Source: Mycolicibacterium litorale
Lineage (GTDB): Bacteria; Actinomycetota; Actinomycetes; Mycobacteriales; Mycobacteriaceae
Direction: 5' to 3'
NCBI RefSeq assembly: GCF_014218295.1
Contig: NZ_AP023287.1
Span: 2,790,001-2,854,000 of the forward strand
DNA: 64,000 nucleotides
Numbering within the stretch: the stretch's first letter is position 1; every line of letters begins with the position of its first letter. This document shows, one piece after another, positions 1-64,000 of the stretch. The translations under genes and the position numbers were made by a program. The notes beneath the pieces were generated by a model. It was not told where the DNA came from. It saw nothing but the letters and a program-made list of their open reading frames with translations, and searched no databases.

Positions 1-41
1 ACGACGAACGACTGTTCGCTCTACGCGGTGACGGCGGCCCG

Positions 42-2345
42 TTGAACTGGCTGTCGATGGCGGTCTCGACGGCGAAGTGGGTCGCCGTCGCCGCGATGAT
101 CGTCACCGGAGCACTCGCCGCGGCGGCCTGGTTCACCCGCCGGCGCGACCCTTTCCCGCCGACGACAGAGCTGAGTTCACCTCGCCGTGGCGCGCCGACC
201 GGCGATTCCGCCAGTGCGCAGGACCGCGCGCTCGTCGAGCCGGCAAAATCAGTGGGTGTCTCCGACTCGCGGGTCGGGATCTGCCTCGGCGGCGGAGGAA
301 TCCGTTCGGCGGCTTTCTGTGTGGGCGCGCTGAGCCAGTTCGAACGCGAGGGTCTCCTGCAGTCCGGTTCACGCGCGGCGGCGGCACGGCACATCGCGGC
401 CGTGTCCGGCGGGGCGTGGGCGGCCACCGCCTGGACGTTGCAGAAGGCGCTGCGACCCGACGAGAGCGCAGCTGATGCGGTCGTCGCGCGACTGACAACC
501 GACACCGGGCCGACGGGTTACGCCCGCCACAACTACCTGGCCAACGGTCGTGGAGGCCTTGTGGGCGCGGTCGGCTGGGCGGTGCTCAACAGCCTCACCA
601 ATCTCCTGCTCTTCGCTCTGCTGATCTACCTCGCTGCCTGGCCGCTAGGTCTTGTCATGACCCACTGCGCCATCGACTCGGGCCAGTTGGGGACCGCATA
701 CTGTGGGCCACAGCCGGTCCCGGCCGATCAGTTTCACGGGCCCAGCATCGTCTTCGCCGTGGTCGGCGTGGTATGGCTGCTGATGACGGGGGTGGTGAAC
801 AACAGGTTCGCGCGGACGTGGCCGATCGGAGTGCTGCTGCTGGGCCTTTCGATCTTCGTGGCCGCCTGCTTCATCTGGATACCGGCATGGTTCCGCTCCC
901 TCGACGACCTGGGTCTCGCGGCGGGATTCGCCGCTCTGGCGATCGGCCTGGCCGTGGGAGTCAGCATCGCGAGCGGAATTTGGCGCCTCTTCGCACGGCC
1001 GGCGAAGCAGGGCCCAGCCGAGCAGGCCGCCCGATGGCGGCGTCGTCTGGTGGCAGCCGTGATGCTGCTGGGCGGAATCGCCTGGGCCGTCGTGGTTTTG
1101 TACGCCGTCGCGATGTCGGTGTCGATCTCGCAGCAGACGCCGTGGGGCGTCGTCGCGCTGCCGGCGACGTCGCAGGTCGCTCTTGTCGTGCCCGGTGCGC
1201 TGCTCTTGGCTCTCTACATCCTGCTGAACCCCAACTTTCCGTCGCTGCACAACATCGCATCCGCTCACCTGCGCCGGAGCTTCGATCCGGTTGGCGATCA
1301 CGCGAAGGGTAGTGCGGCGGCCGACGCGGGGACATGGCAGTGGCTCAGCACCAAAACCGATGTTCCCGAACTGATCCTGTGCTGCACCCGACAGCGAAGC
1401 GGTTTGTCAGGTGGACTCGCCGCGGAAGCGTTCACGATCTCGCCGCACGTCGTGCATCAATCCGGTGCACGGTCATACCGAACGGCCGACTACATCGATG
1501 TGGCCAACCAGATCAGGCGCTCACCCCTCGCTCGCCACGAATTCCGCCACATCAGCTGTGTCTCCTCGTGGTTGGCCACCACCGGCCTCGGCACCCCGCC
1601 GCAACCGAGCCGCCGAGCTCGCACAGCCCGCTCCACTGCCGTCTTCGCCGCCGCGGCGAACGCGCACGTCGGCATCTGGCTGCCCAACGTAAAAGTGCTT
1701 GACTCCCAGCTTCGATCGATGATCGACGGTGACACCACGAAACTGTTCCCTCGGCCACGCTTCGGCTACCTGTTCAAGCAGATCTTCGGCTGGTACGGCG
1801 CTGACGATCGATACGTCTTCGTCACCGATGGCGGGCGCCGCGACAGCCTCGGGCTGGCGGAGTTGTTACGTAGACAGTGCGACGTCATATTCTGCGTCGA
1901 CGCGACGGAGGAGTCCACGCCGTCCTTCGCCGCCCTGCGGCAGTCCCTCGAATTGGCCGAATTGGAGTTCGGTGTCGACGTCAACGAGGTGGAACTCGAG
2001 GACGCGCTGAGCGGTATGTTGCCCGGTGACGGCTCGCCTGCCACAGCGTCGGCGGCGACGTTCACCCTTCATCCATCCGCTGAAGCTCTCGGAGCGGAAA
2101 GTTCGCCTGCGCGGCCAGTCACCGTCCACTACACCAAACTGCAGAGCACACGTGTCGCCGGCCCGGAGCTGAAACGATGGGCGATCGATGATCCCGGTTT
2201 CCCCGACTTTCCCTCTGTGGGCCGCGCTCTTTCGAACCCTCAGTTCATGGCGCTCGTGGACCTGGGGAAGATCGCGGGCGCTGCTGTGGTCAAGTGCGCA
2301 CAGAACGTACGCCGGCCGGCCCGTACCGATCGCGTGCACCCGTAG
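42..2345 (+). CDS. Membrane-embedded patatin-like phospholipase
   Basis: A patatin-family acyl hydrolase, expected to cleave phospholipid or other acyl esters through a Ser-Asp dyad. The glycine-rich oxyanion motif GGGGIRS lies near residues 84-90. The nucleophile is probably Ser122 in AVSGG, and the second dyad residue Asp596 in TDGG. Between the two patatin halves (about residues 175-400) there are roughly six to eight hydrophobic segments, so the hydrolase domain is split by a membrane region; an N-terminal hydrophobic stretch also lies near residues 10-30. The frame opens with TTG at 42; an ATG at 57 in the same frame is an equally good start, and only 41 bases precede it, so a start further upstream cannot be excluded. 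The lipid substrate is not known. Length is 767 aa. Confidence 0.8.
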   Translation: MNWLSMAVSTAKWVAVAAMIVTGALAAAAWFTRRRDPFPPTTELSSPRRGAPTGDSASAQDRALVEPAKSVGVSDSRVGICLGGGGIRSAAFCVGALSQFEREGLLQSGSRAAAARHIAAVSGGAWAATAWTLQKALRPDESAADAVVARLTTDTGPTGYARHNYLANGRGGLVGAVGWAVLNSLTNLLLFALLIYLAAWPLGLVMTHCAIDSGQLGTAYCGPQPVPADQFHGPSIVFAVVGVVWLLMTGVVNNRFARTWPIGVLLLGLSIFVAACFIWIPAWFRSLDDLGLAAGFAALAIGLAVGVSIASGIWRLFARPAKQGPAEQAARWRRRLVAAVMLLGGIAWAVVVLYAVAMSVSISQQTPWGVVALPATSQVALVVPGALLLALYILLNPNFPSLHNIASAHLRRSFDPVGDHAKGSAAADAGTWQWLSTKTDVPELILCCTRQRSGLSGGLAAEAFTISPHVVHQSGARSYRTADYIDVANQIRRSPLARHEFRHISCVSSWLATTGLGTPPQPSRRARTARSTAVFAAAANAHVGIWLPNVKVLDSQLRSMIDGDTTKLFPRPRFGYLFKQIFGWYGADDRYVFVTDGGRRDSLGLAELLRRQCDVIFCVDATEESTPSFAALRQSLELAELEFGVDVNEVELEDALSGMLPGDGSPATASAATFTLHPSAEALGAESSPARPVTVHYTKLQSTRVAGPELKRWAIDDPGFPDFPSVGRALSNPQFMALVDLGKIAGAAVVKCAQNVRRPARTDRVHP

Positions 2346-2360
2346 GTCGTTCGTCGGCGG

Positions 2361-3170
2361 TCACACCGAATCGTAGGTGCGGATCAACTCGCGTTGGCCC
2401 TTGTTACGCAGCAGAACGTTGTCCATCGTGACCCCGAAGTGGCGTACGACGTCGAGAAACCTCCAGCGCGAGGGGATGATCGCTCGCACTTTGTCCCGCT
2501 CGACTGCGCGAAGAACCTGCGCCGCCGCCTCCTCAGGACTGATCCGTACCTTCTCCGCTTTGTCGCTCTGAGGGGTTCCGAGCGTCATCCTCGCCATCGC
2601 CGTGTCGACGGGGCCGAAATACGTGATCGTCACCGACACATCGTGATCGACGAGTTCCATCCGGAGACCGCGGCCCAACATCTCCACGGCGACCTTACTG
2701 GCCGCGTATGCCACCCCACCGACCGCAGGCAGCATCGCCCCGAACTCGATGTTCGGTGGCCAGCCCAACGAGGAGACCAGGACGATATGCCCGCGGGTGG
2801 CCATGAGTGGTTCGATGGACGGCAGCACCGTGTTGAGCGTACCGATCAGGTTGACGTCGAAAACGCGCTGCGCGACCCCTGGTTCGAGTAGACGCAGTGT
2901 CGAGGGAGGATGGGTGATGCCGGCATTACAGATGATCAGATCGAGTTTGCCGAGTTCGCGGACGCAACGTTGCACCGCGGCCGCCATCGCCGCACGGTCG
3001 CTGACATCGGCTCCGATCGCGAGTGCCGCACCACTGCCCCGTGCCGCGTCTTCGTCGATGTCGACCCCGCACACCCGCGCACCGCGGTCGGTGAGCTGTC
3101 TGACCTCCGCAAGACCGATCCCGGCTCCTGCCCCCGTCACCAGTGCTACCGCGTCCGAAAAGCTCTTCAT
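2361..3170 (-). CDS. Short-chain dehydrogenase/reductase
   Basis: A classical NAD(P)-dependent SDR of 269 aa. The cofactor-binding TGAGAGIG motif is close to the N terminus, NAG (in ICNAG) is the structural motif, and the catalytic Ser is in VLVSS and the Tyr-Lys in YAASK. The ATG at 3170 was chosen over the longer frame to 3350 because the Rossmann fold begins right after it and the longer form would run into the divergent gene starting at 3340. The C-terminal part (RWRFLDVVRHFG) resembles the family of mycobacterial oxidoreductases annotated as ketoacyl or 3-ketosphinganine-type reductases. It is divergent from the CocE-like gene, with about 170 bp between them. The substrate is not evident. 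Confidence 0.85.
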   Translation of the reverse strand: MKSFSDAVALVTGAGAGIGLAEVRQLTDRGARVCGVDIDEDAARGSGAALAIGADVSDRAAMAAAVQRCVRELGKLDLIICNAGITHPPSTLRLLEPGVAQRVFDVNLIGTLNTVLPSIEPLMATRGHIVLVSSLGWPPNIEFGAMLPAVGGVAYAASKVAVEMLGRGLRMELVDHDVSVTITYFGPVDTAMARMTLGTPQSDKAEKVRISPEEAAAQVLRAVERDKVRAIIPSRWRFLDVVRHFGVTMDNVLLRNKGQRELIRTYDSV

Positions 3171-3339
3171 GTCACCCTGTCCCCCGGCGGCGTGGCGTTC
3201 GTACACCGGTCCCCTGGACAATACCTGGACATTTGCTGCTGCACTGCGGAACTGAGCGTGCAGTAGTGCAGCGACAGAGCGGTGCAGACCATATGCTGAC
3301 GTCGGAGAAGGTGCGGAACCGAATCGGCGGCGGGGTCCC

Positions 3340-5217
3340 ATGGCGAACAACGGCTCGGATGCGGCATGGTACGAAGTGGTGCGGCCACGCCGACTGTCTC
3401 GCAGGATGCGATACCGGTCCTTTTACCTGACGATGCGCGATGGGGTGCGGATCGCGGTGAGCGTGTACTTACCTGCGGACGCGGACGACGGCGAGCGCCG
3501 ACCCACCATCTTGCATCAGACCCGATACTACCGGTCGATGGAGCTGCGGCAGCCACTGCGAATGATCTTGCCTGAGCCGACGTTTCACCACATCCCGCGT
3601 AACGCGCTGTGCCGGAGGCGCTTCGTGGCCGGCGGTTACGCATGGGTGGACGTGGACGTCCGGGGCGCCGGCGCATCGTTCGGCGGTCGTGTCTGCGAGT
3701 GGTCACCGGACGAGATTCGCGACGGCGCCGAGATCGTCGATTGGATCGTCCGTCAGCCATGGTCGAACGGTAAAGTGGGCGCCCTCGGCACCTCGTACAA
3801 CGGGGGCGCCGCCGAATTCCTTCTCGCGAACCGGCATCCCGCGGTACGTGCGGTGGCGCCGCGATTCGCCCCGTTCGACGCCTACACCGACATCGCTTTT
3901 CCCGGCGGCATCCATGCCACCTGGTTCACCAAGACGTGGGGCCGTTACAACCACGCACTCGATCGGAACGCGCCGCATGAGGTGGTCGGGAACTGGGCGA
4001 AATTGGTCCTGACAGGCGTACAACCGGTACAAGCCGATCATGATCGCTCGCTTCGCGATGCGGCGGTGGCGGCGCACCAGGCGAATTACGACGTTCACAC
4101 GCAAGCGTTGTCGATCACCTACCGCGATGACGTGGCCCCTTCGGATCCGTTCCACCGGGACCCGGGTTCGACTGTGGAGCTCGTCGGCACGCCGGTCGAT
4201 GAATCGGGCAGCATCAACGTCTTCAGCCCGCACAACTACTGGCGCGACTTCCAGGCTTCCGGGGCTGCGGTGTACAGCTACAGCGGCTGGTTCGACGGCG
4301 CCTACGCGAATGCCGCGATCAAACGCTTCCTGACTGTGTCAACACCTGGTAGCCGCCTGATCCTCGGACCGTGGAACCACGGCGGCGGCTGGCATGTCGA
4401 TCCGTCGCAGGGCCCGCTCAAGTCGATGTTCGATCACGACACGGAGCTGCTCCGGTACTTCGATCATCATCTGAGGGATCACGCCACAGGCATCGAGGCG
4501 GAGCAACGGGTGCACTACTTCACCATGATCGAGAACCGTTGGAAGTCGGCGGATACGTGGCCGCCACCAGCCCAGCCGTGCATCTACTACCTCGGCGCCG
4601 AGCGACGGCTGCAGCCCGACGCACCGGACTGCGAGAGCGAGGTCGATGAGTATGTCGTGGACCGGTCCGCCGGGACCGGCGACGACTCGCGCTGGCGTAC
4701 GCAGGTCACCATAGGCGAACCTGTCCGGTATGCGGATAGGGCCGCGCAGGATGCACGGCTGTTGGCGTACACGTCCCCACCACTCGACCGCGACCTGGAG
4801 GTGACCGGGCATTCGGTCGCGAACATTTTCGTCGCTTCACCCACAGGCGACGGTTCGATTTTCGTCTACCTCGAGGATGTCGACGAGCGCGATCGAGTCG
4901 CTTATGTGACCGAGGGGCAATTGCGTTTGACGAACCACCGGCTGAGTGACACCGCACCCGTGTACCGCCAGATAGGCCCATACCGCACGTTCAAGCGCGG
5001 CGACGCAGCTCCCCTTGTTCCGGACGAGTCGGTGGAGGTGACGTTCGACCTTCAACCCACTTCGTACCTCTTCCGGCGGGGGCACCGCATCCGTGTCGCC
5101 CTTGCTGGCTGCGACGCAAGTCATTTCGAGGTATTGACTGATGGGCCACGAACACTGACGGTTCACCGTGATCGCCTGCGCCCCAGCCGTATCGAGCTAC
5201 CGGCTGTACCACGGTGA
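3340..5217 (+). CDS. CocE/NonD-family acyl hydrolase (S15-like)
   Basis: A 625-aa alpha/beta hydrolase of the CocE/NonD family (peptidase S15 fold), which hydrolyses esters or acyl-amino bonds. The start of the fold is [14 protein letters not shown], a [12 protein letters not shown] block follows, and the nucleophile is Ser152 in GTSYNGG. The Asp/His part of the triad lies in the GPWNHGG region, and the C-terminal jelly-roll domain typical of the family covers about residues 380-620. ATG at 3340 gives the expected N terminus. It is divergent from the SDR and convergent with the DUF2505 gene, with about 21 bp between the two stops. Confidence 0.85.
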
Positions 5218-5238
5218 ACTAGAGGTCATCACCGCCGT

Positions 5239-5745
5239 TCAGGCTTGGGCGGTGACCCATTCGGTGGTGAACTGCTGAATGGCGCTGATGTCGTCGGCTG
5301 CTCGGGAACAGACATAGTTCTCGATCCGGCCGCCGACAACGGGGACGTTGACAGTGACGGTTGTGCTGTACGTCAGCCGGGAACCACCCTCTACAGGGAT
5401 CAACTCGGCCCTTCCGGCCGCTGACAACGGCGCGCCTGTGACCGCTGCCGTGATGTCGCCCCGTACGTGACCGTCGCTCATCGGTGTCCACCTCTCGCTA
5501 CGGATCATGGCGAGGTCTCCGGAATGAAGCTGGGTGACCAACCGGGGTAGCCGATCACGCAACAGACTGAGCGTGATGTTCGCGGTGACAACACCACTGG
5601 CAGCCGCATCCAAAGAGGTCAGTGTCGCGGTTCCCCCGCCGAACGACGCCAGCCGCGCCTGCCAGTAGCCCTCATCGCCGAGTGCAGCGAGAACCTGCGC
5701 GACACTGACCGGCGACTCGAAGGCCAAGTCGAAGCTTCGTGACAT
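5239..5745 (-). CDS. DUF2505 (START-like fold) protein
   Basis: A 168-aa soluble protein of the actinobacterial DUF2505 family. The pattern SFDLAFESPVSVAQVLAAL at the N terminus, followed by alternating beta strands and a final amphipathic helix, fits a START/SRPBCC-like lipid-binding fold. The start at 5745 (MSRSFDL) is preferred over the longer frame because the domain begins immediately there. There is no catalytic motif; ligand binding is an inference from the fold family. It ends 21 bp from the convergent CocE-like gene. Confidence 0.75.
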   Translation of the reverse strand: MSRSFDLAFESPVSVAQVLAALGDEGYWQARLASFGGGTATLTSLDAAASGVVTANITLSLLRDRLPRLVTQLHSGDLAMIRSERWTPMSDGHVRGDITAAVTGAPLSAAGRAELIPVEGGSRLTYSTTVTVNVPVVGGRIENYVCSRAADDISAIQQFTTEWVTAQA

Positions 5746-5881
5746 GGCACATGACGCTACCGCCAATCGCTCCGCGCGAGGCGCCTTTGCATGATGCCGA
5801 GTCACATCAGTTCAACTGTGTCAGAACATATTTCTGCTCTATACCGCCCTGCATAGGAGACCCCGATGCGATCATTGTCGA

Positions 5882-6307
5882 ATGAGCAGACGCACATTCG
5901 AAGGTTCGTCCAATTGTGCCGCACCGGCTTCGACGGTGTGGACCGTGTGGAGTAATCCGACCGAGTGGCCGGGAGGGATCATCCAATCCACATCCATCGA
6001 CGGTGAATTCGTTGTTGGCGCAAAGATCAGAGGAAAGGTGAAGGGTGGACCGGCCACAACGTCCACGATCACGGACATCAACGAGCCCAGGTCATGGGTC
6101 GGTGTTTCGCGGTTCCCTGGACTCACCATGACATACGAGCACACCATCGAGGACGTCGAAGACGGCACCGTACTGACCGAGCGCGTCATCATGGATGGGC
6201 CGCTGGCCGGTATCGCCGGCCAGCTGATGGGGAAGAATCTCAAGAAGACGTTCGCCGGAACGACCGGGCGCATCGCTGAGCTCGCAGAGGCCCGCATCGC
6301 GCGGTGA
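5882..6307 (+). CDS. SRPBCC/polyketide cyclase-like protein
   Basis: A 141-aa protein of the SRPBCC (START/Bet v 1) superfamily. The beginning (CAAPASTVWTVWSNPTEWPGG) is the usual first strand and helix of the polyketide cyclase/dehydrase group, the middle holds strand pairs around RSWVGVSRFPGLTMTYEH, and the C-terminal long helix is LKKTFAGTTGRIAEL. It probably binds a small hydrophobic ligand. Intergenic space upstream is about 135 bp. It is convergent with the DoxX-like gene, with only 9 bp between the stops. Confidence 0.75.
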   Translation: MSRRTFEGSSNCAAPASTVWTVWSNPTEWPGGIIQSTSIDGEFVVGAKIRGKVKGGPATTSTITDINEPRSWVGVSRFPGLTMTYEHTIEDVEDGTVLTERVIMDGPLAGIAGQLMGKNLKKTFAGTTGRIAELAEARIAR

Positions 6308-6316
6308 CGCGGGGGG

Positions 6317-6676
6317 TCACGCGCCGGCCTGCGCGATGTGCCCGAACATGACGAAGCCGGTCAGCAGGAACACCACTGCGGCCGGCACCATCTCCTTGAT
6401 CGGGTCACCGACCTTTCGGTGGGCCATGACGGCGCCAATCATCAGGAGCAGCAGCCCAATTGCGGCCGCGATGGCGAGCGCCGACCACCGGAGGCCGGCA
6501 ACCAGGCCGATCACAGCGGCGAGTTGGCACCAGCCGATGAAGCGCACCCGTTTCGACGAGATCTTCAGGTGCGTCGCGTTCTCGCGAGCATGCTCCATGT
6601 AGAAGATGTTCAGCACGGCGGCGATCCCGAGGTACACCGCTAACGCAATCGTGACGACGATGATGGCAATGTCCAT
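6317..6676 (-). CDS. DoxX-like small membrane protein
   Basis: A 119-aa integral membrane protein with four predicted helices: about residues 2-20 (IAIIVVTIALAVYLGIAAV), 47-62, 66-83 and 97-115. The pattern with a helix-breaking FIGWCQL segment matches the DoxX-like family. The start at 6676 is supported by a GAGGAA-type ribosome binding site just upstream and by the hydrophobic helix starting at residue 3. Function unknown. Confidence 0.75.
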   Translation of the reverse strand: MDIAIIVVTIALAVYLGIAAVLNIFYMEHARENATHLKISSKRVRFIGWCQLAAVIGLVAGLRWSALAIAAAIGLLLLMIGAVMAHRKVGDPIKEMVPAAVVFLLTGFVMFGHIAQAGA

Positions 6677-6780
6677 TGGGGGTTCCTCGATCGGATGTCG
6701 AAATGACCGCTGCTCTCGGATGGTAGCGGCGCCTCGGCCGCCGCACCGGTGATTTGCTGCAAGGCATCGAGACACGAAGT

Positions 6781-6813
6781 GCTGCCCGCCACCGTGGGAC
6801 GGTGACGGGCAGC
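6781..6813 (-). terminator. Strong hairpin after the PE-PPE gene
   Basis: An inverted repeat with 15-base arms, one mismatch and a 3-base GGG loop (arms 6781-6795 and 6799-6813). It lies about 18 bp past the stop of the PE-PPE-domain gene on the minus strand and before the DoxX-like gene, so a Rho-independent-like (weak U-tract) terminator is likely. Confidence 0.6.
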
Positions 6814-6830
6814 CGTGGGGCTAACTAGTC

Positions 6831-8501
6831 CTAACTTGTGCCGCCGGAGGTGTTCTCCGAGCCGCCGCCGGTGGCCCCGCCGTCGCCCGCGCCGTCGGTG
6901 CCTTCGCCCCCACCAGTGGTGGTGCCACCACCATCCGTCGTGGTACTCCCGTCACCTGTGGTGGGCCCGGTGTCATCGGTTCCTGAGCCCGTGCCAGTGG
7001 TGCCGGTTCCGGTCGAGCCGCCGGTGGCCCGCTTGGGTGTGAGCGCCTGGGTGATCGACTTCGCCACTCCGGTCACCACCTTGTTGATCGCCTTGAGGCC
7101 GGGCAGATTCGGCGCTCCGCCGACCGGCGCACCCCCGGTCGGGGTGGTCGGCGTCGATGTGGTTCCGTCGGCGGGGACCACCGAAGTTTGACTGGTCACG
7201 CCCTGAGGAGACGCTGCTGGCGGCTGTGGCGTGTAAGTGGGCACCGCAGTCTGCTGGGTGAAGGGAATGCTGAAGGTCTTGTTCGCCAACTGCCCCGTCC
7301 CCGTTGCGGGCTGAGGCGACGTAACTGCCCCTGCCAGCTGCTCGCTGGTGTCATGCAGCCCTTCGCCGATCGCATGAGCGTCGTCAGCCCACTGGTGCGG
7401 TCCGGGAAGGATATGGAACATCACCGGCTTCGAGGGATACACGTCATCTGTCGGCCGGTCGTACCCGGTCTCGATGATCGCCCGGAAGAAGGGCTCGAGC
7501 GAATCCACGAGTGCAGCAGGAACACCCATATCGCGCAGCGGTTGCAGCAGCGGAAGCTGCCCCTTCTTGTTGAGAATCAGGACATCGGTGACGACGGGGA
7601 CGTCTTTGCCTTCGGCGTCCTTCATTGTCTCCTTGCTGTAGGTGACTTCCGCATAACCCTCTTTCTCCATCAGATCGAAGTCGGCCTGCTCCACCTTGCC
7701 GTTTCCGTCGTAGTCCAACTCGACGTCTCGGTAGTAATCGTTGTGCTGGTAGTACTGGCCGAGGATCGCGTTCGCGCCCGCGACCAAGTTGAACATGTAC
7801 TTCGGCGAGTCGGAGACGCCATCGTACTGCTTACTGACCTGGATGATCTTGGTATTACCAGGGATTGTCGCGTCACCGAAGCTGATGCCCAGAACCGGCA
7901 CGTACACACCGGGCGGTAATCCAGCCCAGAAGCCACCGTTGTTCCGAGTTCCGTTGCCGGTCAACACGAAGGTGATACCCGAGGTGTTGTACCCTTCCTT
8001 CTCCAACTGCTCGATGGCGTCCGTCGCGGCGCCGGAGCCCTGAGAGAACCCGACGACAACGATCTCCTCATTCTCGTTCTGAGCGCGCGCGGTCTTTATC
8101 GCCTTGATGGTCCGTTCGGTCGCTTCCGCCTTGGAGGCGTCATAGAGCGGATCACCCACTCCCGTAAGAGCGCCCATGGCTCGCGAATAGTCGATGAACA
8201 CATTCGAGCCGAGCGGGAACGTGCCGGTCCCGTCGTACTGAACGTTCTGCCCGTTCTGTGTGTAAGCGCCGTTGAGACTGTCCTTCATCCGGTCCCAACC
8301 CTGTTCCGGCTCCCCCGTCGGATAGATGTCTCGCGTGCCTTCGATGAAGATGGTGGTGGCCAGAAGGCCCACGCTGGGCGCGTGACTACCAGCGGCGTAT
8401 GCGAAGCCGAAGAGTGCTGCGCCTCCCATGGCCAGGCCCGCCGTCACCGTTGGCGCCAATTTGTTTCGGCTTCCATGAGCGGTCGCTCGCTGATTCCCCA
8501 C
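6831..8501 (-). CDS. Exported PE-PPE-domain serine hydrolase with EF-hand loop
   Basis: A 556-aa protein with the PE-PPE domain (alpha/beta serine hydrolase fold found in mycobacterial PE/PPE proteins) but no PE or PPE leader. A basic N terminus and a hydrophobic segment (about residues 18-38) suggest export. The domain runs from TTIFIEGTRD to PHQWADDAHA; the nucleophile is Ser153 in GFSQGS. Inside the domain, residues 263-274 read as a calcium-binding EF-hand or dockerin-type loop, with Asp263, Asp265, Asn267 and Asp274 in the ligand places. The last ~150 residues are Pro/Thr/Gly-rich low complexity (TGTGTTG-type), which is probably a wall-spanning tail. Known PE-PPE enzymes hydrolyse short or medium acyl esters; activity here is inferred. 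Confidence 0.8.
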   Translation of the reverse strand: MGNQRATAHGSRNKLAPTVTAGLAMGGAALFGFAYAAGSHAPSVGLLATTIFIEGTRDIYPTGEPEQGWDRMKDSLNGAYTQNGQNVQYDGTGTFPLGSNVFIDYSRAMGALTGVGDPLYDASKAEATERTIKAIKTARAQNENEEIVVVGFSQGSGAATDAIEQLEKEGYNTSGITFVLTGNGTRNNGGFWAGLPPGVYVPVLGISFGDATIPGNTKIIQVSKQYDGVSDSPKYMFNLVAGANAILGQYYQHNDYYRDVELDYDGNGKVEQADFDLMEKEGYAEVTYSKETMKDAEGKDVPVVTDVLILNKKGQLPLLQPLRDMGVPAALVDSLEPFFRAIIETGYDRPTDDVYPSKPVMFHILPGPHQWADDAHAIGEGLHDTSEQLAGAVTSPQPATGTGQLANKTFSIPFTQQTAVPTYTPQPPAASPQGVTSQTSVVPADGTTSTPTTPTGGAPVGGAPNLPGLKAINKVVTGVAKSITQALTPKRATGGSTGTGTTGTGSGTDDTGPTTGDGSTTTDGGGTTTGGGEGTDGAGDGGATGGGSENTSGGTS

Positions 8502-9058
8502 TGTTGTTCCTCCACCCCAGATAATCGAAAGCGGGCTAACTTGTTACCACGCTTGCCGAGGAGCGTAACGCATCGTGTAACACGGTTGAAATAGATTCGC
8601 TGAAACTCAAACGCCAAGTGACGATTTGGTACGCCCGACGCGGGATCGGGACTCGGTGATTGCGTTGTGAACGTCTGCGCCATGGTCGTACACCGCCCGT
8701 GACAGCAAGCCGCAGCCTATAGGTATCACCGTTGCGCACTAACTCGCTGACGTCCCAAATATCCCTTTAGGTGCACAAATAGCCGGCATCTAGTACCCAT
8801 CGCAACCAGGATGATCGACACGAGCGAACGAACGCCACCTCGCTGATCGTTGCGTCGGCACCATTCTGTCGACCCGTTGATCTCGTGAGCGCCGATGGAC
8901 GATAGTTTCAATGGCAAGCGGTTTGCCGACCCGACGCGTCGCCGGTTCGTCGCTGAGCCGGTTTCCACCGTTCCTCGAGCGACAAGCAAATCGATTTTTC
9001 GTTTCGTTTGAGGGGCAATCTCGACCGGAAGCCCGCGCTCGGCGGGTATCTTGTGGCG
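8502..9058. other. Divergent intergenic region
   Basis: About 560 bp between two divergently transcribed genes (the PE-PPE gene on the minus strand and the flavin monooxygenase on the plus strand). It is distinctly richer in A/T than its surroundings. No frame here has convincing protein features. It should hold both promoters; I cannot assign -10/-35 boxes with confidence. Confidence 0.5.
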
Positions 9059-10537
9059 ATGGGTGAGGGTCTACTGGACGCGATCATCGTGGGCGCCGGA
9101 TTCGGCGGGATGGGCGCGGCGATTCAGCTCAATCGCGTCGGCTACGACAACCTCGCGATCCTCGACCGCGAGGACGACCTCGGCGGCACCTGGCACATCA
9201 ACCGCTATCCCCGCCTCACAGTCGACGTTCCGACGACCACGTATTCCTACTGGTTCGAGCCCTACCCCTTCTGGTCTCGGTTGTATGCGCCCGGCGAGGA
9301 GCTCAAGCAGTACGCCGATCACATCGCCGACAAGTACCACCTCCGTCGCTACATGCGGTTCCACACCACCGTGGACGGCGCTCGTTGGGACGAGGATGCG
9401 CAGGTGTGGCGAGTGACCCTCGGCTCCGGTGAGACGATGGCCAGCCGGATGCTGGTCACCGCAACGGGTTTCCTGTCCCAACCCCGCGTACCCGACATTC
9501 CCGGTATCGCCGATTTCACCGGCAAGATGGTCCACAGCACCAGGTGGGATCACAGTTTCCCGATGGAGGGCCGTCGAGTCGGGATCATCGGCACCGGCGT
9601 CACGGCGGTGCAACTGGTTCCCGAGCTCGCCGAGAAAGCTTCATCGCTGACGGTCTTTCAACGCACACCCATCTGGGTCATCCCGAAGATGGACTTTCCG
9701 ATTCCACACTGGTTGCAGAAGCTGTTCGTTCGGGTACCTCCCCTGCAGCGAGCTCTTCGGTTCGTGACCGACGGTATGGGCGAGCTCGGAGTCATCCCAG
9801 GAATCGTGTTCTACCGCTGGGCGAAACCGCTGACCGTGGTGGCCGCGAAATTCTCCAAGCTGCACATGTTCCTGTCGATCCGGAACAAGGACTTGCGGCG
9901 CAAGCTCACACCGGATTACGACTTCGGCTGCAAGCGGCCCACGTACCACAACTCGTACTATCGAACACTCGCCAAGCCCAACGTGCGTCTCGAAACCTCC
10001 GGCATCCAACGAGTGGACCCGGACGGCATCGTGACCGCCGACGGCCACAAGGAGCACATCGACACGTTGGTGCTCGCGACCGGATTCGACCTGTGGGACG
10101 CCAACTTCCCGGCCATAGAAGTTGTTGGGCGCGACGGCCGAAACCTCGGCAAATGGTGGCGCGACAACCGATTCCAGACCTATCAGGGCATCAGCGTGCC
10201 GTACTTCCCGAACTTCCTGAACCTGGCCAGTCCGTACTCATTCGCGGGGTTCTCGTTCTTCAACACGATGGAGTACCAGATGCGGCACATGGACCGGCTG
10301 CTCCGGGAACTGCAGCGTCAGGCGGCCGGCACCTTCGAGGTCACGGAGGAGGCCAGCACCCGGTTCTTCGACCGAATCAGCGAACGAGCCGAGGATATGG
10401 TGTTCTTCCGCGGCAACTGCGCATCGTCGCGCTCGTACTACTACCGGGGGAACGCGACGATGATGCGCCCCACCTCCACGCGCAACGCCGTACGCGAGTC
10501 GATGCGGTTCCCGCTGAGCGACTACGCCTTCAGGTGA
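9059..10537 (+). CDS. Flavin-dependent Baeyer-Villiger-type monooxygenase
   Basis: A 492-aa class B flavoprotein monooxygenase (FAD plus NADPH). It has the FAD Rossmann motif GAGFGGMG (about residues 12-19), the GGTW motif, the Baeyer-Villiger fingerprint FxGxxxHxxxW[P/D] as FTGKMVHSTRWD, and the NADPH Rossmann motif GTGVTA. Such enzymes insert oxygen next to a ketone or hydroxylate. ATG at 9059 was chosen; a TTG at 9008 in frame would add 17 residues with no homology-like content. It converges with the methyltransferase that ends the PDIM-type operon (25 bp between stops), so it is next to that operon but not in it. Confidence 0.85.
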   Translation: MGEGLLDAIIVGAGFGGMGAAIQLNRVGYDNLAILDREDDLGGTWHINRYPRLTVDVPTTTYSYWFEPYPFWSRLYAPGEELKQYADHIADKYHLRRYMRFHTTVDGARWDEDAQVWRVTLGSGETMASRMLVTATGFLSQPRVPDIPGIADFTGKMVHSTRWDHSFPMEGRRVGIIGTGVTAVQLVPELAEKASSLTVFQRTPIWVIPKMDFPIPHWLQKLFVRVPPLQRALRFVTDGMGELGVIPGIVFYRWAKPLTVVAAKFSKLHMFLSIRNKDLRRKLTPDYDFGCKRPTYHNSYYRTLAKPNVRLETSGIQRVDPDGIVTADGHKEHIDTLVLATGFDLWDANFPAIEVVGRDGRNLGKWWRDNRFQTYQGISVPYFPNFLNLASPYSFAGFSFFNTMEYQMRHMDRLLRELQRQAAGTFEVTEEASTRFFDRISERAEDMVFFRGNCASSRSYYYRGNATMMRPTSTRNAVRESMRFPLSDYAFR

Positions 10538-10562
10538 GCCGCCGCTTCCAGATCGGCCGCCC

Positions 10563-11396
10563 TCAGAATCCGTAGCGGTGGAACTGGATGATTTTTCGCA
10601 GACCCGGTGTGCGGGAGGCCACCTTGGCGACGCGGCGGTGTCCCTTGGGCAGCCGTTCCACCGTGTCGGCTCCGAACATCGACGTCGCGGAGATCACCCG
10701 AAGACCGGGGACAGCGGCGAGAACCTCCTCGGGGCGGTTCACCGTCCACCCGAGCGTCGACCCCGAGTGGGTGATGACCCTATTGGTCCTCTTCTGGGCC
10801 CTCATCCCGAGCCGGCTCCAGAAGTCGAGCTGTATCTCCCCCGCAGGGAAGCGCTCGACCACACGGCGCAGCAGGGCGACTCCCTCAGCTTCGGGTAGAT
10901 ACATACTCAGCCCTTCTGCGAGCAGCAGTCCCGGACGGTCCGCGGGTATGGCGGTGAGCCAGGACGGATCGGTGGCCGACGCGGACACCAGGTGGTAGTG
11001 GTCTCGCCCGGGATAGAGACGCTCGCGCAGCGAGATGACGTCCGGATAGTCGACGTCGTACCACTGCACACCGGGCCCCGGATCCAACCGGAACACCCGG
11101 CTGTCCAGGCCGCACCCCAGATGCAGAACCACCGCCTGGGGATGTCGGGCCAGGAACTCGCGCGCCCACGTGTCGAACTGGGTGCCGCGAACCACGATCG
11201 ATGCGACCTGGCGCCGGCGCTGCCGGGTGATCGCACTGGCTTGCCAATCGTAATCGAGCTGCTCGACCAGCGTTTTCGCGAACGTGTCATTCAGAATCGG
11301 ATGCGGGGAATCGGCATCGAGCGCCTTCCCGTACAGCATGTCCAGCATCGTCTGCGGCGGTCCGCTCAAATCGACGTGAATCTTGCTGACAGACAT
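10563..11396 (-). CDS. LCMT-family SAM-dependent methyltransferase
   Basis: A 277-aa methyltransferase of the leucine carboxyl methyltransferase/TcmP O-methyltransferase family. The SAM motif is LHLGCGLDSR (residues 91-100), then VQWYDVDYPDV (acidic ribose-binding loop), and LLLAEGLSMYLPE. The ATG at 11396 with an AAGGAG site about 7 bases upstream was chosen over a frame extending into papA5. It is the last gene of the PDIM-type operon, 11 bp after papA5. In M. tuberculosis the methyl group of phthiocerol is added by Rv2952, a different methyltransferase family; this gene may do the equivalent O-methylation or carboxyl methylation, which is inference. Confidence 0.85.
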   Translation of the reverse strand: MSVSKIHVDLSGPPQTMLDMLYGKALDADSPHPILNDTFAKTLVEQLDYDWQASAITRQRRRQVASIVVRGTQFDTWAREFLARHPQAVVLHLGCGLDSRVFRLDPGPGVQWYDVDYPDVISLRERLYPGRDHYHLVSASATDPSWLTAIPADRPGLLLAEGLSMYLPEAEGVALLRRVVERFPAGEIQLDFWSRLGMRAQKRTNRVITHSGSTLGWTVNRPEEVLAAVPGLRVISATSMFGADTVERLPKGHRRVAKVASRTPGLRKIIQFHRYGF

Positions 11397-11407
11397 GGGT
11401 TTCTCCT

Positions 11408-12643
11408 TCAGTGCTGGTACTCGAGCGTGGCGGCACGCAGCAACGAAAGGATCGATTCGATCGACCTTTCTGACGCGGCGTTCTGGACGTGGTGCTCCAC
11501 CCGCAGTTGGCCGGCGGCGATCCCGCATGTGTAGACGTCGACCACCGCGGCGGAAGCGCGATGGAACTCCGATCTGTAGTCGACGACTTCGAGACCGGGA
11601 GGTGTCGGAACGGCGGACACATTGCCGATGTTGGTGAAGATGACGGCATCCGGCAGCCCCGGGATCTCCTCGTACTGCAGGCTGAAGTGCAGCATGGACT
11701 GCTGGATGACGCCCTCGGACAGATCCGTCTGGAGCGTATCGGCGATGTCGTGGGCCAGCCCGGTGAGAGTGGTGTCCGAGGTGATCTCCGCCAGGTAGCA
11801 GGCCACTCCCAGCGCGAGGGTGCAACCCGTCGGCGTCACCGGAGGTTCCAGCAACCCGCGCAGGTTCACCGGACACAGATACGGGATCGGAATGTGCGGC
11901 GTCTGGCGCAGGCGCCACTCCGCCAGCAGGATCGCCGCGGAGACCAGCGAGTTGACGAACAGACGATTCTTACGTCCGAACCGCACCAGGGCCGTCGTCT
12001 CATCCCTGGTCAACCGCCCGCGGGAAGCCGGCACTTCCACCGGTTCGGTGGGTTGCTCTGATCCGGATGAGCGACGAGGCGGTAGTTCATAGGCGAACAT
12101 CGCAGGGATGAACCGGTCCAACCCGGACCTTCTCAGCTTCTGGACGCCGCGCTGTGCCAGCACGGTCTCCACCGGTTCCGGCGCCTGCTGGACCTGGATC
12201 GGCCCCACGTCACCCGTGGCGATCAATTCGGTGTAGCGAGAAAACAACTCGAAGAACAGGCCCGCGATGTGGTGGCCGTCGGCAAGGCTGTGGTGGACGA
12301 ACAGAGTGAGTTCGGCGCGTCCGTCCGACGTCCTGAGGAGGAGGTTCAGCAGCGACACGTTCTGGTCGAGTCGCATGTGCGGCGCACGTTCGCCATCGCC
12401 GTCGACCATCCACATCCCGCCGTGGAGAAGGTCGTCGGTGACGATCTCGTACCGCCCGTCGGTCCCCTGCTCCAAGTGGCCCGCGTACACCGGATAGACC
12501 TCGAGGAGAACGTCGAAAGCCATCGCCATCGCATCGACGTCGAGTGCCCCTTCGAGGAACACGGTCACCGAGGTGAACGTCTGGGTCTCGGCGAAGAACT
12601 CCTCACTGGGAGCGAGCTTGCGAATGCCGGATGTCGAGAACAT
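11408..12643 (-). CDS. papA5: Phthiocerol/phthiodiolone acyltransferase PapA5
   Basis: A polyketide-associated acyltransferase of about 411 aa (M. tuberculosis PapA5 is 422 aa). It belongs to the condensation-domain-like family that esterifies the hydroxyls of the finished diol with methyl-branched acids held on Mas. The HHxxxDG active site is at residues 117-123 (HHSLADG). Stretches such as IRKL.PSEE at the N terminus and LAQRGVQK match PapA5. An ATG at 12643 fits the PapA5 N terminus best; a GTG two codons earlier (12649) has a better-spaced AGGAAA site and is a fair alternative. It sits 16 bp after drrC, as in the PDIM locus. No mas gene is in the window. Confidence 0.92.
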
Positions 12644-12659
12644 CTTCACTGTTTCCTGA

Positions 12660-13523
12660 TCACCCGCGACGGCACGCCCTGCGGTAGCCGATCACCATCG
12701 GGATGGCACACATTGCGACGATCCCGCCGGACCACAGCAGTATTCCGGTGACCGGTTCGAGCACCTGACCGCCGAGAGAGAGACCTCGCATCGCCTCGAT
12801 CGCATAGGACAGAGGCTGATGCTCGACCACCGGCTGGATCCATTCCGGATACTGGTCCAACGGAACGAATCCCGTGCAGAAGAACAGCGCGAGCGAGTTG
12901 ACCAGCACCACACCGTCGACCAGCGTGGTGGTCGGCCAGTACAGCGCGACGGTGAGCACAAGCGATGCGAACGCCACGCCGAACAGGGCGGGAATGCACA
13001 GCCACGCCAACGTCGCCAGGACCCCCTGCTGGAACCGAAGACCCATCAGCACCCCGACGCCGAGCAGGAAGACCGAATTGACGACGACGCGGACCATCTC
13101 CGCGCCGATCCTGGCGAGCAGACCCGACGCACGGTGCACCGGCACCACCCACAGCCGAGCCAGCAGGCCGTCCGTCCTCTCGGTGATGATTGCCACCGCC
13201 CCGACTGTTGCGCCGTTCATCGCCCCGATGACCGTCACCATGGGAACACTTCCGTACAGAGCACTGTGTCCGGTGACCGTTGAGATCGTCTCTCCGAGAA
13301 CGATGTCCATCACCAGCAGGAAGAATATCGGGAAGACGAGACCGAAGAAGAACGTCATCGGGTCGCGCAGCAGACGGATGAGCAGCCGCTGCAGTTGCAC
13401 GAACGTGTGCGGAACGAGCACGCGCAGCGAGTTCTCAACGCCGCGGCGATCGACCACGGGGAACGCCTCGTCGTTCACAATGGTGGAGTTCAGCGGCGTC
13501 TTGTCATGGGCAACTGACATCAC
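12660..13523 (-). CDS. drrC: ABC-2 exporter permease DrrC-like
   Basis: A 287-aa ABC-2 type membrane permease. A cytoplasmic N terminus of about 60 residues is followed by six predicted helices, beginning with [21 protein letters not shown]. Its start overlaps the end of drrB by 4 bp (ATGA). In the PDIM system DrrABC moves the finished lipid across the inner membrane together with MmpL7. It is most similar in layout to the preceding permease, so the B/C naming follows the gene order. Confidence 0.88.
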
Positions 13524-14353
13524 GGCCTCCTCAGGACGATGACGATGGACGCGGGCACCATGACCGCCGCCACGACCACGAGCCAGATCAGCGACGGGCC
13601 GACTGCCGACCAGGTCACGGGACCGACAGCGGAGGTCGAGTCACCCGCCAGCGCGCGTAATGCGTAGACGAATTGAGAAATCGGCTGGTTGCGTACGACC
13701 GGCTCGATCCAGTCCGGGAAGCGATCCGCGGGTTGTATACCGACGGAGAGCAGGCCGAAGATCAGCTGCGGCAGCAGGAGCCACTGCGTGGTGGCCGCCG
13801 GATTCTTCGAGTTGCTGCCCAACAGGTCCGACAGGAACGACAGGACGAAACCGATCATGAGGAGCAGCAGGCAGAACGCCACCGTGTACTCCAGGTCCCG
13901 GTAGAACCGGAAGCCGATCACATGACCACTGATCAGGGCTGCGGCCGTGCCCACCGTGCACCGGTACACGCTGGCGGACATCCGGGCGGTGAGCGGGGTC
14001 AACGTGGCGATCGGCATGGACTGGAAGCGGCGGTTGACCCCCTTCACCGAATCAGTCGCCGCCCGCAGCGCTCCGGTGACCGCAGCGAATGAGATGCCCT
14101 GCAACGCGATGAGCGGCATCAGGTACTGCGCATAGGAACTCATCTCCATTGTGGCGCCCATGATGTTCTTCAGGGGCACGTACCAACCGATGGTGAACAC
14201 GACCGACGCGACCACCGCGGTGAGGACCTCGCCGTTACGCAAGGTGGGTGAGACCAACCGTTTGGTGAGCACCCACCACTGTCCGAAGTTGGAGGGTCGC
14301 GGCCTGGCGACCGCCAGCGCATCCTGCCGGGGTGTGTCCAGAGCAACGGTCAT
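13520..14353 (-). CDS. drrB: ABC-2 exporter permease DrrB-like
   Basis: A 277-aa ABC-2 type permease with six predicted membrane helices, the first at about residues 45-64. The conserved DRFPDWIEPVVRNQPISQFVYALR block near residue 230 is shared with DrrC ([23 protein letters not shown]), the family hallmark. It overlaps drrA upstream (14350-14353) and drrC downstream (13520-13523) by 4 bp each, so the three exporter genes are translationally coupled. Confidence 0.88.
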   Translation of the reverse strand: MTVALDTPRQDALAVARPRPSNFGQWWVLTKRLVSPTLRNGEVLTAVVASVVFTIGWYVPLKNIMGATMEMSSYAQYLMPLIALQGISFAAVTGALRAATDSVKGVNRRFQSMPIATLTPLTARMSASVYRCTVGTAAALISGHVIGFRFYRDLEYTVAFCLLLLMIGFVLSFLSDLLGSNSKNPAATTQWLLLPQLIFGLLSVGIQPADRFPDWIEPVVRNQPISQFVYALRALAGDSTSAVGPVTWSAVGPSLIWLVVVAAVMVPASIVIVLRRP

Positions 14354-15474
14354 GACATCACATCCGTGCCCGGACGCGAGGCGCGACCGTTCATCCGGTG
14401 TTTTCCTCCGCCCGCCGCCGCCGCGGGTGGGGCCGAGACACTCGGTCGTGTGTCAGGTGAGTCCGACGCGGGTGACGGGGCAGAGTCTGACGTCAACGCC
14501 AAGAACACCTCGTCGAGCGAGGGTCGGCGCAACGCGATGTCGGTGAGCTCGATGTCGGCGGCGTTGAGCCGCGCCAACGCCTCTACGAGAGTGTGCACAC
14601 CATCCGGCGCCGGTATGGCAATGCGGTCGGACGTCGGAGTCAACGCAGCTCGGTTTTGTTCGGGCAATAGCGATCCGAGTGCATCCACGACGGCCGGAAG
14701 CTGATGGAGATCTCTCGGGACGATCTCACAGTAGCTGCCACCCGTCCGCTCCTTGAGTTCGTCGGCGGTGCCCTCGGCGATGACGACGCCGTGGTCTATG
14801 ACGATGATCCGGTCGCTGAGCGCGTCCGCCTCCTCGAGGTACTGCGTCGTCAACAAGGTCGCGATCCCGAGCTCCTTGAAGCCGGCCACCAGGTCCCAGA
14901 TCGTCTGCCGGCTACGCGGATCGAGACCTGTTGTGGGCTCGTCGAGGAACACCACTTCCGGACGAACCACCAACCCGCACGCGATGTCGATGCGTCGCCG
15001 CATCCCACCCGAGTAGGTCCCGACCCGTCGATCGGCCGCGTCCACCAGATCGAAGTCGCGGAGAAGATCATCGGCACGTGATTGGGCGGCGGCCTTCGCC
15101 AACCCCTGGAGTCGGCCGAACAACACCAGATTCTCCCGCCCGGTGAGCATGTCGTCGAGGGCAACCTGCTGCCCGGTCAACATGATCGACCGCCGCACCG
15201 CGGACGCCTGGGACACCACATCGAAGCCTGCGATGCTGGCATGCCCGCCGTCCGGGACGGTGAGGGTGGCCAACATGTCGACGGTCGTGGTCTTACCGGC
15301 CCCGTTCGGGCCGAGCAAGGCGACCACCTCACCCCGCCCGACCTCGAAGCTCACTCCCTGAACAGCCTTCACACCGCCGAACGACTTGCTCAGATCGTCG
15401 ACGACCACGCTCTTGTCGTAAGAGGATCCGGACTCTTCACCCATCGGATCTCGCTTGGTCATTGCCAAAGTCAT
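14350..15474 (-). CDS. drrA: ABC exporter ATP-binding protein DrrA-like
   Basis: A 374-aa ABC ATPase that powers the DrrBC permease. Walker A is GPNGAGKTT (about residue 55), the signature is YSGGMRRR, Walker B is VVFLDEPTTGLD, and the switch position has Gln (TTQYLEEAD), which is usual for the DrrA type. It is longer than the M. tuberculosis protein (331 aa): there is a short N-terminal extension and a Pro/Ala/Ser-rich tail of about 45 residues at the C terminus. It begins 12 bp after ppsE. Confidence 0.92.
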   Translation of the reverse strand: MTLAMTKRDPMGEESGSSYDKSVVVDDLSKSFGGVKAVQGVSFEVGRGEVVALLGPNGAGKTTTVDMLATLTVPDGGHASIAGFDVVSQASAVRRSIMLTGQQVALDDMLTGRENLVLFGRLQGLAKAAAQSRADDLLRDFDLVDAADRRVGTYSGGMRRRIDIACGLVVRPEVVFLDEPTTGLDPRSRQTIWDLVAGFKELGIATLLTTQYLEEADALSDRIIVIDHGVVIAEGTADELKERTGGSYCEIVPRDLHQLPAVVDALGSLLPEQNRAALTPTSDRIAIPAPDGVHTLVEALARLNAADIELTDIALRRPSLDEVFLALTSDSAPSPASDSPDTRPSVSAPPAAAAGGGKHRMNGRASRPGTDVMS

Positions 15475-15486
15475 CTTCCACTCGAT

Positions 15487-18400
15487 TCATTCCGCCGAAA
15501 GGTCAACTAGGGAGAGCTCGAGAGTGGCACCGCCTCCGTCGGAATCCACTTGCTCGTATGAGGTCGCTTCGGTGACCAACTCACTGAGCGAACGCGGGAA
15601 GTACTCGACCATCGCCTCGACGACTCCCCGCTCGAGCCGCCGACGGTCGTACCACCAATCGCAATGGAGCACACCAGCAGAGCGGTACGTCCTGATCTCG
15701 ATCGCATGACCCAAACCCGGAGTCTTGTCCCGGACCGACATCGCGGCATCGAGGTCGAACTGCACGGGTGCATACCCCACCGGCGCATCGGGGATGATCC
15801 CCTCATCACACAGGTAGATGCCGGGCAGCGGGACAGCGCTGAGCACTCGGGCGGTCGGAGCATACAGATAGCGCAGCAATCCGAGCCCGATGCCGTGGTG
15901 CGGCACACCCGTCAGCGTGGCGTGCACGTTCTGCAGATTCTCCACCGCGCCGACCGTTTCCGGATTGGCACAGGCAAGCGGCACGGGGTAGACGGTCGAG
16001 AACCCGCCGACGGTTCGGCGCGGATCCACATCGGGTTTGAGCACCGAGCGGCCGTCCCCCGCCACGTCGATCGACACCACTCCCTCGCCGAGCGTGTGGG
16101 CGACGGTCCGACTGAGCGCACCGAGGAGAATCTCTTCGACGGTGTACTGGTAACGCATACGGGCGTGATCGATCTCGGTGGTCTGGTCGGCGGTCAGCGT
16201 CAACGGCAGCCGCGCCAGGTCTGAGACCCCCGGCGGATCCACGACCTCAGCGTCGGCCAGGTGCATGGTGGTCCTGGTGGCGTTGTCGATCCAGTAGTCC
16301 CGGGTCTCGAGCACCGCCGGATGCGAGGCCAGGGCCACGCAGCGCTGAGACCATTCCCGCCAGGTGCCGGTTGCGGTCGGCAACACGATGTCCTGACCCG
16401 CCAGCCTCTGGGCGAAAGCCGTGAAGAGGTCGGTCAGCAGGATCTCGCGGGACGGCGCATCGGCAACCAATTCGAGGACGCTGAGCGCCAGGTAACGCGA
16501 GACTCCTTGCCCATCGACGACGAGTGTGGCGCTCAACGCCGGACTCGACAGGTCACAGCGGCCGATGTCCTCCGCGAGCAGGTCCAGCACCGTTTCACGC
16601 TCCTGAGCGGTCCCCGGGCTCAGCGTTTCATCGAGTGAGTGGACCGGCAGGTCGACGGCTTCGACTGCGGGCGATATGCGTTGCCCCCAACTGCCCGAAC
16701 GGTTCGTGAAAAGTGTTCGCAGAGCGTCGTGATGATTGATCACAGCGGTGACGACAGCGGCCACGTCGGCCGCCGATACGTCGGCGGAGAGTCGCAGGAT
16801 GAGCGGTACTCGCCGTTGGCCGGGGTCCCGCAGTCCCCCTTCGAGGCAACACAGCACGGTGGGAGGCACAGGCAGATCCATGTCGTCGTCAACCGGCGCT
16901 CCGGTCAGCCCGCCCGCGGAGTACCGGGCGACGAGCGTCGCTGCGAGCGTCGACACGCTGCGATTCTCGTAGAGGTCCTGCGGAGTGAGGTCGAGCCCCT
17001 GACTGGTGGCACTCATCGCGACTCCGACCGCGAACAGTGAGTCACCGCCGATCTCGAAGAAGTCGTCCGTACGGCCGACCGAGCTGACCCCCAGGCAGTC
17101 GCACCAGATGCGTTGCAGTGTGCGTTCGATGTCGGCCTGCGCGTTCTTGCCGGTGCCGGCCTGACCATCGGCGCGGGTCGCGGGTGTCGCGGCGTCCGCC
17201 CCCGTCACCGCACGTCCCTCCACCCACTCGGTCTTCCTCGGCTCGATCCAATGGCGCTCCCGTGCAAAGGGATAACCGGGCAGTGAGACCCGTCGCGGTT
17301 GCTCGCCCGACGAGCGTGACCAGTCGACCTCGACCCCCGCGGCCCACAGCTGCCCGAGACCCAGCAGGAAAGTGTCCTGATCATTCCTGTTCTGCACCTG
17401 GTGTCGCATCAACCGCACGGCACGATGCCCGCTCGACCACTTGGGATGTCGGATCGCCGACCCGGTCAGGGTGCCGCCCGGGCCGACCTCGACGACCACG
17501 CTGTGCGGGTTGTCGAGGATGCGGTCGATCTCGTCTGAGAACCTGACAGTGCGGCGGATCTGCTTCGCCCACGTGCCGGGATCGGTCGCCTCGTCATCGG
17601 TCATCCAGGTCCCTGTGACATTCGACAGCAACCGGGTGTGCGGTTTGCGCAATGCGACGCTCGACATGAATTCCGCGAACTGCGGAACGACCGGATCCAT
17701 CAACGCAGAATGGAATGCGTGTGACGTCCGGACGCGGCGTGCCATGATCCCCTTCCTTCGCAACTCGTTCTGCAGTTTCAGGATGTCGGGCTGGGAGCCG
17801 GCGATGACACAGTTCTCGGGATCGTTGAGCACCGCCAGGTCGAGGTCAGGGGAAAGATGGTCGGCGACGGCCTGCTCGCCGATCGCCACGGCGATCATCG
17901 CCCCGGGCGGTGCTGCGTGCATCAAGCGGGCCCGCACCGCCACCGCCCGGATCGCGGTCTCGAGGTCGAAAACGCCTGCCAGTGCGGCCGCGGCATACTC
18001 ACCGATGCTGTGACCGGCGTAGGCGGCCGCCCGCACACCGTAGGATTCGAGCAGCTTCCCGAGCGCGAACTCGACCGCGAAGAGCGCCGGTTGCGTCCGG
18101 TCGGTGCGCTCCAAGTCCGTTGCGGCGCCGCCGAACAGCGTCTCCCGGAGGTCGAATCCGAGTTCTGCCAGGAAGCCTTCGGAGCATTTCTGGAAGTGTT
18201 CGGCGAACACCGCTTCCGTCTCGTAGAGGCCCTGCGCCATTCCCGCGTGCTGAGCACCCTGCCCGGGGAACAGCAGCACCACCCGGTTGGCCGCCGACTG
18301 CGCGCCCTCGACCGCCGTACCGACGAAGACATTGTCGTGTTCGGGCGTTCGCAGAACGGCGCAAGCGTCATCGGCATCGTGCACCACCACGGCCATCCGA

Positions 18401-19914
18401 AGATCGTGTTTCCTCCGACCGCCGAGGGTGAAGGCCACGTCTGACAGGTCCGGGGCATTCTCGCGGGACAGTTCCTTGGCCAGAGCCGAACGGAAGTCGG
18501 TCAATCCGTTCTCGGTACGGGCCGACAGCCGGAGAACCTGCGGTCCGGTATGAGCCGCACGTGCCGGCGAGCCGGGCGGTTCTTCGACGACGAGGTGAAC
18601 GTTGGTTCCTCCTACCCCGAACGAGCTCACGCCGGCCCGCAAGGGTCCGTCCCACTCCCACGTGGTGGGGCTGCTCTGGACGAAGAAGGGACCGTCATCG
18701 AGGTTCAGAGCCGGGTTGGGGCTGGTGAAGTGCAGGGTGGGCGCGAGGGCGCGGTTCTGCACGGACAGGATGGTCTTGATGAGCCCCGCGATACCGGAGG
18801 CCTCGCCCAGGTGGCCGATGTTGGACTTGACCGAGCCCAGGGCGCAGGGGCCCGGGCGCGAAGTTCCTGACACGCTGAACGCCCTCCGCAGACCGGCGAC
18901 CTCGATCGGATCACCGAGAGGTGTGGCAGTGCCGTGGGTTTCGACGTAGCTGATCGTCGAGGAGTCGACATCGGCCACCGCGTGCGCCTCCGCGATGACG
19001 TCCGCTTGCGCGTCACCATTGGGCGCCGCGTAGGTCATCTTCAACGATCCGTCGTTGTTGATCGCGGAACCGCGGATCACCGCGTGGATGCGATCGCCTT
19101 CCTCGATGGCCGCCTGCAGTGGCTTGAGCACCACGATCCCGCATCCGCTGGAGAACACGGTGCCATCGGCTCTCACGTCGAAAGGTCGGCAGTGTCCGTC
19201 GGCCGACACCATTGAACCCGGCTCGTGCCAGTATCCGGCATAGTGCGGGACGCGAATCGAAACTCCGCCGGCCAGAGCCACATCCGACTCACCACTCAAC
19301 AGGCTCTGGCATGCCATGTGGACGGCAACCAGGGACGAGGAGCAGGCCGACTGGACGGTGATGCTGGGCCCGCGCAGGTTGAATTGATGCGAGATCCTCG
19401 TCGCCAGGTAATCCTTGTCGTTCCACAGGGACATGTTGATGAGATCGAACGACGCCCCCTGCCCCATGATCTGGTCCGGATCGTGGTGGGAGAGAAGGTT
19501 GTGCAGCATGTAGATGCTGGCGCCACTGGTGCCGAAGACGCCTATGGATCCGTCGAAATCGGCCGGATCGCAGCCGGCGTCCTCCAACGCGTGCCACGCG
19601 CATTGCAGGAACACACGCTGTTGCGGGTCCATCACGCGAGCCGTCTGAGGTGGAAAGCCGAAGAACCCGGGATCGAACTCGTCGAAACCGTCCAACAATG
19701 CCGCCCGCCGAACGTATGACGCGCTCCCCAGGGCCTTCTCGCCTATTCCGGCTGCGGCCAATCGCTCCTCGGGCAGCGTCACGATCGATTCCTCGCCGCG
19801 CATGAGGTTGTCCCAGAACGCCGACAGCGAGTCGGCTCCCGGCAGCCGGGCGGCCATTCCCACAACCGCGATCGCGTTGGGGGGTAGAGCGTCGAGGTCG
19901 CTGGCGAGGTTCAT
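15487..19914 (-). CDS. ppsE: Polyketide synthase PpsE-like (KS-AT-ACP-C)
   Basis: The last module of the assembly line, 1475 aa (PpsE of M. tuberculosis 1488). KS: Cys191 in SACSSSLV, then ETHGTATP and NIGHLG histidines. AT: GHSIGE near residue 635, with the specificity signature HAFH near 731, which in most PKS families means malonyl-CoA; M. tuberculosis PpsE is described as using methylmalonyl or malonyl. ACP: GGDSLF near 958. The remaining ~450 residues form a condensation-like domain whose HHxxxDG motif is degraded (SVLELVADA), as expected of a non-peptide-forming release domain. There is no ketoreductase, so the last carbonyl stays as a ketone after decarboxylation. It overlaps ppsD by 4 bp. 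Confidence 0.93.
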   Translation of the reverse strand: MNLASDLDALPPNAIAVVGMAARLPGADSLSAFWDNLMRGEESIVTLPEERLAAAGIGEKALGSASYVRRAALLDGFDEFDPGFFGFPPQTARVMDPQQRVFLQCAWHALEDAGCDPADFDGSIGVFGTSGASIYMLHNLLSHHDPDQIMGQGASFDLINMSLWNDKDYLATRISHQFNLRGPSITVQSACSSSLVAVHMACQSLLSGESDVALAGGVSIRVPHYAGYWHEPGSMVSADGHCRPFDVRADGTVFSSGCGIVVLKPLQAAIEEGDRIHAVIRGSAINNDGSLKMTYAAPNGDAQADVIAEAHAVADVDSSTISYVETHGTATPLGDPIEVAGLRRAFSVSGTSRPGPCALGSVKSNIGHLGEASGIAGLIKTILSVQNRALAPTLHFTSPNPALNLDDGPFFVQSSPTTWEWDGPLRAGVSSFGVGGTNVHLVVEEPPGSPARAAHTGPQVLRLSARTENGLTDFRSALAKELSRENAPDLSDVAFTLGGRRKHDLRMAVVVHDADDACAVLRTPEHDNVFVGTAVEGAQSAANRVVLLFPGQGAQHAGMAQGLYETEAVFAEHFQKCSEGFLAELGFDLRETLFGGAATDLERTDRTQPALFAVEFALGKLLESYGVRAAAYAGHSIGEYAAAALAGVFDLETAIRAVAVRARLMHAAPPGAMIAVAIGEQAVADHLSPDLDLAVLNDPENCVIAGSQPDILKLQNELRRKGIMARRVRTSHAFHSALMDPVVPQFAEFMSSVALRKPHTRLLSNVTGTWMTDDEATDPGTWAKQIRRTVRFSDEIDRILDNPHSVVVEVGPGGTLTGSAIRHPKWSSGHRAVRLMRHQVQNRNDQDTFLLGLGQLWAAGVEVDWSRSSGEQPRRVSLPGYPFARERHWIEPRKTEWVEGRAVTGADAATPATRADGQAGTGKNAQADIERTLQRIWCDCLGVSSVGRTDDFFEIGGDSLFAVGVAMSATSQGLDLTPQDLYENRSVSTLAATLVARYSAGGLTGAPVDDDMDLPVPPTVLCCLEGGLRDPGQRRVPLILRLSADVSAADVAAVVTAVINHHDALRTLFTNRSGSWGQRISPAVEAVDLPVHSLDETLSPGTAQERETVLDLLAEDIGRCDLSSPALSATLVVDGQGVSRYLALSVLELVADAPSREILLTDLFTAFAQRLAGQDIVLPTATGTWREWSQRCVALASHPAVLETRDYWIDNATRTTMHLADAEVVDPPGVSDLARLPLTLTADQTTEIDHARMRYQYTVEEILLGALSRTVAHTLGEGVVSIDVAGDGRSVLKPDVDPRRTVGGFSTVYPVPLACANPETVGAVENLQNVHATLTGVPHHGIGLGLLRYLYAPTARVLSAVPLPGIYLCDEGIIPDAPVGYAPVQFDLDAAMSVRDKTPGLGHAIEIRTYRSAGVLHCDWWYDRRRLERGVVEAMVEYFPRSLSELVTEATSYEQVDSDGGGATLELSLVDLSAE

Positions 19915-22900
19915 GCGCGTTGTCCTCTCTTTCGCCGTGTCGCGGCGAGTTGGCGTGCGGCGGCGCGCTGGTTGGCCCTGTCGCGGACTGCGTCGACGGC
20001 CGGGCTGTCGTGTCCGGCGAAACCGAGCTGCCGCAGGAGGTCGGCCGCCACGTCGTTCAGCGACGCGCCCTGCAACAGCAGCGCCACGGGTGGCTCGATG
20101 CCGAAGTCCGCCGAAGCGGCGCGTCGTATCCGCACCGCCATGAGCGAGTCCATCCCCATCGTGATCAGCGGCGCAGCGACGTCGAGAGCCGACTCATCGG
20201 CATAACCCATGATCGCCGCGACCCGCGAACGGACGCGGTCCGCGAGGATCCGCTCAGCCTCATCGGGACTCAGCTCGCGAAGCGCTTCCGGTCCCGCCCA
20301 GGTGTCCCCGCCGCCGGACACATCAAGTTCCTCGAGCAGATGGGCGAAGTATCCGAGTTCAAGGATCTCCGGGAAGGCCGTGAGCGCGCGTTCAGTGCGC
20401 AGGCGCGCCAACCCGGTGTTGGCACGGTCGGTCGCCAGCAGGACCTCGAGCGCTTCGGTTCCCTCGCTCGGCGTGATCGGATCGACCGCACTGTTCGCCA
20501 GTGACCGAGCCATTCCGACGTCTGACCACGGTCCCCAGTTGATCGCCGTCGCGGGCAGGCCGGCTGCCCGGCGCCACCTGACCAGGGCATCCACCCACGC
20601 ATTCGCACTCGCATATGCCGACTGTCCGGGCGATCCCAGCAACGCCGACGTCGAGGAGAAGGCGAGCCACCAGTCGAGGCTGCGTTCGGCGGTGGCCCGG
20701 TGCAGCCTCAATGCGCCGGCAGTCTTGGCCGACCAGACCCGATCCAGACTCTCCCTGGTCATGGTCACCAGGAGGCTGTCGTCGAGCACCCCGGCCAGAT
20801 GCGCGACACCGCACAGGTCGCGACCGGTCGCCTCGGCGGTGGCGACGAGCCGATCGGCGAGGTGCTGATCAGCGATATCCCCTCGCACGAGGACGATCTC
20901 CGCCCGTTCCTGTAGGTCGTCGATCACCTGTGCCCGCTCGTCCGACGGCTCGCTGCGCGAATTGAGCACGACACGTCCCGCACCGCGATCCACCAGCCAC
21001 CGGGCGACCACGAGACCCAGTCCCCCGACCCCGCCGGTGACGATGTAGGCGCCCCCGGGACGGACGACCTTGTCCTTCACCGGCGAACCGAGGGTGGCTC
21101 GAGAGAGACGTTCGACGAATCTCTGCCCTTCGCGCCACGCGATGACGTCGTCTTTGCCCGCCACGCGCAACTCGGCATCCAGGACAGACGCCGCATCCTC
21201 CGCGCCCAGATCGACCAGCGTGGCACGCAACTCGGGATGTTCGTAGGCGAGGACCCGGATCAGCCCTCGCAGCGCACCGATGCCCGGATCGCCGGGCTCG
21301 TGCTCGCCGACGGCGAGGCCGCGGCGGGTCATCAGCCACAGGCGTGGGCTGCGCCCGTGCCAGCCCGCGAGGACCGTCCGGAGGACTGCCGCGATCGACC
21401 ATATCGAGTCGCGCGCATGGTGCAGGGCGGCGTCCTGATCCTCACCTTCGAGCGCATGGTCTTCGAGGAACACGACCACGCCCACCGGTGGGTGGTCGGG
21501 ATCGGAGGCCGTGTCGGCGAATGCGCCGGGCAGGGCGGAGTCGTCCGCGAGGTCGGCTGTGATCACCCGGTGAGACGGTGATCGCCATCCGTCGGCGAAC
21601 GCGTCGGCCTGCGCGCGTCCAGCGGCACCGTCACCCAGAACCAGCCAGGTGCCGGAGGGCACGTCTGTCGTCGATTCCGCCGGAATCGGGTCTTCGATCC
21701 AGGTGGTTTCGAAGACCTTGTGCGACAGCGGAAGCGGTATCGCCGCGCGCTCGACCCGCCGGAGGCGGACATCGGTGATCTCGGCGGTCGATCTGCCGGT
21801 TCCGTCGGTCAGCGTGACCTTGCCCAGCCTGGTCGCTCCGTCCTCGTCCACCCCGACGATCTCCGAACGGCATCGCGCATGCCGGCCGGTCTCGCGGAAG
21901 AGTCGCAGGGTTCCAAACGATTCCGTCAGGTACGTCCCGGCCTCGGATGGCGTCGCGACGCCGTCGGGCATCGCGGCCAGAAGACTCTGCAGCGCTGCAT
22001 CCAGCATGACGGGATGGATCGCGCATCCCGGATAGCCCGGTGCCTCATCCGGGAGGTCGATCTGCACTTCCGACACGCCTTTGTGCAGCCGGACGATCCG
22101 GGTGAGGGCCCTGAACGCGGTGCCCAGTTGATGGTTCGCGTAGAACTCGGCCGGTGAGAGGGCGGTGCCCAGCGATTCGAGCGGGGATGTGTCGAGCCGT
22201 TGGGTCACGGGATCGTCGGACCGCTTCTCAACGTGAGCGACCGCATGTCTACGCCATGTCCCGGTGGCGGAGCGTGAGTGGATCTCCACCCGGATCCGGT
22301 TGTCCGCGAGGGTCACCGATTGCGTGGTGACGGGTGTGTGTCCTTCGATCGGCAGCATCTGATCAACGGTGAGCTGATCGATGCACAACGTGTGGGCCGG
22401 CTGACCGAACGCTTCGGCGGCGGCCGCCAACACCATCTCGGCGAAGCCCGCCGTCGGCATGAGGACGTGATCGTGTACTCGATAGTCGGCGAGCCACGGC
22501 AGAACGTCCGAGCCCGCGTCGGCCTGCCAGACATGTCCGTCGCCCGTTGGTATCGCGATGTGCGCACCAAGTAGCGCATGTCTGTCACTGGGAGCAGAAG
22601 CGGCGGCGCGATCCGGCACCCAGTACTTCGTGTGCTCCCAGGGTGTCGTCGGGATGTCGACGAGGCCGCGGCTTCCGTTCTCCGGCGAAGCGATTCCGAG
22701 CGCCGCGAGTTGCGAATGAAAGAACAGGGTCTGGTCTTTCCCTCGGCTCATCGTCGCCGTCACGACGGGGCGTCGGGATGGCTGACAATGTTCCAGTGTC
22801 TCGGTGATGGCGTACGCCAGCGTCGGGTGCGGACTGACTTCGACGAAGGGCAAGCGCCTGTCCGCCGCGGCGGTGATCGCCTGACTCAACCGAACCGGCT

Positions 22901-25310
22901 CCCGCACGTTGGCCACCCAATACTCCGCGTCCAACACCGGCTGTGTCGTGTTCTGGACGGTCGAGATGAACGGGATGACGGGCGCGGTGGGTGTCAGATC
23001 GGCGAGGGCGCCGCGCAGTTCCGGCAGGATCGGATCCATCAACGCATTGTGCGAAGCGACCTGCATGTTGACCCGCTTGGCGAACCGGCCGCGGCCCTGC
23101 ACCACCGCGATGAGTGTGTCGATGTCGGTCGGCGGTCCGGCGATCACCGTCTGCCTGGGCGAGGAGTACACGGCCAGACTCACCTGCGCGTGGTCGGCGA
23201 TCAGCGCCGCCGTCTCGTCAGCATCCATCTCCAACAGAGCGACCGCACCCTGGCCGGCCAGCCGCTCCATCAACTGCGACCTGACGGCGATGACCCGCAG
23301 CCCCTGATCCGCTGTCAATGCACCGGCCACCACCGCGGCGGTCACCTCACCCATCGAATGACCCAGCACGGCACGGGGAGTCACACCGTAGGAACGCCAC
23401 AGTTCCGTGAGCGCCAGCTGCAGACCCATGATCACCGGCTGAACCCGGGCGTCGCCATCGACGGCTTCACCACGTGCGATCACGTCCTGCAGCGAGAAAC
23501 CGACTCGCGCAGAGAACGTGGGCTCCAACGCCGCAACGGCCGCCGCAAATGCCGGCTCGTCGGTGAGGAGTCGCTGTCCCATTCCGGCCCACTGCGAACC
23601 CTGGCCGGAGTACACGAACACCGCGCCGGAGTCACCGCTCGCGGCAACCGAACCATTGACCCCCTCGGCCGGCCTGCCGGCCGCCAACGCCTTGAGCCCG
23701 GCGATTGCCTGGGTCCGGTCACGGGCCGACACGGTGGCGTACTTCGTATGTCGCGCTCGATGGTGGTTCAGCGTGTGCGCCACGTCAGCCAGCGGAACCG
23801 ACGTCCCGGCAGCGGACATCCAGTCGGCCAGCACACCGGCCATCGCACCGATTCGCTTGGGGGTCTTACCCGAAACGACCAGCGTGGTCACCCGCGGATC
23901 ATCGACCGTGACGGCGGGTTCGGTGACCGGCGCCTGCTCGACCACCACGTGCGCATTGGTGCCGGCCAGCCCGAATGACGACACCCCGGCTCGGCGCAAT
24001 CCGGCCTCGTCCGGCCACGGCCCCAGTCGGGATGGGAAGACGAAGCGGGTGGCCGAGGCGTCGATCGACGGATTGAGCCTGGTGAAATGCAGATTCGGGG
24101 GGATCTGCCCCCGCTGCACCGTCAGAACGGCCTTGATGAAACCCGCGACGCCCGCGGCCGCTTCGAGGTGACCCAGATTCGTCTTGACGGCTCCCAGGGC
24201 GCAGGAGCCCTGTCCCACCCCGTATGTGGTGGCCAGTGCCTCGAATTCGATCGGGTCACCAAGGATGGTTCCGGTGCCGTGGGCCTCCACGTAGTTCACC
24301 GACGCCGCCTCGAAGCCACCTGACCGCAGCGCGTCGTTGATGACGTCGCGCTGGGCCAGCGCGTTCGGTGCGGTGATCCCGTTCGACCGGCCGTCCTGAT
24401 TGACCGCGGATCCCCGGACCACGGCGAGCACGCGGTTCCCGTCGCGAAGCGCGTCACTGAGCCGTTTGAGGACGACCACTCCGCAGCCCTCGCCCCGTAC
24501 GAAACCGTCCGCGCGGGCATCGAAGGTCTTGCACCGACCTTCGGGCGACAGTGCCGACCACTTCGACAGGGCGATACTGGTGAAGGGCGAGAGGTTCAGT
24601 TGTGATCCTCCCGCGAGCACCATGTCGCTCTCCCCCAGCCGCAGGCTCTGGCACGCCAGGTGGATCGCCACCAGCGACGACGAGCAGGCGGTGTCGACGG
24701 CGACCGCCGGGCCACGCAGGCCCATCAGATAGGACAGTCTTCCGACTGCCGTGCTGTGCGGGATCCCGGTGCTCAGGTAGGCGTCGATCTGCGCGTGCCG
24801 CTCGATGTTGACGATGGCGTAGTCCCATGTCGACAGGCCGACCATCACACCGGTACGGGTACCGCTGAGGGAGTCCGGTCGAATCCCCGAGTGCTCCAGC
24901 GCCTCCCAGGCCACTTCCAGGAGCAATCGTTGCTGCGGATCCATCGCCTCGGCTTCGCGGGGGGCGATGCCGAAGAAGTCCGCGTCGAACCCGCCCGCAT
25001 CGGAGATGAAACCACCCCACCGCGTCGTCATGCGTCCCGGCGCACCCGGGTCCGGGTCGTAGTAGGCGTCGACGTCCCACCGGTCGGCAGGAACCTCGGT
25101 GATCGCATCGACCCCGTTGGCGAGCAGCTGCCACAGACTCTCAGGACCGGCGACACCCCCAGGGAACCGGCATCCGATGCCCACGACGGCGATCGGCTCG
25201 ACGGTTCCCGAATCGGTCGGCGGGGCGGTGCCCGCCCGGACCAGCTCCTGCATCAGCAGCTCGCGGGCCTTCGGCGACAGCTGGGATGCGAGCGCAGCCA
25301 GATTCGTCAT
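19911..25310 (-). CDS. ppsD: Polyketide synthase PpsD-like (KS-AT-DH-KR-ACP)
   Basis: A 1799-aa extension module (PpsD of M. tuberculosis 1827). KS Cys is near residue 209 (DTACSSSLV); AT Ser near 652 (GHSMGE), with a VASH signature. DH: the site equivalent to the catalytic His is Tyr943 in WLADYRVHDHVLMP, whereas the same position in PpsC is His (GDHVIDEV); the second DH residue, Asp in MLDAALQ, is intact. KR: TGGVGGLG near 1420, a VLDD (B-type) motif, and the Ser/Tyr pair (FSS, SAYASAN near 1565). ACP: GMDSLMAV near 1721. There is no ER; in M. tuberculosis PpsD relies on a trans-acting enoyl reductase (Rv2953), for which no gene is seen here. If the Tyr is inactivating, the module would stop at the hydroxyl stage. 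Confidence 0.92.
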   Translation of the reverse strand: MTNLAALASQLSPKARELLMQELVRAGTAPPTDSGTVEPIAVVGIGCRFPGGVAGPESLWQLLANGVDAITEVPADRWDVDAYYDPDPGAPGRMTTRWGGFISDAGGFDADFFGIAPREAEAMDPQQRLLLEVAWEALEHSGIRPDSLSGTRTGVMVGLSTWDYAIVNIERHAQIDAYLSTGIPHSTAVGRLSYLMGLRGPAVAVDTACSSSLVAIHLACQSLRLGESDMVLAGGSQLNLSPFTSIALSKWSALSPEGRCKTFDARADGFVRGEGCGVVVLKRLSDALRDGNRVLAVVRGSAVNQDGRSNGITAPNALAQRDVINDALRSGGFEAASVNYVEAHGTGTILGDPIEFEALATTYGVGQGSCALGAVKTNLGHLEAAAGVAGFIKAVLTVQRGQIPPNLHFTRLNPSIDASATRFVFPSRLGPWPDEAGLRRAGVSSFGLAGTNAHVVVEQAPVTEPAVTVDDPRVTTLVVSGKTPKRIGAMAGVLADWMSAAGTSVPLADVAHTLNHHRARHTKYATVSARDRTQAIAGLKALAAGRPAEGVNGSVAASGDSGAVFVYSGQGSQWAGMGQRLLTDEPAFAAAVAALEPTFSARVGFSLQDVIARGEAVDGDARVQPVIMGLQLALTELWRSYGVTPRAVLGHSMGEVTAAVVAGALTADQGLRVIAVRSQLMERLAGQGAVALLEMDADETAALIADHAQVSLAVYSSPRQTVIAGPPTDIDTLIAVVQGRGRFAKRVNMQVASHNALMDPILPELRGALADLTPTAPVIPFISTVQNTTQPVLDAEYWVANVREPVRLSQAITAAADRRLPFVEVSPHPTLAYAITETLEHCQPSRRPVVTATMSRGKDQTLFFHSQLAALGIASPENGSRGLVDIPTTPWEHTKYWVPDRAAASAPSDRHALLGAHIAIPTGDGHVWQADAGSDVLPWLADYRVHDHVLMPTAGFAEMVLAAAAEAFGQPAHTLCIDQLTVDQMLPIEGHTPVTTQSVTLADNRIRVEIHSRSATGTWRRHAVAHVEKRSDDPVTQRLDTSPLESLGTALSPAEFYANHQLGTAFRALTRIVRLHKGVSEVQIDLPDEAPGYPGCAIHPVMLDAALQSLLAAMPDGVATPSEAGTYLTESFGTLRLFRETGRHARCRSEIVGVDEDGATRLGKVTLTDGTGRSTAEITDVRLRRVERAAIPLPLSHKVFETTWIEDPIPAESTTDVPSGTWLVLGDGAAGRAQADAFADGWRSPSHRVITADLADDSALPGAFADTASDPDHPPVGVVVFLEDHALEGEDQDAALHHARDSIWSIAAVLRTVLAGWHGRSPRLWLMTRRGLAVGEHEPGDPGIGALRGLIRVLAYEHPELRATLVDLGAEDAASVLDAELRVAGKDDVIAWREGQRFVERLSRATLGSPVKDKVVRPGGAYIVTGGVGGLGLVVARWLVDRGAGRVVLNSRSEPSDERAQVIDDLQERAEIVLVRGDIADQHLADRLVATAEATGRDLCGVAHLAGVLDDSLLVTMTRESLDRVWSAKTAGALRLHRATAERSLDWWLAFSSTSALLGSPGQSAYASANAWVDALVRWRRAAGLPATAINWGPWSDVGMARSLANSAVDPITPSEGTEALEVLLATDRANTGLARLRTERALTAFPEILELGYFAHLLEELDVSGGGDTWAGPEALRELSPDEAERILADRVRSRVAAIMGYADESALDVAAPLITMGMDSLMAVRIRRAASADFGIEPPVALLLQGASLNDVAADLLRQLGFAGHDSPAVDAVRDRANQRAAARQLAATRRKRGQRA

Positions 25311-28300
25311 GATTCAGCGGCTTCCATCGTGACCTCGGCTTCGCTGGCCGCGACGAGATCGGCCAGCAACTGCAGGTCGTCCTCGGCCAGTGCGGATTCC
25401 GGTTCGGGTATTTCCGGCGTCTGCTCGAAGCCCATGCGTTCATACAGGGCACCGGCGAGATCCGAGATCGTCGGGTAGGCCCAGACGAGCGCCGCGGGCA
25501 GCGTGATGCCGAGTCGCGATTCGAGTCTGTTCCGGAGTTCCAGTGCCATCAGCGAGTCGAGGCCCAACGACGTCATCGCCTCGCTGTGATCGATCGGATC
25601 GGTCGACCGCAGGACCGCGCAGATCTCGTCGGCGATCGTCGCCGCGACCCGAGCGGGGCGTTCGTTTTCCGGCATGTCGGCGAGCTCGGCCTGGAATCTG
25701 CCGTGACCCCGTCGCTCCACGGTGGTCGCATCCTGCAATTCACTGAACAGCGACGAATGGGCGGCCGCGGGGAACGATTGGAACCACTGCCGGGCGTCGA
25801 GCCCGAACACCCCGGTGGTGGCCCGGTCGGCGGCGAGCGCCCTCTCCATCGCCGCCATGCCCATTTCCGGCGTGATCATCGAGAAGCCGAGATTGGCGAA
25901 GGACTGGCCGCGTCCGACTTCCGCCCAAGGGCCCCAGTTGATCGCCACGGCGGGAAGTCCGCGGGACCGTCGATAGGCCACGAGGCCGTCGAGCCAGGCG
26001 TTGGCTGCCGCATACGCGCCCTGCCCGGGTGACCCGAGAAGCGATGCGGCGGAGGAGAACACCAGCCACCAGTCGAGATCGAGCTGGGCGGTGGCGGCGT
26101 GAAGCCGCCAGGCGCCCGCCACCTTCGGATGGAACACCCGCCCGACAGCCGACTCCGACATGTTGAGCACGATCTGGTCTTCGAGAACCGTCGCACTGTG
26201 CAGTACTCCGCGAAGCGGGAAGCCGGCATCCTGCACGGCGCTGACGAGACGTTCCGCGGTGCCCGGTATCGCGACGTCGCCGGTGACGACCTCGATCCGC
26301 ACGCCCCTGGCCCGCAGTTCCGCCATCGCCGCCAGGGTGTCCGCGTCGGGACCCGAACGTCCGTTCACCACAACCATTCCGGCACCCTGTTCGGCCAGTC
26401 GACGCGCGGCGACGAAACCGACGCCACCCATGCCGCCCACGACGATGTACCCACCATCGGAGGTGACCAGCGGCTGCGGCGGCGCCGGCGCGATGGCACG
26501 GATGTCACCGTCGCTCGGCACGGAGACCAGGATCTTACCGATGTGGCCACCCGACGCCATGAGCCGGAAGGCGTCGATCACGTGGTCGAAGTCGAATGCC
26601 GTCACCGGCAGTGGCTGCAGGTCACCGCGAGCGGCACGCGCCAGGATGTCCTCGAGCATCCGCCGGTGACGTCGTGGGTGCAGTCGCAGGTTGAGATCGA
26701 GGTCGACCACCGAGAAGGAGGCGCTCTTGGCGAGCCCGGCCAGTCCCAGTGACGCGTCGGCGTAGACGTCCTTCTTACCGAGCTCCACGAAACGGCCACC
26801 GGGAGCGAGTATCTGAACACCACGCGTGATCGCCTCGCCGGCGAGCGAGTTCAGGATGACGTCGACGCCGACGCCGTCGGTGACCTCGAGGACCTCGTCG
26901 GCGAAGTCGACACTGCGCGAATCGCCGACGTATTCCGCGCCCAGCGTGGACAGCAGGTGCCGTTTGGCCTCTGTTCCGGCGGTGGCGTACACCCGCGCTC
27001 CGACCATCTTGGCGACGGCGACCGCGGCCAAGCCGACACCGCCTGTCGCGGAGTGGATCAGCACTCGCTCCCCCGCCTCCAGGCGGCCGACCTCGAGCAG
27101 CGAGTACCACGCGGTCAGGTACGCCACACCGAATGTGGCTGCGTCGTTGTCGCTCAACTCATCCGGGACGGGGACGACGAGGTCTTCCACGGTCGTCACA
27201 TGGGAGCCCAGCGTCCCGGGTGCGACGGCGATGACGCGCTGGCCGACCTGTACGGAGTCGACGCCGTCGCCGACCTCGGTGATCACACCCACGCATTCGC
27301 CACCGATGACCGGTGCCTGCCCGTTGAGCCCGGGATAGAGTCCCATCGTCTTGAGGACGTCCGAGAAGTTGAGCGCCGAGACGGTGACGCGGATCTCCAC
27401 CTGACCCGCCTGAGGCGTGACCCTCTTGGCGGCGTGCACTTTGAGTCCGTCGAGCCGTCCCGCCTGGTCGAGCTGCAGACGAAAGGCATCAGGACCGCCG
27501 ATGTCGATGACGGTGTGGCGCTGCTCGGGAGCCAGCTGTCCCTTGACGGTAGTGGGTGCGGCGACCAGCCGGCGCACATAACGCTGGCCGTCGCGAAGGG
27601 CGACTTCGTCGTGCTCTCCGCCGGCCAGCAGTTCGTCCACGAGTGCCGCCGCGGATCGGCCGCCCGTCGGCTCGATGTCGACGATCGTGGCGTTCAGCTC
27701 AGGATGTTCGAAAGTCAGCACACGGACCAGTCCCCGAAGCCCCGCCTGCGCCAACGTGACCTGATCATCAGGCCGGAGCTGCTGCGCGCCGCGGGTGATC
27801 ATCCACAATCGCGGGCTGTTCCTGGCTCCGAGCCGGGAGATGGTCTTGACGGTTTCCGCCGCCTGCACGGTTCGAGACTGAGCTGTGTCGAGTTGCTGCT
27901 GGTCGGGCATCGAATCGTCGACATCTCGGCTCGGATAGAGCAGGACTATGTGGTCCCAGGACTGACCGCTGTTGATCAGCGCCGACCGTAGCTCCTCTTG
28001 ATCGGTCAGTGATATCCACTGAAATGCAGTGGCTTTGGCGGCGAGGGTGGAGGCGACCGCCCCGACCGTTTCATCACGGTCGCACGGCTCGGCCAGCAGC
28101 AACACCGCTGCGCCGGCGTCGGGCACCGGCACGTCGAGCGGCGTCGGTCGCCAATCCAGGGCGAACATCTTGTCCGACAGTTCGTCGCCGCTGCCCGGTG
28201 CCCGCAACACCATCATCTCGATGTGATCGATCTCCAGCAGCGGTCGACCGTCGGCGTCGGTCAGCACGACGTGACCAGCGAGGCGATCGGGTTTCTCGGT

Positions 28301-31300
28301 GGGCCGCAGCGATCCGATTGCGAAGGCGCCTTCGGCGACGTCGCCGAACGGCCGGATGCCGGCGAATGCGACCGGCAGTACCACGCTCCGCCCGTCGCCG
28401 TGCCCAGCGAGATCGGTGGCGGTTGTCGTGGCGCCGAGCACCTGCACGGCGATGTCCATCATCACCGGATGAAGCAGCAGAGCTCCAGAACCTCGCCTGG
28501 CGGCCGAGGGTAGCCGCACACGGGCACGGGCCTCGCCCGATTCCGACACCGACAGACCGACGATCCCCTGGAACGCCGGACCGTGCTGCTGTCCGGCGCT
28601 GCGCAGGCGCTGGTACAGATCCTCCGGATCCGGACCCGCGGAGGACGTTTCGGCCACCGGCAGTGCGGGCGGTACGGGCAGATCGACTCGTCTCACGCTG
28701 GCAACCGCGTGCGTGGTCCAGGAAGACTCCGACGACCGGGACCGGACCTCGATGCGTGCGTTCGACGCATCACCGGTGAGCGTCGTCGCCACGAGAACTC
28801 CGTCGTCGGTCACCGGCATAACCTGCTCGAGCGACAACTCAGTGATCGTCCAGCGCTCATCCGGTGCGGTGCCGAGCGCTTCGGTCGCCGCGGCGAGCGC
28901 CATCTCGGCGTATGCCGCGCCCGGCAAGACGCACACCTCGTCGATGACATGGTCGCCCAGCCACATCATGTCCGGGTTGAGCCGGTTCTCCCATACCCGC
29001 CTGCCGGTGACCGGGTCGGTGACTCCCACGCCCAGCAGCGGATGGCTGCCGTCACGGCTGGGCCCCGACGTGGGGTTGATCCAGTGCCGGGTGTGGTGCC
29101 ACGGCGTGTGGGGCAGGACGGGATGCGGCTCGGGCGGGTGCGGTGTCTGCGGTGCCGAGACGGTGTGGGTGGCGTTGAGATTGGTGTGGAAGGTGACGGT
29201 GTCGTCGCCGTCGCGCCATAGCGTCCCGATGCTGTGATGATGCTGCTCGGTGAGGGTTTCGCTGATCGCGTGCGTCAGCATGGGGTGCGCGCTGATCTCC
29301 ACGAAGGTGGTGTGGTCGGCGGCCGCCGCGCGGACCGCTTGGCTCAGTCGCACGGGCCGGCGGATGTTCGCCGCCCAGTAGTCGGCGTCGAGGGTCGGCG
29401 TGGTGTCGGCGTCCACGACCGTGGAGATGAACCGGATGCTCGGCGTGCGCGGCGTGAGATCGGTCAGAGCGCGACGCAGCTCGGGCAGAATCGGTTCCAT
29501 CAACGCGTTGTGTGAGGCGACTTCCATGTTCACCCGCTTGGCGAAACGCTGCTGCGCTGCCACCTTGTCGATGAGCGCGTCGACCTGTGCCGGCGGTCCC
29601 GCGATCACGGTCTGCCGCGGCGACGAATACACCGCGAGGCTCACCTCGGGCCAATCGGCGATCAGCGAAGCGGTGGAGTCCGGATCGAGCTCGAGCAGTG
29701 CGACGGCGCCTTGGCCGGCGAGTCGCGACATCAGTTGTGAGCGGATGGCGATCACCCGGAGTCCTTCGGCAACCGTGAGCGCGCCCGAGACCACCGCGGC
29801 GGTGATCTCACCCATGGAGTGACCGATCACCGCGTCCGGGGTGACACCGTAGGAGCGCCACAACTCTGTCAGCGCCAACTGCAGACCCATGATCACCGGC
29901 TGTACGACAGCGTCTCCGTGCACTGCTCGGCCGTCGCCGAGTGCTTCGCGCAGTGAGAACCCCACCTGCTCGACGAATGCCGGTTCCAGGTCGGCGACCG
30001 CTGCGGCGAAGGCCGGTTCGTCGGTCAGCAACTGGCGGCCCATGCCCGGCCATTGCGAACCTTGCCCGGAGTACACGAACACCGTGCCCGGCCCGCAGGG
30101 TCCCTCATGGGCGGGTACCACGCCGGCGGCGGTGTGACCGGCGGCTAGTGCCCGTAGCCCCGCGGCGGCCGCGTCGCCGTTTCGGGCACAGACGGTGGCG
30201 AATCTCTGCTGGCGTGCGCGATGGTGGTTCAGAGTGTGCGCCACATCGGTCAACCGGACACCCGCGGCGGCGTCGGATGTCATCCACTCCGCCAGCGCGG
30301 CCGCCGTGGAGGCGATGCGCTGGGTGGATTTTGCCGACACCACCAGCGTGCTGACGACCGGGTCCGCCGGCCGGTCCACATCTTCGGGCAAGGGCGCTTC
30401 TTCGATCACCACGTGTGCGTTGGTCCCGCTGACACCGAAGGACGAGACCCCGGCGCGGCGTACGCGGTTCACCGCCGGCCAATCCATGCCCTCAGAGGCG
30501 ATGGTGAACTCAGAGGCACCCGGCCCGGCGTGCGGCGTGAGCTCTTCGAAGTTCAAGTGTTTGGGGATGTAGCCGTTGCGCACACTGAGCACGGTCTTGA
30601 TGAAGCCGGCGATCCCTGCGCCGGACTCGAGGTGACCGAGATTCGTCTTCACCGATCCCAGCACGAGCGGCGCGGTATCCGTCCGATCGCCGAAAACGCC
30701 ACTCAGCGCGTCGAGTTCGATCGGATCACCCAGCGCGGTCCCGGTGCCGTGGGCCTCGATGTAGTCGATGTCGGCCGGGGTCAGGCGTGAAGAGGCCAGC
30801 GCTTGCCGCAGCAACGCCTGCTGAGCCGGGCCGTTGGGAACCGTCTGGCCGCTGCTTGCCCCGTCTTGATTGACGGCTGATCCACGCACCAGCGCAAGCA
30901 CCCGATCCCCGTCGCGCAGCGCGTCACCGAGACGCTTGAGCACCACCACACCGGCGCCTTCACTGCGCACGTATCCGTCAGCAGCGGCGTCGAACGTCTT
31001 GCATTGACCGTCCGGGGCGAGCATCCCCCACCGCGACAATGCGATGTTGGCTTCCGGTTTGAGCATCAGGTTCACCCCGGCGGCGAGGGCGGTGTCGCTC
31101 TCGCGGCGGCGCAGGCTCTGGCATGCCAGGTGCACCGACACCAGCGAGGACGAGCACGCGGTGTCCACCACCACTGCCGGACCCCGTACGCCCAGGAAGT
31201 AGGACAACCTGCCCGCCGCGAAGTTCAACGCGTTCCCGAACGGGACATACGCGTCGTACTCGTCGGCGCGGAGCTTGTCGGACAGCGTGAGCATGTAGTC

Positions 31301-31792
31301 GTATCCGGTCATGCCGACGAAGACGGAGGTCTGCGTCCCGCGCAGCGTGTGTGCCGGGATTCCGGCGTTCTCCAGTGCCTCCCAGGAGACTTCGAGCAGC
31401 AACCGCTGTTGCGGATCCATCGCCGCAGCCTCCCGCGGGGAGATCCCGAAGAATTCTGCATCGAACTCGTCGGGCTGCCATGACGTCAAGAATCCGCCGG
31501 ACACGGTGCAGATGGTGCCGGGCACGCTGGTGTCTTCACAGAAGAAGGCATCGGGATCCCAGCGATCGGCCGGGACACGGACGATGCCGCTACGACCGTC
31601 GCGCAACAGCCGCCAGTACTGGTCCGGGCTGTCGACGCCACCGGGCAATCGGCATCCCATTCCCACGACGGCGATCGGCTCCGCCTCGCCTTGCTCGGCA
31701 ATCGCCAATCGCTGGGTCAGATCGTCGATCTTGCGCAGCGCTTCGGTGATGATCGCACGGCGATCCGGCGTCGCAGCAGACATGGAACTCAA
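25307..31792 (-). CDS. ppsC: Polyketide synthase PpsC-like (KS-AT-DH-ER-KR-ACP)
   Basis: A fully reducing module of 2161 aa (PpsC of M. tuberculosis 2188). An N-terminal coiled-coil docking segment (RRAIITEALRKIDDL) precedes the KS with Cys213 (DTACSSS) and EAHGTGT/NLGHLE histidines. AT Ser is near 657 (GHSMGE), with a VASH signature. DH: His948 in GDHVIDEV, Asp near 1111. ER: AGERVLIHSATGGVGLA, near residue 1600. KR: GGMGGVGF near 1779, catalytic Tyr near 1926 (GAYAAAN). ACP: GLDSLMALE near 2078. It adds a two-carbon unit and reduces it completely to a methylene pair. The start overlaps ppsB by 4 bp. Confidence 0.95.
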   Translation of the reverse strand: MSSMSAATPDRRAIITEALRKIDDLTQRLAIAEQGEAEPIAVVGMGCRLPGGVDSPDQYWRLLRDGRSGIVRVPADRWDPDAFFCEDTSVPGTICTVSGGFLTSWQPDEFDAEFFGISPREAAAMDPQQRLLLEVSWEALENAGIPAHTLRGTQTSVFVGMTGYDYMLTLSDKLRADEYDAYVPFGNALNFAAGRLSYFLGVRGPAVVVDTACSSSLVSVHLACQSLRRRESDTALAAGVNLMLKPEANIALSRWGMLAPDGQCKTFDAAADGYVRSEGAGVVVLKRLGDALRDGDRVLALVRGSAVNQDGASSGQTVPNGPAQQALLRQALASSRLTPADIDYIEAHGTGTALGDPIELDALSGVFGDRTDTAPLVLGSVKTNLGHLESGAGIAGFIKTVLSVRNGYIPKHLNFEELTPHAGPGASEFTIASEGMDWPAVNRVRRAGVSSFGVSGTNAHVVIEEAPLPEDVDRPADPVVSTLVVSAKSTQRIASTAAALAEWMTSDAAAGVRLTDVAHTLNHHRARQQRFATVCARNGDAAAAGLRALAAGHTAAGVVPAHEGPCGPGTVFVYSGQGSQWPGMGRQLLTDEPAFAAAVADLEPAFVEQVGFSLREALGDGRAVHGDAVVQPVIMGLQLALTELWRSYGVTPDAVIGHSMGEITAAVVSGALTVAEGLRVIAIRSQLMSRLAGQGAVALLELDPDSTASLIADWPEVSLAVYSSPRQTVIAGPPAQVDALIDKVAAQQRFAKRVNMEVASHNALMEPILPELRRALTDLTPRTPSIRFISTVVDADTTPTLDADYWAANIRRPVRLSQAVRAAAADHTTFVEISAHPMLTHAISETLTEQHHHSIGTLWRDGDDTVTFHTNLNATHTVSAPQTPHPPEPHPVLPHTPWHHTRHWINPTSGPSRDGSHPLLGVGVTDPVTGRRVWENRLNPDMMWLGDHVIDEVCVLPGAAYAEMALAAATEALGTAPDERWTITELSLEQVMPVTDDGVLVATTLTGDASNARIEVRSRSSESSWTTHAVASVRRVDLPVPPALPVAETSSAGPDPEDLYQRLRSAGQQHGPAFQGIVGLSVSESGEARARVRLPSAARRGSGALLLHPVMMDIAVQVLGATTTATDLAGHGDGRSVVLPVAFAGIRPFGDVAEGAFAIGSLRPTEKPDRLAGHVVLTDADGRPLLEIDHIEMMVLRAPGSGDELSDKMFALDWRPTPLDVPVPDAGAAVLLLAEPCDRDETVGAVASTLAAKATAFQWISLTDQEELRSALINSGQSWDHIVLLYPSRDVDDSMPDQQQLDTAQSRTVQAAETVKTISRLGARNSPRLWMITRGAQQLRPDDQVTLAQAGLRGLVRVLTFEHPELNATIVDIEPTGGRSAAALVDELLAGGEHDEVALRDGQRYVRRLVAAPTTVKGQLAPEQRHTVIDIGGPDAFRLQLDQAGRLDGLKVHAAKRVTPQAGQVEIRVTVSALNFSDVLKTMGLYPGLNGQAPVIGGECVGVITEVGDGVDSVQVGQRVIAVAPGTLGSHVTTVEDLVVPVPDELSDNDAATFGVAYLTAWYSLLEVGRLEAGERVLIHSATGGVGLAAVAVAKMVGARVYATAGTEAKRHLLSTLGAEYVGDSRSVDFADEVLEVTDGVGVDVILNSLAGEAITRGVQILAPGGRFVELGKKDVYADASLGLAGLAKSASFSVVDLDLNLRLHPRRHRRMLEDILARAARGDLQPLPVTAFDFDHVIDAFRLMASGGHIGKILVSVPSDGDIRAIAPAPPQPLVTSDGGYIVVGGMGGVGFVAARRLAEQGAGMVVVNGRSGPDADTLAAMAELRARGVRIEVVTGDVAIPGTAERLVSAVQDAGFPLRGVLHSATVLEDQIVLNMSESAVGRVFHPKVAGAWRLHAATAQLDLDWWLVFSSAASLLGSPGQGAYAAANAWLDGLVAYRRSRGLPAVAINWGPWAEVGRGQSFANLGFSMITPEMGMAAMERALAADRATTGVFGLDARQWFQSFPAAAHSSLFSELQDATTVERRGHGRFQAELADMPENERPARVAATIADEICAVLRSTDPIDHSEAMTSLGLDSLMALELRNRLESRLGITLPAALVWAYPTISDLAGALYERMGFEQTPEIPEPESALAEDDLQLLADLVAASEAEVTMEAAES

Positions 31793-34700
31793 CTCACCTT
31801 CTCGGGCAGGGGTACGTCAGCGAAGTCCCGGAGCGATTCGTTTTCCCTCTCGCCGAGCTCGACGAGGTGTGAGGCGAGGGATTCGACTGTCGAGTTGTCG
31901 AAGAGGTCGGGTGACGAGACCTCCACACCGAGTGTGGCGAGGAGCGCCCGTTGCAGGACCACGCTCATCATCGAGTCCATCCCCAACTCGAAGAAGTCGT
32001 CTGCGGGATCGAGGGATTCGGGTGAGGGCAGACCCATCACCGCGGCGATCAACACGCTCACGTGGCGATGCAGCAGGACGCGTCGGCGATCCGCCGGATA
32101 CGTGCGCCACAGCTCCAGCACGTCACCGCCCGGTGCGGACGGGTCGATGTCGTCGTCGTTCCCGTGTTGCGTTCCGGTCGGTTCGATGACCACCAGGCCA
32201 CCCCACAGCCCGGTGTGGTCACGGGCGAAGGTGGCGGCGAGCCCGCTGACGGTCGTGCGGGCCGCGGAGCCGCCGTCGTGGATGTCGGGTGACGGCACCG
32301 CGAGATGAAGTCGCGGTGGCGTGGCCATGGCGGTCAACACCGACGTCAACCGTCGGATGCCGCTGAACAGCCGGTAGCCGGATTCGGCGTCGAATCCGTC
32401 CACCGGCAGTTCCGGGATGAAAAGGACATTCTCGACCGCGCACAGGGCGTCCAGAAGGATTGCGCTGGAGGCATCTTCGGCGAGCGCCGCCGTGGGTAGC
32501 ACTGCCACTTCACCGACCAGTTCGGCCGTCGCGGTGTCGGCGATCAGCAACCACGATCCGTCGGCGAGGTCCGCGGCGGTCCGCACCGTCACCTCGTCGC
32601 GGCGGTCCGCCGGTTGACCGATGCCTGCCGGTGACTTCACCGTCAGCCAGTGGTGGCCGTGGTGCCAGGGGGTGGTGGGGAGTTGGGGATGGGGTTCGGG
32701 TGGGTGTGGTGTGGTGGGTGGTTGGGTGGTGTGGGTGGTGTTGAGGTTGGTGCGGAAAGTGACGGTGTCGTCGGTGTCGCGGGTCAGTGTGCCGACGACG
32801 TGGTGGTGTTTGTCGGCGAGGGTTTCGCTGATCGCGTGGGCGAGCACCGGGTGCGGGCTGATCTCGATAAAGGTGGTGTGAGCGTCGGCGGCAGCCGAGA
32901 CCGCCTGGTGCAGCCGCACCGGCCTGCGCACGTTGGCCGCCCAGTAGTCGGCGTCCAGCGCCGGCGCCGAGGTGGTGGTGTCGACGGTGGAGAAGAACGG
33001 GATCACCGGTGTCCGAGGCGCGAGATCATTCAGGGCAGCGCGTAACTCGCCGAGGATTGGATCCATCAGCGCGGTATGGGACGCGACTTCCATGTTCACC
33101 CGCCGCGCGATTGCGCCCGCCGCTGTCGCCGCATCGATCACCGCGGCCACCGGCGCCGGCGGCCCGGCGATCACGGTCTGGTGCGGCGCGAGGTATCCGG
33201 CGACGCTGACGTCCTCGTACCCGGCGATCAACGCCCCGGTGGCGTCGGCGTCGGAGGTCACCAGCGCGACCGCCCCCTGTCCGGCCAGCCGGGACATCAG
33301 CCGAGACCGCACGGCAATGACCCGCAACCCGTCACGCACCGACAGGGCCCCGGCCACGACCGCGGCAGTGACCTCCCCCATCGAATGACCGATCACCGCA
33401 TCCGGACTCACCCCGTAAGCGCGCCACAACTCGGTCAACGCCAGCTGCAACCCCATGATCACCGGCTGCACCCGCGCATCCCCGGCCACCGCCTCACCAC
33501 CGGCGAGCACCTGACGCAACGAGAAACCCACCTGCTCGACGAACACCGGCTCCAACTCATCGACCGCCGCCGCGAACACCGGCTCGTCGACCAACAACCG
33601 GCGACCCATCCCCGCCCACTGCGAACCCTGACCCGAAAACACCAACACCGTCCCCGAACCACACGGCCCGTCATGCGGATTCACCACGCCGACCGCATGC
33701 CGACCCGCCGACAACGCCCGCAGACCCGCCACCGCCTGAGCCGGATCCCGCGCGCACACGGTCGCGAACTTGGCGTGCCTGGTCCGGTGGTGGTTGAGGG
33801 TGTGGGCGATGTCCGCCAACGGAATATCGGTTTCGGTCATCCAGTCCGCGAGCGCACCCGCGGTGGCGGCGATCCGCTCGCCGGACTTCCCCGAGACCAC
33901 CAGCGTGCTCACCGCGGGGGCGGGTTCCCCCATCACTGGCTCGACCGCAGGGGCCTGTTCGATGACGATGTGGGCGTTGGTGCCACTGACCCCGAACGAC
34001 GACACTCCGGCCCGGCGCGGCCGGTCCACGCCCGGCCACGGCAACCCGTCGGCGGCGATCCGGAACTGCGATGCACCCGGCCCGGCGTGCGGGGTGAGCT
34101 CGCGGAAGTGCAGGTGTTTGGGGATGTAGCCGTGCCGCACGCTGAGCACGGTCTTGATGAAACCGGTGATCCCCGCGCCGGATTCGAGGTGCCCGAGGTT
34201 CGTCTTCACCGACCCGAGCACCAGCGGTGCCGCATCGCCGCGGTCACCGAAGACCGCACTGAGCGCGTCGAGTTCGATCGGATCACCCAGCGCGGTACCG
34301 GTGCCGTGCGCCTCGATGTAATCGATATCGGCAGGCCCGAGCCGCGACGCGGCCAGCGCCTGCCGCAGCAGCGCCTGCTGCGCCGGACCGTTGGGTACCG
34401 TCTGCCCACTGCTCGCGCCGTCCTGGTTGACCGCCGACCCGCGCACCACCGCCAACACCCGGTCACTGTCACGGAGCGCATCGCTGAGTCGTTTGAGCAC
34501 GACCACCCCGCACCCCTCGCTGCGCACATACCCGTCGGCGCCGGCGTCGAAGGTCTTGCACCGCCCGTCCGGAGCCAACATCCCCCACCGGGAACATGCG
34601 ACGCTGTTCTCGGGGCTCAGCATGAGGTTGACGCCGGCGGCCAGTGCGGTGTCGCTCTCGCGGCGGCGCAGGCTCTGACACGCCAGATGCACCGACACCA

Positions 34701-35349
34701 ACGACGACGAACACGCCGTGTCCACCACCACCGCCGGACCCCGCACCCCCAGGAAGTACGACAACCGCCCGGCCGCGAAGTTCGCGGCATTGCCGAACGG
34801 CACGTAGGGGTCGATCTCCTCGTGGCGCAGCTTGTTCGCGAACAGCAGTGAGTAGTCGTTGGTGGTGAGGCCGATGTAGACCGAGGTCTGAGTGCCGCGC
34901 AGGGTGGTCGCGGGAATTCCGGCGTGCTCCAACGCTTCCCAGGTGACCTCCATGAGCAGGCGCTGCTGGGGGTCCATGGCGGCGGCTTCGCGCGGAGAGA
35001 TCCCGAAGAACTCGGCGTCGAACTCATCGGGCTCCCACCCGGTCAGAAACCCGCCCTCGCGGGTGCATATCTTGCCGGGTTCGGCGTTGTCGGCGCTGTA
35101 GAACTCGTCGGCGTCCCACCGTTGCGACGGCACCCGCACGATCCCGGAGCGGCCGTCTTGCAGCAGATTCCAGAACCCGTCTGGGTCGGTGACTCCGCCG
35201 GGCAACCGGCAGCCGAGACCCACCACGGCGATCGGTTCGGTCTCCCCCTGCTCGGCGACCGCCAGCCGCGCCGACAGATCGTCGATCTTGCGCAACGCCT
35301 CGGTGATGATCGCACGGCGATCCGACGACACAGCAGCCATGGAACTCAA
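31789..35349 (-). CDS. ppsB: Polyketide synthase PpsB-like lacking catalytic KR (KS-AT-ACP)
   Basis: A module of 1186 aa; PpsB of M. tuberculosis is 1538 aa. Docking coiled coil 11-33, KS with Cys213, His348, His387, AT with Ser656 (GHSMGE) and VASH at 755-758, then a Thr/Pro/His linker (about 870-900). The ketoreductase structural half is present (GSWLLIAD at 931 to about 1055) and aligns with PpsA up to the ...HPEIWG-type helix, but the whole NADPH-binding catalytic half is missing; a short Asp-rich stretch leads straight to the ACP (GMDSMMSV, Ser1126). The frame is intact, so this is a clean in-frame loss. The expected product is a beta-ketone instead of the second hydroxyl of phthiocerol. 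Confidence 0.93.
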   Translation of the reverse strand: MSSMAAVSSDRRAIITEALRKIDDLSARLAVAEQGETEPIAVVGLGCRLPGGVTDPDGFWNLLQDGRSGIVRVPSQRWDADEFYSADNAEPGKICTREGGFLTGWEPDEFDAEFFGISPREAAAMDPQQRLLMEVTWEALEHAGIPATTLRGTQTSVYIGLTTNDYSLLFANKLRHEEIDPYVPFGNAANFAAGRLSYFLGVRGPAVVVDTACSSSLVSVHLACQSLRRRESDTALAAGVNLMLSPENSVACSRWGMLAPDGRCKTFDAGADGYVRSEGCGVVVLKRLSDALRDSDRVLAVVRGSAVNQDGASSGQTVPNGPAQQALLRQALAASRLGPADIDYIEAHGTGTALGDPIELDALSAVFGDRGDAAPLVLGSVKTNLGHLESGAGITGFIKTVLSVRHGYIPKHLHFRELTPHAGPGASQFRIAADGLPWPGVDRPRRAGVSSFGVSGTNAHIVIEQAPAVEPVMGEPAPAVSTLVVSGKSGERIAATAGALADWMTETDIPLADIAHTLNHHRTRHAKFATVCARDPAQAVAGLRALSAGRHAVGVVNPHDGPCGSGTVLVFSGQGSQWAGMGRRLLVDEPVFAAAVDELEPVFVEQVGFSLRQVLAGGEAVAGDARVQPVIMGLQLALTELWRAYGVSPDAVIGHSMGEVTAAVVAGALSVRDGLRVIAVRSRLMSRLAGQGAVALVTSDADATGALIAGYEDVSVAGYLAPHQTVIAGPPAPVAAVIDAATAAGAIARRVNMEVASHTALMDPILGELRAALNDLAPRTPVIPFFSTVDTTTSAPALDADYWAANVRRPVRLHQAVSAAADAHTTFIEISPHPVLAHAISETLADKHHHVVGTLTRDTDDTVTFRTNLNTTHTTQPPTTPHPPEPHPQLPTTPWHHGHHWLTVKSPAGIGQPADRRDEVTVRTAADLADGSWLLIADTATAELVGEVAVLPTAALAEDASSAILLDALCAVENVLFIPELPVDGFDAESGYRLFSGIRRLTSVLTAMATPPRLHLAVPSPDIHDGGSAARTTVSGLAATFARDHTGLWGGLVVIEPTGTQHGNDDDIDPSAPGGDVLELWRTYPADRRRVLLHRHVSVLIAAVMGLPSPESLDPADDFFELGMDSMMSVVLQRALLATLGVEVSSPDLFDNSTVESLASHLVELGERENESLRDFADVPLPEKVS
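32668..32735 (+). repeat. G-run cluster inside ppsB (G-quadruplex candidate)
   Basis: On the plus strand (the template strand of ppsB) there are at least eight runs of three to five G separated by one to eleven bases, surrounded by GT-only repeats. The coding strand reads as the Thr/Pro/His-rich linker behind the AT domain. The pattern meets the usual G3+N1-7 four-run definition several times over. Confidence 0.6.
33264..33678 (-). repeat. ppsB copy of a near-identical AT-domain repeat
   Basis: Matches 37818-38231 in ppsA at a fixed offset of 4553-4554 bp. From 33350 to 33678 (329 bp) the two copies are identical base for base as read; the upstream ~85 bp have only three differences. The repeat encodes the AT core including GQGSQWAGMG and GHSMGE. 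Confidence 0.9.
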
Positions 35350-38300
35350 CTCAGCCTCTCCGAGAGTTGTTGCAGGAGTTCGTCATCGCTGAACTCGTCG
35401 TAATCGTCGGTGTCGTCGGCCTCGGCGACCTCGATCAGTTCGGGCAGGACGGTGGCCAGGTATTCGGTGAGCCCGTCGACGGTGGGATAGTCGAAGATCA
35501 CCGACGCGGGCAGCGTCTGGCCCAGGCTCTCGCCGAGCGCACGTTTGAGGGTCACGCTCATCAGCGAATCCATGCCGCACTGGAAGAACCCGGCGGACGG
35601 GTCCACCAGTTGGGCATTCGCCAACCCCATCGACGAGGCGACCAACGCCCGCACGTGGGCGCTGAGCATGCGCTCTCGCTCGTCGGCGGGGCAGACGCGG
35701 AGATTACGCCGGAACTCGGTCTCCCGCACCGCGACGGACGTGTCGGCACTGTCCTCGTCCACGCTCTCGACCGGGAGCAACTCGTCGACGATCCGCAGTG
35801 CCGCACGGGTGCGGTACGCCGCGGCGAGGCGCGGCCAGTCGGCGGCGACCACGGTCGAGCGTGCGGGCGCACCCGGGGCGGTGGCGGTCCACAGCGCCTG
35901 GATCGCGACCTCGTCGGGCATAGGCTCGAGACCCGACTCCAGCGTGACCTGGCGTTCGTGTTCGGAGTGGTTGTCCGCCAGAGACTTCCACAGGCCCCAG
36001 TTGACGGCGGTCGCCGGCAGGCCGGCTGCCCGTCGCGCGTAGGCGAAGGTGTCGAGGAACGTGGTGGTGGCGGTGTAGTGCGCCAGCCACCGCGATCCGA
36101 GCAAGCCCGAGACCGACGAGAACAGCACGAACTGTTGGACGTCGGTGGCCAGTGACAGGTCGTGCAGCACCGACACCGCATCGAGTTTCGGTGCGAACAT
36201 CGCGGTGACGTCCTCGTCGGTCATCTCGGCGAGCGTGACCGGGCCACCGCCGAACGCGGCGAGGTAGATGCCGGCCAGTGGGGGCAGGTCGGCACCGAAC
36301 CGGTCGAACACCGCTGCCATCGCCGTCTCGTCCGCGGCGTCGGCGGCCACGGTCACCAGGGTGGTGCCGCGCGCTGCGAGCGTGTCGGCCAGCGCCTGCA
36401 GGCGGTTGCCCGGATTGCGCGACACGGCGACGACGGTTTTCGCGCCCATGTCCGCCAACTGTTGGATGAGGTAGGGGCCGATGTTGCCCGTCGCCCCGAC
36501 GACCAGGTGGCTGCCGTTGGGGTCCACCCCGTCTCCGGATGCCTGCGGCGGTACGGCGCGGCGCAATCGCGCCACCCGGCGCACCCCGGCGCGATAGACC
36601 ACCTGGTCCTCGCCGTCGTCGCTCGCCGCCTCCGCGAGCACACAGCGGGTCGCCAGTCGACCGGGTACCAGTTCGTCCAGGTCGATTGCCGCACCCCAGA
36701 TCTCGGGATGTTCGAGCGCCAGGGTGCGCCCCAGTCCCCACAGCACCGCGTGGCCCGGATTCGCCCGGTCACCCTCGCTCACCGGTTGAGCGTTGCGGGT
36801 CAGCAGGAACAACCGGCCGGGTTCGGGCGTACGCGCCATCGCCACGGCGATGCGGCGGGCGGTCGCGAACAACCGGTGGCCAGACGCCGCGTCGAAGACC
36901 GCGGGGACCGCGGGCGCGAAGAGGACGTGGTCTGCGGTGGCCAATGCCGCCTCGAGCCCGATGTCGTCGGTAGTGTCGTCGAGGACGCCGACTGCCGCTT
37001 CGTCACCCAGTTCCCGCCGGAGCCCGCCGGCCAGTTGCGCGTCGCCGACGACGAGCCAGGAGCCGGTCGCGGGTCGTGCGTCGGTGATGGGCCGGGGCGG
37101 CCACGCCAGTTCGCAGTTCCACTCGGCCGGCACGACGCCCGCGGCCGTCGCGGAGTCGCCGTGCGACGTCGAGATCCGTCGCGGCGCCGAGAGATCCATC
37201 CAGTGCCGGGTGTGCTGCCACGGTGTCGCGGGGAGCACCGGATGTGGTTCGTGCGGATGCGGCGTGAGCGGCGGATGTGTGGTGTGGGTGGCGTTGAGGT
37301 TGGTGTGGAAGGTGACGGTGTCGTCGGTGTCGCGCGACAGCGTGCCGAGGGCGTGGTGGTGCACCTCGCCGAGCGTCTCGGTCACCGCGTTGGTCAGCAT
37401 CGGGTGCGCGCTGATCTCCACGAAGGTGGTGTGGTTTTCGGCGGCGGTGAGGAAGGCCTGGCTCAGCCGCACGGGCCTGCGCACGTTGGCCACCCAGTAG
37501 TCGGCGTCCAGCAGCGGCGCCGTGGTGCTGTCATCGACCGTCGAGATGAACGGGATCGCCGTGGTGTTCGGCGTGAGGTCGGCCAGTTCGGCACGCAACT
37601 CGGCGAGGATCGGGTCCATCAGCGCGGTGTGGGAGGCGACTTCCATGTTGACCCTGCGGGCGAACCTGTTCTGCGCCTGTGCGGCCGCGATCACCGCCTC
37701 GACCCGCTCGGGTGGGCCGGCCACGACCGTCTGACCCGGGGACACGTACCCCGCGATCTCGACACCGGGATGGTCGGCGATGGAGCTCTCGGCGGCGTCG
37801 GCGCCCAGGGTGAGCAGTGCGACCGCCCCCTGTCCGGCCAGCCGGGACATCAGCCGGGACCGCACGGCGATGACCCGCAACCCGTCACGCACCGACAGGG
37901 CTCCGGCCACGACCGCGGCAGTGACCTCCCCCATCGAATGACCGATCACCGCATCCGGACTCACCCCGTAAGCGCGCCACAACTCGGTCAACGCCAGCTG
38001 CAACCCCATGATCACCGGCTGCACCCGCGCATCCCCGGCCACCGCCTCACCACCGGCGAGCACCTGACGCAACGAGAAACCCACCTGCTCGACGAACACC
38101 GGCTCCAACTCATCGACCGCCGCCGCGAACACCGGCTCGTCGACCAACAACCGGCGACCCATCCCCGCCCACTGCGAACCCTGACCCGAAAACACCAACA
38201 CCGTCCCCGAACCACACGGCCCGTCATGCGGCAGGACCACTCCCGTGGCCGCGTGGCCGGCGGCCAACGCCTGCAGGCCCGCCACCGCGTCGAGACCGTC

Positions 38301-40088
38301 GCGCGCGCACACCGTGGCGAAGGCGGGATGATGGGCGCGGTGGTGGTTGAGGGTGTGCGCGACCTCGGCCAAGCCGACGCCCGCACCCGGGCCGACCATC
38401 CACTCGGCCAGCGCGGCCGCGGTGACCCCGATCCGCTCGGTCGACTTGCCCGAGATCACCAGAGTGTTCACCGCCGCGGCGGGTGTCGGTTCGACGGCGA
38501 CGACATCGGGAGCCTGCTCGAGGATGACGTGGGCGTTGGTGCCGCCGAAGCCGAACGACGAGACGCCGGCCCGCCTGGCCCGCGTCACCGTCGGCCACTC
38601 CTGTTCGCGGTCGACGACTTTCAGGCGCAACTGGTCGAACGGGATGTGCGGATTGGGTGACTGGTAGCCGACGTTGCCGGGAATCCGGCCCCGCTGCAAC
38701 GCCATCACGGTCTTGATGAACCCGGCTACGCCCGCCGCGGCTTCGAGATGGCCGAGGTTCGATTTCACCGCACCGATGAGCAGCGGCGAGCCCGCGGGCC
38801 GGCCGCGGCCCATGACCGAGCCGAGTGCCCTCGCCTCGATGGGGTCGCCCAGGAAGGTGCCGGTGCCGTGCGCCTCCACATAGTCGAGATCCTGGGGCTC
38901 GATGCCGGCGTGTGCGCACGCCGTCCGCAGCACCGCCATCTGCGCCGCCGGGTTGGGCGCCATCAGGCCGTTGGACCGACCGTCCTGGTTGATCGCCGAA
39001 CCGCGTACCACGGCCAGGATCCGGTCACCGTCGCGCAGGGCGTCCGGGAGTCGTTTGAGGATCACCACACCGCACCCCTCGCCGCGGACGAATCCGTCGG
39101 TAGCGGCGTCGAAGGCGTGGCACATGCCGGTGGGCGAGAGCGCGCCGGCCTGGTCGAAGCCGTGGAAGACCGCGGGTGACAGCAGCAGGTTCACGCCGGC
39201 GGCGATCGCGAGGTTGGAGTCCCCCGACCGCAGACTCTGGCACGCCAGGTGGACGGCGACCAGCGACGAGGAGCACGCGGTGTCGACAGTGATCGACGGT
39301 CCGCGCAGATCCAGGAAGTAGGACAGCCGGTTGGCGATGATGCTCAGCGCCCCGCCGGTGTTGCTCCACGCGTCGACGCGCGGCAGGTCCGTGGACGCCA
39401 GATAGCCGTACTCGCTGAAACAGGCACCCGCGAAGACACCGGTCTGCGAACGACGGAGCGACGCCGCGGGGATTCCGGCGTGTTCGAGTGCCTCCCAGGC
39501 GACTTCGAGCAGCAGCCGCTGCTGTGGATCCATCTTGACGGCCTCGCGGGGCGAGATGTCGAAGAAGTCGGCGTCGAAACCTTCGACGTCCTCCAGGAAC
39601 GACCCCCACCGGGTGGTCCGCGACAGTGCGGACGCCGTTTCCGGGGACCCGTCGTCGAACGGCTGCCACCGTTCGGCGGGCACCTCACCCACGGCGCAGC
39701 GGCCGTCGGCGAGGAACTGCCAAAAGGCGTCGGCATCGGAGATCCCGCCGGGCATCCGACATCCCAGCCCGATGACCGCGATCGGTTCCGTACCCGAGAC
39801 GTCCGACGCCGGGACGACGGCTTCGGCCTCCGTCTCCGACACGGGCGTGCTCAGGAATCCAAGGAGACCGTTGATCGTCGGGTGCTGCCAGAAGTCGACC
39901 GGCGAGACGGTCCTGCCGAGCAGTTCGGCGAGTTCACCGGACAACACGACGGCGTCTTTGGATCCGACGCCCAGATCCGCCATCGAGGCGTCGAAGTCGA
40001 TGCTCTCGGGTGAGCAGCCGATGTGGGTGATCAGGTAGTCGACCAGCCAGCTGCGCAGCCCGGCCGCGTCGAGCACGGGCGATCTCAT
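35346..40088 (-). CDS. ppsA: Polyketide synthase PpsA-like (ACP-KS-AT-KR-ACP)
   Basis: The first module, 1580 aa (PpsA of M. tuberculosis 1876). N-terminal ACP with Ser43 (LGVGSKDAV) receives the starter fatty acid from the FadD26-type AMP ligase. KS: Cys272, His407, His447. AT: Ser718, VASH at 817-820. The KR structural half begins near 1009 and the catalytic half has VVGATGNIG at 1197-1204; Ser in LFSS and Tyr near 1338 (AHYTA) are present, the LDD motif is absent and the usual Asn four residues after Tyr is Thr. C-terminal ACP has Ser1508. The expected product is a beta-hydroxyacyl chain. Both ends show 4-bp ATGA overlaps with fadD26 and ppsB. Confidence 0.94.
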   Translation of the reverse strand: MRSPVLDAAGLRSWLVDYLITHIGCSPESIDFDASMADLGVGSKDAVVLSGELAELLGRTVSPVDFWQHPTINGLLGFLSTPVSETEAEAVVPASDVSGTEPIAVIGLGCRMPGGISDADAFWQFLADGRCAVGEVPAERWQPFDDGSPETASALSRTTRWGSFLEDVEGFDADFFDISPREAVKMDPQQRLLLEVAWEALEHAGIPAASLRRSQTGVFAGACFSEYGYLASTDLPRVDAWSNTGGALSIIANRLSYFLDLRGPSITVDTACSSSLVAVHLACQSLRSGDSNLAIAAGVNLLLSPAVFHGFDQAGALSPTGMCHAFDAATDGFVRGEGCGVVILKRLPDALRDGDRILAVVRGSAINQDGRSNGLMAPNPAAQMAVLRTACAHAGIEPQDLDYVEAHGTGTFLGDPIEARALGSVMGRGRPAGSPLLIGAVKSNLGHLEAAAGVAGFIKTVMALQRGRIPGNVGYQSPNPHIPFDQLRLKVVDREQEWPTVTRARRAGVSSFGFGGTNAHVILEQAPDVVAVEPTPAAAVNTLVISGKSTERIGVTAAALAEWMVGPGAGVGLAEVAHTLNHHRAHHPAFATVCARDGLDAVAGLQALAAGHAATGVVLPHDGPCGSGTVLVFSGQGSQWAGMGRRLLVDEPVFAAAVDELEPVFVEQVGFSLRQVLAGGEAVAGDARVQPVIMGLQLALTELWRAYGVSPDAVIGHSMGEVTAAVVAGALSVRDGLRVIAVRSRLMSRLAGQGAVALLTLGADAAESSIADHPGVEIAGYVSPGQTVVAGPPERVEAVIAAAQAQNRFARRVNMEVASHTALMDPILAELRAELADLTPNTTAIPFISTVDDSTTAPLLDADYWVANVRRPVRLSQAFLTAAENHTTFVEISAHPMLTNAVTETLGEVHHHALGTLSRDTDDTVTFHTNLNATHTTHPPLTPHPHEPHPVLPATPWQHTRHWMDLSAPRRISTSHGDSATAAGVVPAEWNCELAWPPRPITDARPATGSWLVVGDAQLAGGLRRELGDEAAVGVLDDTTDDIGLEAALATADHVLFAPAVPAVFDAASGHRLFATARRIAVAMARTPEPGRLFLLTRNAQPVSEGDRANPGHAVLWGLGRTLALEHPEIWGAAIDLDELVPGRLATRCVLAEAASDDGEDQVVYRAGVRRVARLRRAVPPQASGDGVDPNGSHLVVGATGNIGPYLIQQLADMGAKTVVAVSRNPGNRLQALADTLAARGTTLVTVAADAADETAMAAVFDRFGADLPPLAGIYLAAFGGGPVTLAEMTDEDVTAMFAPKLDAVSVLHDLSLATDVQQFVLFSSVSGLLGSRWLAHYTATTTFLDTFAYARRAAGLPATAVNWGLWKSLADNHSEHERQVTLESGLEPMPDEVAIQALWTATAPGAPARSTVVAADWPRLAAAYRTRAALRIVDELLPVESVDEDSADTSVAVRETEFRRNLRVCPADERERMLSAHVRALVASSMGLANAQLVDPSAGFFQCGMDSLMSVTLKRALGESLGQTLPASVIFDYPTVDGLTEYLATVLPELIEVAEADDTDDYDEFSDDELLQQLSERLS
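37818..38231 (-). repeat. ppsA copy of a near-identical AT-domain repeat
   Basis: Partner of the ppsB copy at 33264-33678; bases 37903-38231 are identical to 33350-33678. The flanks diverge sharply at both edges, which points to gene conversion rather than tandem duplication. Confidence 0.9.
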
Positions 40089-41827
40089 GCCGGCTGGTCC
40101 AAACGCTCGAACTCGTTGCGCCCGTACCGCTCGACACAGGTGGAACGCCGGATCTTCCCGCTGGTGGTGATCGGGATGGCGCCCGGTGCCACGAACACGA
40201 TGTCGGCGACCCGCAGGCGGTGAGTGGTCGAGATCGCCGCGGTGAGTTGGCGTTTCAGGTTGCGCAGCCGTTCACGGTGCTCGTCGTCGGACCCTCGCTT
40301 CTTGACTTCGACGATCGTGACGAGGTGTTCGGTCTCGCCGCTCGGCACCGAGATCGCGGCCACCCGACCGCCGGACATCTCCTGGATGGTGGCCTCGATG
40401 TCGTCCGGATAGTGGTTCGAGCCGTCGACGATCAACAGATCCTTGATGCGCCCGATGATGAACAGTTCGCCGTCGGAGATGACACCGAGGTCACCGGTGC
40501 GCAGCCACGGCCCAGCGGGCGTCCCCGCGGACGGCTTGACCAGCCGTCCGGCGAACGCCCGCTCGGTCTCCTTCGGACGCTGCCAGTAGCCCTTGGCCAC
40601 ATTGGCACCGTGGACCCAGATCTCACCGACCTTGCCGGCCGGGTTCTCGCTGCCGGTCTCCGGATCGACGATCCGCATCATGGTCGACCGGACCGTGCCG
40701 TGGCCGAGCAGGTCGGTGCCGCCGACGGCTTCGCTCTCGCACGGCATGGCATGTCCGCTGGATAGTTTCTCGTAGTCGAACCGGACGACGTGTGGTGCAC
40801 GTCCGCGGTCGCTGGTCGCGACGTAGACCGTCGCCTCGGCAAGGCCGTACGAGGGTTTGATGGATTCGGGCCGGAGGCTGAAACGGCTGAATCGCTCGAC
40901 GAACCGATCGACGGTCGCCGCGTGCACCCGCTCACTCCCGCTGCAGATGCCAAGAACACCACTGAGGTCCAGCCCTGCCATGTCATCGTCCGTGGTGCGG
41001 CGCACGGCCAGCTCGAACGCGAAATTCGGTGCGGCGGTGAAGGATCCGGGGTTGATCGCGAGCTGCTGAATCCAACGGGCCGGACGCTGCAGGAACGCCA
41101 TCGGGCTCATCAGCACCGCGGAGCGCCCACTCACCAGCGGTGCGCACACCCCCTTGATCAGACCCATGTCGTGGTAGAAGGGCAGCCACGACACGAAGGT
41201 CATGCCGGGAGGAGTGAGGCCCGAGCAGTCGAAGTAGTCGGTGAACGCCTGGTCGATGTTGACCACGACGTTGTCGTGGGTGACGACGACGCCGGCGGGC
41301 ACCCGCGTCGATCCGGAGGTGTACTGGAGGTACGCGATCTTGGACTGTTTGGGCTGTCGGGCACCGGGCTGGGCGGGAGCATCGAGATCGAGGGAATCGA
41401 CCTCAACCACTGTGGCGGCTCGCCCGCCTCCGGACAGTGCGTAGCGGGCAACCTCGGTGGCGACCGCCGACGTGGTGAGGATGATCGACGGTGCACAGTC
41501 GCGAAGCACGCTCGAGATGCGCTCGTCGTGAACACCGTACTGCGGCACCGAAAGTGGAGCGGCGATGAGACCTGCCTGCAGCGCCCCGAAGAAGGCGACG
41601 ATGTAGTCCAGTCCCTGCGGCGCGAGGATCGCAGCCCGGTCGCCGGCGGCGCCGAACAACGTCAACTCCTCGGCGAGCACCTGGGCCCGGTTGTGCAGCT
41701 GCGCCCAGGTGAGCGACTCGGCGTAGCCGTTCGGGTCGACGTCGTAGTCGATGAACGTGTACGCCGCATCGGTGGGCTGCCGCAGTGCGCGCTCGTGCAG
41801 CAGTGCCGTCAGAGAAGTTTCACTCAT
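40085..41827 (-). CDS. fadD26: Long-chain fatty acid AMP ligase FadD26
   Basis: A 580-aa fatty-acyl-AMP ligase (FadD26 of M. tuberculosis is 583 aa). It activates a long fatty acid as the acyl-adenylate and loads it on the N-terminal ACP of PpsA instead of making a CoA ester. Adenylation motifs: YTSGSTRVPAGV near residue 168, PSYGLAEATVYVA, WLRTGDLGV, and the FAAL-type GRIKDLLIVDG near 458 followed by NHYPDDIEA. The C-terminal lysine region is TTSGKIRRS. It is the first gene of the ~31-kb operon and overlaps ppsA by 4 bp (40085-40088). Confidence 0.95.
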   Translation of the reverse strand: MSETSLTALLHERALRQPTDAAYTFIDYDVDPNGYAESLTWAQLHNRAQVLAEELTLFGAAGDRAAILAPQGLDYIVAFFGALQAGLIAAPLSVPQYGVHDERISSVLRDCAPSIILTTSAVATEVARYALSGGGRAATVVEVDSLDLDAPAQPGARQPKQSKIAYLQYTSGSTRVPAGVVVTHDNVVVNIDQAFTDYFDCSGLTPPGMTFVSWLPFYHDMGLIKGVCAPLVSGRSAVLMSPMAFLQRPARWIQQLAINPGSFTAAPNFAFELAVRRTTDDDMAGLDLSGVLGICSGSERVHAATVDRFVERFSRFSLRPESIKPSYGLAEATVYVATSDRGRAPHVVRFDYEKLSSGHAMPCESEAVGGTDLLGHGTVRSTMMRIVDPETGSENPAGKVGEIWVHGANVAKGYWQRPKETERAFAGRLVKPSAGTPAGPWLRTGDLGVISDGELFIIGRIKDLLIVDGSNHYPDDIEATIQEMSGGRVAAISVPSGETEHLVTIVEVKKRGSDDEHRERLRNLKRQLTAAISTTHRLRVADIVFVAPGAIPITTSGKIRRSTCVERYGRNEFERLDQPA

Positions 41828-43423
41828 GGTCCTACCCGTTCCTTCAGTGGCCGTCCGGCTGCGATGTCCGGTATGTGCTCAATGCGCCCGGTGCCACGTG
41901 CAGCGCCCCCGAGCGTTCGGTCGACAGACCGTCGATGTCGTCCCCCATTGCTCCCCACCAACGAATTCCGGTCATCGTTATCCACCCTCGCGGCTCGTTG
42001 ATCGCCATACCGTACAACGGGGATCCGAAACATTGAGCAGAAATTCTGGCGCAGCCATTCCACTCGTTACCTACGCAAATTAAGGTCGGCGGGGGCCGCC
42101 TGCACGTCGGCCTGCTACCAGCCAGTTTGACGCCCGTCAAGCAAACCGGAACTCTCACCCGACGTCTCAAATCAGCAACGGCGTCAATCCGGCGGCACAG
42201 CCTTCCGCGCGCGCGGCACCGGACTGCCGAGTCGGGGCACAGCAATGATCACGAAGTGGCGAGTCGCTTCCGCGTCAGGCCGGACATCCACCCGTAATGC
42301 GGTCGTAACCGTGCGACCGGAACGACCTGGCGCGTCTATACCGGGTCCTACCTGCGCACGCCCAGATGACACCCGGTGCCGTTATCGACGCAGGTAGTGC
42401 CGTTCGCAACGGGTTTTCGGGGGGCAGCTGCACCGCGACACCGAATCGGCGGACCACACCGCGCCGGCCGCGCCGTCCGGCGTGGCATCCGGGAGCTCCC
42501 GCGCCGCCCCGGGGGCCGGGCGGCCACGTGGTGAACCGCCTGCGGCAAGCAGTGCCCGGGGGCGCATCAGGGTCGATTTCACGTCGTGGGCGAACCGGTG
42601 GCAACGGCGCGGAGCCTGCGCGTATGGACTTCCCCGGTCCTCCACCGGCAAACTCGCCGCCCCGGCCGCGCGGTGGTCGGCGGCCCCGCCGCCCCGCGAC
42701 GGGACCAATATCGGAACCATTTGTGGACGCACTACCGACAATTCATTTCTTCGATTTTCCCGGTCGTCACTCCCATCGGTGAATCCGAATTCGATTGTTT
42801 GTCCGCCTATCCATGCGCCTTCATAAAAGTTGTCGGAAATGGCGGATTTCGGTACGGCAGTGTTTCACCGGCACGCCCACAGGAAACGGGCGGCAGCGCG
42901 GCCGACCCCCCTCACGACCGCCGACCTGCGGAGACCTTCTCTAAGCTTCTCTTCAGCTTCTTCTCAGATACTGCCGCTTGCAAGCGGTTCCGGGAAACAC
43001 ACGCGCCGCGGGGACCGGGCCGCTCCGGACGTGGCTTCGCGCCGAAAAGGGACGTCGTACCCCGGTCGACGACGGTCTAAACATGTTTTTCCGCCACCAC
43101 CCGCGGGGTGCTCGACCGGCCTTCCGGGCGGCTGAAGGATAGTCCGGAAACCCGGAAATTGACGGTGCGGACTGAATCGGCGCTGGCGGCGGTCACTGCG
43201 GCCCGGCCAGCAACAGCGCCACCGTCGGTCGCGCTTGCTGACGCACCCCCGATCAGGACAACAGAGCAGGTCACAGGATTTCTGCATACGTAAAGATCAT
43301 TGCGATCGCTTCGCCGATCCGTCGCAACCCGCGTGGTTTTCGTCCATGATCGACACGTCGACATTCCACGAAGTGCCGTACGCCGGTGGCGACGCCAGAC
43401 CGGACGGCGGCAGGGGGAACCGC
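41828..43423. other. Long non-coding divergent region between fadD26 and tesA
   Basis: About 1.6 kb with no frame that looks like protein: the open frames here are Arg/Pro/Gly-rich and overlap one another. The half nearer fadD26 is of normal GC; parts near 42740-42870 and 43070-43310 are visibly AT-richer. A CTTCTC-type tandem motif lies near 42934-42968. The region must hold the promoters for the two divergent PDIM-type units; -10/-35 boxes are not assigned. Confidence 0.6.
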
Positions 43424-44176
43424 ATGAACAGTCACCCGCCGTCGCACGCGACGGCTCCATCAGCAGTCGAGACCCTCTTCATCTTCCCGCATGCCGGCGG
43501 CTCGGCAGTGGGCTACAAACCGTTCGCCCGCGCGTTCTCGATGGATGCGAAGCGGATCGCCGTGCAGTATCCAGGCCGCGTCGGGGGCCACGACGTCCCC
43601 GATCTGGCGAGCATCACTGCGCTCGCCGACGACGTCTACCCGATGCTGCGACCGAGCATCGCCGGCTCCCGTGTCGCCTTCTTCGGCCACAGTATGGGTG
43701 GCCTCCTGGCCTTCGACATCGCCCGGCGGCTCGAACAGGACGGGAATCCCATTGCGGCGCTGTTCGTCTCGGCATCACCCGCACCAGGTCACGGGGGCTA
43801 TGAGCACCTCCACCAGGGGTCTGACGACGAGTTGCTCGAGATGGTCGCGACCATGACCGGGACCGACTCCCGCTTCGTCGGTGGACAGTTCGGCGCCACG
43901 GTGCTCAAGACGCTGAGGAACTACGGCGCCATCACCAGCTACAGCTGTCCGCCGGGAACCACGCTGTCGTGCCCGGTGTACGCCTATGCCGCCGCCGACG
44001 ACGCGGCGGTCGGTTACGACAGCGTATGCGCGTGGTCGGAATTCACCACCGGGGACTTCGCCGTGCGGACCGTGGCCGGCGACCACTTCTACATCACCGA
44101 ACACGTCGACGAGGTCGTGGCCGACATCGAGACGCGGATCGCCGCGTGCGGCGCTCACGAACGGAGGCTCACATGA
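43424..44176 (+). CDS. tesA: Type II thioesterase TesA
   Basis: A 250-aa type II thioesterase (TesA/Rv2928 of M. tuberculosis is about 261 aa), which frees or edits acyl chains on the Pps line. FPHAGGSAVGY is the oxyanion motif (residues 21-31), the nucleophile is Ser90 in FGHSMGG, Asp is in the ADDAAV region and the His in AGDHFYIT. The ATG at 43424 has an AGGGGG site 7-8 bases upstream; earlier in-frame starts (43235, 43348) give no TesA-like sequence. In M. tuberculosis tesA also precedes fadD26, though in the same direction; here it is divergent. Confidence 0.92.
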   Translation: MNSHPPSHATAPSAVETLFIFPHAGGSAVGYKPFARAFSMDAKRIAVQYPGRVGGHDVPDLASITALADDVYPMLRPSIAGSRVAFFGHSMGGLLAFDIARRLEQDGNPIAALFVSASPAPGHGGYEHLHQGSDDELLEMVATMTGTDSRFVGGQFGATVLKTLRNYGAITSYSCPPGTTLSCPVYAYAAADDAAVGYDSVCAWSEFTTGDFAVRTVAGDHFYITEHVDEVVADIETRIAACGAHERRLT

Positions 44177-44217
44177 CCACGAACCGAACCGCGGTGGAGG
44201 GGGCGCGATGGTGGTGA
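44173..44217 (+). CDS. Possible 14-codon coupling ORF
   Basis: The tesA stop overlaps an ATG (ATGA at 44173-44176) that opens a 14-codon reading frame ending with TGA at 44215-44217. That stop lies just inside the start of the HTH gene (ATG 44208). The peptide itself need not matter; the overlap at both ends would let ribosomes move from tesA to the regulator. Real translation is unproven. Confidence 0.3.
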   Translation: MTTNRTAVEGARWW

Positions 44218-44597
44218 GCCGCGACGCCGAAAAGGATCTCGGGTTGGTGCTGTCCTATCTGACCGGCCGCAAGCTCACCCTCGACGAGGTGCTCGCTGCG
44301 GTCGGCATGTCCCGGTCCACCTACTACGACCGGCAGGGAAAGGGGACACTGACCACCACCGACACCCTGCTGCGTGCAGCGCGGAACCTCGACCTCAATC
44401 CGGTCGACCTGCTCATCCGCTATGGCCGGATCGAGCCGACCGACGTCGCGGACTACCTGGAGGGCGATGAACGCCCTTTTGGCCCGACGACGGCGACGTC
44501 CCCCACGCCGGCGAGCCGGCCTGAGCGCCCCCGTCGCCGTCGCCGCTCCACATCGATTGCGGCACTCACGCCGCGCCCGGACGCGCCGCCGCTCTGA
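44208..44597 (+). CDS. Small HTH DNA-binding protein
   Basis: A 129-aa protein whose first ~70 residues form a helix-turn-helix of the Cro/phage-repressor style (KLTLDEVLAAVGMSRSTYYD near residues 19-38, then a TLLRAARNLDLNPVDLL helix pair). The C-terminal ~45 residues are low complexity with a six-arginine run. The ATG at 44208 has a GGAGGGG site directly upstream. It follows tesA by 31 bp and so is probably cotranscribed; a role in controlling the PDIM-type genes is an inference from position. It meets gcvP tail to tail with 3 bp between stops. Confidence 0.7.
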   Translation: MVVSRDAEKDLGLVLSYLTGRKLTLDEVLAAVGMSRSTYYDRQGKGTLTTTDTLLRAARNLDLNPVDLLIRYGRIEPTDVADYLEGDERPFGPTTATSPTPASRPERPRRRRRSTSIAALTPRPDAPPL

Positions 44598-44600
44598 CGC

Positions 44601-47447
44601 TTACGCGAACGCCTCGACGGGCGGGCACGAGCACATCAGATTGCGGTCGCCGTAGGCCCCGTCGATCCGTCGCACCGGCGGCCACACCTTGGGCCGGAAC
44701 CCCTTGCCCAGCGGGTAGGCCGCCTGTTCGCGCGTGTACGGGTGATTCCACTCGCTCACCAGCAGCGACTCGGCGGTGTGCGGCGCACCGCGCAGCGGGT
44801 TGTCGTCCACCGGCCATGCGCCGGAACCGACCTGGTCGATCTCGGCCCGGATCGCGATCATCGCCTCGCAGAAGGCGTCGACCTCCGCCAGCGATTCGCT
44901 CTCGGTCGGCTCGACCATCAACGTTCCCGCCACCGGGAAGCTCATCGTCGGCGCGTGGAATCCGAAGTCCGCCAACCGCTTTGCGACGTCGTCCACCGTG
45001 ACACCGGTCTGCTTGGTGATCGTGCGCAGGTCCAGGATGCACTCGTGGGCCACCATGCCGTTCTCGCCGGTGTAGAGCACCGGATAGTACTCGTCGAGGC
45101 GGCGGGCCACGTAGTTGGCCGACGCGATCGCGGTCAACGACGCCGCACGCAGACCCGGAGCGCCCATCATGCGGATGTACATCCACGTGATCGGCAGGAT
45201 CGACGCCGATCCGTACGGAGCGGCCGACACCGTGTAGTCGTCGCCCAGTTCGTCGGCGAGGGGATGGCCCGGCAGATACGGCGCCAGGTGGGCCCGGACC
45301 GCGACGGGACCCACGCCCGGGCCGCCGCCGCCGTGCGGGATGCAGAACGTCTTGTGCAGGTTGAGATGGCTGACGTCGCCGCCGAACCGTCCCGGTCGCG
45401 CCAGTCCGACCAGCGCGTTGAGGTTCGCACCGTCGACGTAGACCTGACCGCCCGCATCGTGCACCGCCGCGCAGATGTCGGCGACGTCGTGTTCGTACAC
45501 ACCGTGGGTGGACGGATAGGTGATCATCAGGGCCGCCAACCGGTCCGCGTTCTCGCCGACCTTGGCGCGCAGATCGTCCAGGTCGACGTCGCCGTTGGTC
45601 CGGCAGGCCACCACGACCACCCGCATCCCCGCCAGCGCGGCCGAGGCCGCGTTCGTGCCGTGGGCGCTCGACGGAATGAGGCAGACGTCGCGCTCCGGGG
45701 CGCCGTTGGCCTCGTGGTAGGCCTTGATCGCCAGCAGTCCGGCGTACTCCCCCTGCGAACCCGCGTTGGGCTGCAACGAGATCTGATCGTAGCCGGTGAT
45801 GCCGGTGAGCCAAGTCTGCAGGTCGGCGATCAGTCGGCGCAGGCCCGGGGCGTCGCTCTTCGGGGCGAACGGGTGCTGCCTGGCGAACTCCGGCCAGGTG
45901 ATCGGCTCCATCTCCGCGGCGGCGTTGAGCTTCATCGTGCAGGAACCGAGCGGGATCATGCTGCGGTCCAATGCGATGTCCTTGTCCGCCAGCGACCGCA
46001 GATACCGCATCATCTCGGTCTCGGTGCGGTAGCGGGTGAACGCCGGATGGGTGAGGAATTCCGATGTGCGGGTGGCGATTTCGGGTCCGGTGAACGGTTG
46101 GCCGCCGCGGGTGGCGCCGAACGCGGAGAGTACGGCGGCGACGTGGTCGGCGGTGGTCGCCTCGTCAGACGCCACCGAGACGTGATCGGCGTCCACCAGC
46201 CAGATGTTGATCCCGTGGCTCTTCGCGGTGTCGCGCACCTCGGCGGCCCGGCCGGGAACGCGGACCAGCACCGTGTCGAAGAACGCATCGTGGACCACCT
46301 CGACCCCGGCCTGTGCGAGTCCGGTCGCCACCGCGCGGGCGTGCCCGTGCACGCGGCGGGCGATCGCGGTCAGCCCCTCGGCGCCGTGGTAGCTGGCGTA
46401 CATCGCCGCCATCACCGCCAGCAGCACCTGCGCGGTGCAGATGTTGCTCGTGGCCTTGTCGCGTCGGATGTGCTGTTCGCGCGTCTGCAACGCCAGGCGA
46501 TAGGCCGGCGACCCGTCCGCGTCCACCGACACCCCGACCAGGCGGCCGGGCAGCTGGCGGGCGTGTTTGGTGTGCACGGCGAGGTAGCCGGCGTGCGGGC
46601 CGCCGAAGCCCATCGGCACCCCGAACCGCTGGGTACTGCCGAAGGCGACGTCGGCGTCGAACTCACCGGGCGGGGTGACCAGGGTCAGCGCCAGCAGGTC
46701 CGCGCCGACCGCGACCAGCGCGCCGCGCTCGTGCGCCTCGGCCACCAGCGGCGCCCAGTCGACGAGCGCACCGCTCGCACCCGGCAGCTGCACGATCACC
46801 CCGAAGAAGTCGCCGTCGGGCAGACCCTGGCGCAGGTCCGCGGTGACGATCTCGATGCCGAGCGGGCGGGCGCGGGTGGCCAGCACAGCCGCGGTCTGGC
46901 CGTACAGGTCGGCGTCCACGGCGAGCCGGATGGATTTGCTGCGGCCCGCACGCTGCATCAGCGTCATGGCCTCGGCGGCGGCGGTGGCCTCGTCGAGCAT
47001 CGAGGCGTTGGCGACCTCCAGACCGGTCAGGTCGCACACCATGGTCTGGAAGTTCAGCAGCGCCTCGAGCCGGCCCTGGCTGATCTCGGGCTGGTACGGC
47101 GTGTAGGCGGTGTACCAAGCCGGGTTCTCGAGGATGTTGCGCCGCAGCACCGGCGGCGTGAGCGTGTCGAAGTAACCCTGACCGATCATCGACACCGCGA
47201 CGGTGTTCGTCTCGGCCAGTGCGCGCAGTTCCGCCAGCGCCTCGGTCTCCGACGCGGGGGCGGGCAGGACCTCCAGGCCCGGCGCGACGCCGTCGGCCGA
47301 CAGGGCGTCGAGGATGTTGGCGGGCAGCGCCTTGGCCGCGAGGTCGTCGAGGGTCGCCACGCCGATGGTGTCGAGCATGACCGAGACGGCATCCGAGTCG
47401 GGACCGATGTGCCGGTCGGCGAAACGGGGCTGATGAGCATCGAGCAC
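44601..47447 (-). CDS. gcvP: Glycine dehydrogenase (decarboxylating), P protein
   Basis: The PLP-dependent P protein of the glycine cleavage system, 948 aa (M. tuberculosis GcvB is 941). The N-terminal half begins [12 protein letters not shown]; the C-terminal half has the PLP lysine Lys699 in [15 protein letters not shown], with the glycine-rich loop after it. It decarboxylates glycine and passes the aminomethyl group to the lipoyl arm of GcvH, also encoded in this window. The start is GTG at 47447 with AGGAGA upstream. It is controlled by the tandem glycine riboswitch in its leader. Confidence 0.97.
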
Positions 47448-47487
47448 GGGTGAGATCTCCTACCGGGCGCAGAACCGCTGAGCGATC

Positions 47488-47702
47488 CCTCTCCCTCTGT
47501 CGTCACCCGGGCGGGCGCCTGAGAGATTCGGCGGTGGACTCGATGCTCGAGATCCGCGCCTTTCCCCATGGGCGGGCGGACCGGAGTCCACCACTTTCCA
47601 GAGGCATCGAGGCCGTGCGCGGTCCTGGGTGCCTGAGAGGTTGACGGAGAGGTGTTGCTCCTTCGGCGCCCGTGACTGGCGATCACGGAGCTCTCCCGCA
47701 CA
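47488..47702 (-). promoter_or_regulatory. Tandem glycine riboswitch upstream of gcvP
   Basis: Two successive glycine aptamers on the minus strand. Aptamer 1 (about 47702-47595) has the GGGAGAG opening, CCGAAGGAGCAA, the CUCUCAGG core and a CUCUGGAAAG close. Aptamer 2 (about 47594-47488) has a second CCGAA...CUCUCAGG core and ends GACAGAGGGAGAG. The short linker and order match the cooperative glycine riboswitch that turns on gcv genes when glycine is plentiful. It ends about 40 bases before the gcvP start and begins only ~20 bp after the M20 hydrolase stop. Confidence 0.92.
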
Positions 47703-47722
47703 CGGGCGATGCGTGCACCAGT

Positions 47723-48919
47723 TTAGCGGTCCGCGTTCGACGCCGCGAAGTCGATCGCCGTCCACGCCAGCGCCGTCGCGCCGTCACGCAACGCCCGCTC
47801 GGCCGCCGGGCCGACCGCCGCGTCGGCGAAGGCGCGCTGGTGGTTGACCGCCGGCAGCGAACCGATGCCGAGGTACGGGTGGATGGCCCGGACATGCTGG
47901 GACACGTTCCCCATGTCTGTCGACGCCGTCTTCATCGCGGCCGCGCCCTCCGGCGGTGGCGCCGTCATGTCGCGGCCGAGGGCGGCGGCGTTGCGGATGA
48001 ACCAGTCCAGCAGCTGCTCGTCGGTGCGGAACTCCGAGTAGCGGGGCGACTCGTCGCGGATCTCCAGCTCACATCCGGTCGCCGTGGCCCCTGCCTCGAA
48101 ACACGCCCGGATCCGCCGCTCGACGTCATCGAGTTCGGGGAGGCTGGCGGCCCGCACATACCACCGTCCCACCGCCAGTTCGGGTATCGCGTTCGGCGCG
48201 GTACCCGCCTCGGTGACCACCCCGTGCACCCGCACCGTCGCAGGCAGGTGCTGGCGCAGCAGGCCGATCGCCACCTGGGCGACGGTGAACCCGTCGGCGG
48301 CGTTGACACCGAGATGCGGATACGCCGCGGCGTGCGCGCCGACACCCCGATAGGTCACCTCCCAGTGCGCGACGGCGAAGGGCTCGGCCCGTGCGGCGTC
48401 GGCGGGGCCGGGATGCATCATCATCGCGGCGTCGATACCGGCGAACTGTCCGGCCTCGAGCATCAGGATCTTGCCGCCGCCGCCCTCCTCCGCCGGGGTG
48501 CCGATGACGTGCACCGTCAGCCCCAGCCCCGGCGCGGTCTCCTCGGCGGCGCGCACCATGAGCGCCGCACCCACCGAGGCCGCCGCGATCAGGTTGTGTC
48601 CGCAGGCGTGCCCGAGTCCGGGCAGCGCGTCGTATTCGGCGACGAAGGCGACGTGGACGTGACCCGCTCCGGCCGTGGCGTGGAACGCGGTGTCCAGGCC
48701 ACCGGCCCGCGCGTCGACCGAAAAGCCCTCGGACTCCAGCAGTGCGGTCAGCCGGCGGTGGGCGCGAACCTCCCGCCACGCCGTCTCCGGATCGGCGTGC
48801 AGCCCGGTGCTGATCCCGCGGATGGTCTCCCAGCGACGGTCCAGCCAGGCCTGCGCCGCCCGCTTCCTCCGGGTGGTCGGCGTCTCCGTCGCCGTCTCCG
48901 TCGCTGTCTCAGATGTCAC
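47723..48919 (-). CDS. M20-family metal-dependent amidohydrolase
   Basis: A 398-aa M20D-type peptidase/amidohydrolase that cleaves N-acyl amino acids or related amides. Metal ligands can be seen in [15 protein letters not shown] and in the EEGGGG acidic motif, and STDMGNVS near the C terminus resembles p-aminobenzoyl-glutamate hydrolase (AbgB) and hippurate hydrolase relatives. The N terminus carries a Thr/Glu-rich microrepeat (TATETATET). It overlaps DUF1028 by 11 bp and is the last gene of the catabolic operon. The true substrate is unknown. Confidence 0.85.
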
Positions 48920-49583
48920 CCGGTACCCCGAACGACGGTGCCGCCGCCGGGTTCAGCGCCCGGCGCACGTAGTCGTCGCGCTGGGGCTCCCAGACGTCCC
49001 ACAGCGCGCACAGCGCGTCGTACGGGTCGTCGGCCCAGTCGACGCGCAGCGTGGTCTCGGGCCAGTCCACCTCCCGGTAGACCAGCAGGCCGGCGGCGTG
49101 GACGGGTCCTTCCTCGCCGCCCGCGGCCAGCGCTGCGGCCAGTCCGTCGAGCAGTCGGCGCTCGAATTCCGCTGCGCTGGAACGCTCATACCCGCGCACC
49201 AGGTCGGTGATGGTCCGCCGGCCCGCGAGCATGTTGCCCGCGGCGACCACACCGTCGCCTTCCAGGTGGTGGTGCCGTCCCAGCGCCCCCGCGCCGCTGT
49301 AGGCCGCGCTGCGACCGGTGCGGTCGAGCACCGTCAGCTGCCGGTAGTCACGCAGCTCGTGGCCGGCGACCACGGTGGCCATGGCTTCGTGCGGACTGTC
49401 ACCGGCCGCCAGCCGGTCGAGCAGCCGGCCGCCCAGGCGCGGATCTGTGACGTTCTGACTGGCCGCCGCGCCCAATCCGGGACGGATGTTCAGGCAGCGT
49501 GACGCCACCGCGGGCGAAGACGAGGCGATCACCATGCCGAGCGCGCCGGTGTCGCGGTCGACGGCTGCGAGCGAGAATGTCAC
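48909..49583 (-). CDS. DUF1028 family protein (Ntn-hydrolase-like)
   Basis: A 224-aa protein starting TFSLAAVDRDTGALG, the DUF1028 signature. This family is predicted to have an Ntn-hydrolase fold; the residue after the initiator is Thr, which would be a suitable N-terminal nucleophile. GTG at 49583 is chosen because it gives that N terminus and forms a 4-bp GTGA overlap with the Rid gene stop. DUF1028 genes often occur beside amidohydrolases; hydrolysis of an amide is a guess from fold and neighbours. Confidence 0.75.
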   Translation of the reverse strand: MTFSLAAVDRDTGALGMVIASSSPAVASRCLNIRPGLGAAASQNVTDPRLGGRLLDRLAAGDSPHEAMATVVAGHELRDYRQLTVLDRTGRSAAYSGAGALGRHHHLEGDGVVAAGNMLAGRRTITDLVRGYERSSAAEFERRLLDGLAAALAAGGEEGPVHAAGLLVYREVDWPETTLRVDWADDPYDALCALWDVWEPQRDDYVRRALNPAAAPSFGVPGDI

Positions 49584-49996
49584 GACGCCGCCTGCCGGAC
49601 GGCGATCGCATCGATCTCGACGAGCCACTCCGGGCGGGCCAGTGCGCTCACCACCAGTCCGGTCGACACTGGGTGCACCCCCTTCAGCCAGCGTCCGACG
49701 ACCCGGTAGACACTCTCCCGGTACCGCGGATCGACAAGGTAGATCGTCACTTTCACGATGTCGTCGAGGGTCGCGCCGGTCTCGGTGAGCAGCGTGGCGA
49801 TGTTGGCCATCGCCTGCTCGGTCTGTGCGGCGACGTCACCGACCCCGATGTTGGCCGCCGTGTCGAGATCCTGGCCGATCTGGCCGCGCAGATACACCGT
49901 GTCCCCCGCGACCACCGCCTGGCACAGATCGTTGTCCAGGTTCTGCTCCGGGTAGGTGTCGCGGGTGTTGAAGGGGCGGATCCGACGGTGCCTCAC
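49580..49996 (-). CDS. Rid-family (YjgF/YER057c/UK114) protein
   Basis: A 138-aa Rid protein, usual trimeric enamine/imine deaminase fold. It has the VYLRGQIGQD strand, EQAMANIATLL helix and the ARPEWLVEIDAIA end. In RidA proper the imine-hydrolysing Arg sits in a PAR(S/T) motif; here that place reads PVST, so Ser111 replaces Arg. That puts it among Rid subfamilies without known imine deaminase activity. GTG at 49996 overlaps the HpaB gene stop (GTGA). It may act on an unstable intermediate of the pathway. Confidence 0.85.
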   Translation of the reverse strand: MRHRRIRPFNTRDTYPEQNLDNDLCQAVVAGDTVYLRGQIGQDLDTAANIGVGDVAAQTEQAMANIATLLTETGATLDDIVKVTIYLVDPRYRESVYRVVGRWLKGVHPVSTGLVVSALARPEWLVEIDAIAVRQAAS

Positions 49997-51441
49997 GCGC
50001 CCACCCGATCCGACAGCTCCGCGGCGGCCTTCACCATCGCCAGCGGTCCGTCGAAGTCGAAGTTGCGGTACACGGCCTGGTAATGCGCGAACGGCGGTGC
50101 CTGGGCGAACAACTGGAACGTCAGCCGATGCCCGGCGTAGTCGCTGTTGAGCAGGTCGCGGGCGAAGGCCAGCAGTTTGCGGCGGTCGTCGGCCTGCCAC
50201 TCGTCGGTGATCGAGTAGTACTTCTCCAGCCACTCCGACGCGCCGGGGGTGGCGAAGGTGGCCGAATCAGGGGTGATGCAGATCTGGCCGCCGCACAGTT
50301 CGCGTGCGTAGTGCATCATCTGCGGCAGTTGGGTCTGTGCCCACACCCGTCCCGCGTAGAGCAGCGACTGGTTCGGCATCAGCAGCCCGCCGGGGCTGGT
50401 CTCGGCGGTGGCGATCGAGGCCGTCAGATGGGCGTCGATCCCCTCCCGGTAGCAGGCCAGCATCGCCAGCTTCTCCTGCACCGCGGGGTTCTTGTCCAGA
50501 CCGGTCTGACGGACGTTGTACAGGGCGGCGCCGATCATCAGATCGGCGAACCGGATCGAGCGGTGCACGTAGGGCAGCGCGCTGTAGCGGTGCAGACAGC
50601 TGCGCACGAAGGTGGCGGCCCTGGTGTGCCGGTAGAACAGGATGTCGTCCCACGGGATCAGCACGTTGTCGAAGATCACCAGCGACTCCACCTCGTCGAC
50701 CCGATTGGACAGCGGGTAGTCGGCGGCGTCGCGGCGGCCGGCGAATCCGGTGCGGCAGATGAACTTCAGGTTGGGCGCGTTGAGATCGGCGATGAAGCCC
50801 ACCGCGTAATCGGACAGCTTGTCGTCGCCCCAGTTCGCGATCGTCGGCTTGGTGTAGGCCTGGGTGGCGTACGGTGCGGCGGTCTCGTATTTGGCGCCGC
50901 GCACGATGATCCCGTCGTCGGTTTCCCGCACGACGTGCAGCAGCATGTCGGGATCCTGATCCTGTGGCCGCCTCGACCGGTCGCCCTTCGGATCGGTGTT
51001 GGCCGAGATGTGGAACGGATCGCCGGTCGCCGCCTTGTGGACGTGGCGCCGGATGTTCTCGGCGAACCGGGGGTCGACCTCGTTGAGCACGTCCTGGCCG
51101 TCGTAGAGCGCCCACATCTCGCCGACCGTCTCGTCGCCGACCCGCGTGACCACACCGCGTGCCTCGTCGAGGACGAGGTCGATGGCGGCCCGCTTGTCAT
51201 GCCAATCCTGTTGGGTGAACGGCAGTTTGTTCGCGATCGCGTTGCGTTCGCCGGTCTGGTCGACGTAGGTCATCACGTCCTGGGTCTGCGCCTCGTGGGC
51301 GAGATCGTAGATCCGCGCCCTGATGTCGACGATCGGCGCGAACATCGGGTGCTTGGTGACGTCGTCGACCCGTTCCCCGTCGATGTAGATCTCACGTTCG
51401 CCGCGGATCGACTCGCGGTACTCGTCGCCGGTTCTGATCAT
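49993..51441 (-). CDS. HpaB-type FADH2-dependent hydroxylase
   Basis: A 482-aa oxygenase subunit of the 4-hydroxyphenylacetate 3-monooxygenase (HpaB) family. It starts RTGDEYRESIRGEREIYIDGERV, the family hallmark, and contains GDRSRRPQDQDPDM, VIFDNVLIPWDDI and the C-terminal helices of the acyl-CoA-dehydrogenase fold. It uses free FADH2 from the neighbouring flavin reductase to put oxygen on an aromatic or N-heteroaromatic ring. The ATG at 51441 has a GGAAGGA site and overlaps the reductase stop by 4 bp; the longer frame upstream runs through the reductase gene. The exact substrate cannot be read from sequence. Confidence 0.9.
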   Translation of the reverse strand: MIRTGDEYRESIRGEREIYIDGERVDDVTKHPMFAPIVDIRARIYDLAHEAQTQDVMTYVDQTGERNAIANKLPFTQQDWHDKRAAIDLVLDEARGVVTRVGDETVGEMWALYDGQDVLNEVDPRFAENIRRHVHKAATGDPFHISANTDPKGDRSRRPQDQDPDMLLHVVRETDDGIIVRGAKYETAAPYATQAYTKPTIANWGDDKLSDYAVGFIADLNAPNLKFICRTGFAGRRDAADYPLSNRVDEVESLVIFDNVLIPWDDILFYRHTRAATFVRSCLHRYSALPYVHRSIRFADLMIGAALYNVRQTGLDKNPAVQEKLAMLACYREGIDAHLTASIATAETSPGGLLMPNQSLLYAGRVWAQTQLPQMMHYARELCGGQICITPDSATFATPGASEWLEKYYSITDEWQADDRRKLLAFARDLLNSDYAGHRLTFQLFAQAPPFAHYQAVYRNFDFDGPLAMVKAAAELSDRVGA

Positions 51442-52043
51442 GCGTGGTGTCCTTCCGTGTGCTGCTCGGCCAGGGTTCGGTAGGTGCCGCGTTGGTGCAG
51501 CAGGGGTTCGGCGTCGCGGTGCACCGCCCTGCTGACCTCGCCGAGGTAGAGCAGGTGGGAACCGATCTCGGTGACGCTGTGCACAGTGCACTCGAAGGTG
51601 GCGAGGCCGTCGGCGAACACCGGCAGGCCGTTGTCGCCGGCGCGCCATTCCCGGTCGAGGAACGTGAACGGCGGGCGGTCCGCACCGCCCCGCCCGGCGA
51701 AGCTGTCGGCGACACCGCTGTGCTCGCGGGCGAGCACCGAGACGTTGAACGCGCCGCAGGAGCGGATGACCCCGTGGATCGGGCTGCGCCGATTGATGCA
51801 GACACCGAGGATCGCGGGCTCGTCGGAGATGCGGTTGAACGCTGACACCGTCTGGCCGAGTCGCACACCGTCGGCCTGTGCGGTGACGATAGTGACCGGA
51901 GTGGCCGTGCGCGTGATCGCGCGGATGAAGTCGCGCGGAGCGACGAGCGGAATGGTCGTGTTCACCCTGTCGATCCTTCTGGTGGCGAGATCATCGCGCA
52001 AACAGTCGATTCCGTTGCGCTGCATCGGGTCATCAGATGTCAT
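51438..52043 (-). CDS. HpaC-type flavin reductase
   Basis: A 201-aa flavin reductase-like protein (flavin_reduct fold), the expected partner for the HpaB-type hydroxylase next to it. The sequence TATPVTIVTAQADGVRLGQTVSAFNRISDEPAILGV is the typical N-terminal flavin-binding part, and the family's NRRSP motif follows. An in-frame ATG at 52025 would give a protein 6 residues shorter and avoid the 11-bp overlap with the upstream oxidoreductase gene. It supplies FADH2. Confidence 0.85.
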   Translation of the reverse strand: MTSDDPMQRNGIDCLRDDLATRRIDRVNTTIPLVAPRDFIRAITRTATPVTIVTAQADGVRLGQTVSAFNRISDEPAILGVCINRRSPIHGVIRSCGAFNVSVLAREHSGVADSFAGRGGADRPPFTFLDREWRAGDNGLPVFADGLATFECTVHSVTEIGSHLLYLGEVSRAVHRDAEPLLHQRGTYRTLAEQHTEGHHA

Positions 52044-53016
52044 CGGCCACCGTCACGACCACTTTGCCGACACGGTCGGGGGCGCTGAACCGGGTGTGTG
52101 CGGCGACGATGTCGTCGAGGGCGAACCTGCTGTCGACCACCACACGCAGTGTGCCCTCGGACAGTCTCGGCAGCACCTGCCGCTCGACGTCCCGGCAGAT
52201 CGTCTCGCGTACAGCGTCGTCGAGTCGGCCGAGGCTGGAGGACGAGACCTCCGCGGCGCGGCCCATCAACTCGGCCACGTCGAGTGCGCCGATGGCGCCG
52301 GCCTGGACGCCGACGATCACCAGCCGACCGAACGGCGCCAGCGCCGAGACGTTCGCCGCGACGGCGGGGCCGCCCTGGTTGTCCAGGATGACGTCGAACC
52401 CCTCACCCACGATGGCGAATACGTCGCCGTGGCCGTAGTCGATCACCTCGTGGCATCCGAGTTCGGCGCACATGGCCGTCTTGCGCTCCCCGCGCGCGGT
52501 GCCGACCACGTAGGCGCCGAGCCGGCGGGCCAACTGCACCGTGAGGGAGCCGACACCCCCGGCGGCACCGTGGATCAGCACCCGCTCACTCGAGCGGATC
52601 CTGCCCCGGCACACCAGGTTCCACCATGCGGTGGCAGCGGCTTCCGGTGCGGCGGCGGCCACGGCGAGGTCGAGGACGTCAGGTACCCGCATACAAGCTC
52701 CGGCCGGCACCGCCACGTACTCCGCGTATGTCCCGCAGCGTGCCAGTGCCGCCACCCGGTCCCCCGGCCCGTACCCGGTGACTCCGGGCCCGACGGCCGC
52801 GACCACACCCGCGCACTCCAGCCCGGGAATCCCACCGTCGGGTGCCGCCGTCACTCCCCGGCGTTGCAGCACTTCGGCGTTGTTCAGCCCGAAGGCTGCG
52901 ACCCGCACCAGCACCTGACCGGCGGCCGGAACCGGGGTCGGCACCCTGTCCAGGGTCAGCACCTCGGGGCCGCCCGGTCCGGTCAGGACCGCGGCCCGCA
53001 TCGTCGCCGGGGTCAC
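52033..53016 (-). CDS. MDR-family quinone oxidoreductase-like protein
   Basis: A 327-aa zinc-free medium-chain dehydrogenase/reductase of the quinone oxidoreductase type. The N-terminal GroES-like domain is followed by the NADPH motif GAAGGVGSLTVQLAR (about residue 150) and the VILDNQGG stretch. There are no zinc-ligand cysteines. It overlaps the alpha/beta hydrolase gene by 4 bp and the flavin reductase by 11 bp. It may reduce a conjugated enone or quinone intermediate made by the hydroxylase. Confidence 0.85.
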   Translation of the reverse strand: MTPATMRAAVLTGPGGPEVLTLDRVPTPVPAAGQVLVRVAAFGLNNAEVLQRRGVTAAPDGGIPGLECAGVVAAVGPGVTGYGPGDRVAALARCGTYAEYVAVPAGACMRVPDVLDLAVAAAAPEAAATAWWNLVCRGRIRSSERVLIHGAAGGVGSLTVQLARRLGAYVVGTARGERKTAMCAELGCHEVIDYGHGDVFAIVGEGFDVILDNQGGPAVAANVSALAPFGRLVIVGVQAGAIGALDVAELMGRAAEVSSSSLGRLDDAVRETICRDVERQVLPRLSEGTLRVVVDSRFALDDIVAAHTRFSAPDRVGKVVVTVADDI

Positions 53017-53810
53017 CGCGCGGCCAGACGTCGATGGAATCCGGTGACGGCCGCGGCGAACGCCGCCGGACAGGTCTCCGGGCTGGAGATGTCACCGCCG
53101 CTGAGTACGTGCGCACATGCCTGCGGGAACGCCGCGAGGATGCGGTTGCGGTGCGGGAAGGCCCGCGGATCTCCGTCGGATGCGATGCACAGCACCGGAC
53201 CGTCGTACCGGCCGGCAGCGTCCTCCGAGTGGTAGGCGGCCACGGCGGCATGCCCACGATCGGGGTCGGGGTGGGCCAGGACGTCGCGCACATACCGCCC
53301 CAGCACCGCGGGATCGGCCACCGTCAGGTAGCTCGACCGACGCTGCCACAACCTGTGCAGATGTGCACCGTCCTCGGGGCCGCCGGCGTCGTTGAACGGC
53401 GGCGCATCTCGTCGCCGCTCCCGCTCGGCCGCATCGATGTAGGGCGTCGACGACAGCACCAGCGACTCGACGCGATGTGGGGCGACCGCCGCGAGGTGGT
53501 AGGCGACCAGGCCGCCGAAGTGGTGGCCTACCAGGTGGGTTCGAGGCACTTCGAGGGTGTCGAGCACGCTGACCACCGCCTGCGCGGCGGCGTCGATCGT
53601 GTTCTGTGCCGGGGGTTCGGAATTCCCGTGTCCGGGTAGGTCGGGAACGATCACCCGGTAGCCGTCGAGATGGTCGAGCACGGCGCGGTACTCGTCCCAG
53701 CATCGCGGTGTCTGATGCAGCAGCACCAGGGCGGGGCCGGTCCCGCACGTGACGACGTGCATCCGCCCGTGCGGTGTATCCACGTAGGCGGGGACAGGTT
53801 CGGTGGGCAA
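53013..53810 (-). CDS. Alpha/beta-hydrolase-fold protein without the usual triad
   Basis: A 265-aa alpha/beta-hydrolase-fold protein. The oxyanion part (LLHQTPRCWDEYR), the strand-5 motif DLPGHGNSEPP and the cap are typical. But the nucleophile elbow reads GHHFGG, so His97 sits where Ser is expected, and near the C terminus the usual GGH place reads GGD (Asp240). The Asp-containing strand (SDGDPRAF) is there. The protein therefore lacks a recognisable Ser-His pair and may be a non-hydrolytic enzyme, a cofactor-free lyase or oxygenase, or inactive. It lies 16 bp after the LysR gene. Confidence 0.8.
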   Translation of the reverse strand: MPTEPVPAYVDTPHGRMHVVTCGTGPALVLLHQTPRCWDEYRAVLDHLDGYRVIVPDLPGHGNSEPPAQNTIDAAAQAVVSVLDTLEVPRTHLVGHHFGGLVAYHLAAVAPHRVESLVLSSTPYIDAAERERRRDAPPFNDAGGPEDGAHLHRLWQRRSSYLTVADPAVLGRYVRDVLAHPDPDRGHAAVAAYHSEDAAGRYDGPVLCIASDGDPRAFPHRNRILAAFPQACAHVLSGGDISSPETCPAAFAAAVTGFHRRLAAR

Positions 53811-53826
53811 CTGAGGTCCTTTCCGC

Positions 53827-54756
53827 TCAGCCGGGATTGACGTCGGCGACCACGAGGCGGCACCGGTCGGCGAAGGCGCGGGCGCGCCGGCTCAGCCGCA
53901 GCGAACCGAGATGGGCGACGACCACCCGCAGCGGTTCGACGTCGTCGGCCAGCGGCACCGCGACGACACGGCCACCGCCGTAGGTGGTGTCGGTCGCCGG
54001 CCGCTGGTGCAGCAGGCTGTATCCGTGGTGCTGCGCCACCATCGCGCGGACCGTCTCGTAGCTGCTGGACCGGTACTGGATCTTGGGCACCAGCCCGCGT
54101 GAGGTGAAGACGCCGACGAAATAGTCGCGGCTGTAGGGCAGGTCGACGAGGATCATGTCCTCGTCGACCAGGTCCTCGAGGTGGATGTCTGCCGACTCGG
54201 CGAGCCGGTGTCCGGCGGGAAGCGCCACATAGGGCCGGATCTCGGCCAGGATCTCGCGTTCTATGCCGTCGCCGAGCGCGAGGTCGTAGGTCAACGCCAC
54301 CTCGGCCCGGCCTGATTCCAGGTATTCGCCGACTTCCCCGGCCACCGCCTCACTCACCAGGAGTTCCAGGCCCGGGTGTTCGAGTTTGAGCCCGGTGAAG
54401 ATCGACGGCAGGTAGAACGGCGCCAGCGGGCTGAAGCACACCACGTGCAGCGTCCCCCACAGAGCCCGGGCGTCACCGGCGATGGACTCCAGCGACTCGG
54501 CGAGCGCGGTCAGGATCTGGCGCGCGCGCAGCAGGAGCTCGCGCCCGGCGGGCGTGAGGATCAGCCCCTTGGCGTGGCGGCGGATGAACAGCTGGACACC
54601 GAGTTCCTTCTCCAGGTGGGCGACCGCCGAGGACACCGCGGACTGGGCGACGAACAGGTCCTCCGCCGCCCGGGTCATGCTCTCGCGCTCCGCCACCCGG
54701 ATGAAGTACCGCAGCTGCGTCAGCGAGATCCCCCGCAGCTGGTCGACGCTCGTCAC
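53827..54756 (-). CDS. LysR-type transcriptional regulator
   Basis: A 309-aa LysR protein. The N-terminal winged HTH (SLTQLRYFIRVAERESMTRAAEDLFVAQSAVSSAVAHLEKEL) is clear, and the effector-binding domain follows from about residue 92. It lies inside the operon instead of divergently, overlapping dctM by 4 bp, and so would control its own transcript. A candidate operator lies upstream of dctP. The effector is unknown, probably the pathway substrate. Confidence 0.92.
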   Translation of the reverse strand: MTSVDQLRGISLTQLRYFIRVAERESMTRAAEDLFVAQSAVSSAVAHLEKELGVQLFIRRHAKGLILTPAGRELLLRARQILTALAESLESIAGDARALWGTLHVVCFSPLAPFYLPSIFTGLKLEHPGLELLVSEAVAGEVGEYLESGRAEVALTYDLALGDGIEREILAEIRPYVALPAGHRLAESADIHLEDLVDEDMILVDLPYSRDYFVGVFTSRGLVPKIQYRSSSYETVRAMVAQHHGYSLLHQRPATDTTYGGGRVVAVPLADDVEPLRVVVAHLGSLRLSRRARAFADRCRLVVADVNPG

Positions 54757-56033
54757 GGCTGTCCGAGCACGGACGGCAGCCAGGTCGCCAGCGCGGGGAA
54801 CGCGATCACGAGCGCCAGCACGACGACGGTGGCGACGAGGAACGGTGTGTTGGCCCGCAGCACCGCCCAGGCGTCGACCTTCGCGATCTTCGCGGCCACC
54901 ACGAGCGACATCGCCACCGGCGGGGTGACCTGCCCGATGATGACGGTCAGCACGATGATGACGCCGAAGTACACCGGGTCGATCCCCACCTGCAGGATCG
55001 TCGGCAGCAGCACCGGCATGATCACCGGGATGAGGGGGTCGAACAGCATCCCGGCGAGGATCGCGACCACGGTCAGCACGACGACATACCCCAGCTGGGT
55101 GTCACCGGGCACCACGGAGGTCGCGAAATCCGCCAGCACCTGCGGTAGCCCGGCCATGGCCAGCACCGAACCCAAGGCCACCGAGACGCCGACGATGAGC
55201 ATCACCTCACCGGTCAGCACCGCGGCCTCGACGAGGCAGCGGTAGAGCCTGCGCAGTCCCAGCGACCGGTAGGCGACCGCCGAGATGAGGATCGCGTACA
55301 CCACCGCGAACGCACCGGATTCGGTCGGCGTGAAGACGCCGAGGGTGAGCCCCAGCAGGATGAGCACCGGTACCCCGAAGGCGAACGCCGACGCGCGCAG
55401 CGTGCGCACCACTTCGCGCCAGTCGAAGGCGATCTTCTCGCCCCACCCGTTGCGCTTGGCCTGCACCCCGACGGTGACCATGAGCACCACCGTCAGGATC
55501 AGGCCGGGCACGACACCGGCGAAGAACAGTGTGCCCAGCGACGTTCCGGTCGCCGCCGCGTAGAGGATCATCGGCGACGACGGCGGGATCAGCGGACCGA
55601 TCCCGGACGACGAGGCGGTGACCGCCGCGGCGTACGGTGCCGGGTAGCCGTGGCGCTTCATCTGCGGGATGAGAGTGGACCCCGTGCCGGCGAGATCGGC
55701 CACCGAGGTCCCCACCATCCCGCCGAAGAACAGGCTCGTGCTGACGTCGACCTGAGCCAGGCCGCCGGGCAGTGGACCGAAAAGCGAACGGGCGAAGGCG
55801 AATACACGGTCGGCGATACCGCCGGCGTTCATCACCACACCGGCCAGGATGAACAGCGGCATCGCGAGCAGGACGAAACTGCCCATGCCCTCGGTGACCT
55901 GCTGCGGGTACTGCATCATCCACCCGCCCTCGAGCATGGTGTAGAGCGCGACGCCCGCGGCCATCGACACGATGAGCGGCGTGCCCAACACCAGCAGGCC
56001 GACGATCACAGCCAGGGTGACGGTGATCGTCAC
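54753..56033 (-). CDS. dctM: TRAP transporter large permease DctM
   Basis: A 426-aa TRAP-type large membrane subunit with about 12 helices, matching DctM. It has GGMVGTSVADLAGTG and SGIGPLIPPSSPMILY, both conserved in the family, and the C-terminal IIGQVTPPVAMSLVVA. The start is GTG at 56033, overlapping the dctQ stop by 4 bp; an open frame extends to 56363 but runs over dctQ. Together with DctQ and DctP it imports an organic anion driven by sodium or proton gradient. Confidence 0.93.
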   Translation of the reverse strand: MTITVTLAVIVGLLVLGTPLIVSMAAGVALYTMLEGGWMMQYPQQVTEGMGSFVLLAMPLFILAGVVMNAGGIADRVFAFARSLFGPLPGGLAQVDVSTSLFFGGMVGTSVADLAGTGSTLIPQMKRHGYPAPYAAAVTASSSGIGPLIPPSSPMILYAAATGTSLGTLFFAGVVPGLILTVVLMVTVGVQAKRNGWGEKIAFDWREVVRTLRASAFAFGVPVLILLGLTLGVFTPTESGAFAVVYAILISAVAYRSLGLRRLYRCLVEAAVLTGEVMLIVGVSVALGSVLAMAGLPQVLADFATSVVPGDTQLGYVVVLTVVAILAGMLFDPLIPVIMPVLLPTILQVGIDPVYFGVIIVLTVIIGQVTPPVAMSLVVAAKIAKVDAWAVLRANTPFLVATVVVLALVIAFPALATWLPSVLGQP

Positions 56034-56614
56034 GACTGCTCCTCCTCGCGTCGGCGCAGCACCGCCGCACGCACGCCGGGCAACTGCACCACGACGATCA
56101 CCGCGGCGGCCAGCACCCCGACGGGCAGCGCGGCGGTGAAGAAGCCACGCGGCAGCCGCAAGTACGGGGTCAGGTCGCCGCCGAACTCGACGACGTACTG
56201 GTAGGCGAACCACGCCAGGTGCAGCAGGACCAGGGCCATGACCAGATCGGTGGCCAGTTTGAGCCACACCGCGATGCGGATCGGCAGCCGGTCGACGAAC
56301 GCCCGCACCTCGATGGATTCGCGACGCCGCACACCGATCGTGAAGCCCAGCATGGTCAACCACAGCATGAGCCCGGTCACCAGTTCCTCGGTGCCGCCCC
56401 AGGGCGAGTCGAACGCGAACCGCATCGCGGCGTTGGCGAACAGCACCAGCGTGATCGCGGCCAACAACAGTGCGGCAACGGCTTCCAGCACGCGGTCGAT
56501 GACGGTGGCGGCGTGCGCGTCGGGTTCGACACCGAAGGTCGAGTCGAGCTGCTCGGCCACGTCGGCGGAACCCGAGATGGCGTGGTGCTCGGGCTTGTCG
56601 GGGGTCACGGTCAT
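56030..56614 (-). CDS. dctQ: TRAP transporter small permease DctQ
   Basis: A 194-aa small TRAP permease with four helices: about residues 43-63, 81-99, 116-136 and 162-180. The motif WGGTEELVTGLMLWLTMLG near residue 72 is the DctQ signature. It precedes dctM directly and overlaps both neighbours by 4 bp. The N terminus of about 40 residues is hydrophilic. Confidence 0.9.
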   Translation of the reverse strand: MTVTPDKPEHHAISGSADVAEQLDSTFGVEPDAHAATVIDRVLEAVAALLLAAITLVLFANAAMRFAFDSPWGGTEELVTGLMLWLTMLGFTIGVRRRESIEVRAFVDRLPIRIAVWLKLATDLVMALVLLHLAWFAYQYVVEFGGDLTPYLRLPRGFFTAALPVGVLAAAVIVVVQLPGVRAAVLRRREEEQS

Positions 56615-57402
56615 GATCCCGCGACCGTGACGGGTGCCCGCACGCCGAACAGCCGACCGAATCCCGGCCTGGCCGCGGACGACCCGGTCATCTCGAGTGC
56701 GTACCAGAACGATGCCTGCACCGCGCTGATCACCGGTTTGCCCAACTTCTCCTCCAACGCGGCGATCGCTCCGACGCTGGCGAAGTTCGTGCAGCTGATG
56801 AAGACGGCGTCGGCGTCGCCGATGTCGGTGGCCACCGCGAGGTCATAGACCTCGTCGAGGGCAACCCGCGCCAGTTCCCGGTCGTCGGTGATGCCCAACC
56901 CCACGCTCGCGACCACGGGGTGTCCGTTGTCGCCGAAGAAGCGCTCGGCGCGGTCGATCACCTCCTGCCGATACGGCGTGACCAGGGCGATGGCGCCTGC
57001 GCCGACCGCATCGAGGGCAGCCACGCTGGCGGTCGAGGTGGTGGTGCAGCGACCGGCCAGCCCGCTCCACTGTTCGAGGTGTTCGATCAGCATCCGGTCC
57101 CATGCCGTGCCGTGCAGGAAGGAGGCGCTGGTGCCGCCGAAGAGCAGTACGTCGAGTGGCGCCTGGGCGACTAGTTCGACGGCGGTCCGCAGCTCCGGTG
57201 AGCGCATCATCGCGTCGATACCGTCGACCGTGACCGACGGCAGCGTCACCCGGCTGGTGTGCACCGTCGCGGCCGGTGTCGCCATCGCGTACATCTCGGC
57301 CTCCATCAGCGTGCTGGACGCCATGTACACCAGTCCGATACGGGTGGCGGTGTTCAGCTCGGCGAGCGGAAGGGCCGGCCGCCCGGTGTCCTGGCCGGTC
57401 AC
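56611..57402 (-). CDS. Asp/Glu racemase-fold protein, arylmalonate decarboxylase-like
   Basis: A 263-aa member of the maleate isomerase / Asp-Glu-hydantoin racemase / AMDase superfamily. Racemases and maleate isomerase carry two Cys. Here the first place is Gly90 in GGTSASF, followed by Thr91-Ser92 (an oxyanion pocket in AMDase), while the second, Cys204 in ISCTNF, is present. Tyr144 (TPYRQE) matches the AMDase tyrosine. This one-Cys pattern is the arylmalonate decarboxylase pattern, so cofactor-free decarboxylation is likelier than racemisation. It sits between dctP and dctQ, so the transported compound is a likely substrate. Confidence 0.8.
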   Translation of the reverse strand: MTGQDTGRPALPLAELNTATRIGLVYMASSTLMEAEMYAMATPAATVHTSRVTLPSVTVDGIDAMMRSPELRTAVELVAQAPLDVLLFGGTSASFLHGTAWDRMLIEHLEQWSGLAGRCTTTSTASVAALDAVGAGAIALVTPYRQEVIDRAERFFGDNGHPVVASVGLGITDDRELARVALDEVYDLAVATDIGDADAVFISCTNFASVGAIAALEEKLGKPVISAVQASFWYALEMTGSSAARPGFGRLFGVRAPVTVAGS

Positions 57403-58400
57403 TGGTTGTACTCGGCCAACACGCGCTGGGCGAAGTCGCCGGGGATGTCACCGGCGATCTCCTCGCGCACCTGGGCCACGGTCTCGCTGAGCTGGTTGAC
57501 ATCGGCTTCGTTCACCAGGACGCCGGCCTGTTCGAACTTCGCCACGAGCACCTCGTCGGCTTCCGCACCCGATTCACGGCTGGTCTCGGCCGCCGCCGCG
57601 GCGGCGGTCTCCAGGCCCTGCTGCACCTCGGGCGACAGGCCCTGCCAAGTCTTCTCGTTGATCGCCAGATAGACCGGGCTGTAGATATGCGAGGTGAGGG
57701 TGAGATACCGCTGCTTCTCGTAGAACGAGAACGCGTCGATGACCTTCAGCGGGTTCTCTTGTCCGTCGAGCACCCCCTGGTCCAGGGCGAGGTACGCCTC
57801 GCCGATGTCGATCTGCGTGGGCGTCGCCCCGAGCGCCTCGAACATCTTGACCCGGGCCGGGTTGCCCGGCACCCGGATCTTGAGTCCCTGCAGATCGGCG
57901 GACGTCGTGATCGGACGCTTGTTGTTCGTGATGTGACGGAAGCCGTTCTCTCCGAAGGACAGAACGCGTGCACCGGCGGTGTCGACGAGGGACTGGCTCA
58001 TCTCGTCGCCGAAGTCACCGTCGAGAAACTCCGCGGCGGTCTGCCGGTCGGTGAACAGGAACGGCATCTCCATGATGTTGAACATCGGGTCGATGTTGGC
58101 GACCGACCCGCTCACCGCCGCGACGTCGACTGCACCGGCCCGCAGTCCCTGCAGCACGGCCTCCTCGTCGCCGATGGCACCGCCGGTCTGCACATTGAGT
58201 TCCACCGAATCACCGAGCCCGTTCTCCACCTCGTCGGCGAACGCCAGCAGCATGTCGGCCAACGGATCACCTTGGCTGGTCTCGACGGCAAGCGTCAATT
58301 CCGTTGTGCTTTGGGTTTTTTCACTGTCACCGGAGCATGCCGTAAGCGTAAGCAGTGCGGTGAATCCGCACGCCGCAACCGTTTTGACGCTTGACCTCAT
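57399..58400 (-). CDS. dctP: TRAP transporter solute-binding lipoprotein DctP
   Basis: A 333-aa extracytoplasmic solute receptor. The signal peptide ends in the lipobox LTAC with Cys22, so it is a lipoprotein held on the outer face of the membrane. The receptor has the DctP pattern LQGLKIRVPGNPARVKMFEALGATPT, whose Arg normally salt-bridges the ligand carboxylate; this supports an organic acid ligand. The start at 58400 has a GAGAGGA site upstream; longer frames lack a signal peptide. First gene of the catabolic operon; overlaps the AMDase-like gene. Confidence 0.92.
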   Translation of the reverse strand: MRSSVKTVAACGFTALLTLTACSGDSEKTQSTTELTLAVETSQGDPLADMLLAFADEVENGLGDSVELNVQTGGAIGDEEAVLQGLRAGAVDVAAVSGSVANIDPMFNIMEMPFLFTDRQTAAEFLDGDFGDEMSQSLVDTAGARVLSFGENGFRHITNNKRPITTSADLQGLKIRVPGNPARVKMFEALGATPTQIDIGEAYLALDQGVLDGQENPLKVIDAFSFYEKQRYLTLTSHIYSPVYLAINEKTWQGLSPEVQQGLETAAAAAAETSRESGAEADEVLVAKFEQAGVLVNEADVNQLSETVAQVREEIAGDIPGDFAQRVLAEYNQ

Positions 58401-58506
58401 GGGTATGTCCTCTCGTGATCCGCCCGGCGCGGGGTTGTCTTGTCGGACTGGCACGAATCCGTCTCAGCCGCTGGTGTTTTCAAGAGTCCGAGAAGGGCGG
58501 CCGCGC

Positions 58507-58550
58507 GTCAAACAGTCAAAAGCGACTCTTTGCATCTGTCAAACAGATGC
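58507..58550. promoter_or_regulatory. Candidate LysR operator with direct repeat
   Basis: A perfect 8-base inverted repeat with 3-base centre at 58532-58550 (GCATCTGT-CAA-ACAGATGC). It contains a T-N11-A LysR box at 58535-58547. The 9-mer GTCAAACAG at 58538-58546 occurs again at 58507-58515, exactly 31 bp away, or three helical turns. The palindrome lies 132 bp upstream of the dctP start codon. Confidence 0.6.
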
Positions 58551-58853
58551 TCTGTAACGAGAAATTAACTGGAGCAGATGGAACGCCGATGTGACACGGC
58601 GGTAACACATTCGGGCTTCACTGAGAGGTTTCGATCAGGCCCGTGCGCCGCATCGTGGCCGGTCACGGCGGCACCGATACCGACCGGCGTTGCCTGCGAA
58701 CAGGTTTCGGATGCACCGACAGCTCGCCGTGAGGAATGTCATGTCCACGCCGGTGTCACAGGCCGCCCGGCGGAAGTTCTGCGAATCCGATACCGTCGGC
58801 GCTGTGGTGTCGGTGAATCAGATGCGGCGCCGAAACAGGCCCGTGAAACATTG

Positions 58854-58883
58854 ACGACGACCACCCTCGGAGGTGGTCGTCGT
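58854..58883 (-). terminator. Terminator-like hairpin after the MerR gene
   Basis: A perfect 12-base inverted repeat (58854-58865 and 58872-58883) with a 6-base loop, 18 bp past the stop of the MerR-like gene on the minus strand. The U-tract is poor, as usual in mycobacteria. It would separate the housekeeping block from the catabolic operon. Confidence 0.65.
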
Positions 58884-58900
58884 GAGGTCGGAGAAGGGGG

Positions 58901-59524
58901 TCAGCCGATCTTGCGGTCGCGGTGCTTGCGCCGGGACGCCAGCTCGTCCTCGGGTGCGGCGATGGATTCCCCGCCGTCGGCCCGCTCCCCGGGGAAGTCG
59001 GCGATCGCGCCGGTGAGTTCGCGCATCGCACCCGAGACCGCGATCCCGAAGACGCCCTGACCGCCTTGCAGGAGGTCGACGACCTCCTCGGCGGAGGTGC
59101 ACTCGTAGACCGTGGTGCCGTCGGAGAACAACGTGATGTTGGCGAGGTCGCTCACCCCGCGCTGGCGCAGATGGTCGACCGCGACGCGGATGTTGTGCAG
59201 CGAGATGCCGGTGTCGAGCAACCGCTTGACGATCTTGAGGACCAAAATGTCCTTGAACGAATAGAGCCGCTGGCTGCCGGAGCCGGCCGCGCCGCGGATC
59301 GAGGGCACCACGAGCGAGGTCCTGGCCCAGTAGTCCAGCTGCCGGTAGGTGATGCCGGCGATCTGGCAGGCGCTCGGTCCGCGGTAACCAACCAGTTCGT
59401 CGGGGACGGAGTCATCGGGGAACAGGCCCGCCTGCACGGGTTCGCTCGGCGTCCGGGTGACCGGCTCCGCGTGGCTCTTGCCTGTCGACAGATCCAGCTC
59501 TCCCTGACCTGGCGTGTCGCCCAC
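58901..59524 (-). CDS. MerR-family regulator (Rv1830-like)
   Basis: A 207-aa MerR-type regulator corresponding by position and length to Rv1830. The winged HTH starts at GYRGPSACQIAGITYRQLDYWARTSLV (about residues 47-73) and is followed by a coiled stretch and a C-terminal domain with the ECTSAEEVVDLLQGGQGVFGIAV motif. The first ~40 residues are disordered. There are no metal-binding cysteines in the MerR effector positions. It is encoded in the same order as in M. tuberculosis, next to the DUF151 gene. Confidence 0.88.
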   Translation of the reverse strand: MGDTPGQGELDLSTGKSHAEPVTRTPSEPVQAGLFPDDSVPDELVGYRGPSACQIAGITYRQLDYWARTSLVVPSIRGAAGSGSQRLYSFKDILVLKIVKRLLDTGISLHNIRVAVDHLRQRGVSDLANITLFSDGTTVYECTSAEEVVDLLQGGQGVFGIAVSGAMRELTGAIADFPGERADGGESIAAPEDELASRRKHRDRKIG

Positions 59525-59753
59525 TATCGAATCCTCTCGCCGATCGAACCGCCCGCTACCACCCTGCTGCGACGTGCAGTTCAGTGTTCTCGCCCGCCAG
59601 CTCGATTGTGTCCGAGCATACGCGTTCCTTCGAGCCCTGACCGCTGGTCGCCCCCAAAGTATGGCCGCCTGATCAAACGTTGACGGACACTCGCACCGCG
59701 TGTCGGCGGCGTGAGACGCATCCGTGACAAAACGTGTCCCAGGTCATCTGCCT

Positions 59754-60248
59754 CTAGGTCGCTTTGAAGTCGTCGGGCGAGACGCTGTCGAGGAACTCCT
59801 TGAACTTCTCGACCTCGTCCTCGCGAACCGCCCCGGCCGCCTCCTCGTCGTTCTCGTCGGGGATCAGCAGCCCCGCCTCGGCGAGCACCGCCTCCTCGAC
59901 GTAGATCGGCACCCCGACCCGCAGCGCGATGGCCACCGAATCCGACGGCCGGGCCGACACCTTGATGTCCCGGTCGAAGATCAGATCGGCGTAGAAGGTG
60001 CCCTCCTGGAGATCGACGATCCTGACCTCCTTGAGCGAATGCCCGAGCGCCGCGATGACGTCGCGGATCAGGTCATGGGTCAGCGGGCGCGCCGGTTCGA
60101 CACCCTGCTGCTCCAGGGCGATCGCGGCGGCCTCCGACTGGCCGATCCAGATCGGCAGATAACGGTCCCCATTGGATTCGCGTAGCAGCAGCACCGGCTG
60201 GTTCTGGGGCTGCTCCACGCGAATGCCGACCACACGAACCTCAGCCAT
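59754..60248 (-). CDS. DUF151 (bifunctional nuclease domain) protein
   Basis: A 164-aa protein of the DUF151/bifunctional nuclease family, corresponding to Rv1829. The motif LPIWIGQSEAAAIAL (residues about 30-44) and RPSDSVAIALR (about 100-110) define the family. A nuclease activity has been reported for a plant relative; its role in mycobacteria is not settled. Located between the two MerR genes, as in M. tuberculosis. Confidence 0.9.
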   Translation of the reverse strand: MAEVRVVGIRVEQPQNQPVLLLRESNGDRYLPIWIGQSEAAAIALEQQGVEPARPLTHDLIRDVIAALGHSLKEVRIVDLQEGTFYADLIFDRDIKVSARPSDSVAIALRVGVPIYVEEAVLAEAGLLIPDENDEEAAGAVREDEVEKFKEFLDSVSPDDFKAT

Positions 60249-60352
60249 CTGTGTCTGCCCTTTCGCACCAGTGTGCTTGTCGTTCTTCGGTGCTGCGTGT
60301 CAGGTACGGGGACCTGACGCTGACGAACGAGCCGTCGTTGCGAGTCTAATCC

Positions 60353-61102
60353 TCAGCGATCCAGTACGTCGCGTACGGCCGATTTGATCAACGACGTATG
60401 CAGGGTGATGGCCAGTGCGGCCACTTCGCGGGCCAGGTCGTCGGCCCGGTCGCGGGCGCCGGTGGTACCGGCCTTGCCCACCGGACCGGCGATCTGGGCG
60501 ATCAGGTCCGACTGCCGGTCCGCCGCGGAGCGGAAGGCCCTCAGGTGCCGCGGTTCGACGCCGTAGTCGGCCAGTGCGCGGGCGCACTGGGCGATCACCA
60601 CGGAATGCTCGTCGAAGAAGATGCCGCCGCCGGCCTTGGCCGAAGGGGTGATCACACCGGACTTGATCAGCGCGGCGAGCAGATCGTCGCCGATCCCCGA
60701 CCGTTCCAGCAGGTCCTCGCGGCTGAGCCGGACCTGGGTCGGCGCCACACTGGCCACCGCGTCCGCATCCTCGCCGCCCACCCCGACCGGGACCAGCCGG
60801 GGCACCGGATACGGGGACGCCGACGGTGGCAGCGCACCGTCGGGCTGGGCGTCGAGTTGGGCCTTGATGACCTTCAGCGGCAGGTACTGGTCCCGCTGGG
60901 CGGTCAGGATGAACCGCAGGCGCGCGCAGTCGTAGGCGGTGAAGCGCCGGTACCCCGATGCGGTGCGCTCCGGCGTAACCAGACCTTCGGCCTCCAGGAA
61001 CCGGATCTTGGAGATCGTCACGTCCGGGAAGTCCGGTCGCAGCAGATCCAGGACCGCTCCGATCGACATCCCGGTGAGTGCGGGGCTGTCGGGTTGGCTC
61101 AT
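60353..61102 (-). CDS. ftsR: MerR-family cell-division regulator FtsR
   Basis: A 249-aa protein equivalent to Rv1828 (247 aa); FtsR in corynebacteria activates ftsZ expression. The N-terminal winged HTH is [31 protein letters not shown] (residues 11-41), followed by [13 protein letters not shown] and a C-terminal domain with [13 protein letters not shown]. It lies just downstream of garA, 27 bp after its stop, likely cotranscribed. Confidence 0.9.
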
Positions 61103-61129
61103 CGACTCGTCGCGCCGGCGCTCATCGGA

Positions 61130-61609
61130 CTAGCTGCTCGGGCCGTTCTCATCGGTACTGGGGCCCGTCAGGAACACCAGGCGGAACTTGCCGATCTGCA
61201 CCTCGTCGCCGTTGGCCAGCACCGCCGAGTCCACCGGTTCACGGTTGACATAGGTGCCGTTGAGGCTGCCCACGTCGACGACCTGGAACTCGCCGCCCTC
61301 GAGCCGGAACTCGGCATGCCTGCGGCTGACGGTGACGTCGTCCAGGAAGATGTCGCTGTCGGGATGGCGTCCCGCCGAGGTGGTCGGCTGGTCCAGCAGG
61401 AACCGGGACCCGGCGTTCGGACCACGCTTGACGACGAGCAACGCCGAGCCGACGGGCAGGCCCTCGACACCGGAGACCGCGCCCTCGGACCCCGCCGCGG
61501 GCGGCGCGTCGAGTTCGTTGAGGAAGTCGGCCCGGAAGACGGAGGTCGTCTCTACGGTGACTTCGTCAGACGTCTGGTCGCCCCCAGAGTTGATGTCCTT
61601 TTCCGTCAC
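61130..61609 (-). CDS. garA: FHA-domain metabolic regulator GarA
   Basis: A 159-aa FHA protein. Phosphorylation by PknB or PknG occurs on the N-terminal ETTSVF motif; here the threonines are Thr21 and Thr22, the same numbers as in M. tuberculosis GarA. Unphosphorylated GarA inhibits 2-oxoglutarate dehydrogenase and glutamate dehydrogenase and activates glutamate synthase. The FHA domain holds GRHPDSDIFLDDVTVSRRHAEF-type residues and GSLNGTYV. The start is GTG at 61609 with AGGAG 8 bases upstream; the longer frame does not resemble GarA. Confidence 0.96.
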   Translation of the reverse strand: MTEKDINSGGDQTSDEVTVETTSVFRADFLNELDAPPAAGSEGAVSGVEGLPVGSALLVVKRGPNAGSRFLLDQPTTSAGRHPDSDIFLDDVTVSRRHAEFRLEGGEFQVVDVGSLNGTYVNREPVDSAVLANGDEVQIGKFRLVFLTGPSTDENGPSS

Positions 61610-61781
61610 CCGCTGCTCCTCACTGGCTGCTGTGGCGATATCCGGCCGGTGTCCAGCCGTCGTGTCACGTCGACCGTACCGCGCAGTGGACGTCACTGTG
61701 TCCACCACGGCCGGATCCGCCCTTCGTTGATTTCACTCGGCCGAAGATGGTCGAACCGTCGCCCAGCACCCTAACAACACA

Positions 61782-62177
61782 TCACTCGGTCACGACGCCA
61801 CGGTAGCCGTCCGCGTCGAGCAGACCGCTCAACGCGGCCTCCATGTCGTCGGCGTCGAGCTGGAGGTCGACCAGCCAGCCCTCGCCGTAGGGGTCGGAGT
61901 TGACCAGATCGGGGCTGCCCTCCAGATTCGCGTTGACGGCAAGCACTTTCGCGCTGACCGGCGCGTACAGGTCCGACACCGACTTGGTGGACTCCACTTC
62001 GCCGAACGAATCCCCCGCCGACAGCTCGGCGCCGATGTCGGGCAACTGGACGAACACGACGTCACCGAGCGCCGCCTGCGCATAGTCGGTGATGCCGACG
62101 CGGACGGTGTCGTCACCCGTGCGGAGCACCCACTCGTGTTCGTCGGTGTAGTACAGCTCGGCTGGGATCTCGGTCAC
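61782..62177 (-). CDS. gcvH: Glycine cleavage system H protein
   Basis: A 131-aa lipoyl carrier protein. The lipoylated residue is Lys65 in VESTKSVSD, inside the usual FGEVESTKSV pattern. It carries the aminomethyl group from the P protein to the T protein. It precedes garA in the same orientation with 172 bp between. gcvP is about 14 kb away in this window, separated by the catabolic operon and the MerR block. Confidence 0.96.
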   Translation of the reverse strand: MTEIPAELYYTDEHEWVLRTGDDTVRVGITDYAQAALGDVVFVQLPDIGAELSAGDSFGEVESTKSVSDLYAPVSAKVLAVNANLEGSPDLVNSDPYGEGWLVDLQLDADDMEAALSGLLDADGYRGVVTE

Positions 62178-62225
62178 GGGTCTCCTCGGGAGTGCGATGC
62201 GTCACCGGCCGGGTGGCCGGTGACG

Positions 62226-63047
62226 CTATTTGACTGGCTGAGCGTATTGGCGGTCTTTCGGTTGCCGCAAGGCGGTCACGTCCACCCGGTCCGCCTGCTG
62301 GATCGCCATCACCCCGCCCACCCGTTCGATGCTGTCCATCGCTCCGCCGGGGATGTTCATCGCCGCCGCCAGGGTGGGCGGATCCCCAATCGCGGCAACG
62401 GTATAGGGCGGGTTCAGCGTGGCCCCGTCGACCGTGAGCGCTCCTGGCTGGCCGAGGACCCACGTGTCCACGCCGACGCGCACCGCGACCCGCTGCCCGC
62501 CCGCGGTGCCCTGGATCTCGATCGCCTCGGCACCGGCGGCGCGCAGTTCGTTGACGACGTCGAGCATCGTCTCGGGCGGGACGCCGGGGGTGGTGTCGGT
62601 GATCGTGATGATCACGCCGGGACCCGTCGCACCCACCGCACCGATCAGGATGGACAGCGCCGCGAGCCGGGCCTGCGCGTTCTCGATGGCCGCCTGGTCG
62701 TTGCTGCCGGACGCCGCCAGCTGTTCGAGCGTCCGGCGCAGCTCGGCCACTTCGGTGTTGAGTCCGGCCTCCCGCTGCTGCAGCGAGTCGAGCAGGACCA
62801 GCAGATCGGCCGGCCGGGCCGTCTCCAGGGAGTCGCCGGACTCGTTCTGCCGGACCTGGGTGACGATGGCCACGCCGAGCAGCATGCACAGCACCACGCC
62901 GAGCGCCCCGAAGAGCAGCTGCGTCCGGCCGCGTCGCCGCAGTGGGCTCGCGGTGTGCGGGGGCAGTTCGTGGCGGCCGTGATGATCGGCGGGGTCCTCG
63001 TGTCGGCCCTTGCCGTGATCGGGTTGGTTGCCGGGGGTCGACGTCAT
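62226..63047 (-). CDS. DUF881 membrane-anchored protein (Rv1825-like)
   Basis: A 273-aa DUF881 protein: a cytoplasmic charged N terminus of about 40 residues, rich in His/Asp, one transmembrane helix near 43-62 (LFGALGVVLCMLLGVAIV), a coiled coil (about 85-120), then the conserved extracytoplasmic DUF881 domain containing GVIITITDTTPGVP and VNELRAAGAEAIEI. Associated with the envelope in actinobacteria; exact job unknown. Confidence 0.9.
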   Translation of the reverse strand: MTSTPGNQPDHGKGRHEDPADHHGRHELPPHTASPLRRRGRTQLLFGALGVVLCMLLGVAIVTQVRQNESGDSLETARPADLLVLLDSLQQREAGLNTEVAELRRTLEQLAASGSNDQAAIENAQARLAALSILIGAVGATGPGVIITITDTTPGVPPETMLDVVNELRAAGAEAIEIQGTAGGQRVAVRVGVDTWVLGQPGALTVDGATLNPPYTVAAIGDPPTLAAAMNIPGGAMDSIERVGGVMAIQQADRVDVTALRQPKDRQYAQPVK

Positions 63048-63049
63048 GG

Positions 63050-63382
63050 TCAGGCGCCGAACAGTCTGCGCCGCAGCGCGGCCGCGTTGCCGAAGATGCG
63101 GATGCCGAGGACGACGATGATCGCGGTGGACAGCTGCGTTCCCACGCCCAGTTGGTCACCCACGTAGACGATGAGCGCGGCGACGAGCACGTTGAACACG
63201 AACGACACCACGAACACCTTGGCGTCGAAGATCCGCTCGAGATAGGCGCGCAGACCGCCGAACACGGCGTCGAGGGCCGCGACCACCGCGATGGGAAGAT
63301 AGGGCTCGACGAAGTCCGGCACGCTCGGGCGGAACACCAGGCCCAGTACGATGCCGACCACGAGTGCGGCGATTCCGATCAT
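63050..63382 (-). CDS. Small basic membrane protein, DUF1290 (Rv1824-like)
   Basis: A 110-aa protein of the Sbp/DUF1290 family with three predicted helices (about residues 2-17, 28-44, 59-76) and a basic tail (ALRRRLF). The ATG at 63382 fits the family length; the upstream extension to 63700 overlaps the next gene. It sits between the two DUF881 genes, as in M. tuberculosis. Confidence 0.9.
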   Translation of the reverse strand: MIGIAALVVGIVLGLVFRPSVPDFVEPYLPIAVVAALDAVFGGLRAYLERIFDAKVFVVSFVFNVLVAALIVYVGDQLGVGTQLSTAIIVVLGIRIFGNAAALRRRLFGA

Positions 63383-63396
63383 CGGTGTCCCACCAT

Positions 63397-64000
63397 CTAG
63401 CGTCCGATCTGCTTGGCGAAGTTGACATCCCGCACCGATCCGGCGGGCAGGGTGAGTGCCTCGGCGGCGCTGACGGAAACGCCCACCCCGTAGGAGGTTT
63501 CGAGCAACCGCAGCCGTTGCAGTCCCGAACTGCGGTTGAACGTGTCGGCCATCGAGTTCGGCGGACCGATGGCCTGCAGGACGTACGGGCTGCTGATGGG
63601 CTGGTTGTCGACGAGGATGCCGCCACCGGCCTGCCTGATCGTGACGTTCGGCCCGATCCGCACCCCGCCGACCGCCACCGCTTCGGCGCCGCTGACCCAC
63701 AGCGAGTTGACCACCAGCTGCAGATCGCGGTCGAGGATGACCTGCCGGCTCCCCGCGACCCGCTGTTTGGACACGTCCGACAGGTCCTTCGACATACCGG
63801 GGTCGGTCACGGTGACCGTCAGCCCCGGCCCGATCACCGGTGTCGCCGCTGCGGCGACGTCGGCGACGTCGAGGTCCGCGAGCAGCTGCCTGCCTCGCTC
63901 GTCGCCCTCGAGGCGGCTGCGGCGCTCGGTGGCCACCTGCGCCGTCAGTGCGTTGCGCTGCGCGGTGAGCTGATCGTCGGCCGCCTCGGCCGCCCGCACG
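63397..64000 (-). CDS. DUF881 protein (Rv1823-like), cut by the window edge
   Basis: The C-terminal ~200 residues of a second DUF881 protein; the start lies beyond base 64000. The visible part opens in a coiled coil ([23 protein letters not shown]), followed by the DUF881 core with [28 protein letters not shown] and [11 protein letters not shown]. Only 14 bp separate it from the Sbp gene. Confidence 0.88.

What the first reader, a model, noticed from the sequence alone, without database searches (positions are those of the whole stretch)
31789..35349. PpsB has lost its catalytic ketoreductase, so the PDIM-type line is reprogrammed
Alignment by eye with PpsA shows PpsB keeps the KR structural half but jumps from the helix before the NADPH domain to the ACP; about 300-350 residues are gone and the frame is intact. 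In classical PDIM synthesis PpsA and PpsB make the two hydroxyls of the 1,3-diol, so this line should leave a beta-ketone at the second position. That would be a new lipid backbone.
Basis: partly seen in the sequence, partly recalled or inferred. Interest (0 to 1): 0.85.

Follow-up and report, generated by a model that had tools for sequence, protein, structure and literature searches.

The report
Ketoreductase-less module in mycobacterial lipid synthase
In a group of mycobacteria, several of them environmental, the second step of a waxy-lipid assembly line lacks the domain that turns a ketone into an alcohol, so these bacteria may make a wax with a changed backbone unless a separate helper enzyme does that step.

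Summary
The 1186-aa protein at 31789-35349(-) is KS-AT-ACP with no KR in Pfam. The structural half of a KR is kept, the catalytic half is missing, the frame is open, and 319-339 residues are absent against PpsA and M. leprae PpsB. An assembly error is very unlikely: seven of 396 genus genomes show the same tail and architecture and a metagenome contig is an eighth, all with the same deletion edges. dN/dS on the stub is below 1.

(1) 'PpsB' is a positional name: the KS belongs to the PpsC-type clade. (2) PapA5 picks out a family of 15 genomes; at E<=1e-60 an SDR gene is found in exactly these 15 of 396, a candidate trans-acting reductase. (3) A Baeyer-Villiger-type flavoprotein lies about 1 kb from PapA5 in 15 of 15, but relatives also lie near PapA5 in at least 13 genomes outside the family.

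A fixed non-reducing module is well supported (7 of 15 members; unseen in 8). Whether the ketone reaches the final lipid is open: about 50% retained or oxidised further, 35% reduced in trans.

The parts
31789..35349 (-). Second PKS module (positional 'PpsB'), KS-AT-(KR structural stub)-ACP, 1186 aa, no catalytic KR
34105..35238 (-). KS domain of that module; PpsC-type KS by phylogeny
32719..33645 (-). AT domain (GHSMGE, MEVASH); shares an exact 329-bp stretch with ppsA
32185..32592 (-). Retained KR structural subdomain (stub); the catalytic subdomain that should follow is absent
31864..32052 (-). ACP with phosphopantetheine serine (GMDSMM)
35346..40088 (-). First module, ACP-KS-AT-KR-ACP ('PpsA'); its KR is of the GATGNIGP type found in classical PpsB, K-S-Y-T
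40085..41827 (-). Fatty-acid--AMP ligase (FadD26-like)
25307..31792 (-). Third module KS-AT-DH-ER-KR-ACP (PpsC-like)
19911..25310 (-). Fourth module KS-AT-DH-KR-ACP (PpsD-like)
15487..19914 (-). Terminal module KS-AT-ACP-Condensation (PpsE-like)
12660..15474 (-). DrrA, DrrB, DrrC-like ABC exporter (three genes)
11408..12649 (-). PapA5-like acyltransferase
10563..11918 (-). LCM-family methyltransferase (the real start probably lies inside this ORF; homologues are about 280-300 aa)
9008..10537 (+). Baeyer-Villiger-type flavin monooxygenase (fingerprint FTGKMVHSTRWD)
2361..3350 (-). Classical SDR with TGxGxGIG and YxxxK (the real start probably lies inside this ORF); marker of this cluster family; candidate trans-acting reductase
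43235..44176 (+). Type II thioesterase (TesA-like)

Best explanation
The protein is most likely a working but non-reducing elongation module that has become fixed in one family of PDIM-like gene clusters of mycobacteria. It takes the 3-hydroxyacyl chain made by PpsA, adds one extender unit, and holds the product on its ACP as a beta-ketoacyl thioester because the catalytic half of its KR is gone; the kept structural half probably still spaces or braces AT and ACP. Shown here: the architecture, its recurrence in eight assemblies, dN/dS below 1 on the stub, the intact KS/AT/ACP motifs, and the family-specific SDR and adjacent BVMO-type gene. Inferred: that the module is expressed and active, and the fate of the ketone. 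I put about 50% on the ketone passing down the line (giving an oxo-lipid, possibly oxidised later by the BVMO), about 35% on the cluster's SDR or another free-standing reductase restoring a hydroxyl in trans (as Rv2509 does after the Pks13 condensation in mycolic acid synthesis), and the rest on something else, such as a neighbouring module's KR.
For: No KR in the Pfam scan while three sister modules score 158-200 bits. AT-ACP gap 209-239 in 8 KR-less modules against 520-822 in 34 KR-bearing ones, nothing between. Same deletion edges and conserved ACP in 8 of 8 KR-less proteins, down to 38% identity to the window's tail. Found in 7 of 396 genus genomes, of which G000, G169 and G208 are single-contig genomes. 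dN/dS 0.12-0.48 on the stub, 0.05-0.12 on KS, 0-0.33 on ACP in 5 pairs. Gene order conserved in 7 of 7 compared loci. KS/AT/ACP motifs intact in the window and in the four other KR-less modules printed.
Against: No expression or lipid data. In 8 of the 15 family genomes the KR-less tail was not found: in seven of them the contig ends before that module, and in G261 the contig runs from a KR-ACP fragment into unrelated sequence, so the KR-less state is shown in 7 of 15. The SDR's presence in all 15 fits trans reduction as well as retention. The KS of modules 2 and 3 are identical in M. aquaticum and nearly so in G208 and G103, which would fit both accepting the same (hydroxy) intermediate. The stub evolves faster than KS, and dS reaches 0.7-1.1 in some pairs, so the ratios are rough.
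Confidence: 0.7

Rival explanations
1. Trans-acting reduction: the family-specific SDR (2361-3350) or another free-standing reductase reduces the beta-ketone while it is on the ACP or after release, so the final lipid carries the usual second hydroxyl and only the wiring is new.
For: SDR matched at E<=1e-60 in 15 of 396 genomes, the same 15 as the PapA5 family; the other 381, 139 of them with a PapA5 match at E<=1e-60, have none. A deeper look gave 15 of 15 members and 0 of 16 chosen non-members. Not found in G223 and G346, KR-bearing lines that share the methyltransferase and DUF2505 genes. Intact TGxGxGIG and YxxxK. Precedents in print: Rv2509 reduces the beta-keto product of Pks13 (PMC7065075 passages; PMC2568869 abstract), and a trans-acting enoyl reductase is marked in the DIM+PGL locus (PMC3594219 figure legend). 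Interchangeable KS of modules 2 and 3.
Against: All members form one family by PapA5, so co-occurrence may count as one event, and other cluster genes co-occur too. The acidic residue after the second strand (VDIDE) is, by a recalled SDR rule, typical of NAD(H) rather than NADPH enzymes. The SDR may instead act on the terminal PpsE-derived ketone. It lies about 28 kb from the module. One search scored only five candidates per genome.
Confidence: 0.35
2. Backbone oxygen insertion: the ketone left by the KR-less module is the substrate of the adjacent Baeyer-Villiger-type monooxygenase, so the line makes a lipid with an ester inside its chain, or a chain shortened after hydrolysis.
For: BVMO fingerprint in 7 of 7 aligned proteins (the other 8 members were not checked for it), nearest solved relatives cyclohexanone, steroid and phenylacetone monooxygenases, gene about 1 kb from PapA5 in 15 of 15 members. 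In trans-AT PKS lines such enzymes accept beta-keto thioesters (PMC8262917 passage citing Meoded 2018).
Against: By the coordinates (both lists cut off), at least 13 genomes outside the family also have a relative 4-16 kb from PapA5 (G019, G053, G060, G086, G175, G195, G213, G223, G292, G323, G326, G361, G401); in G223 the second module has a KR. So it may serve the terminal ketone or something else. The enzyme family is widespread (372 of 396 genomes at E<=1e-120).
Confidence: 0.12
3. Assembly or sequencing artefact: the KR was collapsed in the assembly.
For: KS-AT blocks are repeated (one exact 329-bp match between ppsA and ppsB), and several draft assemblies break here. No reads were available to map.
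Against: The exact repeat lies in the AT, not on both sides of the missing segment. The same edges recur in eight assemblies with diverged sequence, G000, G169 and G208 among them as single-contig genomes.
Confidence: 0.01
4. The module is decaying and idle, with the chain passing from PpsA directly to the next module.
For: The stub drifts faster than KS (dN/dS up to 0.48).
Against: KS, AT and ACP motifs intact; dN/dS below 1 in all pairs; architecture kept between proteins that are 63% identical.
Confidence: 0.05

Closest known systems
Classical PpsB of PDIM synthesis (M. leprae L095, M. gastri L083)
   Same: Second place in an ACP-loaded PpsA, PpsB, PpsC, PpsD line; related stub and ACP
   Different: Has a GATGNIGP-type KR and a KS of another clade
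PpsC of the same line
   Same: KS-AT 72% identical; KS in the same clade
   Different: Carries DH, ER and KR; this protein has none of them
Pks13 plus Rv2509 in mycolic acid synthesis
   Same: A mycobacterial PKS whose beta-keto product is reduced by a separate SDR (PMC7065075 passages; PMC2568869 abstract)
   Different: Works after the last condensation, not inside a modular line; Rv2509 has a GxxQNIG motif, the SDR here TGxGxGIG
BVMO-containing trans-AT PKS modules (sesbanimide type)
   Same: A flavin monooxygenase beside PKS genes, acting on a beta-keto group (PMC8262917 passage)
   Different: There the monooxygenase gene lies between the parts of a split module of a trans-AT line; here it is a separate gene beyond PapA5 in a line whose modules carry their own AT

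Membership tests
Classical PpsB | KS-AT-KR-ACP architecture | tested here: not met
   No KR; M. leprae PpsB has KR at 143 bits
Classical PpsB | KS groups with PpsB KS | tested here: not met
   KS in the PpsC-type clade of 28 rows, 100/100
Classical PpsB | Position between PpsA and PpsC in the operon | tested here: met
Non-reducing (KR-less) modular PKS module | KS, AT and ACP catalytic motifs present | tested here: met
Non-reducing (KR-less) modular PKS module | No NADPH-binding or catalytic KR subdomain | tested here: met
Non-reducing (KR-less) modular PKS module | Product leaves the module as a beta-ketone | not testable with these tools
   needs enzymology or lipid analysis
PDIM locus of M. 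tuberculosis type | fadD26, ppsA-E, drrABC, papA5 and tesA-like genes together | tested here: met
   Family matches; the PapA5 score lies below the NCBIfam equivalog cut-offs
PDIM locus of M. tuberculosis type | mas and mmpL7 in the locus | tested here: not met
   Within the window: the long ORFs are the five PKSs, GcvP, one with a weak patatin match and antisense ORFs; no MmpL or sixth PKS among those scanned. A 2146-aa PKS frame with a KR lies elsewhere, at about 3.18 Mb
Type I Baeyer-Villiger monooxygenase (gene 9008-10537) | FxGxxxHxxxW fingerprint and two Rossmann motifs | tested here: met
   7 of 7 aligned
Trans-acting ketoreductase (gene 2361-3350) | Classical SDR motifs | tested here: met
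Trans-acting ketoreductase (gene 2361-3350) | Reduces this module's ACP-bound product | not testable with these tools
   needs assay

The most novel reading that the evidence does not exclude
A family of mycobacteria makes oxo- or ester-containing waxes by a programmed sequence: PpsA makes a hydroxyl, a fixed KR-less module leaves a ketone next to it, and the cluster's own Baeyer-Villiger-type monooxygenase and SDR act on that ketone, so that an oxygen is inserted into, or the chain is cut at, the backbone of a PDIM-like lipid.
Probability: 0.13. Interest if true: 0.8.

Novelty: new variant of a known kind. Interest (0 to 1): 0.5.

Why it matters
PDIM-type waxes are known mostly from pathogens as 1,3-diol esters (general knowledge). 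A conserved KR-less module in relatives shows that the diol-forming part of the line is evolvable, predicts an oxo-lipid or a line rewired with an outside reductase, and gives two candidate genes (SDR and BVMO) through which the question can be tested directly by gene removal and lipid analysis.

Tried and rejected
Assembly collapse: set aside on recurrence in eight assemblies. Dead KR in PpsA as well: its KR lacks the usual Asn (K-S-Y-T), but PpsB KRs of M. leprae and M. gastri read K-S-Y-S, so this is normal for the type. Free-standing KR nearby: of 127 KR-family matches listed in the own genome (150 of 183 candidates scored) three lie in the window, those of PpsA, PpsC and PpsD; the SDR of 2361-3350 is not in that list and was found by Pfam's adh_short model. 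BVMO as proof of action on this ketone: not accepted, since relatives lie near PapA5 in at least 13 genomes outside the family. Extender unit from AT motifs: KR-less modules carry MEVASH in four genomes and VDVASH in four, so the extender is not settled. Structure model of the tail: mean pLDDT 54.5; Foldseek hits include PKS KRs but none at E<=0.001, so it is not used as evidence. Trans-acting enoyl reductase family (PF03435): seven hits in the genome, none in the window. Literature: the listings showed me no paper on a KR-less PpsB or on this cluster family; this covers only that open-access library and the rows listed.
Full report
Observation. The ORF 31789-35349(-) is 1186 aa. Pfam finds KS, AT and ACP and no KR, whereas PpsA, PpsC and PpsD of the same cluster carry KR domains at 158-200 bits. 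Alignment with PpsA runs through the KR structural region and then jumps to the ACP. In the 42 modules with no scored DH, ER or condensation domain, the AT-ACP gap is 209-239 residues in the 8 KR-less ones, 520-561 in 26 KR-bearing modules and 794-822 in 8 longer KR-bearing ones; the three of those eight that I scanned have a dehydratase-like match (M. leprae PpsA, M. vanbaalenii, G223). Over the stub, a profile of the eight tails matches solved PKS ketoreductases only within their first 176-226 chain residues (E 8.7e-5 for 3qp9, 4.3e-4 for 2fr0), the structural subdomain by recall; most other hits lie in the ACP part.

Is it real? The C-terminal 267 aa were searched in 396 genus genomes. 147 had some match at E<=1e-12, but only seven matched along almost the whole tail at E below 1e-50, all with frames of 1197-1296 aa: the window's genome, G169, G270, G111, G208, G369 and G103. 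Their KS-AT-ACP architecture was confirmed. A metagenome contig (L043) adds an eighth. All eight share the same edges. G000, G169 and G208 are single-contig genomes. Nei-Gojobori dN/dS in five pairs is 0.12-0.48 on the stub, 0.05-0.12 on KS, 0.09-0.31 on AT and 0-0.33 on ACP; dS reaches about 1.1, so the ratios are rough, but the stub looks constrained, less than KS.

What module is it? A maximum-likelihood KS tree of 75 rows puts the KS of the KR-less module in the PpsC-type clade (28 rows, 100/100), apart from the PpsB KS of M. leprae, M. gastri, M. angelicum and UBA41. Among KR-bearing modules its stub and ACP are closest to those of the PpsA/PpsB kind. The protein is thus best described as a module with a PpsC-type KS and a PpsA/PpsB-type tail from which the catalytic KR is missing. 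KS of modules 2 and 3 are identical in M. aquaticum and nearly so in G208 and G103, and ppsA and ppsB of the window share an exact 329-bp AT stretch: gene conversion is the likely cause, and the AT tree differs from the KS tree.

The cluster. The order tesA, fadD26, ppsA, KR-less module, further PKS, ppsE, drrABC, papA5, LCM methyltransferase, flavin monooxygenase, PE-PPE protein (40-83% identical), DUF2505, S15 hydrolase, SDR is kept in 7 of 7 compared loci, with the monooxygenase on the other strand in G208 and a second PE-PPE gene in G369 and G103. The window and IS-1496 have PpsC and PpsD; the other five have one KS-AT-KR-ACP module in their place. PapA5 sets apart 15 genomes at 61-62% identity or more; the next listed match is at 56%, and 139 further genomes have a match at E<=1e-60 (the match list is cut off). 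In 8 of the 15 the KR-less tail was not found: in G179, G052, G229, G125, G291, G160 and G058 the contigs end before that module, and in G261 the contig runs from a KR-ACP fragment into sequence without PKS similarity, a misjoin or a truncated line. The state of module 2 is unknown there.

Helpers. The SDR of 2361-3350 was matched at E<=1e-60 in 15 of 396 genus genomes, exactly the 15 of the PapA5 family (five candidates were scored per genome). In a deeper search of 24 chosen genomes it was found in the 8 members and in 0 of 16 others, and in 15 of 15 members. It has TGxGxGIG and YxxxK in the 7 sequences aligned. In G052, G058, G125, G160, G179 and G229 it lies about 8-11 kb from PapA5 on the same contig; in G261 and G291 it is on another contig. 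The flavin monooxygenase has the Baeyer-Villiger fingerprint in the 7 sequences aligned, its closest solved relatives are Baeyer-Villiger enzymes, and its gene lies about 1 kb from PapA5 in 15 of 15 members. Against a special link to the KR-less module: the enzyme family is common (372 of 396 genomes at E<=1e-120), and by the coordinates at least 13 genomes outside the family also have a relative 4-16 kb from PapA5, among them G223, whose second module has a KR.

Mechanism. Shown: an elongation module with intact motifs and without a catalytic KR, conserved. Inferred: a beta-ketoacyl-ACP product. Two main fates remain. In the five-module lines (window, IS-1496) retention would leave only the PpsA hydroxyl of the usual pair; in the four-module lines it would place a ketone between two hydroxyl-making modules. 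Trans reduction has precedents: Rv2509 reduces the beta-keto product of Pks13 (PMC7065075, passages; PMC2568869, abstract), and the DIM+PGL locus is drawn with a trans-acting enoyl reductase (PMC3594219, figure legend). Oxygen insertion has a precedent in trans-AT lines (PMC8262917, passage). The SDR's acidic residue after the second strand suggests NAD(H) use (recalled rule), which speaks mildly against a biosynthetic KR role.

Comparison with what is known. [quoted passage not shown] here a PapA5 match at E<=1e-60 occurs in 154 of 396 genus genomes and PDIM-like lines occur in species that I know as environmental, such as M. vanbaalenii and M. aquaticum. The listings showed no paper that describes this KR-less line.

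Verdict. Real, conserved and chemically meaningful; the strongest form of the claim (a new lipid backbone) remains a testable prediction with a serious rival.

Noticed in passing
window 9008-10537 (+): Baeyer-Villiger-type flavin monooxygenase near PapA5 and the methyltransferase; about 1 kb from PapA5 in all 15 family genomes, and 4-16 kb from PapA5 in at least 13 genomes outside it.
   Followed up: partly
window 2361-3350 (-): SDR whose presence at E<=1e-60 matches the PapA5-defined cluster family exactly (15 of 396 genomes).
   Followed up: partly
window ppsA 1858-2186 and ppsB 1672-2000 (gene coordinates): Exact 329-bp identity in the AT region, probably recent gene conversion; in M. aquaticum the KS of modules 2 and 3 are identical.
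   Followed up: partly
G169, G270, G208, G369, G103 (contexts): These lines have one KS-AT-KR-ACP module in place of PpsC and PpsD, so the family probably makes at least two chain lengths.
   Followed up: partly
G208 context, 42-55 kb: A second PDIM-like cluster starts shortly after the SDR.
   Followed up: no
G261 contig C5, about 124.3 kb: A KR-ACP fragment of a PKS module stands beside unrelated sequence, either a misjoin or a truncated line.
   Followed up: partly
L098 (M. vanbaalenii) module at 10382-15862: A module with KR placed before a dehydratase-like fragment (KR 1157-1331, DH-like 1418-1500, ACP 1710), the reverse of the usual order.
   Followed up: no
window 6831-8501 (-): PE-PPE domain protein in the cluster; by recall, proteins of this fold act as acyltransferases in other mycobacterial lipid pathways.
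   Followed up: no
window 53827-58454 (-): LysR regulator, TRAP transporter genes (DctM, DctP) and an arylmalonate-decarboxylase-family gene together.
   Followed up: no
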